A stretch of 38,929 nucleotides of DNA, taken from Ilumatobacteraceae bacterium (GTDB lineage Bacteria > Actinomycetota > Acidimicrobiia > Acidimicrobiales > Ilumatobacteraceae). The position numbers and the translations under genes are program-made. The DNA lies in assembly GCA_021298195.1 (NCBI GenBank), contig JAJTEQ010000011.1:1-38929 (forward strand), read 5' to 3'. This document shows, piece after piece, positions 1 to 38,929 of the stretch (positions are counted from its first letter, which is position 1; each line of letters begins with the position of its first letter). The notes beneath the pieces are model-generated. The model did not search any database. It worked only from the letters and a program-made list of their open reading frames with translations, and had not been told where the DNA came from.

Positions 1-174
1 GTCATGCACAGCCACACCCACACCGAGGCCTACCCCAGCCCCACCGACGTGGCCGCGGCACCCGACCCCGACTGGCACTACCTGATCGTCACGTTGAAGC
101 GCGAGACCACGGAGATGCGGACCTTCCGAATTCGCCAGGGTGCGATCGCCGAAATCGACCTCTGTGCCCTCTGA
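1..174 (+). CDS. M67-family JAMM metallopeptidase, C-terminal part (Mec-like)
   Basis: The reading frame enters from the left edge and stops at TGA 172-174, leaving 57 residues. The fragment starts VMHSHTH and carries the JAMM zinc signature H-x-H-x7-S-x2-D (fragment residues H3, H5, S13, D16); the catalytic glutamate would lie upstream of the window. In Mycobacterium, Mec is a JAMM peptidase that releases cysteine from the C terminus of the sulfur carrier CysO, and its gene lies next to cysO and cysM. Here cysM follows, which supports the Mec assignment. The rest of the protein cannot be judged. No cysO-like frame is seen between this gene and cysM. Confidence 0.8.
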   Translation, partial: VMHSHTHTEAYPSPTDVAAAPDPDWHYLIVTLKRETTEMRTFRIRQGAIAEIDLCAL

Positions 175-196
175 CCGGCGGTTTTCCGTGCACGTG

Positions 197-225
197 TTCC
201 CATTCGAACGGGGAATCATTACAAT
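197..225 (+). promoter_or_regulatory. Promoter candidate for cysM
   Basis: TTCCCA (197-202, 4 of 6 match to TTGACA) and TACAAT (220-225) are separated by 17 bp. A transcript starting near 232 would have a leader of about 47 nt before cysM. This is one of the few promoters in the window with both a -35 and a -10 and a true leader. Confidence 0.45.
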
Positions 226-278
226 CCTGAGCGTATTGGTAGGGAATTAGTCCCCACGTCGGCCGGTTGGAGGTGAGC

Positions 279-1229
279 ATGATCCCGCACGAAAGCGTCC
301 TCGACCTGATCGGGAACACGCCCTTGGTCGACGTCAGTCGTCTGTCGCCGAACCCGCGCGTGCGTCTGCTCGCCAAACTCGAGAGTCAGAACCCTTTCGG
401 TTCGGTGAAGGATCGCATCGCCAAGGCCATGATCGAGGACGCCGAGAAGAACGGTCGTCTCGTCCCCGGTCAGACCATCATCGAACCCTCGTCGGGCAAC
501 ACCGGCATCGCACTCGCCGCCATCGCGCAGATCAAGGGTTACCCCATCAAGATCCTCATGCCCACCAGCGTCTCCATCGAGCGTCGTCAGATGCTCGAGA
601 TCTTCGGCGCCGAGATCATCCTCACGCCGGGCGAAGAGGGCAGCAACGGTGCCGTGGCGCGGGCCATCGAGATGGCCAAAGCCAATCCGGAATGGTGCTT
701 CCTCTACCAATACGCGAACGACGCCAACCCACGGGCGCACTACGAGAACACCGGTCCCGAGATCCTGCGCGACTGCCCCGAGGTCACCCACTTCGTGGCG
801 GGCTTGGGCACCAGCGGCACCCTCATGGGCACGGGTCGCTTCCTGAAAGAGCACAAGCCCGACGTGAAGATCATCGCGGTCGAGCCTCCCTTGGGCGAGC
901 GCGTCGAGGGTCTGCGCAACCTGGACGAGGGGTACATTCCGCCGTTGTTCGACAACTGGCACGGTTTCGACATCCTCGATCGCAAGCGCGTGGTGCGCCC
1001 GCGCGAGTCCATCGAATGGACCCGTCGTATCGTGCGCGAATGCGGCATCTTCGCCGGCATCAGCACGGGCGCGGCGCTGGCCGGAGCGGCCAAGGTGGCC
1101 TCGGAGATCGAGGAAGGCACCATCGTGTTCATCGTGTGCGACGGTGGCTGGAAGTACCTCTCCACCGGGGCCTACACCGACGATCTCGACGAGGCCGAGG
1201 CCCGCGCCGAGAAGATCATCTATTTCTGA
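279..1229 (+). CDS. cysM: Cysteine synthase, CysM type (PLP fold type II)
   Basis: The 316-aa product belongs to the beta-family of PLP enzymes that make cysteine. The PLP lysine lies in NPFGSVKDR and the substrate loop is SSGNTG, both near the N terminus; GTSGTLMGTG holds the PLP phosphate. The C terminus (GGWKYLSTGAY) and the GLRNLDEGY segment resemble Mycobacterium CysM, where the arginine of the matching ALRN segment selects O-phosphoserine and thiocarboxylated CysO is the sulfur donor; that this enzyme works the same way is inferred. ATG 279 is chosen because GGAGG (269-273) sits 5 nt upstream; TTG 267 and GTG 273 are in frame but overlap that site. The upstream JAMM peptidase fits the CysO pathway, yet cysO is absent here. 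Confidence 0.9.
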   Translation: MIPHESVLDLIGNTPLVDVSRLSPNPRVRLLAKLESQNPFGSVKDRIAKAMIEDAEKNGRLVPGQTIIEPSSGNTGIALAAIAQIKGYPIKILMPTSVSIERRQMLEIFGAEIILTPGEEGSNGAVARAIEMAKANPEWCFLYQYANDANPRAHYENTGPEILRDCPEVTHFVAGLGTSGTLMGTGRFLKEHKPDVKIIAVEPPLGERVEGLRNLDEGYIPPLFDNWHGFDILDRKRVVRPRESIEWTRRIVRECGIFAGISTGAALAGAAKVASEIEEGTIVFIVCDGGWKYLSTGAYTDDLDEAEARAEKIIYF

Positions 1230-1241
1230 TCTTCCCTCACC

Positions 1242-1258
1242 GCGGAGATTTTCTCCGC
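1242..1258 (+). terminator. Stem-loop after cysM, terminator-like
   Basis: GCGGAGA (1242-1248) pairs perfectly with TCTCCGC (1252-1258) around a TTT loop, 12 nt after the cysM stop codon. No U-tract follows, so this would be the U-less type often proposed for actinobacteria, or only an RNA 3'-end stabiliser. It separates cysM from the nuclease-helicase operon. Confidence 0.4.
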
Positions 1259-1285
1259 ACGACTCCGCACGTTTCGGGGGCGGTC

Positions 1286-1291
1286 TACCGT
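1286..1291 (+). promoter_or_regulatory. -10 candidate for the nuclease-helicase operon
   Basis: TACCGT ends 10 nt before ATG 1302, giving a leader of only a few nucleotides. No convincing -35 is present. It follows the hairpin at 1242-1258 and is the only promoter-like element seen before the four-gene operon. Confidence 0.3.
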
Positions 1292-1301
1292 TCAGGTTGA
1301 T

Positions 1302-2390
1302 ATGAATCCCGTTCCGGTGCCCCTTCCCGCCAACCGGCGTGACACCCGTCGCCGTTTCGAGCAATGGGTCAAACATCCCGGCTGCGGTGCCAACCTCGTG
1401 TCGGCGGTGCACAACGTCAAGATGGGTGCGGTCGCGCGCCGCGAGAATCCCTCGGCTCCGAAAGAGGGTCAGTCCTCGTTCGCTCTGGCGCGTGGTCGCC
1501 GTTTCGAGGCGGGCTTGGTCGCCGACAACGGCGAGCGACTGCTGCGCGCCATGTCCGCACGGCAGATGTTCGACCGGCCAGATCCGCATTTCCTCGACTT
1601 TCGCATCTCCATCAACGGCGGTCCGTTGGCCGACATCGACGACGCCATCGCCCACACCGAGAAGTTCCTGCAGGTGTTGGCGAGGGATCGCTCGTTCGAA
1701 GGCGTCGTCTCCAGCGCCACGTTGCGTATTCCCAAGGGCGTCATGTTGCCCGAGGCCACCCTCATCATCGATGCGTTGGCCGTCACCATGGTCGACGGAC
1801 GTCCGACCATTTCGGTGGGGGAGATCAAGACCTACGCCGATCGAGGTGGACACACGTCGAAATCCGATCTGGCCCACGCCCGCGCGCAGATGGGTCTGTA
1901 CGTCCACGCACTGGCCTTGGTCCTCGAGCAATTGGACCTGGCCGATGACATCGTGTTGTCGTTGCAGGGATTCCTCGTTCTCACGCACCCCGGTTCCAAC
2001 AGTCCCGCGGTGCGAGTGGGTGAGGATCTGCGCTACCAGGCCGAGCGCGCTCGCAAGGGCTTCGAACTGATGGAGGCCGCGGCCAGCGAGATGTCGGACT
2101 TGGTGGGCGATGACGACGGCGAAGGGTCCACGAGCCTCTTCGACATGGTGTTGGCGGCGCCCACCTCGTTCGCTGACGCGTGTCTGTCGTTCTGCGAACG
2201 TGCACCGACCTGTTACGCCAAGGCCGTGGCGAATGGTGATGGTGCTGTATTGGGTGACGACGTCGATCGTTTCCTCAATGGTCTCTCCTTGCGCCGGGCC
2301 GACGAACTCTTGGGAGGCGCGAGGCCACGCAACGACGTCGAGCGCGATTTTCTGCGGCGCATGAAGAATCCGCTGGATGGTGTCTCATGA
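1302..2390 (+). CDS. Cas4/RecB-like PD-(D/E)XK nuclease with probable Fe-S cluster
   Basis: The product has 362 aa. Visible nuclease motifs, in order, are RGRRFE (64-69), an acidic residue after a hydrophobic strand (LIIDAL, D157), E-x-K (GEIKTY, E174 and K176) and Q-x3-Y (Q196, Y200). One N-terminal cysteine (C28) and a C-terminal triplet C294-x3-C298-x5-C304 match the arrangement that binds a 4Fe-4S cluster in Cas4, AddB and Dna2 nucleases. The expected role is single-strand DNA cleavage or end resection. It is the first gene of a coupled operon: its stop overlaps the next start in ATGA (2387-2390). No CRISPR array or cas1/cas2 is nearby, so a CRISPR role is not indicated. The family call rests on motifs only. 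Confidence 0.72.
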   Translation: MNPVPVPLPANRRDTRRRFEQWVKHPGCGANLVSAVHNVKMGAVARRENPSAPKEGQSSFALARGRRFEAGLVADNGERLLRAMSARQMFDRPDPHFLDFRISINGGPLADIDDAIAHTEKFLQVLARDRSFEGVVSSATLRIPKGVMLPEATLIIDALAVTMVDGRPTISVGEIKTYADRGGHTSKSDLAHARAQMGLYVHALALVLEQLDLADDIVLSLQGFLVLTHPGSNSPAVRVGEDLRYQAERARKGFELMEAAASEMSDLVGDDDGEGSTSLFDMVLAAPTSFADACLSFCERAPTCYAKAVANGDGAVLGDDVDRFLNGLSLRRADELLGGARPRNDVERDFLRRMKNPLDGVS

Positions 2391-3895
2391 CGAACGAGAT
2401 TCGCACCACCCGCCGTCTGAGGGCGTGGCACGAGGGGCGCCCGCTCCCTCGTGGCGAGAAGGTGAACGTTCACGTGGGCGACGACGACGAAGTTCTGTGT
2501 CTGTCGTTCGTTCGTATGGGAGGTGAATCGTTGCCGTGGGGGGTGGCCGTCGGACATCCGCACCAGGAGCCGCGCATCTTCACCGTCCCCGACCCGCGTG
2601 ACCGCGACATGGTGGCCGACATGATGGTCGAGGTTGGCAAGGTGCTACTGGAGCACTTCGGACATCCGTCGTTCGCCTCCGACGAGGACGAGGCGATGAC
2701 CATGTACGAGTTCCGGCAGATCTGGGTGCCCGGAGTGTCGCACCTCGAGTTGCTGCACTCGATCGCTTTCGCGTACGCCCGCACCGCGTGGGAGCGACCG
2801 GAGGTCGAAGTTCTGCGCGCTCTCGGCAATCTGGCCAATTGTCTGTTCGTGGAGGCTCAACGTCCGGGCCAGCAGACCGTCGTCGTGGCGCCTCACGCCC
2901 TGACGACGGCGTTCGATTTCCCCAGTTCGCCCGTGCGACAGGCCCATCTCGGGCACCTGCTGGCGTGGATGGGCCGGGAGAAGTCACGCGAGTCGCGCCT
3001 GCGCGCCGCCACCGAGGCCGAGAATTTGTCGGTCGCCACGACCCTCGACCCCGAGTTCGAACGCACTCGACTGGAATCCCTCGTCGAGCGTTGGAACGCA
3101 CCCCCGCGCGATCAGCGCACCGCCAAGGGCAAGCGGGTGGCGCGCGACATCGACAACGTCGTCGCTGAACAGTTGCGACATCGCCATGCACTGGTCGTTC
3201 GAACGATCGACGTCCTGCGTCGGGACACGCGCGGAGCGAACCCCGGACTCGCGGAGTTGGTGCGCATCGGCACCACGAAGTTCGCTCGACTGTGGTGGGA
3301 CCAGGTGGTGCGCGAGCGCTCGGCGAATCCCGACGAGCGCCCGTATTGGCCCGGTCTGCGCGGCGACAACAACGCTCGGCAAGCGGCTTTCGCCTACCAG
3401 CAGCGGGTGGCGTCGTCTCGCCAGGCGTTGCACTCCCTGGTGCACGGTGACCGCACGCTGCAGGAAGAGGAACTGCAACGTGGGCATGGTGTGCGCGCCA
3501 AAGTCGTCGCGGTCGAGGCGGGAGGCGCCCGATGGACACTCGTGTACGACTTTCCGAGTCTGCCCGACATCAAGGTGGGCGGGTCGATGGCGATTGCGGG
3601 TGCCCCCAAGATGCAGGTGAGGGTGATGGCGGTGTCGAATTCGGACCGCACCATCGTCGTGGCCCCGAACTGGTCGGCTCCCAAGAACTCCACCGGCCCA
3701 TTGGCCAAGCGCGCGGGAGATCCCACGTGGCGCGGACGCCAATTGATCCTGATCGAGGATTTTCCCGTCCATTTCACCGAGAGCTCGAGTTATCGGATTC
3801 TCGACAAGACCGAGAGTGGATTCGACATACTCGACCACTTCCGTCACTCCATCGCCACCGAGATCGTCGAGCCGATCGACGGGGGTGACGAATGA
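2387..3895 (+). CDS. Protein of unknown function in a nuclease-helicase operon
   Basis: The 502-aa product is not recognised. No Walker, nuclease or membrane motif is evident. The N-terminal half is mostly helical in character. A middle part is rich in charged residues (about 195-290, including the segment DPEFERTRLESLVERW). The last third alternates short hydrophobic strands with glycines (from about RAKVVAVEAGG to DRTIVVAPNW), which could be a small beta-barrel like the 1B barrel that precedes the helicase core of Upf1 and Dna2; this is a pattern-level guess. It overlaps the genes on both sides by ATGA (2387-2390 and 3892-3895), so translation is probably coupled and the product may act in a complex with the nuclease and helicase. 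Confidence 0.75.
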   Translation: MTNEIRTTRRLRAWHEGRPLPRGEKVNVHVGDDDEVLCLSFVRMGGESLPWGVAVGHPHQEPRIFTVPDPRDRDMVADMMVEVGKVLLEHFGHPSFASDEDEAMTMYEFRQIWVPGVSHLELLHSIAFAYARTAWERPEVEVLRALGNLANCLFVEAQRPGQQTVVVAPHALTTAFDFPSSPVRQAHLGHLLAWMGREKSRESRLRAATEAENLSVATTLDPEFERTRLESLVERWNAPPRDQRTAKGKRVARDIDNVVAEQLRHRHALVVRTIDVLRRDTRGANPGLAELVRIGTTKFARLWWDQVVRERSANPDERPYWPGLRGDNNARQAAFAYQQRVASSRQALHSLVHGDRTLQEEELQRGHGVRAKVVAVEAGGARWTLVYDFPSLPDIKVGGSMAIAGAPKMQVRVMAVSNSDRTIVVAPNWSAPKNSTGPLAKRAGDPTWRGRQLILIEDFPVHFTESSSYRILDKTESGFDILDHFRHSIATEIVEPIDGGDE

Positions 3896-5232
3896 GTTCC
3901 GTCGTCAAGGCACTGCGCGCCTTCGTCGCGGGTTCGGGTGCCATCGCGGTCGTCAAGGCTCCGCCGGGTTCGGGCAAGACGTTCACGTTGGTCGAATCGC
4001 TGGAGGCCGGCATGAAGTCCCACCGGCGCATCGTCATCGCGGCGCAGACCAACAACCAGGTCGACGAAATCTGTCAGCGCATCGCCGATCGTTACCCGGA
4101 GCGATCGGTCGTGCGGTTCTCCGGCTCCGGCTACCAGCGGCCAGCGGACATCGACGAGCGAGTGGTCTTCATCGACAAGAAGAACGCCATTCCCGACGGA
4201 CCGGTCGTCATGGTCGCCACGGTGGCGAAGTTGGCCTTGTCGAAGTTCGACGGCGACTTCGACATCCTCTTCGTCGACGAGGCATGGCAGATGGCGTGGG
4301 CCGATTTCCTGCCCGTGCGCCATGTGGCTGATCGATACGTTTTCATCGGTGATCCGGGCCAGATTCCGCCGACGGTGGCGATCGACGTCGACCGCTGGGA
4401 GTCCTCCGAACATCCACCCCATCAGGCGACCCCCACGTTGATCCTGGAGAATCCCTCCCTCGTTGGTTTGCGCACCGAGTTGCAATTGCCCACCTGTCGC
4501 CGCCTTCCCTACGACTCGGTTCGCTTGGTGAACGGCTTCTACGACTTCGAGTTCGACAGCGACGCCAAACCGGGGGAGCGATTCGTTCGCCCGACGAAGA
4601 AAGCCACGGCCGAGACTCCGGCCGCCGAGGGCGTGGACCGTGCCCTGGCGGCCATGTGGTCGACCTCGCGTCCGACGACCACCTCCATCATCCAGATGCC
4701 CACGCCCACGGGTGGACTCCCGGTGGGCACCGACATCGAGTTGGCCCGATTCACGGCCGCCGTCGTGGCGCGCCTGCTCGAACGTCGTTGTGAGGTGTCG
4801 ACGAAGGTCGACGAGAAGAACGCGCCTCGCCCCCTGCGGCCCGTCGACATCGGTGTGGTCTCCACGCACAATCTCATGAACACCGCGATTCAGAACGAGT
4901 TGCGCGCTCTCTCGCCCAAGTTCGCGTCCATTCGGGTCACCACGCCCGAGCGCTGGCAGGGTCTGGAGAAGCCGGTCATGGTGGCCGTGCATCCTTTGTC
5001 GGGCGTGATGTCACCGTCGGCATTCGATCTGGAGACCGGGCGTCTGTGCGTCATGGCGTCGCGTCACCAGTCGGCGTGTTTCTTCGTCACCCGGGATCAC
5101 GTGAGTGCCACGCTCGACGATCACTTGCCGCTCGCCGACCAGGCCCTCGGCTGCCACGACGCGGTGGGCAAGGGTCACGCACTTCACCGTGCATTTCTCG
5201 AGTATCACCGTGAAAGGAACCTCATTGTCTGA
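3892..5232 (+). CDS. SF1 helicase/ATPase, Upf1/Dna2-like
   Basis: The 446-aa product shows the ordered SF1 motifs: motif I APPGSGKT (23-30), Ia AAQTNNQ (50-56), II FVDEAW (127-132), III GDPGQIPP (153-160), IV LPTCRR (199-204), V PERWQGLEKP (352-361) and VI MASRHQSA (388-395). GDPxQxPP and a motif VI ending in an arginine are typical of the Upf1/Dna2 (SF1B) branch. The chain is close to a bare helicase core: the N-terminal domain and most of the 1B barrel of larger relatives are missing and may be supplied by the upstream gene. It is coupled to both neighbours, by ATGA at 3892 and an 8-nt overlap with the next gene. Translocation of 5'-3' polarity on DNA is expected from the family and is not shown by the sequence. 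Confidence 0.82.
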   Translation: MSSVVKALRAFVAGSGAIAVVKAPPGSGKTFTLVESLEAGMKSHRRIVIAAQTNNQVDEICQRIADRYPERSVVRFSGSGYQRPADIDERVVFIDKKNAIPDGPVVMVATVAKLALSKFDGDFDILFVDEAWQMAWADFLPVRHVADRYVFIGDPGQIPPTVAIDVDRWESSEHPPHQATPTLILENPSLVGLRTELQLPTCRRLPYDSVRLVNGFYDFEFDSDAKPGERFVRPTKKATAETPAAEGVDRALAAMWSTSRPTTTSIIQMPTPTGGLPVGTDIELARFTAAVVARLLERRCEVSTKVDEKNAPRPLRPVDIGVVSTHNLMNTAIQNELRALSPKFASIRVTTPERWQGLEKPVMVAVHPLSGVMSPSAFDLETGRLCVMASRHQSACFFVTRDHVSATLDDHLPLADQALGCHDAVGKGHALHRAFLEYHRERNLIV

Positions 5233-7144
5233 CGTCAAGATCCGAATTCCCGTCGGAGCCACCGGCGACGGTCGCTTCACCACCGACTGCGCGCATCGCG
5301 AGGTGAACAATCGCAACCGGGCGTACGACGATCTGCCCCGCACCGAACCGAGCGCGTTCGTGCAGTTACTGATGGAGAAGGGCTTCGAACACGAAGCCGA
5401 GGTCTTCGCGCGCTTGGAGAGCGCCCACGGAGTGACGCGCTTGCCCGCCATGAACGCGGACGATCTCGTGCGCGAGACCGCGTTGCTGATGCGTAAGGGC
5501 GCTCGTTTGATTCTTGCTGGTGGCTTGCCCACGTTGTCGGGACGTTCCGGCAAGCCCGACATCTTGATACGGGTCGAGCAACCCAGTCGCCACACGGCGT
5601 GGGGTTACGTGCCCGTCGACGTGAAGAGCCACCGTGGTTTCGACGGCAAGGCCAAAGCAAAGTCGTGGTCGATCGGATCGGTTGACGATCCGTTCCTCGA
5701 AGTGGCCGATGCCGTCGAGCAACCGGGTACTCCGGTGTTGAACGACTCGCTGCAGTTGGCGCACTACTGGGAAATGTTGGCCGAGCTCGGTTGGTCTCCG
5801 AGTGTCGATCCGGTCGGTGGCATCTTCGACGTCGATCTGAACCTGCTGTGGCGCCGACTCGATGAGCCGATGTGGCGACACGAGCACCCCGGAACCGGCG
5901 CCACCGAGTCGCGCAGTGCTCTCGACATCCTCGGCCTCGAATGGGAGTTTCGCTGGGAGGCCATCGCGCGCATGCTCGACGGCGACAATCCGATCACCGA
6001 GCCGATTCTTCACGGCAACTGTGCGACGTGCGTATGGAAGGACGTGTGCTACGACGAACTGGACACGGCCGAGCACATCTCGTTGATCGCCGGCGTCACG
6101 AAGGCCCACGTGAAGAAGCTCGCGTCCATCGGCGTTCGCACGCAGTCACAACTGGCGGCCCTCGACGTGAGCACGGCCTCGTTGATCGATCGCGCCTATT
6201 CGGTCAACGTGGACGTCGCAAAATACTGGTCGGCGGCCAGGGCCCACCCGAATCCGGACGACTCGGTGGCCAAGATCACGGGGAAAAGCAAGAAAGCCCG
6301 CGAGTTCTTCGAATCGGAGGGCCTGATCTCGGTCGCCGACGTGTCGACGCTCGATCCGCACTTGGCTTCGATGCCGTGGTTCGCCAACGTCACACGTCGT
6401 ATCGACTCGGCGCGCGTACGTCTGCACCCCGACGGACTGCCGCACCTTCCTCGCACCGAGTCGGTGCCCGTGGTCCCGCGGGCCGACGTCGAAATCGATG
6501 TCGACATGGAGAACTCCGACATCGTGTATTTGTGGGGGACCAACGCGACCGTTCGCGATGGTTTGCGCCCGCCGTCGACGGTGACGGTCGGATACCGCCC
6601 CTTCCACACGTTGGTCGGAGGGCACACCGACGAAGCCGAGGCGTTCATCGCGTTCTGGACGTGGATGCACGCGGTCATCGACGAGTGCACCCGACTCGGA
6701 TCGACCGTTCGGTTCTATTGCTACACCGATGCCGAGAACTCGCGCATGCACGAGATCGCCCGTCGCTGGCCCGACTTTCCGGGCATGCCCGACCATGAAG
6801 TCATCGACGCGTTCTGCGCCTCCGACACGTGGGTGGACTTGAAGAAGAACGTCGATGCGCTCATCTGGCCCGCGGATTCCTTGGGTCTGAAGAAGGTGGC
6901 TCCGCTGGCCGGTTTCTCGTGGCGCGACGAGGACGCCGGCGGTGACAACTCGATTCTGTGGTACGAGTTGGCGGTCACCTCGCACGACGAAGCGGAGCGT
7001 CGCGCGATGAGCGAGAAACTGCTGCGGTACAACGAGGACGACGTGTTGGCCACCAAGGTGTTGCGCGAGTGGCTGGACGACGGCCTCAACGGGCGCGGCC
7101 CGGTGTTCCGTAGCGTCGTGGATCTGGACCCGTTGTACGAATGA
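5225..7144 (+). CDS. TM0106-type RecB-like nuclease with C-terminal RNase H-like domain
   Basis: The 639-aa product appears to carry two nuclease sites. The first is PD-(D/E)XK: GKPDIL (D112), VDVKS (D132 and K134) and Q177-x3-Y181, with C22 plus C266-x2-C269-x5-C275 as probable Fe-S ligands. A helix-hairpin-helix-like stretch (about 284-325) follows. The second is DEDD/RNase H-like: DVDMEN (D427, E429), WVDLKK (D538) and YNEDDVLAT (Y602, D606). This order matches TM0106-family nucleases, which in other bacteria are often fused to a Dna2-like helicase; here the helicase is the preceding gene. TTG 5225 is chosen because AAGGA (5214-5218) lies 6 nt upstream and the gene then overlaps the helicase by 8 nt; in-frame GTG 5210 is an alternative. 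Confidence 0.78.
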   Translation: MSDVKIRIPVGATGDGRFTTDCAHREVNNRNRAYDDLPRTEPSAFVQLLMEKGFEHEAEVFARLESAHGVTRLPAMNADDLVRETALLMRKGARLILAGGLPTLSGRSGKPDILIRVEQPSRHTAWGYVPVDVKSHRGFDGKAKAKSWSIGSVDDPFLEVADAVEQPGTPVLNDSLQLAHYWEMLAELGWSPSVDPVGGIFDVDLNLLWRRLDEPMWRHEHPGTGATESRSALDILGLEWEFRWEAIARMLDGDNPITEPILHGNCATCVWKDVCYDELDTAEHISLIAGVTKAHVKKLASIGVRTQSQLAALDVSTASLIDRAYSVNVDVAKYWSAARAHPNPDDSVAKITGKSKKAREFFESEGLISVADVSTLDPHLASMPWFANVTRRIDSARVRLHPDGLPHLPRTESVPVVPRADVEIDVDMENSDIVYLWGTNATVRDGLRPPSTVTVGYRPFHTLVGGHTDEAEAFIAFWTWMHAVIDECTRLGSTVRFYCYTDAENSRMHEIARRWPDFPGMPDHEVIDAFCASDTWVDLKKNVDALIWPADSLGLKKVAPLAGFSWRDEDAGGDNSILWYELAVTSHDEAERRAMSEKLLRYNEDDVLATKVLREWLDDGLNGRGPVFRSVVDLDPLYE

Positions 7145-7156
7145 TCGCGGGGCCGT

Positions 7157-7990
7157 TCAGCGCCCCACCACCAGCGTCACGAGGCCGACCACCATGGTCG
7201 ACGACGCCACGACGCGGCGCACGCCGCTGCTCTCCTTCAGCACCTTCCAGCCGATGAAGGTGGCGAACACCACGCTGGATTCCCGCAGGGCGGTGACGTA
7301 TCCCACCGGCGCGCGCCGAACCGCCAGGAGCACCATCCAATAAGTGACCAGAGATGCCAGACCCGTGAGGGCGTACTGGCGCCACATGGACGGAAGGCTC
7401 GCTCTCATCTCGTTCCAACGTCGGCGCAGCATGCCGTGGGCGGTGGTGAAGAGGCCGCCGGTGACGAAAATGGACATCGCGTAGGCGCTACCCACGGTCG
7501 ATCGCGAACCCTTGCTGTCGATCACCGTGTACGCCCCGATCAACAGGCCGACCACCAACGCGGGCCACACGTGATCCCGATCCACGTGTCCGGCCAGCAA
7601 CACCAGGCCGCCCACCACGATGAGGATGCCGATCATCGAGACCGTGGTCAGATGGTCCGAGAGGAACAGCACACCCCCGATGGCGGCGAACAAGGCACCT
7701 CCACCACGGGCGATGGGATAGGTCACACTGAAGTCGGCGATGTCGTAGGTGCGCGCGAGGCGCCCGATGTAGAACGCGTGGACGATGCCACTCGCGGTGG
7801 CCCAACCCCACGCGCTCCATCCGAGGTCACCCGACGCCGTTGCCACCACGGCGTACGGAAGGCCGATCAACCCGCCGGCGGTGAAGAGGCCCCACAACGC
7901 CAGCCACCGATCTCCGGACTGTTTGATGCGCAGATTCCAGCCGGCATGTAGCACGGCGGCACCGAGCGCCAGAGCGGTGGCGACGAGCAC
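7157..7990 (-). CDS. EamA/DMT-family membrane transporter
   Basis: The 277-aa product is almost entirely hydrophobic helices, with two EamA-like halves (roughly 1-120 and 135-277). This is the drug/metabolite transporter fold; substrate unknown. Short arginine-rich loops such as GMLRRRWNEMR suggest cytoplasmic segments. GTG 7990 lies 6 nt after the stop of the Dabb gene on the same strand, so the two are probably cotranscribed; no clear ribosome binding site is seen. The 3' end converges on the nuclease operon with a 12-nt gap. Confidence 0.8.
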   Translation of the reverse strand: MLVATALALGAAVLHAGWNLRIKQSGDRWLALWGLFTAGGLIGLPYAVVATASGDLGWSAWGWATASGIVHAFYIGRLARTYDIADFSVTYPIARGGGALFAAIGGVLFLSDHLTTVSMIGILIVVGGLVLLAGHVDRDHVWPALVVGLLIGAYTVIDSKGSRSTVGSAYAMSIFVTGGLFTTAHGMLRRRWNEMRASLPSMWRQYALTGLASLVTYWMVLLAVRRAPVGYVTALRESSVVFATFIGWKVLKESSGVRRVVASSTMVVGLVTLVVGR

Positions 7991-7996
7991 GTCGGC

Positions 7997-8314
7997 TCAG
8001 GACCCGGCGGGAATCGGGAACTGGATGGAGGCGCGAGTGTCGATGTACGGCGCGGTGTATTTCTCGATGAAGATCTTGTGATCCGGATGGTCGCGATAGA
8101 CGAGGTAGTCCTCGACGCTGTCGAACTCGGCCGTCACCGCGAAGTCGTACGTGCCCGGGTTGACGCCGAGGTTCGCGCCGTAGTGATACGACCGGATCTG
8201 GGGAATCTTGGGTCGAAGTTCGGCCAAGGCCGCCGTCGTGCGCTCGGCATGACCGGCGGGGGTGTCGGATTTCCAGTTGAAGAGCACGATGTGGCGGATG
8301 CGATGTGCGGACAT
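7997..8314 (-). CDS. Dabb-family (stress-responsive alpha/beta barrel) protein
   Basis: The 105-aa product begins IRHIVLFNWK and contains the pattern of a Dabb ferredoxin-like domain (YDFAVTAEFDSVEDYLVYRDHP, then FIEKY). Such proteins form dimeric barrels; the biochemical role is usually unknown. ATG 8314 is preceded on its own strand by TAGATT and exactly 6 nt, so it is probably translated from a leaderless transcript. It is first in a two-gene unit with the EamA transporter and diverges from murI. Confidence 0.8.
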   Translation of the reverse strand: MSAHRIRHIVLFNWKSDTPAGHAERTTAALAELRPKIPQIRSYHYGANLGVNPGTYDFAVTAEFDSVEDYLVYRDHPDHKIFIEKYTAPYIDTRASIQFPIPAGS

Positions 8315-8320
8315 GCCGCA

Positions 8321-8326
8321 AATCTA
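8321..8326 (-). promoter_or_regulatory. Leaderless-type -10 for the Dabb gene
   Basis: On the minus strand TAGATT is followed by TGCGGC and then ATG 8314, placing the transcript start at the start codon. Confidence 0.5.
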
Positions 8327-8408
8327 AACCGCGGTCACGAATCACCGTGCATTTACAGTGCATTCACCGTGGATGGTGACATGCGAGGAACAATCGGGTG
8401 ATTTCTCG

Positions 8409-8414
8409 TAACCT
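8409..8414 (+). promoter_or_regulatory. Leaderless-type -10 for murI
   Basis: TAACCT is followed by 7 nt and GTG 8422. The same hexamer and spacing occur before proS on the other strand. It would lie inside the gene if the upstream GTG 8398 were the start. Confidence 0.4.
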
Positions 8415-8421
8415 CTGCGAC

Positions 8422-9264
8422 GTGAACTCCACCGCCGACATCGCCGGACCGATCGGTCTGTTCGATTCCGGGTTCGGCGGCCTCACCGTGGCGCGCGCGG
8501 TCATCGACCTGCTTCCCCACGAGGACGTCATCTACATCGGCGACACCGGCCGTTATCCCTACGGTGACAAGGATCCCGGCGACGTGCGCTCCTACGCCCG
8601 CGAGTTGGCGTGGAGTCTGGTGCGTGATTTCGGAGCCAAGGCCATCGTGGTGGCCTGCAACACCGCCGCGGCCGCGTTGCCGGTGCACGAACTGGAGGCC
8701 GAGTTCGCCGCCGAGGGTTTGAGCGTGCCCATCCTCGGTGTCATCGAACCGGGTGCACGCGCGTTGGTGCACTCCACCCGTTCGGGCGACATCGGAGTCA
8801 TCGGCACCATCGGCACCATCGGGTCGGGTGCCTACGACCGCGCGGTGGCCCGAGCCGGAATCGGCGCCACCATCCGCCTCACCAGCGCCGCCTGTCCGGG
8901 CTTCGTGGAGTTCGTCGAACGCGGTCGTACGTCGGGACCCGAGGTCGTCCTGCTCGCCGAGCGTTTGTTGGCGCCCATCAGAGACGCCAAGGTGGACGCA
9001 CTGTTGCTGGGTTGCACGCACTACCCCTACCTCGCGCGCGTCATCACCGAGGTTCTCGGAAGCGACGTGATCCTGGTGTCCTCGGCCGACGAGACGGCGT
9101 TCGCACTGCGCGAGCAACTCGGTGACACGGGACTGTTGCGTTCGGACGACCACGAGCCTCGGCATCGATTCATGTCCAGTGGCGACGTCTCGTGGTTCCA
9201 GACTCTCGGTCAGAAACTGTTGGGGCCCGAGTTGGCCAACGCCGAAACCTGGACCCCTCGCTGA
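8422..9264 (+). CDS. murI: Glutamate racemase
   Basis: MurI makes D-glutamate for peptidoglycan. The N-terminal signature [14 protein letters not shown] is present, as are both catalytic cysteines, in VVACNTAAA and LLLGCTHYP. Two starts are possible. GTG 8422 (280 aa) follows a TAACCT -10 by 7 nt and fits the leaderless pattern in this window. GTG 8398 (288 aa) follows GAGGA (8386-8390) by 7 nt, but its extra residues look atypical. I prefer 8422 without certainty. murI, rph and rdgB follow one another as in Mycobacterium. Confidence 0.93.
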
Positions 9265-9319
9265 GAACGAACGATCGAACCCGATCACGACCGACATCAC
9301 CAAGAGCAACGGAGAAGAC

Positions 9320-10084
9320 ATGAGCAACACCGGACACCGCGCCGACGGACGCCACCACGACGAACTTCGACCCCTGTCGTTCGAGCGCGACTTCACCGAG
9401 ATGGCCGCCGGCAGTGTGCTGGTGTCCTTCGGTCGCACGCGCGTGCTGTGCACCGCCAGCATCGACGAGGACGTGCCCCGTTGGATGAAGAACAGCGGCA
9501 AGGGCTGGGTGACCGCGGAATACTCGATGCTCCCGGGCTCGTCGCCCGAGCGCGTCGACCGCGAGGCCGCCAAGGGCAAGCAGAGCGGTCGCACCGTCGA
9601 GATCCAGAGGCTCATCGGGCGCAGTCTTCGCGCCGCCTGCGACATGCGCCTGTTGGGCGAGCGACAGGTGGTGGTGGACTGTGACGTGCTGCAGGCCGAC
9701 GGTGGAACGCGAACGGCATCCATCTGCGGTGGTTACCTCGCTCTGCACGATGCCCTCACCCGATTGGTGCAGGCGGGCACCATCCCGGTTCATCCGCTCA
9801 CCTCCTTGTGCGCCGCCATCAGCGTGGGCATCGTCGGCGGAACGCCCGTGATCGACCTTCCCTACGTCGAGGACAGCGGAGCGGAAGTGGACATGAACGT
9901 GGTGATGTTGCGCGACACCTCGACCGGCGTCGCTCGTTTCGTCGAGGTGCAAGGCACCGCCGAGGGCATGGCCTTCACCCGTGGTGAACTGGACTCCCTG
10001 CTCGGCCTGGCCGAGAACGGACTCGCGGAGATCTTCGATCTGCAATCGCGTCTGATCGCCAGCGAGCCCCCGCGTCGCCCGTGA
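9320..10084 (+). CDS. rph: Ribonuclease PH
   Basis: The 254-aa product is a phosphorolytic 3'-5' exoribonuclease that trims tRNA 3' ends. The family core is clear: [40 protein letters not shown] and the C-terminal [10 protein letters not shown]. Length is normal. ATG 9320 has GGAGAAG (9311-9317) just upstream; the frame is open further upstream inside murI, but those residues do not resemble RNase PH. The stop overlaps the rdgB start by 4 nt (GTGA, 10081-10084). Confidence 0.95.
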
Positions 10085-10704
10085 CGTCGTCGGCGTCGGG
10101 CAACCGGCCGGTGTTGGTGTGCGCCTCGGCGAACCCCGACAAGGTGCGTGAGATCGAACAGATTCTCGTCGGCCTCGTCGACCTGCGACCGCGACCCGCC
10201 CACGTGCCCGACGTCGACGAGTCCGCCGACACGTTGGTGGGCAACGCGCGTCTCAAGGCCGAAGCCATTCGCGACGCCACTTCCATGGCCGCGGTGGCCG
10301 ACGACACCGGGTTGTTCGTGGCGGCGTTGCCCGGAGAGTTGGGTGTTCGCACCGCTCGTTACGCGGCGGATCAGCCGTCGCATGCGACCGACCCCTACGG
10401 AGCGAATCGTGCGAAGTTGCTACGGGCGCTCGCGAACGTCGACGACGACCGTGGTCGACGTGCCCGATTCGTCACCGTCGTCCTGGTGGCGTACCCCGAT
10501 GGCACGGAGCTGTTCGTGGAGGGGGAGTGCACGGGAACCATCGCTGCCGGGGAACGCGGCGAACGCGGCTTCGGATTCGATCCGTTGTTCGTTCCCGACG
10601 ACGGAGACGGACGCACCTTCGCGGAAATGAGCGACGACGAGAAGAATTCCTTGTCGCACCGAGCGCGCGCGTTCGCGGCGTTGGCCGAGGCGTTACGAGA
10701 TTGA
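10081..10704 (+). CDS. rdgB: XTP/dITP diphosphatase (Ham1/RdgB)
   Basis: The 207-aa product hydrolyses non-canonical purine triphosphates (XTP, dITP), keeping them out of DNA. Family motifs are [11 protein letters not shown] near the N terminus, [24 protein letters not shown] and [12 protein letters not shown]. Start GTG 10081 overlaps the rph stop, so translation is likely coupled. The gene converges with the D-threonine aldolase-like gene, leaving 4 nt between the stop codons. Confidence 0.93.
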
Positions 10705-10708
10705 CCGG

Positions 10709-11776
10709 TCACCAATGACGTAGGTCGACCGGCCACACCTCGGTCACCGCTTCGCCCCAACGAGGGACCACGTGAATGTCGGCGTGCAGGGCGATGGTGG
10801 GGTCGATGTGCGCGGGCTGCACCGCCACACGGTCGCCGATGGACGGTAGCGAGCCATCGTTCATCGAGAACGTGGTGTGCTCGTCGCTGCAGAACCACAC
10901 CACCGCATCGTCGATGTGCGGGTTGCCGTGGTCCATACCCAACGATTTCAGGCCCACGTCGATGACGGCCCACGATCCGGAATCGCGTGACGCGGTGGAG
11001 ATCACGGTGCCCACGACGTACAGGGCCTGTTCGAAGGGGAGTGGTTGCGCTCCGTAACTGGAGTCCATCAACGCGTAGCTTCCGGCCTGCACCTCGTTGA
11101 CTCGACCCAACACGGGATCGTCGGGGTCGAACGCGTGGTAGGTGCCGGTGCCTCCGGCCGAGATGATGCGGCACTCTTCTCCGGCCACGTCGATCAGCGA
11201 GTCGAACGCCTCCACCAACGAGCTCATGCTCGCCTTGACCTTGCGTGGTTTGTCGTCCTCGGGAACGGTCATCAGATGACCCTCGTAGCCCATCACCCCG
11301 CGCACGGTCAGTCCAGCCGCCAGAGCGCGCTGGGCCAGCGAGCGAGCATCCTCGGGAGCGCATCCGCAGCGGGGCAAACCCACGTTCACGTCGATCAACA
11401 CGTGACGTAGTCCGGCGGCCGCCGCCAGGTCGACGGTCATGGTCGAGTCCACCGCCACCGTCACCATGATCCCGGTCTCGCGTTCGGCCGCCGCCATCGC
11501 CGCCAACCGGTGCGGATCGACGGATTCGTTCGCCAGCAGCAGATCCTTACCGACACCGGCCCGGGCCATGCCGACCACCTCGCGGGGTGTGGCGCAGGTG
11601 AAGGATCGATGTCCGACCTCCACTTGACGACGCGCGATTCCGGTGCACTTGTGGGCCTTGACGTGCGGACGCAAGGTGGCGCCGGGTCGGGTCGTCGCCA
11701 TGGTGGCGAGATTTCGTTCCAGAACCTCGAGGCTCAGCACGAGGGCGGGGGTGGGCAAATCGGGGAGCCGTGCCAT
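10709..11776 (-). CDS. D-threonine aldolase / D-serine dehydratase-like PLP enzyme
   Basis: The 355-aa product has an alanine-racemase-like PLP barrel with the lysine in RPHVKAHK near the N terminus and a C-terminal beta domain. The metal-binding segment reads AHIDPTIALHAD: H-x-D is the pattern of D-threonine aldolases, whereas eukaryotic-type D-serine dehydratases have H-x-C. A D-3-hydroxy-amino-acid aldolase is therefore favoured, with substrate undetermined. ATG 11776 lies only 13 nt after the 3' end of tRNA-Leu on the same strand; AGAGGG lies directly before the ATG, and TAGACA occupies the position of a leaderless -10. The gene may be transcribed with the tRNA or from its own weak promoter. 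Confidence 0.8.
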   Translation of the reverse strand: MARLPDLPTPALVLSLEVLERNLATMATTRPGATLRPHVKAHKCTGIARRQVEVGHRSFTCATPREVVGMARAGVGKDLLLANESVDPHRLAAMAAAERETGIMVTVAVDSTMTVDLAAAAGLRHVLIDVNVGLPRCGCAPEDARSLAQRALAAGLTVRGVMGYEGHLMTVPEDDKPRKVKASMSSLVEAFDSLIDVAGEECRIISAGGTGTYHAFDPDDPVLGRVNEVQAGSYALMDSSYGAQPLPFEQALYVVGTVISTASRDSGSWAVIDVGLKSLGMDHGNPHIDDAVVWFCSDEHTTFSMNDGSLPSIGDRVAVQPAHIDPTIALHADIHVVPRWGEAVTEVWPVDLRHW

Positions 11777-11789
11777 CCCTCTTGTCTAG

Positions 11790-11871
11790 TGCGGGCGGAG
11801 GGACTTGAACCCACACTCCTTGCGGAACAGGAACCTAAATCCTGCGCGTCTGCCAGTTTCGCCACGCCCGC
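11790..11871 (-). tRNA. tRNA-Leu (anticodon UAG)
   Basis: The minus strand folds as a class II tRNA. The acceptor stem is GCGGGCG (11871-11865) with CGCCCGC (11797-11791) and discriminator A (11790). The anticodon stem CAGGA/TCCTG encloses loop TTTAGGT, giving anticodon UAG, which reads CUA. A long variable arm (TCC-GCAA-GGA) is typical of leucine tRNA. The T loop is TTCAAGT. The T stem GTGGG/CCCTC contains one U-U mismatch (expected pair 50-64), which is unusual. CCA is not encoded; ACTA follows the acceptor stem. Confidence 0.93.
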
Positions 11872-11889
11872 GCGTGCCGTGCGTGCCAC

Positions 11890-11899
11890 AGGCTACGGT
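11890..11899. promoter_or_regulatory. Overlapping divergent -10 elements (tRNA-Leu and EthD-like gene)
   Basis: Plus strand: TACGGT (11894-11899), 6 nt, then ATG 11906. Minus strand: TAGCCT (11895-11890), about 18 nt before the tRNA 5' end. The two hexamers share the base pairs 11894-11895, so both polymerases cannot bind at once. Confidence 0.45.
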
Positions 11900-11905
11900 C
11901 TGCCC

Positions 11906-12196
11906 ATGATCAAAGTGAGCGTCTACTACCCGTCCTCCGAGGGCTCCACCTTCGACCACGACTACTACCGCACCACGCACGTTCCGTTGGCCGCCAAGGC
12001 CTGGAATCCCACGTCGACCGTCATCGACAAGGGCGTCAACGGCCCCTACGTCGCCGCGGTGCACATGACGTTCGATTCGATGGAGGCGATGGGTGCGGCG
12101 TTGGGCTCACCGTTGACCGCCGAGGTTCAGGCTGACGTGCCGAACTACACCAACATCGTTCCGGTGATGCAGATCTCCGAGATCGTCGACGGCTGA
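11906..12196 (+). CDS. EthD-family small protein
   Basis: The 96-aa product begins MIKVSVYYPSSEGSTFDHDYY and contains TTHVPLA, the dimeric ferredoxin-like EthD pattern. EthD proteins are small and mostly of unknown activity. ATG 11906 follows TACGGT by exactly 6 nt and has no ribosome binding site, so a leaderless transcript is inferred. The gene ends convergently with the SufR-like regulator inside a shared hairpin. Confidence 0.8.
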   Translation: MIKVSVYYPSSEGSTFDHDYYRTTHVPLAAKAWNPTSTVIDKGVNGPYVAAVHMTFDSMEAMGAALGSPLTAEVQADVPNYTNIVPVMQISEIVDG

Positions 12197-12219
12197 TTCG
12201 GCGGCATTCGAATCAGTCG
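12190..12219. terminator. Bidirectional hairpin spanning two convergent stop codons
   Basis: CTGATTCG (12193-12200) pairs with CGAATCAG (12209-12216) around an 8-nt loop; three more pairs (one G-U) extend the stem to 12190/12219. Both TGA stop codons lie in the stem. No U-tract follows on either strand. It is likely a shared transcript end. Confidence 0.5.
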
Positions 12220-12887
12220 ACGGGGGCGATGCGATAGCTGCATCGTCCGTCGCCTGACATGGCGTGTCGGGTGCGCTCGATCGAGACACCCACACCCAAC
12301 GCGGACCGGAACACCACCAATTCCGATTCGCACAACGACGCGCACGAACGGGCCGCGTCGCTGATCGCACAGTGGTGTTCGGTGAGAATCACGGAACCGT
12401 CGTCGCAGGACGACGCCTCCGCGCGGTATCCCTCGAGGTCGCGCTGCCGCGCGAGGTTCGTGACGCGTTCGATCAACGGCCCGCCCCCGATCGTTTCCCG
12501 GTAGTTCGTCGCTTGTTGTTCGCCGCGGCGAGCGAGCACGCGCTCCAGTGCCTCCGAGCCCAGTTCGGTGCGGATCGCCAGCAACAGATCCACGGCCAGG
12601 TCGTCGTGGCGATCGGGAAAGGCGGTGGGGAAGACGTCGACGATCGACGGCGAGCCGTCACGGTCGAGGGTCCAACGCATGGCCGGCCGACCTCGGTGGC
12701 GCGCGTCAGGGGAATGGTCCCCGGTGTCGCGGCGAACCACACCGTCGGCTTCCAGCTGTTCGAGATGCTGGCGCATGGCGGCATCGCTGACGCCCATCAG
12801 ACGAGCGAGGTCGGGGGCGGTGGCCGAAGAGACGGTCTGGAGGTGTTCGACGACGCGCCGCTTCGTTCCACCGCTGACATTGGTCAC
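12213..12887 (-). CDS. SufR-like winged-helix regulator with cysteine cluster
   Basis: The 224-aa product has an N-terminal winged helix (about 8-75: VSSATAPDLARLMGVSDAAMRQHLEQLEADGVV, then a basic RGRPAMRW wing). The C-terminal domain carries cysteines at 161, 173, 182, 186 and 216. C173-x12-C186 and a late C216 followed by SYRIAP resemble the Fe-S-binding end of SufR, a repressor of Fe-S assembly genes. One ligand position of the cyanobacterial pattern is not matched, so cluster binding is inferred. GTG 12887 lies 6 nt after TAGCCT on its strand. It diverges from two PLP enzyme genes, with an inverted repeat between them. No suf genes are in the window. Confidence 0.72.
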   Translation of the reverse strand: MTNVSGGTKRRVVEHLQTVSSATAPDLARLMGVSDAAMRQHLEQLEADGVVRRDTGDHSPDARHRGRPAMRWTLDRDGSPSIVDVFPTAFPDRHDDLAVDLLLAIRTELGSEALERVLARRGEQQATNYRETIGGGPLIERVTNLARQRDLEGYRAEASSCDDGSVILTEHHCAISDAARSCASLCESELVVFRSALGVGVSIERTRHAMSGDGRCSYRIAPVD

Positions 12888-12893
12888 GTCGGC

Positions 12894-12899
12894 AGGCTA
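12894..12899 (-). promoter_or_regulatory. Leaderless-type -10 for the SufR-like gene
   Basis: On the minus strand TAGCCT is followed by GCCGAC and then GTG 12887. The identical hexamer occurs before tRNA-Leu and rpsB. Confidence 0.5.
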
Positions 12900-12900
12900 A

Positions 12901-12936
12901 CCGAATATCGCAAGTCGTCACTTGGTAAATGTTCGG
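12901..12936. promoter_or_regulatory. Nested inverted repeat, operator candidate
   Basis: CAAGT (12911-12915) and ACTTG (12920-12924) form an inverted repeat with a 4-nt centre. CCGAA (12901-12905) and TTCGG (12932-12936) form a second one, centred within 1 nt of the first. It sits just upstream of the regulator's -10 and about 30 bp upstream of the -10 of the divergent PLP gene, where a repressor could control both. Confidence 0.4.
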
Positions 12937-12965
12937 ACCAGCACGGCTTTCGGGCGATCCTTTGA

Positions 12966-12971
12966 CAAACT
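12966..12971 (+). promoter_or_regulatory. Leaderless-type -10 for the 513-aa PLP enzyme
   Basis: CAAACT is followed by 6 nt (GTAAAG) and GTG 12978. AAAGG directly before the GTG is too close to be a normal ribosome binding site. Confidence 0.35.
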
Positions 12972-12977
12972 GTAAAG

Positions 12978-14519
<1,542 letters not shown>

Positions 14520-14532
14520 TCCGGTCGCGGCG

Positions 14533-15797
<1,265 letters not shown>

Positions 15798-15801
<4 letters not shown>

Positions 15802-16319
15802 GACGCGGCGTCGACCTCGCGCAGGTTTCCGTCGTCGACGTCGTAGACGAACCCCCGGATGTGCAGTTTGTGGGCGATGAACGGGCTCAGTCGCAGACGA
15901 TTCATGTTCTGGCGGACGCTCTGCACCGGATCGCGGAACGACTCGAGGGCCCACCAGGGCCGGATGCCGCACTCTTTTTCGATCTCGTGCTTGAAGTCGT
16001 CCTCGTTCACCTTTTGGAGCCCGCAGTTGGTGTGATGGACGAGGATCACCTCGCGCGTGCCCAGCAAGCGTTGCGACAACACCAGCGAACGAATGACGTC
16101 GTCGGTGACCACACCGCCGGCGTTGCGAATGATGTGCGCATCACCGTGGGCCATGCCGAGCATCTGGAAGATGTCCATTCGACTGTCCATGCAGGCCACC
16201 ACGGCCAGGTGGCGCCGAGGCGAGAGGGCCAGTCCGTGGTCGGCGAATTCGGCGGCGAAACGGCGGTTGTTGGCGACGAGTTCGTCGGCATTCGGTGTGA
16301 ATTGTTCGGGGCTCGCCAC
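15798..16319 (-). CDS. Beta-class carbonic anhydrase
   Basis: The 173-aa product interconverts CO2 and bicarbonate. Zinc ligands are C43 (in ACMDSRMD), H96 and C99 (in HHTNCG); the D45-R47 dyad of CxDxR is intact, so the enzyme should be active. The short size resembles type II/Rv1284-like beta enzymes. GTG 16319 follows CAGAAT by exactly 6 nt on its strand. It diverges from clpP with 37 nt between the starts. Confidence 0.9.
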
Positions 16320-16325
16320 TCCGAC

Positions 16326-16331
16326 ATTCTG
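16326..16331 (-). promoter_or_regulatory. Leaderless-type -10 for carbonic anhydrase
   Basis: On the minus strand CAGAAT is followed by GTCGGA and GTG 16319. It faces away from the clpP -10 at 16345. Confidence 0.4.
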
Positions 16332-16344
16332 CCTCGTCCAGGGC

Positions 16345-16350
16345 TAGTCT
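16345..16350 (+). promoter_or_regulatory. Leaderless-type -10 for clpP
   Basis: TAGTCT is followed by CGATGC and ATG 16357. No ribosome binding site is present. Confidence 0.5.
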
Positions 16351-16356
16351 CGATGC

Positions 16357-16959
16357 ATGACCTCCGACATGATTCCCGGACGCCCGATGAACCTCGACGC
16401 CGGTGATCCCGGTCGCGCCGACATCTTCACCCGGCTCCTCAAGAATCGCGTGGTCATGCTGGGTACCGACGTGAACGACGACATCGCCAATCAGATCTGC
16501 GCCCAATTGCTCTACCTCGAGGGCGAGGATGCCGACGCCGACATCTGGTTGTACATCAACAGCCCCGGTGGTTCGGTCACCGCCGGTATGGCCATCTACG
16601 ACACCATGCAGTTCGTCAGTTGTGACGTGGCCACCGTGTGCATGGGCTTGGCGGCGTCGATGGGTCAGTTCCTGCTCACCGCGGGCGCCACGGGCAAGCG
16701 TTACACACTCCCCAACGCCCGCATCATGATGCACCAGCCTCTCGCGGGTTTGCGCGGTCAGGCCACCGACATCTCCATTCAGGTCGAGCAACTCGGGTAC
16801 ACCAAGAAGCGCATGGCCGAATTGACCGCTTTCCACAGTGGCCAAACCCTCGAGCGCATTCAGGCCGACGCCGAGCGCGACCGGTGGTTCACCGCCGAGC
16901 AGGCCAAGGAATACGGTCTGGTCGACAAGGTCATCTTGAAGCGCGGCGAGATCCTCTGA
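16357..16959 (+). CDS. clpP: ATP-dependent Clp protease proteolytic subunit
   Basis: The 200-aa product has the full catalytic triad: S101 (GLAASMGQ), H126 (MMHQP) and D175 (ERDRWF). INSPGGSV and the handle region are intact. ClpP forms a barrel that degrades proteins fed by ClpX or ClpC. Actinobacteria usually have a clpP1-clpP2-clpX locus; here a single clpP stands alone between carbonic anhydrase and a lipoprotein, so it is probably a paralogue of such a locus elsewhere (inference). Confidence 0.93.
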
Positions 16960-16969
16960 TTCGTCAGGG
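16954..16969. terminator. UUCG hairpin spanning two convergent stop codons
   Basis: CTCTGA (16954-16959) pairs with TCAGGG (16964-16969), including one G-U pair, around a TTCG tetraloop. The clpP stop and the lipoprotein stop form the top of the stem. No U-tract follows. Confidence 0.4.
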
Positions 16970-17416
16970 CGCCACGGTGGTGGTGTCCGTCACGGGAACC
17001 GTCGTGTCCGGTCCCTCGATGCCGATCACGTCCGGCATGTCGACGCCACAGGTCGACTCCACCCATGTTGCCACCGCGCGGGCACTTCGTTCGGCCGTGT
17101 AGGCCGCATCGGCCAGGTCCTGTCGGCTGCGCGGATCCTCGAAGTCGACGTCCTCGGCGGAGCGCAGGAGTTCGGTGATGACGTGCCAATCGTCGCGAAT
17201 GGCCAACGGCGTGATCTCGTCCAACTTCTCGTAGCGATCGACGAGGTCACCGATCTCCTCGGAGGTCGAGAGTGGTCCACCAAGGCCGGCCACCGACTCG
17301 GACAGTTCCCCGCAGAACCGGGCTCCGCTGCGGTCGGTGTCGCTGCACGCCACCAACGTCGACGCGACAGCGACGACGAGACAGACGGTCGTGGTGAAGC
17401 GATCGCGAGCACGCAT
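16964..17416 (-). CDS. Small secreted lipoprotein, function unknown
   Basis: The 150-aa product has an arginine-bearing N terminus, a hydrophobic stretch and a lipobox LVAC (cysteine 24), followed by a polar, acidic, helical domain with two further cysteines (FCGEL and STCGVD) that could form a disulfide. It ends in a threonine/proline-rich tail. It would be lipidated and exposed outside the membrane. The domain is not recognised. The minus-strand sequence GAGAAT lies 8 nt before ATG 17416, a possible -10 giving a nearly leaderless transcript. It diverges from comM. Confidence 0.72.
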   Translation of the reverse strand: MRARDRFTTTVCLVVAVASTLVACSDTDRSGARFCGELSESVAGLGGPLSTSEEIGDLVDRYEKLDEITPLAIRDDWHVITELLRSAEDVDFEDPRSRQDLADAAYTAERSARAVATWVESTCGVDMPDVIGIEGPDTTVPVTDTTTVAP

Positions 17417-17543
17417 GAGTCGTCATTCTCTCAGGTCGTCCATCGGGAATCCGGTCACATCGTTCGACGCGTCCTCGCCGGTCGTCGTACCGAGTCGCAC
17501 ACACGACGTCATGCCGGACATCCGGCCAGAACGCGAGGTACGC

Positions 17544-19115
17544 ATGCTCTCCACGATTCGCTCGGCCAGTGTCATGGGCTCCCAGGGGGCATCGGTCCAC
17601 GTCGAGGTGCACATCGGGGTCGGACTGCCGACGTTCACCATTCTCGGGCGTCCCGACGACACGTGTCGCGAGTCGCGCGACCGCATTCGTACCGCCGTCC
17701 TGTCGAGCGGGTTCCACTGGCCCTCTCATCGCATCACGGTGAACCTGGCGCCGTCCACGCATCGCAAGACCGGTACGGCGCTCGACGCGGCCATGGCCGT
17801 GGCCATCCTCGTCGCCGACGGGCAGATTCCGCCCGAGGTGGTGGACGGACTCGCGCTGATCGGCGAACTCGGTCTCGACGGTCGTCTGCGACCGGTCTCG
17901 GGCGTGGCGCCGATGGTGATGTCGTTGGTGCACGACACCGACGGTGACCTCGACGACGATCGACCGTTCATGTCCCCGTTGCGTGGTGTGGTGGTCCCGG
18001 TCGGCAACGTGGACGAGGCCCGCATCGCCAAACCCCCGTCGTTGCGCTCCGTGCGCACGTTGCGGGAATTGGTCGAGTGTTTGGTCGGTTGCGAGCCATG
18101 GCCCGATCTCCCGCCACCGGCCACCCCTCGGGCCCTCGCACCGCTGCCGGATCTGGCCGACGTTCGTGGTCAGGATGCCGCACGTTTGGGTCTGGAACTG
18201 TCCGCCGCCGGCGGGCACCACGTGCTCCTCGTGGGTCCGCCCGGATCCGGCAAGACGATGCTGGCTCGACGATTGCCGGGATTGCTTCCGCCCCTCGACG
18301 ACGCGACGTCCTTGGATGCCACGCTCGTGCGATCGGCGGCCGGCGAGAAGCTGTCGGGTGACGGCTTGGTCACTGCGCCTCCTTTTCGCATGCCGCATCA
18401 TTCGGCGAGCACCATCTCCATCATCGGCGGTGGTTCCTCGTCGTTGCGACCCGGCGAGGTCAGTCTGGCCCACGGTGGCGTGTTGTTTCTCGACGAGTTG
18501 GGCGAGTTCGCACCCTCCACTCTCGACGCCCTGCGTCAACCGCTCGAGAGCGGTCGCATCCGCATCGACCGTGCGAACACCCGTCTGGAACTTCCCGCGC
18601 GGTTCACGTTGGTGGCCGCCACGAATCCGTGTCCGTGTGGGGGTGGAGCACCGGGTTCCTGCGAATGCGACGAGACCGCGTTGTCCAAGTATCGCCGACG
18701 ATTCAGCGGACCCTTCATGGACCGCTTCGACGTTCGGGTTCTGGTCCATCGTCCCCGGGTGGACGATCTGCTCGGCGAGAAAGCCGGTGAGAGCACGGCG
18801 GTGGTGCGCGAGCGGGTGATGCGAGCACGCGCCATCGCGCTCGAGCGGCAGGGATCGTTGAACGCGTTCCTCACCGGCGACGAACTGGATCGCTTCGCAC
18901 CGGTGAACGAGCGGGGCATGGCGCTGTTGCGCGCCGAACTGGAGGCCGGTCGACTCACCGGTCGCGGGTTGCATCGCATCCGGCGGGTGGCGCGCACCAT
19001 CGCCGACCGCGAGAGCGAATCCGAGCGCATCGACGAATTCCACGTTGCCGCGGCATTGGCTCTGCGGGCTCGTATCGCTCCTCGGCGCGGTGACGACGTG
19101 CGACGAGTGACATGA
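17544..19115 (+). CDS. comM: ComM-type AAA+ ATPase (YifB / magnesium chelatase-like)
   Basis: The 523-aa product begins MLSTIRSASVMG, the usual start of this family, then a ChlI-like N-terminal domain (GLPTFTILGRPD), Walker A GPPGSGKT (about 231-238), a catalytic segment around LFLDELGEF, and the four-cysteine NPCPCGGGAPGSCECD insertion. ComM is a hexameric helicase that promotes branch migration during natural transformation. ATG 17544 has GAGG (17535-17538) upstream; the frame is open to 17337 but the extra residues do not resemble the family. Its stop overlaps the dprA start (ATGA, 19112-19115), as expected for a DNA-uptake pair. Confidence 0.9.
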   Translation: MLSTIRSASVMGSQGASVHVEVHIGVGLPTFTILGRPDDTCRESRDRIRTAVLSSGFHWPSHRITVNLAPSTHRKTGTALDAAMAVAILVADGQIPPEVVDGLALIGELGLDGRLRPVSGVAPMVMSLVHDTDGDLDDDRPFMSPLRGVVVPVGNVDEARIAKPPSLRSVRTLRELVECLVGCEPWPDLPPPATPRALAPLPDLADVRGQDAARLGLELSAAGGHHVLLVGPPGSGKTMLARRLPGLLPPLDDATSLDATLVRSAAGEKLSGDGLVTAPPFRMPHHSASTISIIGGGSSSLRPGEVSLAHGGVLFLDELGEFAPSTLDALRQPLESGRIRIDRANTRLELPARFTLVAATNPCPCGGGAPGSCECDETALSKYRRRFSGPFMDRFDVRVLVHRPRVDDLLGEKAGESTAVVRERVMRARAIALERQGSLNAFLTGDELDRFAPVNERGMALLRAELEAGRLTGRGLHRIRRVARTIADRESESERIDEFHVAAALALRARIAPRRGDDVRRVT

Positions 19116-20275
19116 CGATCGCACCCGACGACACCGAACGAGTCGCCGCCTGTCGTCTCGCCAATCTGCCCCACGTCACCGCCCGACGACTGCGACTACT
19201 GCTCGCCCGGGGCCTCCCGTCGGTGATCGTCGATCGATTGCGTGACGGGGACTGGGACTCCGATCCGGTCATCGCCAAGATGTTGTCCTTCCCCCCGTCG
19301 AGGTCGGCGGGTCGTTCGCTCGCGGACCTGTGGCGCGAGACGCTCGTCTCCTCGTCCACCGAGAACCCTCTCCCACCCGACGTCGATGTGCGCGTGTGGG
19401 GGATGGCCGACTACCCGGAGTGTCTGGTCGGGGATCCGTCGGCTCCGGCGGTTTTGTTCTCGCGGGGCGACGTCTCGGTGTTGGGAGGGCGACGAGTCGC
19501 CATCGTGGGCACCCGAAACGCCACCGAACACGGACGCGGAGAGGCCCGTCGCTTCGGTTCCGAGCTCTCCGAGGCCGGAGTCCAGGTGGTGTCGGGTTTG
19601 GCGCGCGGTATCGATGCCGCCGCCCATCGCGGAGTGTTGGACGCGGGCGGGTCGGGACGCCCGGTGGCGGTGGTGGCCAGTGGACTCGACGTCGTGTACC
19701 CGCCCGAACACGACCGGTTGTGGTCGATGGTCGGTGAGCGCGGGTTCCTGTGCACCGAGTCGCCGTTGGGCACGGTCCCCGAACCGTTTCGCTTTCCCTT
19801 GCGCAATCGGATCATCGCCGGTCTGTCCGAGATCGTGTTGGTGGTGGAGTCGCGATTGGAAGGTGGGTCGTTGATCACCGTGCGCGAGGCCCTGCAGCGC
19901 GGGATCACGGTGATGGCGGTGCCGGGCGCCACCAGCACGCGCGCCTCGCAGGGCACCAACATGCTCATTCGCGACGGCGCGTTGGTGGCCATCGACACCG
20001 ACGACGTGTTGGCGGTGTTGGGCCTCGACCATCGACGGGCGACCGGACGGTTCGATCCGCGGGTGCCCGCGGTGGGGATCGACGCACGCATCCTCGAGCT
20101 GTTCGATGCCGAACCCTTGTCGCTGGACGACGTGGCCACCCGTGCCCGTGACACTCTGGACATCTCGTTCGGGGCCACCGCGGTCAGCCTGGGGCGATTG
20201 GAAGCCGCAGGCTGGTTGATCTGCACCAGTGGATGGTTCGAACGGGCCCGGGTCCGGGATTCGGGCGTGACCTGA
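19112..20275 (+). CDS. dprA: DNA processing protein DprA/Smf
   Basis: The 387-aa product loads RecA on incoming single-stranded DNA. The Rossmann-like core is visible: VAIVGTRNATEHGR (about 129-142), VVSGLARGIDAAAHRG, ASGLDVVYPPEH, FPLRNRIIAGLS and ESRLEGGSLITVREA. An N-terminal helical domain (about 1-60) and a C-terminal winged-helix-like region (about 320-387) flank it. It is coupled to comM and followed by xerC. Confidence 0.92.
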   Translation: MTIAPDDTERVAACRLANLPHVTARRLRLLLARGLPSVIVDRLRDGDWDSDPVIAKMLSFPPSRSAGRSLADLWRETLVSSSTENPLPPDVDVRVWGMADYPECLVGDPSAPAVLFSRGDVSVLGGRRVAIVGTRNATEHGRGEARRFGSELSEAGVQVVSGLARGIDAAAHRGVLDAGGSGRPVAVVASGLDVVYPPEHDRLWSMVGERGFLCTESPLGTVPEPFRFPLRNRIIAGLSEIVLVVESRLEGGSLITVREALQRGITVMAVPGATSTRASQGTNMLIRDGALVAIDTDDVLAVLGLDHRRATGRFDPRVPAVGIDARILELFDAEPLSLDDVATRARDTLDISFGATAVSLGRLEAAGWLICTSGWFERARVRDSGVT

Positions 20276-20314
20276 CCCGTCATCGAGCGACGGTGCCATC
20301 GGCCACCCTGTCGG

Positions 20315-20320
20315 TACTCT
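20315..20320 (+). promoter_or_regulatory. Leaderless-type -10 for xerC
   Basis: TACTCT is followed by 6 nt (GCCCCC) and ATG 20327. No ribosome binding site is present. Confidence 0.5.
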
Positions 20321-20326
20321 GCCCCC

Positions 20327-21241
20327 ATGGCTCGGTCCGCGACCTCGACGTCTCCGGCGGTCGATCCGTCGTGGCGGACGACCGACTTCGTCGGGTCGCT
20401 CACGGCCGCCTCGGAGAACACCAAGTCCGCCTACGCGTCCGACCTGGCGGCGTTCATCGGCTGGTGCGCATCGGTCGATGCGATCGTTCCCTCCGACGTC
20501 GACCGATTGTTGTTGCGTCGCTACCTCGCGCATCTGGCCGCGAATCGATTCGCCAAGCGCAGCATCGCGCGCAAGGCCGCGGCCATTCGTCGATATTTCG
20601 GATGGGCTCGTCGCACCGGTGTGGTCGACGCCGATCCGTCGCTCGGTCTGCGGGCTCCCGCGGGGGAGGGTCGCCTGCCACGCGTGCTCGACGGAGCCGA
20701 ACTACGAACGTTGCTCGAACCCGAGACCGCCACCGACGACTCCGAACCGCAATGGCGCCGACGACGCGACGACGCGTTGATGGAGATGCTCTACGGAAGC
20801 GGTCTGCGCGTGAGTGAACTGTGCTCGCTCGACCTCGACGGTGTCGACTCCCGGCGGGGGGTCGTCACGGTGTGGGGCAAGGGTGGCAAGGAACGACGGG
20901 TCCCGATGTCGCAAGCGGCCGTCGAGGCGGTGAAGACGTGGATCACCAGTCGACGCGAGGTGCGGACCGACGAGTCCGGTGCGGCCCTGTTCCTCAACGC
21001 TCGGGGCGGGCGCGTCGGAGCCCGAGACGTGCGTCGGGTGATGGACCGTCGCAGCTCCCGTCCCACGCATCCGCACGCCCTGCGACACACGTTCGCCACC
21101 CACCTGCTCGATGGCGGGGCCGATCTGCGGGCCGTTCAGGAACTGCTCGGTCACAGCGACGTGGCCACCACGCAGAGATACACGCACGTGAGCAAAGAGC
21201 GTCTACGGTCTGTGTACACGAACACTCATCCCCGGGCCTGA
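20327..21241 (+). CDS. xerC: Tyrosine recombinase XerC/XerD-type
   Basis: The 304-aa product has an N-terminal SAM-like core-binding domain and the C-terminal catalytic domain with R161 (GSGLRVSEL), K185 (GKGGKER), H250-x2-R253 (HPHALRHTF), H276 (LLGHSD) and nucleophile Y285 (TTQRYTHVS). It resolves chromosome dimers at dif. Size, position between dprA and whiG, and lack of phage genes argue for the housekeeping recombinase over a phage integrase. Confidence 0.9.
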   Translation: MARSATSTSPAVDPSWRTTDFVGSLTAASENTKSAYASDLAAFIGWCASVDAIVPSDVDRLLLRRYLAHLAANRFAKRSIARKAAAIRRYFGWARRTGVVDADPSLGLRAPAGEGRLPRVLDGAELRTLLEPETATDDSEPQWRRRRDDALMEMLYGSGLRVSELCSLDLDGVDSRRGVVTVWGKGGKERRVPMSQAAVEAVKTWITSRREVRTDESGAALFLNARGGRVGARDVRRVMDRRSSRPTHPHALRHTFATHLLDGGADLRAVQELLGHSDVATTQRYTHVSKERLRSVYTNTHPRA

Positions 21242-21283
21242 TTCCCGAGGGTGACCGACCCTCACGAATCCGGACCGAGAGCG

Positions 21284-22060
21284 ATGACCGAACCCGACGA
21301 GAAGCCGAGTCGCACGACGCCGGCGATCGAACGCGCCTGGGTGCGTTGGGTCGAGCAGCGCGACGAAGCTGCCCGTGATCAGCTGATCGTTCATTATTCG
21401 CCGCTCGTGAAGTTCGTGGCCGGTCGTGTGGCCGCCGGATTGCCCGCCGGAGTGGACACCGGAGAGTTGGTGGGCACCGGCGTGTTCGGATTGATGGATG
21501 CCGTGGATCGGTTCGATCCCTCGCTCGGCTGGAAGTTCGAGACGTTCGCGGTGCCGCGCATCAAGGGGGCGATCCTCGACGGATTGCGCGCTCAGGACTG
21601 GGTGCCACGATCCATCCGCAACAAGGGACGACAGATCGAGCAGGCCGTCGCCAAGTTGGGTAACGAGCTCAAACGCGCTCCCACCGACGAGGAGATCGCC
21701 GTCGAGTTGGGAATCTCCGACGAGGAGCTCGCCAAGTGGTTGAGCAGTCTGTCGGTGGCCAACGTGGGACCACTTGATCACGTGGTGTCGGGTGGTGAAG
21801 CCGAACCTCGTCAACTTCCCGCATCGCGCGACGACGGTCCCGATGCGGTGGTCGAGGATCGCGAGTTACGTCAGATCATGCGCGCCGAGATCCGCAATCT
21901 TCCCGAGCGCGAACGCACCGTCGTGGCGCTGTACTACGACGAAGGAATGACCCTGGCCGAGATCGGCGACGTCCTCGGCGTGACCGAGAGCCGGGTGTCG
22001 CAGATCCATTCCAAGGCGGTCATCATGCTGCGAGCTCGCCTAGCTGCCGCCGGCATATAA
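21284..22060 (+). CDS. whiG: RNA polymerase sigma factor, WhiG/FliA family
   Basis: The 258-aa product has region 2 (LVKFVAGRVAAGLP, then GVFGLMDAVDRFDPSLGWKFETFAVPRIKGAILDG split over 2.1-2.4), region 3 (KLGNELKRAPTDEEIAVELG) and region 4 (LPERERTVVALYYDEGMTLAEIGDVLGVTESRVSQIHSKA in the usual order). WhiG controls sporulation in Streptomyces and FliA controls flagella elsewhere; the role here is open. The gene sits before an M23 gene and rpsB, as in Streptomyces. In-frame GTG 21251 would add 11 residues, but that stretch has a rare AGA codon and poor third-position GC. The last codons are part of a 20-bp tandem repeat. Confidence 0.9.
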   Translation: MTEPDEKPSRTTPAIERAWVRWVEQRDEAARDQLIVHYSPLVKFVAGRVAAGLPAGVDTGELVGTGVFGLMDAVDRFDPSLGWKFETFAVPRIKGAILDGLRAQDWVPRSIRNKGRQIEQAVAKLGNELKRAPTDEEIAVELGISDEELAKWLSSLSVANVGPLDHVVSGGEAEPRQLPASRDDGPDAVVEDRELRQIMRAEIRNLPERERTVVALYYDEGMTLAEIGDVLGVTESRVSQIHSKAVIMLRARLAAAGI

Positions 22061-22134
22061 CGGCCGCCGCCGGCATATGACGGCCGCCGCAGGCATATGA
22101 CGGTTGTCGCCGGCATGTAACGGTTGCCGCCGGG
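22041..22134 (+). repeat. 20-bp tandem repeat, about 4.7 copies, over the whiG stop
   Basis: Units start at 22041, 22061, 22081, 22101 and 22121 (the last partial). The common core is GCCGCCGGCATATGACGG with variants CATATAA and CATGTAA. The first unit encodes the last residues and stop of whiG. Each unit contains a TAA or TGA, and because 20 is not a multiple of three, stops fall in all three frames. The array ends just before the M23 gene. Confidence 0.9.
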
Positions 22135-22138
22135 CGAC

Positions 22139-22723
22139 GTGGTTCGCCCACCCCGTGGCATGTGGGGAATCGCTTGCCTTCTGTCCGCGTCGATGTTCGT
22201 CACGTCGGCACTCGGGGGCGCCGCCTCCGGTTGCCTGCAGCCACCGGTGTCGGGTCGGGTGGTGGCGCCCTACGTGGCGCCACCGTGTCCGTACTGCGCG
22301 GGTCATCGCACCGTCGACTTCGCCAGCGTGCTCGGCGAGGCGGTGCTGGCACCGGTGGCGGGCACCGTGGCGTTCTACGGCTTCGTCGGCGGTCGCTTGT
22401 ACGTCACGATCGATCCGACGGATTCGCCGGTGTTCGCGCCGGGCATGGTGGTCACCGTGGGCGGGCTCCTGCTCGATGACGTGTCGGCCGAAGGCCCCAA
22501 CCCCCGTAGGGGCGATCCGGTGCGACAGGGGGAGCGGGTGGGCGATGCCGGTGGCTGGCCCGTCACCCTCAGCGTGCGACGGATCGGCACCGATGGCTCC
22601 TACGTCGATCCCGGTCCGCTTCTCGGGCGGTGGCGGACGCCGCCCCGGTTGGTGCCCCGGACCGGCCCGGGCCGGGCGCAACCGCCCCGGCTGGTCTGTC
22701 CGGCCTCCCCGAACTCCCGCTAG
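22139..22723 (+). CDS. Degenerate M23 (LytM-like) secreted protein
   Basis: The 194-aa product has a signal peptide (VRPPRG n-region, then a hydrophobic stretch to about SALGGAASG) and an M23-like fold: [47 protein letters not shown], and [10 protein letters not shown] at the end. GHRxVD keeps two zinc-site residues, but the usual LHFG motif reads TLSVRR, so a zinc-ligand and catalytic histidine are missing; the protein is probably not an active peptidase. A pair of cysteines (CPYC) is also odd. GTG 22139 is chosen because it gives the signal peptide two arginines; ATG 22160 and TTG 22124 are alternatives. The stop codon is also part of the rpsB -10. Confidence 0.7.
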
Positions 22724-22726
22724 CCT
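22721..22726 (+). promoter_or_regulatory. -10 candidate for the rpsB operon
   Basis: TAGCCT overlaps the TAG stop of the M23 gene. A start near 22733 would give a leader of about 110 nt that holds the hairpin structure at 22776-22825. Confidence 0.4.
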
Positions 22727-22775
22727 GCTCCACGGCCCGGAATACCGGTTCGCATCAGCACACACCGATCGCGTC

Positions 22776-22825
22776 CTGCGGTCGGCACCTTCGGGTGCCG
22801 CGTCGGCCGGTGTCCCCAACCGCAG
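22776..22825 (+). promoter_or_regulatory. Structured leader of rpsB, candidate S2 autoregulatory RNA
   Basis: An outer stem CTGCGGT (22776-22782) with ACCGCAG (22819-22825), 7 perfect pairs, directly abuts an inner hairpin CGGCACC (22783-22789), loop TTCG, GGTGCCG (22794-22800), also 7 perfect pairs. An unpaired 18-nt segment (22801-22818) completes the junction. The ribosome binding site of rpsB begins 4 nt after the structure. Ribosomal protein S2 is known to control its own leader in other bacteria; binding here is inferred. Confidence 0.6.
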
Positions 22826-22842
22826 TCACGAGAGGAAACGTC

Positions 22843-23700
<858 letters not shown>

Positions 23701-23703
23701 CCC

Positions 23704-24492
23704 ATGTCGTTCACCGCCAAGGATGTTCAGACCCTGCGCCAATCCACCGGCGCGGGAATGATGGATTGCAAGAAGGCCCTCGAAGCCAACAACGGCGACA
23801 TGGAAGAGGCCAAGCAGTGGTTGCGTGAGAAGGGCTTGGCCGCCTCGGCCAAGCGCGACGATCGCGAGAACACCCAAGGCGTGGTGGCTCTCGTGGTGTC
23901 GGGCAACGTCGGCGCCATCGTGAAGCTGAAGTGCGAGACCGACTTCGTCGCGGGAAGCGATCAGTTCAAGGCCGAGGCTCAGGCGCTGGCCGAGCTGGTG
24001 GCCGCCAAGGGTGAGGCGGCCGTGTCCGAGCGTGCCGCCATCTTGGACGACCTGAAGATCACGCTGAAGGAGAAGATCGAACTCGGTGAGGTCGCCCGCG
24101 TCGAGGCTGCTCCCGGCAACGTCATCGACAGTTACCAGCACATCCAAGGTGGCCGTGGCGTGAACGCGGTCCTCGTCGAGATCGCCAATGGTTCGGTCGA
24201 TCTGGCGCACGACATCGCCGTGCACATCGCCTTCGCTCGTCCGAAGTACCTGACGCGCGACGAGGTTCCCGCCGACGTCGTCGACAAGGAGCGAGCGACC
24301 CTGGAGACGATCAGTCGTAACGAGGGCAAGCCCGAAGCGGCCCTGCCCAAGATCGTCGAGGGTCGCATCAACGGCTTCTTCAAAGACGTGTGCCTGGTCG
24401 AGCAGCCCTACGCCAAGGACGACAAGCAGTCCGTCACCCAGGTTCTGGGCGGCGCGAGCATCGTGCGTTTCGCCCAGATCGAGATCGGCTGA
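23704..24492 (+). CDS. tsf: Elongation factor Ts
   Basis: The 262-aa product exchanges GDP on EF-Tu. The N-terminal UBA-like domain (VQTLRQSTGAGMMDCKKALE) and the core segment CETDFVAGSDQF, which inserts into EF-Tu, are intact. GGAGG (23691-23695), inside the rpsB end, is its ribosome binding site, 8 nt before the ATG, so the two genes are coupled. Confidence 0.97.
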   Translation: MSFTAKDVQTLRQSTGAGMMDCKKALEANNGDMEEAKQWLREKGLAASAKRDDRENTQGVVALVVSGNVGAIVKLKCETDFVAGSDQFKAEAQALAELVAAKGEAAVSERAAILDDLKITLKEKIELGEVARVEAAPGNVIDSYQHIQGGRGVNAVLVEIANGSVDLAHDIAVHIAFARPKYLTRDEVPADVVDKERATLETISRNEGKPEAALPKIVEGRINGFFKDVCLVEQPYAKDDKQSVTQVLGGASIVRFAQIEIG

Positions 24493-24498
24493 TCCGAG

Positions 24499-25233
24499 AT
24501 GGACGCGACCGAGGATCGTCCCCGGTGGAAGCGCGTCATTCTCAAATTGTCGGGTGAGGCTCTGGCCGAGCCGACCGGCTTCGGGCTCGACACCAACGTG
24601 CTGCATCAGGTGGCCACCGAGATCAAGGACGTGCGCGAGAACCTCAAGGTCGACATCGCGGTCGTCGTCGGCGGCGGCAACTTCTGGCGTGGGCTCAAGG
24701 GCGCCGGTCAAGGCATGGACCAGGCGCAAGCCGATTTCATGGGAATGATCGCCACCGTCATGAACGGTCTGGCGCTACAGGACGCCCTCGAGCGGGTCGG
24801 ACAACACAGTCGGGTCATGACCGCGGTCGAAATGCCCAAGGTCGCCGAGCCGTACATCCGTCGTCGCGCCGAGCGGCACATGGAGAAGGGTCGCGTCGTG
24901 ATCTTCGCCGGTGGAACGGGCAACCCGTTCTTCACCACCGACACCGCGGCCGCCCTGCGCGCCGCCGAGATCGACGCCGAGGCCATCTTGAAGGGCACCC
25001 ACTCCGGCGTCGACGGCGTGTACACCGCGGACCCCAAACTCGATCCCGGCGCCACCCGCTACGACCGGGTCTCGCACAAAGAGGTCATCGAGAAGGAACT
25101 GCGGGTCATGGACGCCACGGCGATCGCTTTTTGCCGCGACAACAAGATCCCGATCGTGGTGTTCGACGTGAGCACGCCCGGCAACATCAGATCCGTTCTG
25201 GAGGGTCAGCGCATAGGTACGCTGGTTGGGTGA
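24499..25233 (+). CDS. pyrH: UMP kinase
   Basis: The 244-aa product phosphorylates UMP and belongs to the amino-acid-kinase fold. KLSGEAL at the N terminus, VVVGGGNFWRG, GMIATVMNGLALQDAL, FAGGTGNPFFTTDTAAALRA and LKGTHSGVDGVYTADP are all present. It starts 6 nt after tsf and overlaps the frr start (GTGA, 25230-25233). Its last codons also contain a -10-like hexamer for frr. Confidence 0.96.
   Translation: MDATEDRPRWKRVILKLSGEALAEPTGFGLDTNVLHQVATEIKDVRENLKVDIAVVVGGGNFWRGLKGAGQGMDQAQADFMGMIATVMNGLALQDALERVGQHSRVMTAVEMPKVAEPYIRRRAERHMEKGRVVIFAGGTGNPFFTTDTAAALRAAEIDAEAILKGTHSGVDGVYTADPKLDPGATRYDRVSHKEVIEKELRVMDATAIAFCRDNKIPIVVFDVSTPGNIRSVLEGQRIGTLVG
25218..25223 (+). promoter_or_regulatory. Leaderless-type -10 for frr inside pyrH
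   Basis: TACGCT is followed by 6 nt (GGTTGG) and GTG 25230. It would give frr its own leaderless transcript besides operon read-through. Confidence 0.35.
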
Positions 25234-25787
25234 CCGACGACATCCTTCTCGAGGCCATCGACAAGATGGACAAGGCCGTCGAGCACGCCCAAGCCCAGTT
25301 CACGACGGTGCGCACCGGTCGGGCCACCCCGGCCCTGGTCGAAAAACTGATGGTGAACTACTACGGAGCCGACTGCCCGTTGCAGCAACTGGCCGGTTTT
25401 CAGGTGCCCGAGGCTCGGGTGCTGGTCATCAAACCCCACGATCGTGGGTCCCTCGGGGCCATCGAGAAGGCCATTCGTGACAGCGACCTCGGCATGTCGC
25501 CGTCCAACGACGGCGTCGTCATCCGACTGAACTTCCCGATGCTCACCGAGGAGCGTCGTCGGGACTACGTCAAATTGGTGAAGAATATGGCCGAGGACGG
25601 CCGAGTGGCCGTTCGCAACGTACGTCGCGATGCGCGCAAGCAACTCGAGACGTCCGAGAAGGCCGGTGACATCTCGGCGGACGAACTGGAACGCGCCGAG
25701 AAGGAATTGGACAAGATCACCCACGATCATGTCGAGCACATCGACAAGGCCGTGCAACGCAAGGAACAGGAACTTCTGGAAGTCTGA
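25230..25787 (+). CDS. frr: Ribosome recycling factor
   Basis: The 185-aa product splits post-termination ribosomes together with EF-G. It begins TDDILLEAIDKMDKAVEH and contains RTGRATPALVE, LVIKPHDRGSLGAIEKAI, LNFPMLTEERRRDYVK and the long C-terminal helix ending REQELLEV-like. GTG 25230 overlaps the pyrH stop; the frame is open upstream but inside pyrH. Confidence 0.96.
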   Translation: MTDDILLEAIDKMDKAVEHAQAQFTTVRTGRATPALVEKLMVNYYGADCPLQQLAGFQVPEARVLVIKPHDRGSLGAIEKAIRDSDLGMSPSNDGVVIRLNFPMLTEERRRDYVKLVKNMAEDGRVAVRNVRRDARKQLETSEKAGDISADELERAEKELDKITHDHVEHIDKAVQRKEQELLEV

Positions 25788-25809
25788 CCAGACCGAAGGG
25801 GAGACAATC

Positions 25810-27267
25810 ATGAGCGATGACATGTGGCGCCGAGGATCCGGGAACGGATCGAACGACGACGAATTCGACGACTTCGGTGAGTTGCGTTTCTCCGACGAGG
25901 AGACCGAGGACGAGGCTCCGTTGAGCTTCGGATCCGACGACACCGGTCCGTTGCCCCATTGGACCGAGTCGGCACCCGCGGAACGCGCACCGCTGTTCTC
26001 CGATGAACGCTCCGGTGGTTCCTCGCGACCCACCCCGCGCGAGATCGACGACGACGATGTCGACATCTGGGGTTCGTATTCGGGTTCGGCGCCGCGTCCG
26101 GTTCCCGATGATCCGTCCGGTCCGGCTCCGCGCGGGGCCGATCAAAGTGGCGGGCGCCCCCGCGTGCGTTTGGGCGAGTCCACCGGCGGCACCCGACGAG
26201 ATTCCACCACCGGGGCGACTCGTCGTCCCGAGGATTCCACCACCGGGGCGGCCACGCGGCCGATCCCCGCGGCCACGGACCCGTTCGAGACCGGTCGAGG
26301 TGGTCGCATCGCCATCGGCGACGAGACGCAGAGCCGCACCGGTAGCGGAGCCCGTCCGCGTCCCGAGAGTCGTCCCCGTCCCGAAAGTCGTCCCCGTCCG
26401 GCCCGCGCTGCGCGCTCGACCGGTGGTGTCGGGGGGCGTGACATGCCCACGGCCATCGCCGTCGGGTTGTTGATGTTGGCGGCCTTTGTGGCCGCCTTGC
26501 TCTGGAAGCCGGTCGCCGTGTTGGCGATCGTGGTGTTGGTGTGCGGTCTGGCCGCGGTCGAGTTCTTCGAGAAGATCGTCGAGCGTCGCTATCGTCCGGC
26601 CACCATCGTCGGGATCGTCACCTGTATCGCCGCTCCGTTGGCCGCCTACTGGGTCGGTGACGGCGCGTTGCCGTTGGTTTTCACGTTCGCGTTCATGGCC
26701 TCGGCCATCACCTACATCGGTGCCGAGAACGTGCAGGCCAATCCGATGCCGAACGTGGCCATCACCACGCTCGGCGTCACGTGGATCGGTCTGCTCGGTG
26801 CGTACGGAGCGTTGTTGGCCGGTGTGTCCAACACGCCCGGACTCTCGCACGTGGGAACCGACACCTTGTTCATCGTCGCCGTCGGAGTGATCGCGAACGA
26901 CGTGGGTGCGTTGTTCGTCGGCTCGGCGGCGGGCAACACGCCCCTGCACTCCTGGATCAGCCCGAACAAGACCGTCGAGGGATTGCTCGGTGGTTCGGTG
27001 GCCACCTTGGTCGTGATGTGGGTCGTCAGCCTGCAGAGCGACACGTGGAACGACATCGGTGAAGTGGTGATGTTGGCCATCGTCGTGGCCGTGTTGGCTC
27101 CACTCGGCGACATGGTCGAGAGCATGTTCAAGCGCAACCTCGAGATCAAGGACTTCGGCACGGTCATTCGGGGCCACGGCGGGGTTCTCGACCGGTTCGA
27201 CGGATTCCTGTTCGCCCTACCCGCGTCGTACTACCTCTTGATGGTGCTTCAGCCGTACATGTCGTGA
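25810..27267 (+). CDS. cdsA: Phosphatidate cytidylyltransferase with long disordered N-terminal extension
   Basis: The 485-aa product makes CDP-diacylglycerol. About 210 N-terminal residues are acidic, then Gly/Pro/Arg/Thr-rich, with internal repeats (DSTTGA twice; PRPESR repeated) and no predicted fold; an 18-bp exact DNA repeat lies at 26200-26217 and 26233-26250. The membrane part follows (about 215-485) with multiple helices and the signature SMFKRNLEIKDFG with HGGVLDRFDG near the end. The core is of normal length, so the extension is an addition. ATG 25810 has GGGGAG (25798-25803) upstream. The stop codon lies in a 15-bp tandem repeat. Confidence 0.92.
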   Translation: MSDDMWRRGSGNGSNDDEFDDFGELRFSDEETEDEAPLSFGSDDTGPLPHWTESAPAERAPLFSDERSGGSSRPTPREIDDDDVDIWGSYSGSAPRPVPDDPSGPAPRGADQSGGRPRVRLGESTGGTRRDSTTGATRRPEDSTTGAATRPIPAATDPFETGRGGRIAIGDETQSRTGSGARPRPESRPRPESRPRPARAARSTGGVGGRDMPTAIAVGLLMLAAFVAALLWKPVAVLAIVVLVCGLAAVEFFEKIVERRYRPATIVGIVTCIAAPLAAYWVGDGALPLVFTFAFMASAITYIGAENVQANPMPNVAITTLGVTWIGLLGAYGALLAGVSNTPGLSHVGTDTLFIVAVGVIANDVGALFVGSAAGNTPLHSWISPNKTVEGLLGGSVATLVVMWVVSLQSDTWNDIGEVVMLAIVVAVLAPLGDMVESMFKRNLEIKDFGTVIRGHGGVLDRFDGFLFALPASYYLLMVLQPYMS

Positions 27268-27301
27268 CGGGACATGTCGTGACGGGGCATGTCGTGACGG
27301 A
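27257..27301 (+). repeat. 15-bp tandem repeat, 3 copies, over the cdsA stop
   Basis: Units at 27257-27271, 27272-27286 and 27287-27301 read ACATGTCGTGACGGG with one or two changes in the last unit. In the cdsA frame each unit contains ATG TCG TGA, so the stop codon is present three times in frame. The array fills the space before dxr, where many actinobacteria have rlmN. Confidence 0.9.
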
Positions 27302-27310
27302 CGGTCGATA

Positions 27311-28483
27311 ATGGGTTCGCCCACCACCGTTCGTGTGGCCATCGCCGGCTCGACCGGCTCGATCGGCACCCAGACCCTCGACGTCGTGCGCGCCGAGAAC
27401 GCGCGTCCCGATCGTGATGTCGAATACGTCGTGGCGGCCCTCGGAGTGGGCTCGTCGGTCGATGTTCTCATCGCTCAGGCCCGCGAGTTCCGCGTCGGCG
27501 TGGTGGCCGTGGCCGACTCGTCCCGAGTGGCCGAGGTGCGCGACGCGCTGCCCGGGGTTCGCGTGGAATCCACCATGTCGGATCTGGTCGCGCACGCCGA
27601 CGTGGTGGTGAACGCCGTCGTCGGATTCGCCGGCCTCGATGTCACGCTGGCGACCTTGGCCGCGGGCAAGCGACTGGCACTGGCCAACAAGGAATCCCTC
27701 ATCGCCGCCGGTCCGGTGGTGCGACCGCTGAGATCGACGCCCGGTGCCGAGATCGTCCCGGTCGACAGCGAGCATTGCGCGGTCCATCAGTGTCTGCGAT
27801 CCACCGTGCGCGGGGGAGTCGAGGTGTCCCGCATCGTGCTGACCGCCAGCGGCGGGCCGTTCCGCGGTCGCACCATCGACGACCTGCGGTCCGTCACGGT
27901 GAACGAGGCGCTGGCTCATCCGACGTGGAGCATGGGACCCAAGATCACCATCGACTCGTCCACGCTGATGAACAAGGGACTCGAGGTCATCGAGGCCCAC
28001 GAATTGTTCGGCGTCCCGTACGACCGCATCGAGGTGGTGGTGCACCCCCAGAGCATCGTTCACTCCATGGTCGAATTCACCGACGGCTGCACGATGGCCC
28101 AGTTGAGCCTGCCCGACATGCGGTTGCCGATCGGATACGCCCTCGCGCATCCGAACCGCATCGCGTCGCCCTTCGGGCGCATCGACTGGGAGAAATTGCA
28201 ACGACTCGACTTCGCCTCGCCGGATCGGCGCACGTTCCGCTGCCTCGACCTGGCGTACGAAGCCGGGCGCGTTGGCGGAACGGCACCCGCGTTCATGTCG
28301 GCGGCCAACGAGGTGGCGGTCGAGCGATTCCTCGAAGGCGGTTTGCGCTGGACCCAGATCGCCGAGACGGTCGAGGAGGCCCTGCAGCACCATCGAACCC
28401 CGGCGGGTGATCTGACGGCGGCCGACATCATCGAGGCCGACGGGCGCGGGCGAGATGCCGCCCGTAGAGTTCTGTCGCGATGA
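27311..28483 (+). CDS. dxr: 1-deoxy-D-xylulose-5-phosphate reductoisomerase
   Basis: The 390-aa product catalyses the second step of the MEP isoprenoid pathway. The NADPH loop AGSTGSIGTQTLDVV opens the chain; LANKESLIAAG, VPVDSEHCAVHQCL (metal ligands D and E) and NKGLEVIEAHELFG follow. ATG 27311 has no ribosome binding site; the next possible start would cut into the first strand. The stop overlaps the M50 protease start (ATGA, 28480-28483). Confidence 0.96.
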   Translation: MGSPTTVRVAIAGSTGSIGTQTLDVVRAENARPDRDVEYVVAALGVGSSVDVLIAQAREFRVGVVAVADSSRVAEVRDALPGVRVESTMSDLVAHADVVVNAVVGFAGLDVTLATLAAGKRLALANKESLIAAGPVVRPLRSTPGAEIVPVDSEHCAVHQCLRSTVRGGVEVSRIVLTASGGPFRGRTIDDLRSVTVNEALAHPTWSMGPKITIDSSTLMNKGLEVIEAHELFGVPYDRIEVVVHPQSIVHSMVEFTDGCTMAQLSLPDMRLPIGYALAHPNRIASPFGRIDWEKLQRLDFASPDRRTFRCLDLAYEAGRVGGTAPAFMSAANEVAVERFLEGGLRWTQIAETVEEALQHHRTPAGDLTAADIIEADGRGRDAARRVLSR

Positions 28484-29727
28484 CCCTGTACCGATCGTTC
28501 CGCGACGAGATGATGGCCGGCGGAGCCGTGGGCGAGACCCCGGTCGACCAAGGCCCCAAGCGCTCGGTCGCGCTCACGTCCGGGCTGGTCATCCTGGCGT
28601 TGCTGATCTGGCTCGGTGTCACGAACGTCTGGAGCCTGGTGTTGGTGGTCGGGCTGCTCGTCTCGGTTTTCCTGCACGAGGTCGGCCACTTCGTCACCGC
28701 CGGCTGGGCCGGCATGAAGCGGACCCAGTTCTTCATGGGGTTCGGACCCAAGCTCTGGAGCATGACTCGCAACGGCGTCGAGTACGGCGTGCGCGCCTTG
28801 CCGTTGGGCGCGTTCGTGCGCATCGTCGGAATGAACAACCTCGATCCCGTCGAACCCGGCGACGAGGCGGTGTCGTATTCGAGCAAGCCCTACCGTTGGC
28901 GTCTGCTCGTCATCACCGCCGGGTCGCTGATGCACATGATCATCGCGATCCTGATCATGATGTTCGTGTACACGACGGGTGGTCGTTACCAGGAAACCGA
29001 CGAGGTCAAGGTGTTCGCCATCACCGAGGGTTCACCGGCCGAACGTGCGGGTATCCAGCTCGGCGACCGCATCTCGACCATCGGTGGACGTTCGATCGAC
29101 AGCGTCGGTGAACTGAGCGAGACCATCGGTGCCATCGGCGCCGGTGAACGAGTCACGGTCGAGTTCGTTCGCGACGGCGTGACGACGGCGGTCGACGTCA
29201 CCCTCGTCGAGCGTCCGTCGGAGCCCGGATCGGGTCTCGGGTATCTCGGGGTGGGCACCGACAATTGGGATCGTTCCGAGTTGGGGATCGTCGACGGCTT
29301 TTCGCACGTCATGGGCGATCTCTGGACCGGAATGGGGCGCACGTTCTCGGGTATCGGCACGGTGGTGAACCCGGCGAATCAGTGGGAGCAACTCACGAAC
29401 TCCGAAGCTGACCCGTCCAAGCGACCCACCACCGTGGTCGGTGTCACCAAGGTCGCCGGCGAGATCGGTGACCGCGACGGTTTCTACGGTGTGATGGAGG
29501 TGCTGGCCTCCATCAACGTGTTCGTGGGTCTGTTCAACCTCCTCCCGCTGCTGCCCTTCGACGGCGGACACGCGGCCATCGCCACGTACGAGCGAATCCG
29601 TAGTCGTCGAGGCCGCGAGTATCGGGCCGACGTCGAGAAGATGTGGCCGGCCACCGTGGTGGTCGTGACACTTCTCATGTTCCTCACCTTCACCGGCCTG
29701 TACCTCGATCTCACACGACCGTTCTGA
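28480..29727 (+). CDS. rip: Site-2 protease, M50 family (Rip/RseP-like)
   Basis: The 415-aa intramembrane zinc protease has HEVGH (66-70) in its first core helix and LLPFDGGHA (D361) in the third, giving the two His and one Asp zinc ligands. One PDZ domain (about 170-245, TEGSPAERAGIQLGDRI) lies between them. In Mycobacterium, Rip1 cuts anti-sigma factors. The N terminus has about 30 extra polar residues before the first helix. It is coupled to dxr and followed by ispG, the order seen in Mycobacterium. Confidence 0.93.
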   Translation: MTLYRSFRDEMMAGGAVGETPVDQGPKRSVALTSGLVILALLIWLGVTNVWSLVLVVGLLVSVFLHEVGHFVTAGWAGMKRTQFFMGFGPKLWSMTRNGVEYGVRALPLGAFVRIVGMNNLDPVEPGDEAVSYSSKPYRWRLLVITAGSLMHMIIAILIMMFVYTTGGRYQETDEVKVFAITEGSPAERAGIQLGDRISTIGGRSIDSVGELSETIGAIGAGERVTVEFVRDGVTTAVDVTLVERPSEPGSGLGYLGVGTDNWDRSELGIVDGFSHVMGDLWTGMGRTFSGIGTVVNPANQWEQLTNSEADPSKRPTTVVGVTKVAGEIGDRDGFYGVMEVLASINVFVGLFNLLPLLPFDGGHAAIATYERIRSRRGREYRADVEKMWPATVVVVTLLMFLTFTGLYLDLTRPF

Positions 29728-29734
29728 TTGTTGG

Positions 29735-29740
29735 CAGACT
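29735..29740 (+). promoter_or_regulatory. Leaderless-type -10 for ispG
   Basis: CAGACT is followed by 7 nt and ATG 29748, and no ribosome binding site is seen. It overlaps nothing coding (the M50 gene stops at 29727). Confidence 0.35.
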
Positions 29741-29747
29741 GACGGTC

Positions 29748-30971
29748 ATGCAGCACGCGTCGATCACGTCCCGTCGACCGACCCGACAGATCCATGTCGG
29801 CAAGGTGGCCGTGGGTGGCGACGCACCGATCACGGTGCAGTCGATGACCATCACCAAGACCGCCGACGTCGAGGGAACGCTGCAGCAGATCTACGCGTTG
29901 GCTGCCGCGGGATGCGACATCGTTCGCTGCACGTGCAACGAGATCGAGGCCGCCGAGGGACTGGCGCGCATCGTCCCGCGGTCGCCCATCCCGGTGATCG
30001 CCGACATCCATCACCAGTACAAGATGGCGCTGGCCGCGATGGAAGCCGGGGTGCACGGCCTGCGCCTGAACCCGGGCAACATCCGCAAGCCCGAGCACAT
30101 CAAGGCCGTGGCCAGCGAGGCCCGCGACCGTGGCATTCCGATTCGCATCGGAGTGAACGGTGGTTCGCTCGACCCCGAGTTGTACGACAAGTACGGCGGC
30201 AAGGTGACTCCTGAAGCGATGGTCGAGTCGGCGATGCGCGAGATCGCCTACTTCCAGGAGGTCGACTTCGATCTCATCAAGATCAGCGTGAAGGCATCCA
30301 ATGTCCCTCTCATGGTGGAGGCGTACCGGCAACTGAGCGAGGCCACCGATCATCCGCTCCACTTGGGTGTCACCGAGGCCGGACCTTTGCCCGGTGGATT
30401 GTTGAAGGCCACGGCCGGCATCGCGACGCTTCTCATGGAGGGCATCGGCGACACCATCCGTTACAGCCTCACCGCCGATCCGGTGGAAGAGGCCCGTGCG
30501 GGCCGTCAACTGCTGGAGGCCCTCGGATTGCGCGAGCGCAAGAACGTGGACCTCATCGCCTGTCCGTCGTGCGGACGCGCCGAGATCGACGTCATCGACG
30601 TGGCGAATCGCGCCATGGCCGCCTTCGGAGAGCGGCAGATTCCGTTGCAGGTGGCGGTGATGGGTTGCGTGGTGAACGGTCCGGGCGAGGCTCGCGACGC
30701 CGACATCGGAATCGCCGCGGGCAACAAGCGCGGTCACCTGTTCGTGAAGGGTCGCAACGTGGCGGTGGTTCCCGAGTCCGAGATGGTGGAAGCGCTGGTG
30801 GAGTGGGCCGAGTTCATCCACGAGCACGGCGTCGAGGCGGCCATTGCGCGCGTCGACACGGCCAAGGCCGAGCGCGAGGCCGCCAAGGATCGGTCCGCTC
30901 TCCTGGCCGAAAAGGGTGAGGACGCCAACAACGCCAACGAGCGCATCGTCGAGATCCGCAAGAAGTCCTGA
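29748..30971 (+). CDS. ispG: (E)-4-hydroxy-3-methylbut-2-enyl-diphosphate synthase
   Basis: The 407-aa product performs the sixth step of the MEP pathway. It has the TIM-barrel part (VGGDAPITVQSMTITKTADV, IADIHHQYKMAL, GVNGGSLD) and the 4Fe-4S site: C272 and C275 in CPSC, C307 in MGCVVNGPGE, with the glutamate fourth ligand. A charged tail of about 30 residues extends the C terminus. The upstream frame is open but inside the protease gene; ATG 29748 is the natural start. dxr, rip and ispG lie together. Confidence 0.95.
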   Translation: MQHASITSRRPTRQIHVGKVAVGGDAPITVQSMTITKTADVEGTLQQIYALAAAGCDIVRCTCNEIEAAEGLARIVPRSPIPVIADIHHQYKMALAAMEAGVHGLRLNPGNIRKPEHIKAVASEARDRGIPIRIGVNGGSLDPELYDKYGGKVTPEAMVESAMREIAYFQEVDFDLIKISVKASNVPLMVEAYRQLSEATDHPLHLGVTEAGPLPGGLLKATAGIATLLMEGIGDTIRYSLTADPVEEARAGRQLLEALGLRERKNVDLIACPSCGRAEIDVIDVANRAMAAFGERQIPLQVAVMGCVVNGPGEARDADIGIAAGNKRGHLFVKGRNVAVVPESEMVEALVEWAEFIHEHGVEAAIARVDTAKAEREAAKDRSALLAEKGEDANNANERIVEIRKKS

Positions 30972-30997
30972 ACGGCGCGACGCCCTCGGTCAGGACT
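30964..30997. terminator. Bidirectional double hairpin spanning two convergent stop codons
   Basis: AGTCCTGA (30964-30971) pairs perfectly with TCAGGACT (30990-30997), enclosing a small inner hairpin GGCG (30974-30977) with CGCC (30981-30984). The ispG and manA stop codons are mirror images within the outer stem. No U-tract. Confidence 0.5.
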
Positions 30998-32141
30998 GCG
31001 GGTCGGTCCACTCGGTGACGCGGAACAAGGTGGCCTTGCCCCGAACCGTCAATTCCCGCCCGGGCGCGAGATAGGCGACTTCACCGCGCTGCAGCACGTC
31101 GGTCGACCCCACGCCGCACAAAGTGAGCTCGCGCGTGCGCGCCCGGATGGTTTCGGTGCCGTCGATCTGGTGCACCCACAGAACGAAAGGTGCCGGCGGG
31201 GTGACGTAGCGCCACAAGCGACCGGCCGCGGTGCGCGCGACGGGTGTGGCGCGCACGATGGGGTCGTCGAGCGGTTCGGGCACCACCGTGGCCAGCAACT
31301 CGTTCACGTCGACGTGCTTGTTCGTCAGACCACAACGCACGACGTTGTCGCTCGAGCCCATGACCTCGACTCCGGTGCCCCGGAGATAGGCGTGAAGATT
31401 TCCCGGGCCCAGATAGAGCGCCTCACCGGGAGCGAGCGTCACGTGATTCATCAACAGCGTGACGATGACCGCGGGATCGTCGGGGTACGACTGCGCCAGC
31501 CGAACGGCCCAGCGAGCACTGGTCGAATCGTGCTCGCGACACGAGTCGATGATCTCGTTCTGCAGAACGCGGATCTCCTCGGAGCCGCCGAACAGGTAGC
31601 GGAGCGCATGGTCGAGATCGTGGTCGGCGATCAATCGCGCCAGATTGGAGGCACCTCCACCGATGGAGTGCAACAGATGGACCGAATCGACCTCGCGACG
31701 AAAACCGCACAGTGCTTCGAAGGGTTCGAGGGCGCAGACGAGTTCGGGTTTCGCGAAGGGGTCGCGGTAGATGCGGCGACTGTTCCCGATGGGGATGTCG
31801 AGACGATTCTCGCGGGCGTACCCGATGCGGGCCTGCTCTTGCGACGGATGGCTCTGCAACGACAACGGCTCCGCGGCGGCGAGAATCTTGAGCAGGAACG
31901 GCAGTTCGCCCGACACCGCGGTGAGGGGCGAGAACAGCCCACCGGTGTCGTCGCTGAGTGTCGGCGCGGAACCACGTTGACCGGTTTCGTCCAGTTCGAT
32001 CACCTTGGCCGGCCCACCGAGGTGCGTGCCGAACCACAACTCGGCCCACGGGCGACCGTCCGGTTCGAGTCCGAGCAGCGACGGAATGGCCGCGGGGTCG
32101 CCCCACGAATAGTGCTGCACGACGCCACGGACGAGTTTCAT
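30990..32141 (-). CDS. manA: Mannose-6-phosphate isomerase, class I
   Basis: The 383-aa zinc enzyme interconverts fructose-6-phosphate and mannose-6-phosphate. Metal-site segments are visible: LQSHPSQEQA (Q and H), KPELVCAL (E) and LGPGNLHAYLRG (H), the last followed by GVEVMGSSDNVVRCGLTNKHVD. It starts 19 nt downstream of proS on the same strand, with GAGGCGG some 11 nt before the ATG, and so is likely cotranscribed with proS. Its place between ispG and proS is not the usual one. Confidence 0.93.
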   Translation of the reverse strand: MKLVRGVVQHYSWGDPAAIPSLLGLEPDGRPWAELWFGTHLGGPAKVIELDETGQRGSAPTLSDDTGGLFSPLTAVSGELPFLLKILAAAEPLSLQSHPSQEQARIGYARENRLDIPIGNSRRIYRDPFAKPELVCALEPFEALCGFRREVDSVHLLHSIGGGASNLARLIADHDLDHALRYLFGGSEEIRVLQNEIIDSCREHDSTSARWAVRLAQSYPDDPAVIVTLLMNHVTLAPGEALYLGPGNLHAYLRGTGVEVMGSSDNVVRCGLTNKHVDVNELLATVVPEPLDDPIVRATPVARTAAGRLWRYVTPPAPFVLWVHQIDGTETIRARTRELTLCGVGSTDVLQRGEVAYLAPGRELTVRGKATLFRVTEWTDPQS

Positions 32142-32160
32142 GGCCGGTGGACCGCCTCGA

Positions 32161-33954
32161 TCACCGACGCTGATTCGAGCCGCATTCGGCCACCAGTTCG
32201 TCGACCGCCGAGGCGACGGCGATGTTGCGACGTTCGTTGGTGGCTCGATCGCGCACCTCGATCACGCCGTCGGCCAGACCCTTGCCCACGATCACGATGG
32301 TGGGCACGCCGATGAGTTCGGCGTCCTTGAACTTCACGCCCGGAGACACGGTGGTGCGGTCGTCGAGCAACACCCGGACACCGCGAGCCTCGAGTTCGGC
32401 GGCCATACGTTCGGCCGCGACGGCGATGTCGTCGCCGCCCTTGCTGGCGATCACCATGTGCACGTCGGCCGGAGCCACCTCGCGCGGCCAGCAGAGTCCC
32501 ATGTCGTCGGCCGTGGCCTCGGCGATGGCGGCCACGGCGCGCGACACGCCGATGCCGTAACTGCCCATGGTGACGACGACCTGCTTGCCGTTCTGATCGA
32601 GCACGGTCAGATCGAGGGCCTCGGCGTACTTGCGACCGAGTTGGAAGATGTGACCGATCTCGATGCCGCGCGCCATCTCGAGCTTTCCGTCGGCACCGCG
32701 CTCGGCGCAGGCCGGACACGGGTCACCGGCCAGGACCTCGGCCGCCTCGATGGTGCCGTCGGGGGTGAAGTCGCGACCACAGGTGAGATCGACCACGTGA
32801 TTGCCCGAGGCGTTGGCACCCGTCACCCAACGCGATCCGGACACGACGCGCGGGTCCACCAGATAGCGGATGCCCGATGCGGATGCGGTTCCGAGCACGT
32901 CGGGTCCGATGTAACCCTTCACGAGCGAGGGATGGGCCGCGAAGTCGGCTTCGGTGAACGCCTCCGGTTCGGCCGGTCCGACCTGGGCCTCGAGGCGCTT
33001 CATGTCGACCTCGCGATCACCCGGCAATCCGATGGCCAACGGCTCACGGCGACCGTCGGGGTGGCGCAACATCACGATGACGTTCTTCAACGTGTCGGCG
33101 GCGCTCCACGCGCGATCGTCGCGACGCAGATCGGGGCGTTCGTTCAACAGGTCCACCAAGGTGGCGATGGTGGGTGTTCCCGGAGTGTCGACCACCCGGG
33201 CCGCGGGGGAACCATCGACGGGAGCGGACGCGGGCGACGGAACGTGCACCGCCTCGGTGTTGGCGGCGTACCCGCAGGAGCACCGCACGAAGGTGTCCTC
33301 GCCCACCTCGAGCGGGGCCAGGAACTCCTCGCTCTTGGACCCGCCCATGGCCCCCGACATGGCCGAGACGATCACGAACGGCAATCCGAGACGTTCGAAG
33401 GTGCGGATGTAGGCCGCCCGGTGGTCCTCGTAGCTCTGGGCCAGACCGGCATCGTCGATGTCGAAGCTGTAGCTGTCCTTCATGACGAATTCGCGCCCGC
33501 GCAACAGGCCGGCCCGGGGGCGAGCCTCGTCGCGGTATTTGGTCTGTATCTGGTAGATCACGAGCGGAAGGTCCTTGTAGCTGCTGTACAGGTCCTTCAC
33601 GAGCAGAGTGAACATTTCCTCGTGCGTGGGGCCGAGGAGGTAATCGACGCCACGCCGGTCCTGAAGGCGGAACAGGTTCGGTCCGTATTCGGACCAACGG
33701 TTCGTGGCCTCGTAGGGCTCGCGGGGGAGCAGGGCCGGAAAATGGACCTCCTGGAAGCCGGCGGCATCCATCTCCTCGCGAACCACCCGCTCGACGTTGC
33801 GGTAGACGTTCCAGCCCAAGGGCAACCAGGTGAACCCACCGGGGGCCGCACGTCGGATGTAGCCGGCGCGCAACATCAACTGATGGCTCGGGACCTCGGC
33901 GTCGGAGGGGTTCTCCCGCAGGGTTCGCACGAACAGGCTGGACAACCGCAACAT
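32161..33954 (-). CDS. proS: Prolyl-tRNA synthetase, bacterial type
   Basis: The 597-aa class II synthetase has motif 1 ([19 protein letters not shown]), motif 2 ([21 protein letters not shown] in two parts) and motif 3 ([14 protein letters not shown]). A YbaK-like editing domain is inserted between motifs 2 and 3 (about 225-385). A C-terminal anticodon-binding domain ends the chain. ATG 33954 follows TAACCT by 7 nt on the minus strand, the same -10 as murI. It diverges from the rimP operon. Confidence 0.96.
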
Positions 33955-33961
33955 TGGATGG

Positions 33962-33967
33962 AGGTTA
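33962..33967 (-). promoter_or_regulatory. Leaderless-type -10 for proS
   Basis: On the minus strand TAACCT is followed by CCATCCA and ATG 33954. No T-box or other leader can exist if transcription starts at the ATG. Confidence 0.45.
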
Positions 33968-33979
33968 GTTGGCAGGCTG

Positions 33980-33985
33980 TATCAT
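33980..33985 (+). promoter_or_regulatory. -10 candidate for the rimP-nusA operon
   Basis: TATCAT, with no clear -35. A start near 33992 leaves a leader of about 110 nt that includes two hairpins. Confidence 0.4.
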
Positions 33986-34007
33986 TCAGGGGGTCTTGAG
34001 AGGGTTT

Positions 34008-34058
34008 CCACCGTCAGGTGGGTCGAAAAGGCGTGAGCGAAAGCTCACGTCTTTTTTC
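34008..34058 (+). terminator. Intrinsic terminator (attenuator) in the rimP-nusA leader
   Basis: A first hairpin CCACC (34008-34012), loop GTCA, GGTGG (34017-34021) is followed by a strong one: CGTGAGC (34032-34038), loop GAAA, GCTCACG (34043-34049), extended downwards by A/U and G-U pairs from 34026 to 34055. The tail TCTTTTTTC (34050-34058) is the only clear U-tract seen in the window. It lies between the promoter and the rimP ribosome binding site, so transcripts can end early; control by NusA itself is plausible. Confidence 0.7.
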
Positions 34059-34103
34059 ATCACTCACGACGCGCGAGACGAGACGAGAGAGGAGAACGAC
34101 GAC

Positions 34104-34769
34104 ATGGCCGGCACCGACAACAGCATCACCGACAGCGTGCGCCAACTCGTTCTGCCGATCCTGACCGACCTCGGCCTCGAGTTGTACGACCTCGAGTACG
34201 CCGGCGGCATGGTGAAGGTCACCATCGACACGCCCCCGGGGTCACCCGGCGGCGTCGACGTGGACCAGTTGGCCCGCGCCACGCGCCTGATCTCGCGCGA
34301 CCTCGACCACGCCGACCCCATCCCCGGTCAGTACACCCTCGAAGTCTCCAGCCCCGGCCTCGAGCGCAACTTGCGCCTGCCGCGTCACTTCCAGCGCGAG
34401 ATCGGAAAGCAGGTGGCCGTCCGACTGACCAACGTCGTGAACGGCGAGCGTCGAATCTCGGGTCAGTTGATCGCGGCGTCGGAGACCGACTTCACCCTGC
34501 GTCTCGAGTCGGGCGAGGAGCGCCTCGTCGCGCTGGATCAGGTGGACCGTGCCCGCACCGTGTTCGTGTGGGAGGCCGCACCCAAGCCCGGTTCGGGTGG
34601 CAAGAAGGGGGCGCGGGGCAAAAGTTCGGCTTCGGGACCTCGGTCCGGAGCCGAATCGGGCTCGGCCACGGCAGACTTGTCCGCTGACATCGACCCAGAT
34701 TTCGACGACCCAGATTTCGACGACCCGGATTTTGACGAAACAGACACCCACGACGACCAGGAGCCCTGA
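34104..34769 (+). CDS. rimP: Ribosome maturation factor RimP with acidic tail
   Basis: The 221-aa product assists 30S assembly. The N-terminal domain (LVLPILTDLGLELYDLEYAGG, then RLISRDLDHADPIPGQYTLEVSSPGLERNL in two parts) and the C-terminal Sm-like domain (GKQVAVRL, ISGQLIAAS) are normal. After about residue 165 a Gly/Ser/Lys-rich and then very acidic tail follows, with three PDFDD-type repeats. ATG 34104 has AGAGGAGA upstream; the frame is open to 33969 but runs through the leader terminator. Confidence 0.92.
   Translation: MAGTDNSITDSVRQLVLPILTDLGLELYDLEYAGGMVKVTIDTPPGSPGGVDVDQLARATRLISRDLDHADPIPGQYTLEVSSPGLERNLRLPRHFQREIGKQVAVRLTNVVNGERRISGQLIAASETDFTLRLESGEERLVALDQVDRARTVFVWEAAPKPGSGGKKGARGKSSASGPRSGAESGSATADLSADIDPDFDDPDFDDPDFDETDTHDDQEP
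34692..34736 (+). repeat. 15-bp tandem repeat, 3 copies, in the rimP acidic tail
   Basis: Units GACCCAGATTTCGAC at 34692-34706 and 34707-34721 are identical; the third, 34722-34736, has two substitutions. They encode the repeated PDFDD of the RimP tail. Confidence 0.9.
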
Positions 34770-34772
34770 GTC

Positions 34773-35918
34773 ATGAGCAATCTCGACATGAAAGAAGCGA
34801 TCAAGCTGCTAGCCCAGGAGAAGAACATCTCCGAGGACACCTTGTTGCAGGTGTTGGTCGACGCGTTGGCCACGGCGTACAAGAAGCGTCCGGGCGCGGC
34901 CGAAGAAGTCGAAGTGATGCTGAACCCCGACACGCTGGAGATGAGCTTCATCGCCTACGACATCGACGAGGACGGCAACTGGGTCAACGAGCGCGACGAC
35001 ACGCCGAGTAAGAACGAGTTGGGTCGCATCGCCGCTCAGACCTTCCGTCAGGTCATGGGCCAGCGCATTCGCGAGGCCGAGCGCGACCGCAAGTTCGAGG
35101 AGTACGCCAACCGCGAGGGCGACATCGTCACCGGCATCGTCCAGCAGAACGATCACCGTTACGCCTTGCTGGACTTGGGCAAGGTCGAGGCACTCATGCC
35201 GCAGAGCGAGCAAGTGCCCTACGAGCGCGCCAACCCCGGCACGCGCGTGAAGGCCTACATCGTCGAGGTGCGTCGCTCCGAGCGTGGCCCGCAGATCGTG
35301 GTCAGTCGTACGCACCCCGGTCTGGTGAAGCGCCTGTTCGAGTTGGAAGTTCCCGAGATCGCCGACGGCGTGGTCGAGATCAAGGCCTGCTCGCGCGAGC
35401 CCGGTCACCGCACCAAGATCGCGGTGCACAGCAACGACAGCAACGTGGATCCCGTGGGTGCCTGCGTGGGCGCGCGCGGTGGACGCGTGCGCATGGTCGT
35501 GAACGAACTGAATCAGGAAAAGATCGACATCATTCCGTTCAGCGAGGACTTGGCCGATTTCATCGCCAAGGCCCTGTCGCCGGCCAAGGTCACCGAGGTT
35601 CGCCTCAGCGAGGACCGCACCCAGGCCGACGTGATCGTTCCCGACTTCCAGCTCAGCCTGGCCATCGGCAAGGAGGGTCAGAATGCCCGTCTGGCCTCGC
35701 GTTTGGCCGGTGTGCGCATCGACATCAAGAGCGAGACGCAGTACCAGAACGAGCTCAACGGCATCTTCGAGGATGGCTTCGCCGACGGCGAATGGAAGGT
35801 CAACCCCGAGACCGGCGAGCAGGAATGGCACGCCGCCGACGGGTCGGTCATGAGTCTCCAGGAATGGGAGCGCATGTCGGGTCAGCCGGCCGCTCCGGAG
35901 CCGACGGAAAGCGCCTGA
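34773..35918 (+). CDS. nusA: Transcription termination/antitermination factor NusA
   Basis: The 381-aa product has the N-terminal RNA-polymerase-binding domain, an S1 domain (about 115-185, GDIVTGIVQQNDHRYALLDLG) and two KH domains (VGACVGARGGRVRMV; LAIGKEGQNARLASRLAG). It lacks the C-terminal acidic repeats of the E. coli protein, as usual in actinobacteria, and ends in a short Trp-containing tail. AGGAG (34759-34763) inside the rimP end is its ribosome binding site. It is the likely regulator of its own leader. Confidence 0.95.
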   Translation: MSNLDMKEAIKLLAQEKNISEDTLLQVLVDALATAYKKRPGAAEEVEVMLNPDTLEMSFIAYDIDEDGNWVNERDDTPSKNELGRIAAQTFRQVMGQRIREAERDRKFEEYANREGDIVTGIVQQNDHRYALLDLGKVEALMPQSEQVPYERANPGTRVKAYIVEVRRSERGPQIVVSRTHPGLVKRLFELEVPEIADGVVEIKACSREPGHRTKIAVHSNDSNVDPVGACVGARGGRVRMVVNELNQEKIDIIPFSEDLADFIAKALSPAKVTEVRLSEDRTQADVIVPDFQLSLAIGKEGQNARLASRLAGVRIDIKSETQYQNELNGIFEDGFADGEWKVNPETGEQEWHAADGSVMSLQEWERMSGQPAAPEPTESA

Positions 35919-35920
35919 CC

Positions 35921-36184
35921 ATGACCGTTTCGTCCGCTCCGATCCGCACGTGCGTGGGGTGCCGTTCCCGTCGGGAGCAGTCGGCACTGCGTCGCTACGT
36001 TCGCGCGGCGACCGGCGAGGTGTGCGAGTCGCGCACCGCGACCGGACGCGGAGCATGGATCTGCGCGGACTCACCGAACTGCCTCGAGCGAGCGTTTTCG
36101 ACGCGGGGCTTCGACCGATCCTTCGGGACCCGGTCACACACCAAGAACACCAACCTCAGGAACCGCCTAACCATGGCAAAGTAA
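35921..36184 (+). CDS. ylxR: YlxR-family RNA-binding protein (DUF448)
   Basis: The 87-aa product begins with IRTCVGCRSRR, the family signature, and contains GRGAWICADSPNCLERA; basic residues fit RNA binding. Its usual place between nusA and infB is kept. ATG 35921 lies 2 nt after the nusA stop. The last 20 residues are polar and atypical. Confidence 0.88.
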   Translation: MTVSSAPIRTCVGCRSRREQSALRRYVRAATGEVCESRTATGRGAWICADSPNCLERAFSTRGFDRSFGTRSHTKNTNLRNRLTMAK

Positions 36185-36190
36185 TCAACC

Positions 36191-36211
36191 GTGCCGGGTT
36201 CGCCCGGCCAC
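36191..36211 (+). other. UUCG hairpin between ylxR and infB
   Basis: GCCGGG (36193-36198) pairs with CCCGGC (36203-36208) around TTCG; two more pairs outside a bulged C extend it to 36191/36211. No U-tract follows. It could act in RNA processing or shield the infB start region. Confidence 0.45.
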
Positions 36212-36236
36212 AGAGCAACGAAGGACTGAACGTCGC

Positions 36237-38929
36237 GTGGCAACAGCCAAGATCAAAGTAAGCGAACTCGCCAAGAAGCTCGGTATGACCAATACCGAGA
36301 TGTTGGACCTCTGCAAAGCCGAGGGAGTTGCCGCCAAGACGCCTCAGTCGACGTTGGCTGACGCCTTCGTCCCGTTGCTCGAACGCAAGGCCAAGGCGCA
36401 GGGTCTGGTGCGCGACGTACAGCCCGAGGAAGCCAAGCCGGCCAAGGCCGCCAAGAAGACGGCCAAATCCGACGCCGACGGCGAGTCCTCCGACGCGGCG
36501 CCCAAGACGACCGCGAAGAAGGCCTCGGCCAAGTCCGCCGCCACGTCGAGCGCCGAGCCCGAGGGTGAAACCGCGTCGCCGGCACCGACCCCCGTCGCCG
36601 AGGTGGCGACTCCGGTGGCCGAGGTGGCACCGACGAGTGCGCCCGCCGGGACCGACGCCGCGCCGACCGAATCGGCCCCGGCCGTGAAGTCCAGCCGAGT
36701 GATCTCGGGCCGCGACGCCACCAAGGATCTTCCGCGTCCGGCGGCTCCGGTGGCGCGTCCCGATGCTCCCCGCCCGCCCGCATCCCCTGCGGCATCTGGT
36801 GCTCCCGCGGCCCCGCCCGCCCCCGCACCCGCCCGACCGGCCCCGCCCGCCCCGCCGCGACCGATGTCGCCCTCGGGTCGTCCGGTCCCGCCGCCCCCGC
36901 CCGGTCGCCCCATGTCGGCCACGGGTCGTCCGGTTCCGCCGCCCCCCGGTGGTCCGCGGACCGCTCCGCCCCCCGGATCGCGCCCGAGCGGCGCCGGTTA
37001 CGGCGGCCCCCGCACCGGCGCACCGCGTCCCGGTGGTTTCGGTGGTCCGCGTCCGGGTGGTCCGCGTCCCGGAGGTGCACCCGGTGCCTTCGGTGGCCCG
37101 CGTCCCGGCGGTGGCCCCGGTGGTCCCGGTGGCCCCGGTGGTCGTCCCGGTGGTCCCGGTGGGGGCCGCCCCGGTGGTGGCGCGCGCCCCAGTGGTGGTC
37201 GTCGTGCACCTCGTAGTGGTGGTCGTCGTCGACGTCGTGGTGAGGAAGAGCTGCAGCCCTCGATGCAGAGCTACAGCGCCACCGGCGCGCCGGTGCCCGA
37301 GGGCACCATCGTCGTCGAGCGTGGTGTGTCGGCTCAGGAGTTCGCGCCGCGTCTGAATCGCACCGCGGCCGACGTCGTGTTGTTCCTCATGAAGAACGGC
37401 GAAATGGTGACCGCCACCATGACGCTCACCGACGAGCAGATGGAACTGTTCGCCCTCGAGATCGGCGCCGAACTGTTGTTGGTCGAACCGGGCCAGCAAG
37501 AAGAACTGGAACTGCAGGCGTTGTTCGACGACAGCGACGACGACGACGAGGAGGCCCAAGCTTCGCGTCCGCCGGTCATCACCGTCATGGGTCACGTCGA
37601 CCACGGTAAGACGACGCTGCTCGACAAGATCCGCAACGCCAACGTGGTGTCCGGTGAAGCCGGTGGCATCACCCAGCACATCGGTGCGTATCAGGTGGAC
37701 CAGAACGGCAAGAAGGTCACCTTCATCGACACCCCGGGTCACGCGGCGTTCACCCAGATGCGCGCCCGTGGTGCGCAGGTGACCGACATCGTCGTGTTGA
37801 TGGTGGCTGCCGACGACGGTGTGATGCCCCAGACCGTCGAGGCCATCAGCCACGCCCGCGCGGCCGGTGTGCCCATGGTCGTGGCCATCAACAAGATCGA
37901 CAAGGAGAACGCCGACGTGCAGCGCGTGTTGGCGCAGTTGGCCGAGCAGGAACTCGTTCCCGAGTCCTGGGGCGGTGACACCATCTGTGTCGAGATGTCG
38001 GCCCAGCAGAACCTGGGTGTCGACGACCTCATCGAACAACTCACCTTGGTCGCCGAGGTCGAAGAGCTCACGGCGAACCCGACCGGCCGCGCCAAGGGTG
38101 TGGTGTTGGAAGCCAACCTCGACACCGGTCGTGGTCCCGTGGCGACCATCCTCGTCGACAAGGGAACGCTCAAGGTGGGCGACCCCATCGTGGCCGGCGG
38201 TGCGTGGGGACGCGTGCGCGCCATGATCGACGACAAGGGCAAGCAGATCAAGGAAGCCGGCCCCTCCACCCCCGTGCAGGTGCTCGGTCTGTCGAGCGTG
38301 CCCAACGCCGGTGACGAGTTCCGTGTGGCTCCCGACGAAAAGACCGCCCGAACCGTCGGCGAAGCGCGCGAACAGCGTCTGCGCGCCAAGGCCCAGCGCG
38401 GCGACGCCCGCGTTCAGCGTGGCGTGAAGTTGGAGGACGTGTTCTCGCAGATCCAGGCCGGCGAAGTGGCCACCTTGAACCTGGTGTTGAAGGCCGACGT
38501 GCAGGGTTCGCTCGAAGCCGTCACCGAGAGCCTGAAGCGCCTGGAGCGCGACGAGGTGAAGTTGGCCTTCGTGCACCGCGCGGTCGGTGGCGTGACGGAG
38601 AACGACATCACGTTGGCGGCGGCGACCAACGCCACCATCATCGGCTTCAACGTTCGTCCCGACCGCAAGGCTCGTGACCTGGCCGAGGCCGAGCACGTGG
38701 AGATTCGTACCTACGAAATCATCTACAAGCTCCTCGAGGACATCGAAAGCGCCATGGTCGGCATGCTCGCTCCCGAGTTCGAGGAAGTGGTCACCGGCGA
38801 AGCCGAGGTCCGCGAGGTCTTCCGCGTGCCCAAGATCGGCGCCATCGCCGGTTGTTACGTGCGCTCGGGTCAGATCACGCGGGGTACCAAGGTGCGCTTC
38901 CTGCGCGAGGGCGTCATCATCTGGAAGGG
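36237..38929 (+). CDS. infB: Translation initiation factor IF-2 (3' end outside window)
   Basis: At least 897 residues are present; the frame runs off the right edge. GTG 36237 follows AAGGA (36221-36225) by 11 nt. Order: IF2_N domain (about 1-55, [20 protein letters not shown]), an Ala/Lys-rich then Pro/Arg/Gly-rich linker (about 60-340) ending in an RRRRRGEE cluster, a second IF2_N-like segment, then the GTPase domain with G1 GHVDHGKT (452-459), G3 DTPGHAAF and G4 NKID, followed by domains II and III. The linker is long and of very low complexity, as in other actinobacterial IF-2. Confidence 0.96.

Follow-up and report, generated by a model that had tools for sequence, protein, structure and literature searches.

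Dna2 combines an Fe-S Cas4-type PD-(D/E)XK nuclease with an SF1B helicase that has an accessory barrel and stalk, and AddB also carries an Fe-S nuclease. Type III restriction-modification (R-M) loci can encode a UvrD-Cas4 fusion, in which a Cas4-like nuclease is joined to a UvrD-like SF1 helicase; the section text and figure legend of that report describe no A-B-C-like genes with these loci (PMC5704561). Among the matches listed in our literature searches, there is no known equivalent of the operon that we analyze here, which lies in a 38,929-nucleotide stretch of an Ilumatobacteraceae bacterium genome (contig JAJTEQ010000011.1; the window). The first-pass annotation described a four-gene, one-strand operon, and this arrangement is confirmed, with overlaps of 4, 4, and 8 nt at A/B, B/C, and C/D. 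The relevant features are:

282..1229, forward strand: cysM, the left border of the slot, located by tblastn in relatives (name from the first-pass annotation and by eye)
1302..2390, forward strand: gene A, an open reading frame of 362 aa
2387..3895, forward strand: gene B, an open reading frame of 502 aa
3892..5232, forward strand: gene C, an open reading frame of 446 aa
5225..7144, forward strand: gene D, an open reading frame of 639 aa with a TTG start
7157..7990, reverse strand: EamA-type transporter gene, the right border of the slot (named by eye)
7997-8314, reverse strand: Dabb-type gene, beyond the EamA-type gene (named by eye)
8398-9264, forward strand: murI, beyond the Dabb-type gene (named by eye)

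With the start codon closest to the upstream stop taken at each locus, which biases distances toward small values, the A/B and B/C distances are each -4 in 25 of 30 loci from several phyla, and the C/D distance is -8 with a TTG start in all 14 measurable loci; because these distances recur, the overlaps are not chance. The constant -8/TTG arrangement at C/D is informative despite the nearest-start bias.

From its motifs and model, protein A is a predicted Cas4/RecB-type PD-(D/E)XK nuclease with a predicted Fe-S site. It has a four-cysteine signature of Fe-S type (C28 and C294-x3-C298-x5-C304) and catalytic-type residues D157, E174-x-K176, Q196, and Y200; the cysteines and D157, E174, K176, Q196, and Y200 are invariant in 25/25 diverse A proteins. 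Of the 583 PDB matches that Foldseek gave for the AF2 model (pLDDT 80.3), four reach E <= 0.001. Three are to chains of SSO0001, which we take to be a Cas4 protein (best 3.1e-4), and one is to MGME1 (7.8e-4), with low TM-scores of 0.19-0.26 by query; weaker matches include EXO5, RecE, Dna2 (chains at E 1.3e-2 and 2.9e-2), AdnAB, and RecBCD. The invariant motifs and the SSO0001 and MGME1 matches bear out the initial reading of A as a Cas4-like nuclease with Fe-S type cysteines. Searches of Pfam, NCBIfam, and PADLOC returned no family for A, and a profile search of the PDB gave one match, at 0.39. We rejected A as a recognizable paralogue of the D nuclease, with hhalign giving a Probab of 0.33 of 100 and aligning only the Cys region.

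Protein C is, as judged from sequence, a minimal SF1B helicase core of the Upf1/IGHMBP2/Dna2 type. It matches AAA_11 (4.4e-18) and TIGR00376 (7.5e-14; 51.1 bits, below the cut-off of 348.9), is also assigned to AAA_12 and is IGHMBP2-type, and its UvrD-helicase score of 21.4 bits is under the cut-off of 23. Its motifs, P24-P25-G26-x-G28-K29, D129-E130-A131, G153-D-P-G-Q157, and S390-R-H392, have residues that are invariant in 25/25. PADLOC gave 34 partial helicase matches to C, the best at 2e-11. Profile comparison with the PDB aligned C with SMUBP-2 from its residue 200 (7.3e-13) and with DNA2 from residue 634 (5e-10), and the region before motif I is absent from C. The SF1B core claimed in the first-pass annotation thus stands on family and profile matches, but the helicase looks divided between B and C more than simply minimal.

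The AF2 model of protein B (pLDDT 87.6, pTM 0.85) has an alpha/beta plus helical N-terminal part and a C-terminal helix, beta barrel, and helix at about residues 330-473. Searches of Pfam, NCBIfam, and PADLOC gave no family match for B, and a phage search with the window's B gave no match. Foldseek matched the B model to nothing in the PDB at E <= 0.001; a ribosomal protein and chains of the F1-ATPase head the list, and chains of Sen1 occupy ranks 19, 29, and 31 (prob 0.41-0.47), with other barrels ranking higher. A BFVD search likewise gave nothing at E <= 0.001, and among the 50 matches listed, five are replicase polyproteins from endornaviruses, coronaviruses, or toroviruses, while most of the rest are unnamed or are phage tail or collagen-like proteins. 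The modeled C terminus of B thus weakly resembles accessory parts of Upf1-type helicases, and we propose that residues ~330-473 may be the helicase stalk/1B. Two other candidates for B were rejected: the best PDB profile match, designed protein Tako8 (3.8e-4), and a degenerate RNase H/DEDD domain, for which an hhalign comparison with D found nothing (Probab 0.10 of 100).

Protein D exceeds the curated cut-off of TIGR03491 (TM0106; 163.9 bits against 97.45) and matches RNase_H_2 at 6.7e-12, and with both nuclease motif sets present it is the TM0106 double nuclease that had been supposed. What we take to be its PD-(D/E)XK part has four cysteines (C22, C266, C269, and C275) and D112, D132, K134, Q177, and Y181; a linker, helix-hairpin-like by eye, is followed by what is presumably an RNase H-fold, DEDDy-like exonuclease part (D427-x-E429 ... 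Y602-x3-D606), and the motif residues are invariant in 11/11. Neither PADLOC nor a PDB profile search matched D, and a literature search for 'TM0106' found nothing relevant.

The operon occupies a variable slot. The cysM-murI interval had been thought otherwise conserved, but it also contains the EamA- and Dabb-type genes, and tblastn shows that the cysM-EamA gap in relatives holds A-B-C-D, or recC-recB-recD, or nothing (empty in L094-L096), with further genes in G007. In one clade of the window's genus, recC-recB-recD occupies the exact A-B-C-D position between cysM and EamA, the order in G008 being cysM-recC-recB-recD-EamA-Dabb-murI. The G008 recC scores 395.7 bits (4.7e-118) against TIGR01450, below the cut-off, and passes Pfam Exonuc_V_gamma and RecC_C; in sister genome G004, recB scores 509 bits (2.6e-152) against TIGR00609, below the cut-off of 696, and recD is above the cut-off of TIGR01447 (9.4e-121).

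Across 24 genomes of the genus, any of A-D is found strongly in 16 and RecB in six, with both in none and neither in two (60% and 68% complete); that is, operon genes are in 16/18 genomes without RecB and in 0/6 with it. The hypergeometric value for this exclusivity is 2.1e-4, which ignores relatedness and is not proof. In the tree, the RecBCD clade branches from within the genus that bears the operon, so the exclusivity comes down to roughly a single loss and one or two gains; it rests on few evolutionary events, and the tree rejects many independent exchanges. Scans with UvrD_C and PDDEXK_1 found no protein of RecB/AddA/AdnA size in G000, G003, and G020, where the longest UvrD_C frame is 905 aa and PcrA-like. 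Five genomes of the same family (G024, G025, G026, G028, and G032; 91-98% complete) have UvrD_C proteins that are only shorter or PcrA-like, and no match to A with a single-protein query, which can miss a distant A; the RecBCD niche may be empty in these five, since neither A nor a RecB/AddA-type protein was found. G023 has A-B-C and a 969-aa UvrD_C+PDDEXK_1 protein, and G328, which carries operon locus L066, contains a UvrD_C frame of 1093 aa. Long UvrD_C proteins also occur in A-B-C genomes beyond the A-B-C-D clade.

The check that the first-pass annotation set, whether the genes are scattered in related genomes, did not refute its reading: they are co-conserved and syntenic. A-B-C also occurs in other Acidimicrobiia, Streptomyces-like genomes, Streptomyces plasmids, Palauibacter, Planctomycetales, and an Acidobacterium, and its order is kept wherever all three genes were found. 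The supposed four-gene unit holds for the A-B-C core, but only one clade was found to have D coupled to that core. Beyond that clade, none of the fetched stretches has D in the operon, and the sole TM0106 gene nearby, in G495, is separated from it by type III Mod/Res. Plasmid searches gave three records with the Streptomyces-like B and none with the Palauibacter B. Neighbors of A-B-C elsewhere include HEC-05, SIR2, AbiTii, ZacB (Azaca), type III Mod/Res, a UvrD-PDDEXK fusion, and Wadjet plus SbcCD, with neighbor proteins chosen by eye for the family searches. Of 13 loci from beyond the A-B-C-D clade, 10 have a defence neighbor recognized by profile, annotation, or eye, a raw count for which Streptomyces-like chromosomal and Nonomuraea loci had been set aside beforehand. 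None was noticed by eye around the window locus, L037/L065, L070, L072, L073, L074, or L076. PADLOC matched neither A nor B at four divergent loci. The RecBCD exchange and the defence-gene neighbors agree with the proposed setting of end processing, repair, or defence.

On balance, we lean toward A-B-C being a split Dna2-like DNA-end helicase-nuclease that fills the RecBCD niche in this clade and is a defence accessory elsewhere. We infer a complex of A-B-C(-D), its polarity, end resection, and a division of labor, in which C would be the SF1B motor with two RecA domains, B would supply the stalk/1B barrel and a docking platform for the helicase, and A would be the Fe-S PD-(D/E)XK nuclease partnering the motor. 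In acIV-type Acidimicrobiia, a common freshwater group, the module would have gained D, which would bring another Fe-S nuclease together with a 3'-5' DEDD exonuclease, and A-B-C-D would be the cell's DNA-end processing machine, unwinding from a broken end, its nucleases degrading foreign linear DNA and leaving single-stranded DNA for recombination at host breaks, as in the RecBCD niche. Beyond this clade, A-B-C may have an accessory role, finishing off DNA that other defence systems have cut.

A purely anti-phage or anti-plasmid role with no housekeeping repair, the cysM-EamA gap being an insertion hotspot that also received RecBCD, would fit the defence neighbors at 10/13 outside loci, a slot that can be empty or hold further genes, and family genomes with neither the operon nor a RecB/AddA-type protein; we think it rather unlikely, as the genus distribution (16/18 against 0/6) and the loci where no defence neighbors were seen by eye, including the window's, speak against it. 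It is improbable that the four products act separately, or as A with B-C and an independent D, with the operon serving regulation only: the C/D overlap with its TTG start in 14/14 loci and the 4-nt overlaps in 25/30 each count against this, whereas the absence of D from the operon outside its clade, and the merely nearby gene in G495, count for it. Similarity of C extends to the RNA helicases Sen1, NAM7, and Aquarius, but a Upf1/Sen1-like motor acting on RNA or R-loops, and not on DNA ends, seems highly improbable given the Cas4/RecB-type companions, the exchange with RecBCD, and the largely DNA-targeting systems nearby.

The proposed split Dna2-like machine resembles Dna2 in the Cas4-type PD-(D/E)XK motifs and four-Cys predicted Fe-S site of A and in the Upf1-like SF1B core of C, which reaches DNA2 structures by profile. 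Unlike the single chain of Dna2, A, B, and C are separate open reading frames, the large N-terminal part of B has no counterpart that we found, and D adds two further nuclease domains; the Dna2 stalk/1B barrel is absent from C, and the modeled B C terminus is a helix-barrel-helix with weak Sen1 and viral replicase matches. The TM0106 RecB-like nucleases are matched by D, which has no helicase in the same chain; instead, the D gene overlaps that of C. UvrD-Cas4 fusion loci share a Cas4-like nuclease, an SF1 helicase, and type III R-M neighborhoods with ours (PMC5704561), and a UvrD-PDDEXK protein lies inside the A-B-C cassette of L088, but C is separate from A and not UvrD-type. Among PADLOC (2023) defence systems, A, B, and D are unmatched and C has only partial helicase matches. 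With RecBCD the operon shares a chromosomal slot in sister genomes and a multi-subunit helicase plus nuclease, here predicted, but family searches place no RecB, RecC, or RecD homologue among A-D, and the C motor is of the Upf1/IGHMBP2-type SF1B class, not UvrD-like. RecBCD itself unwinds and degrades DNA from its ends under the control of Chi. AddAB and AdnAB have the same multi-subunit helicase-nuclease logic, and the A model weakly matches AdnAB chains; their subunits are different, and UvrD-type motors are absent here, C being AAA_11/AAA_12.

If the proposal is correct, a widespread and so far unnamed machine for DNA processing, in which B represents an uncharacterized subunit family, would be a clear target for reconstitution and would give the acIV-type freshwater group its DNA-end processing enzyme, and a defence-associated nuclease-helicase could assume the RecBCD role, linking immunity to recombinational repair. 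It is possible, if short of probable, that beside RecBCD, AddAB, and AdnAB there is a fourth bacterial multi-subunit DNA-end helicase-nuclease, one with a split Upf1/Dna2-type SF1B motor, which moved from defence islands to housekeeping in acIV-type actinobacteria and, in one clade, gave way in situ to RecBCD.

The four genes lie on one strand between cysM and an EamA-type gene convergent with them, and adjacent frames overlap by 4 nt (A/B), 4 nt (B/C) and 8 nt (C/D).

Open reading frames between cysM and the EamA-type gene
1302-2390, + strand, A, Cas4/RecB-like nuclease
2387-3895, + strand, B, uncharacterised subunit
3892-5232, + strand, C, minimal SF1B helicase
5225-7144, + strand, D, TM0106-type double nuclease

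Using the start closest to the upstream stop in each locus, the A-B distance is -4 in 25/30 loci (the others being L082, L122, L131, L132 and L136), as is the B-C distance (25/30; otherwise L079, L082, L122, L134 and L135), and C-D is -8 with a TTG start in all 14 loci where measurable; the annotated C start in L134 gives an 11-nt overlap with B, unlike the nearest-start choice. ComM-, DprA- and XerC-like ORFs were recognised by eye at 17337-21241, ~10 kb downstream, and the remaining window sequence has the appearance of housekeeping genes.

Within a sample of 24 genomes of the genus, at least one of A-D is strongly matched in 16 (14 for A, 16 for B, 14 for C and 13 for D; the B count takes in G009 at 9.8e-4, which we discount), and contigs spanning the operon have the order A-B-C-D. 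RecB is strongly matched in six (G004, G006 as fragments, G007, G008, G010 and G017), none of them among the 16 operon genomes, and neither is found in G018 (68% complete) and G022 (60% complete). UvrD_C and PDDEXK_1 scans of G000, G003 and G020 revealed no RecB/AddA/AdnA-sized protein; G023, with A-B-C plus a 969-aa UvrD_C+PDDEXK_1 protein, is a partial exception to exclusivity.

The order cysM-A-B-C-D-EamA is found in the window and at L038, L039, L040, L041 and L043, and in the same slot G008 has, in this order, cysM (L097), recC, recB, recD, EamA, Dabb and murI. The G008 recC scores 4.7e-118 against TIGR01450, below its cut-off, with Pfam RecC domains above theirs; in G004, recB scores 2.6e-152, short of its cut-off, and recD scores 9.4e-121 and passes. 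EamA has recB nearby in G004 and G017, and a RecB C-terminal fragment in G006. The G007 order is cysM, several other genes, divergent recC and recB (31% identity) with recD, and EamA; between cysM and recCBD (L098:1033-7206), genes of FtsK-like and CorA-like type were recognised by Pfam and a DnaQ-like gene by eye, which suggests repeated insertion at the slot. The G010 RecB contig shows no linkage to this slot, and in G020, G001 and G012 cysM directly adjoins EamA, with the operon elsewhere. A genus tree built from cysM, EamA, murI and Dabb covers 18 genomes, three of them represented by cysM alone, and places the RecBCD clade within operon bearers, which implies about one operon loss and one or two RecBCD gains. 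In the A+B+C tree described below, A-B-C at the out-of-slot loci of G020 and G001 (L037/L044) clusters with loci of a different group at a support of 0.16, a hint of separate acquisition.

Searches of Pfam, NCBIfam and PADLOC place A in no family; its C28, C294, C298, C304, D157, E174, K176, Q196 and Y200 are invariant in 25/25 diverse sequences. Of 583 PDB matches to its model (pLDDT 80.3), four pass E <= 0.001 (SSO0001 with three chains, and MGME1), with low TM-scores; weaker matches include EXO5, RecE, lambda exonuclease, Dna2, AdnAB and RecBCD, along with DinG and a viral cap-snatching endonuclease. D scores 163.9 bits against TIGR03491 (cut-off 97.45), also matches RNase_H_2, and has both nuclease motif sets invariant (11/11). 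C matches AAA_11 and TIGR00376; its profile matches to SMUBP-2 and DNA2 begin at their residues 200 and 634, respectively, so it lacks the region preceding motif I, which in those proteins comprises the stalk and 1B barrel. B has no family match; its model (pLDDT 87.6) has a helix, barrel strands and a helix at about residues 330-473. Foldseek gave no match to it at E <= 0.001: a ribosomal protein and chains of F1-ATPase score best, and Sen1 appears at ranks 19, 29 and 31. Of the 50 matches listed in BFVD, five are replicase polyproteins (endorna-, corona- and toroviruses), and most of the rest are unnamed or are proteins of phage tails or of collagen-like type. The model and these matches are compatible with a helicase 1B barrel, short of proof.

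Beyond the genus, surveys gave matches in 5/298 genomes of the order and 16/396 of the phylum (including one uninspected match at 4.6e-4), ten of the latter in one Streptomyces-like genus of large genomes. B occurs in 29 loci of named genome contigs: two Palauibacter, one Planctomycetales, one Acidobacteria and 25 titled as actinobacteria under various names, two of these 25 being probably mislabelled 'Bifidobacterium breve' MAGs. A 29-locus A+B+C tree, several inner nodes of which have low support, separates the A-B-C-D loci from all others (support 1.00); closer to them are the Palauibacter, Planctomycetales, Acidobacteria and three type III R-M loci, and more distant are the Streptomyces-like, plasmid, Nonomuraea, L122 and L051 loci. 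A histidine-phosphatase-like gene (by eye) lies near 9/11 Streptomyces-like regions, and was not seen in L121 and L132.

With the 11 chromosomal regions of the Streptomyces-like genus and the Nonomuraea locus L136 set aside beforehand, a defence neighbour accompanies 10/13 loci outside the A-B-C-D clade, as a raw count; none was seen by eye at L082, L122 and L123, and C was not called in L123.

Defence neighbours of A-B-C loci
L079: HEC-05, SIR2/ThsA
L081: AbiTii, ZacB, DUF6361
L080: SIR2 with STAND NTPase, Schlafen-type helicase
L087: type III MTase, UvrD-type helicase
L051: N6_N4 methylase; Res by eye
L088: UvrD-PDDEXK protein; Mod/Res by eye
L120: type III Mod and Res; TM0106 gene beyond
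L086: Mod/Res by eye
L134, L135: Wadjet by annotation

A recurrent cassette in L086, L088 and L120 comprises A-B-C, a convergent UvrD-type helicase (its PDDEXK domain shown in L088) and type III Mod and Res; that of G495 adds a TM0106 gene (L137:892-2445). L087 has the same type III cassette but is a decayed copy, with stops interrupting B (L087:1304-2866, G071) while A and C remain open. An association of UvrD-Cas4 with type III R-M is already known (PMC5704561, section 8). On two Streptomyces plasmids (L134 and L135), A, B and C, the first two annotated 'hypothetical protein', are followed by Wadjet JetA-D and flanked on the other side by SbcC/SbcD genes in L134 and short frames in L135. The L134 block (2343-18676) also holds an uncharacterised 281-aa protein, and L135 is the same without an intact SbcCD annotation; the whole block is possibly one composite anti-plasmid system.

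Counting against a repair reading are five genomes of the same family (G024, G025, G026, G028 and G032; 91-98% complete) in which A is unmatched (single-protein query) and UvrD_C proteins are only shorter or PcrA-like, as well as a 1093-aa UvrD_C frame in G328, the genome of operon locus L066, and further long UvrD_C proteins in A-B-C carriers outside the A-B-C-D clade. G330-G334 (completeness unstated) have no such long frame. The five family genomes are small, and apparently without RecB/AddA/AdnA-type proteins.

The best fit is that A-B-C(-D) is a split Dna2-like helicase-nuclease holding the RecBCD niche here and acting as a defence accessory elsewhere; its assembly, polarity and substrate are what we infer. 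By the membership tests applied, it falls outside Dna2, RecBCD, AddAB and AdnAB.
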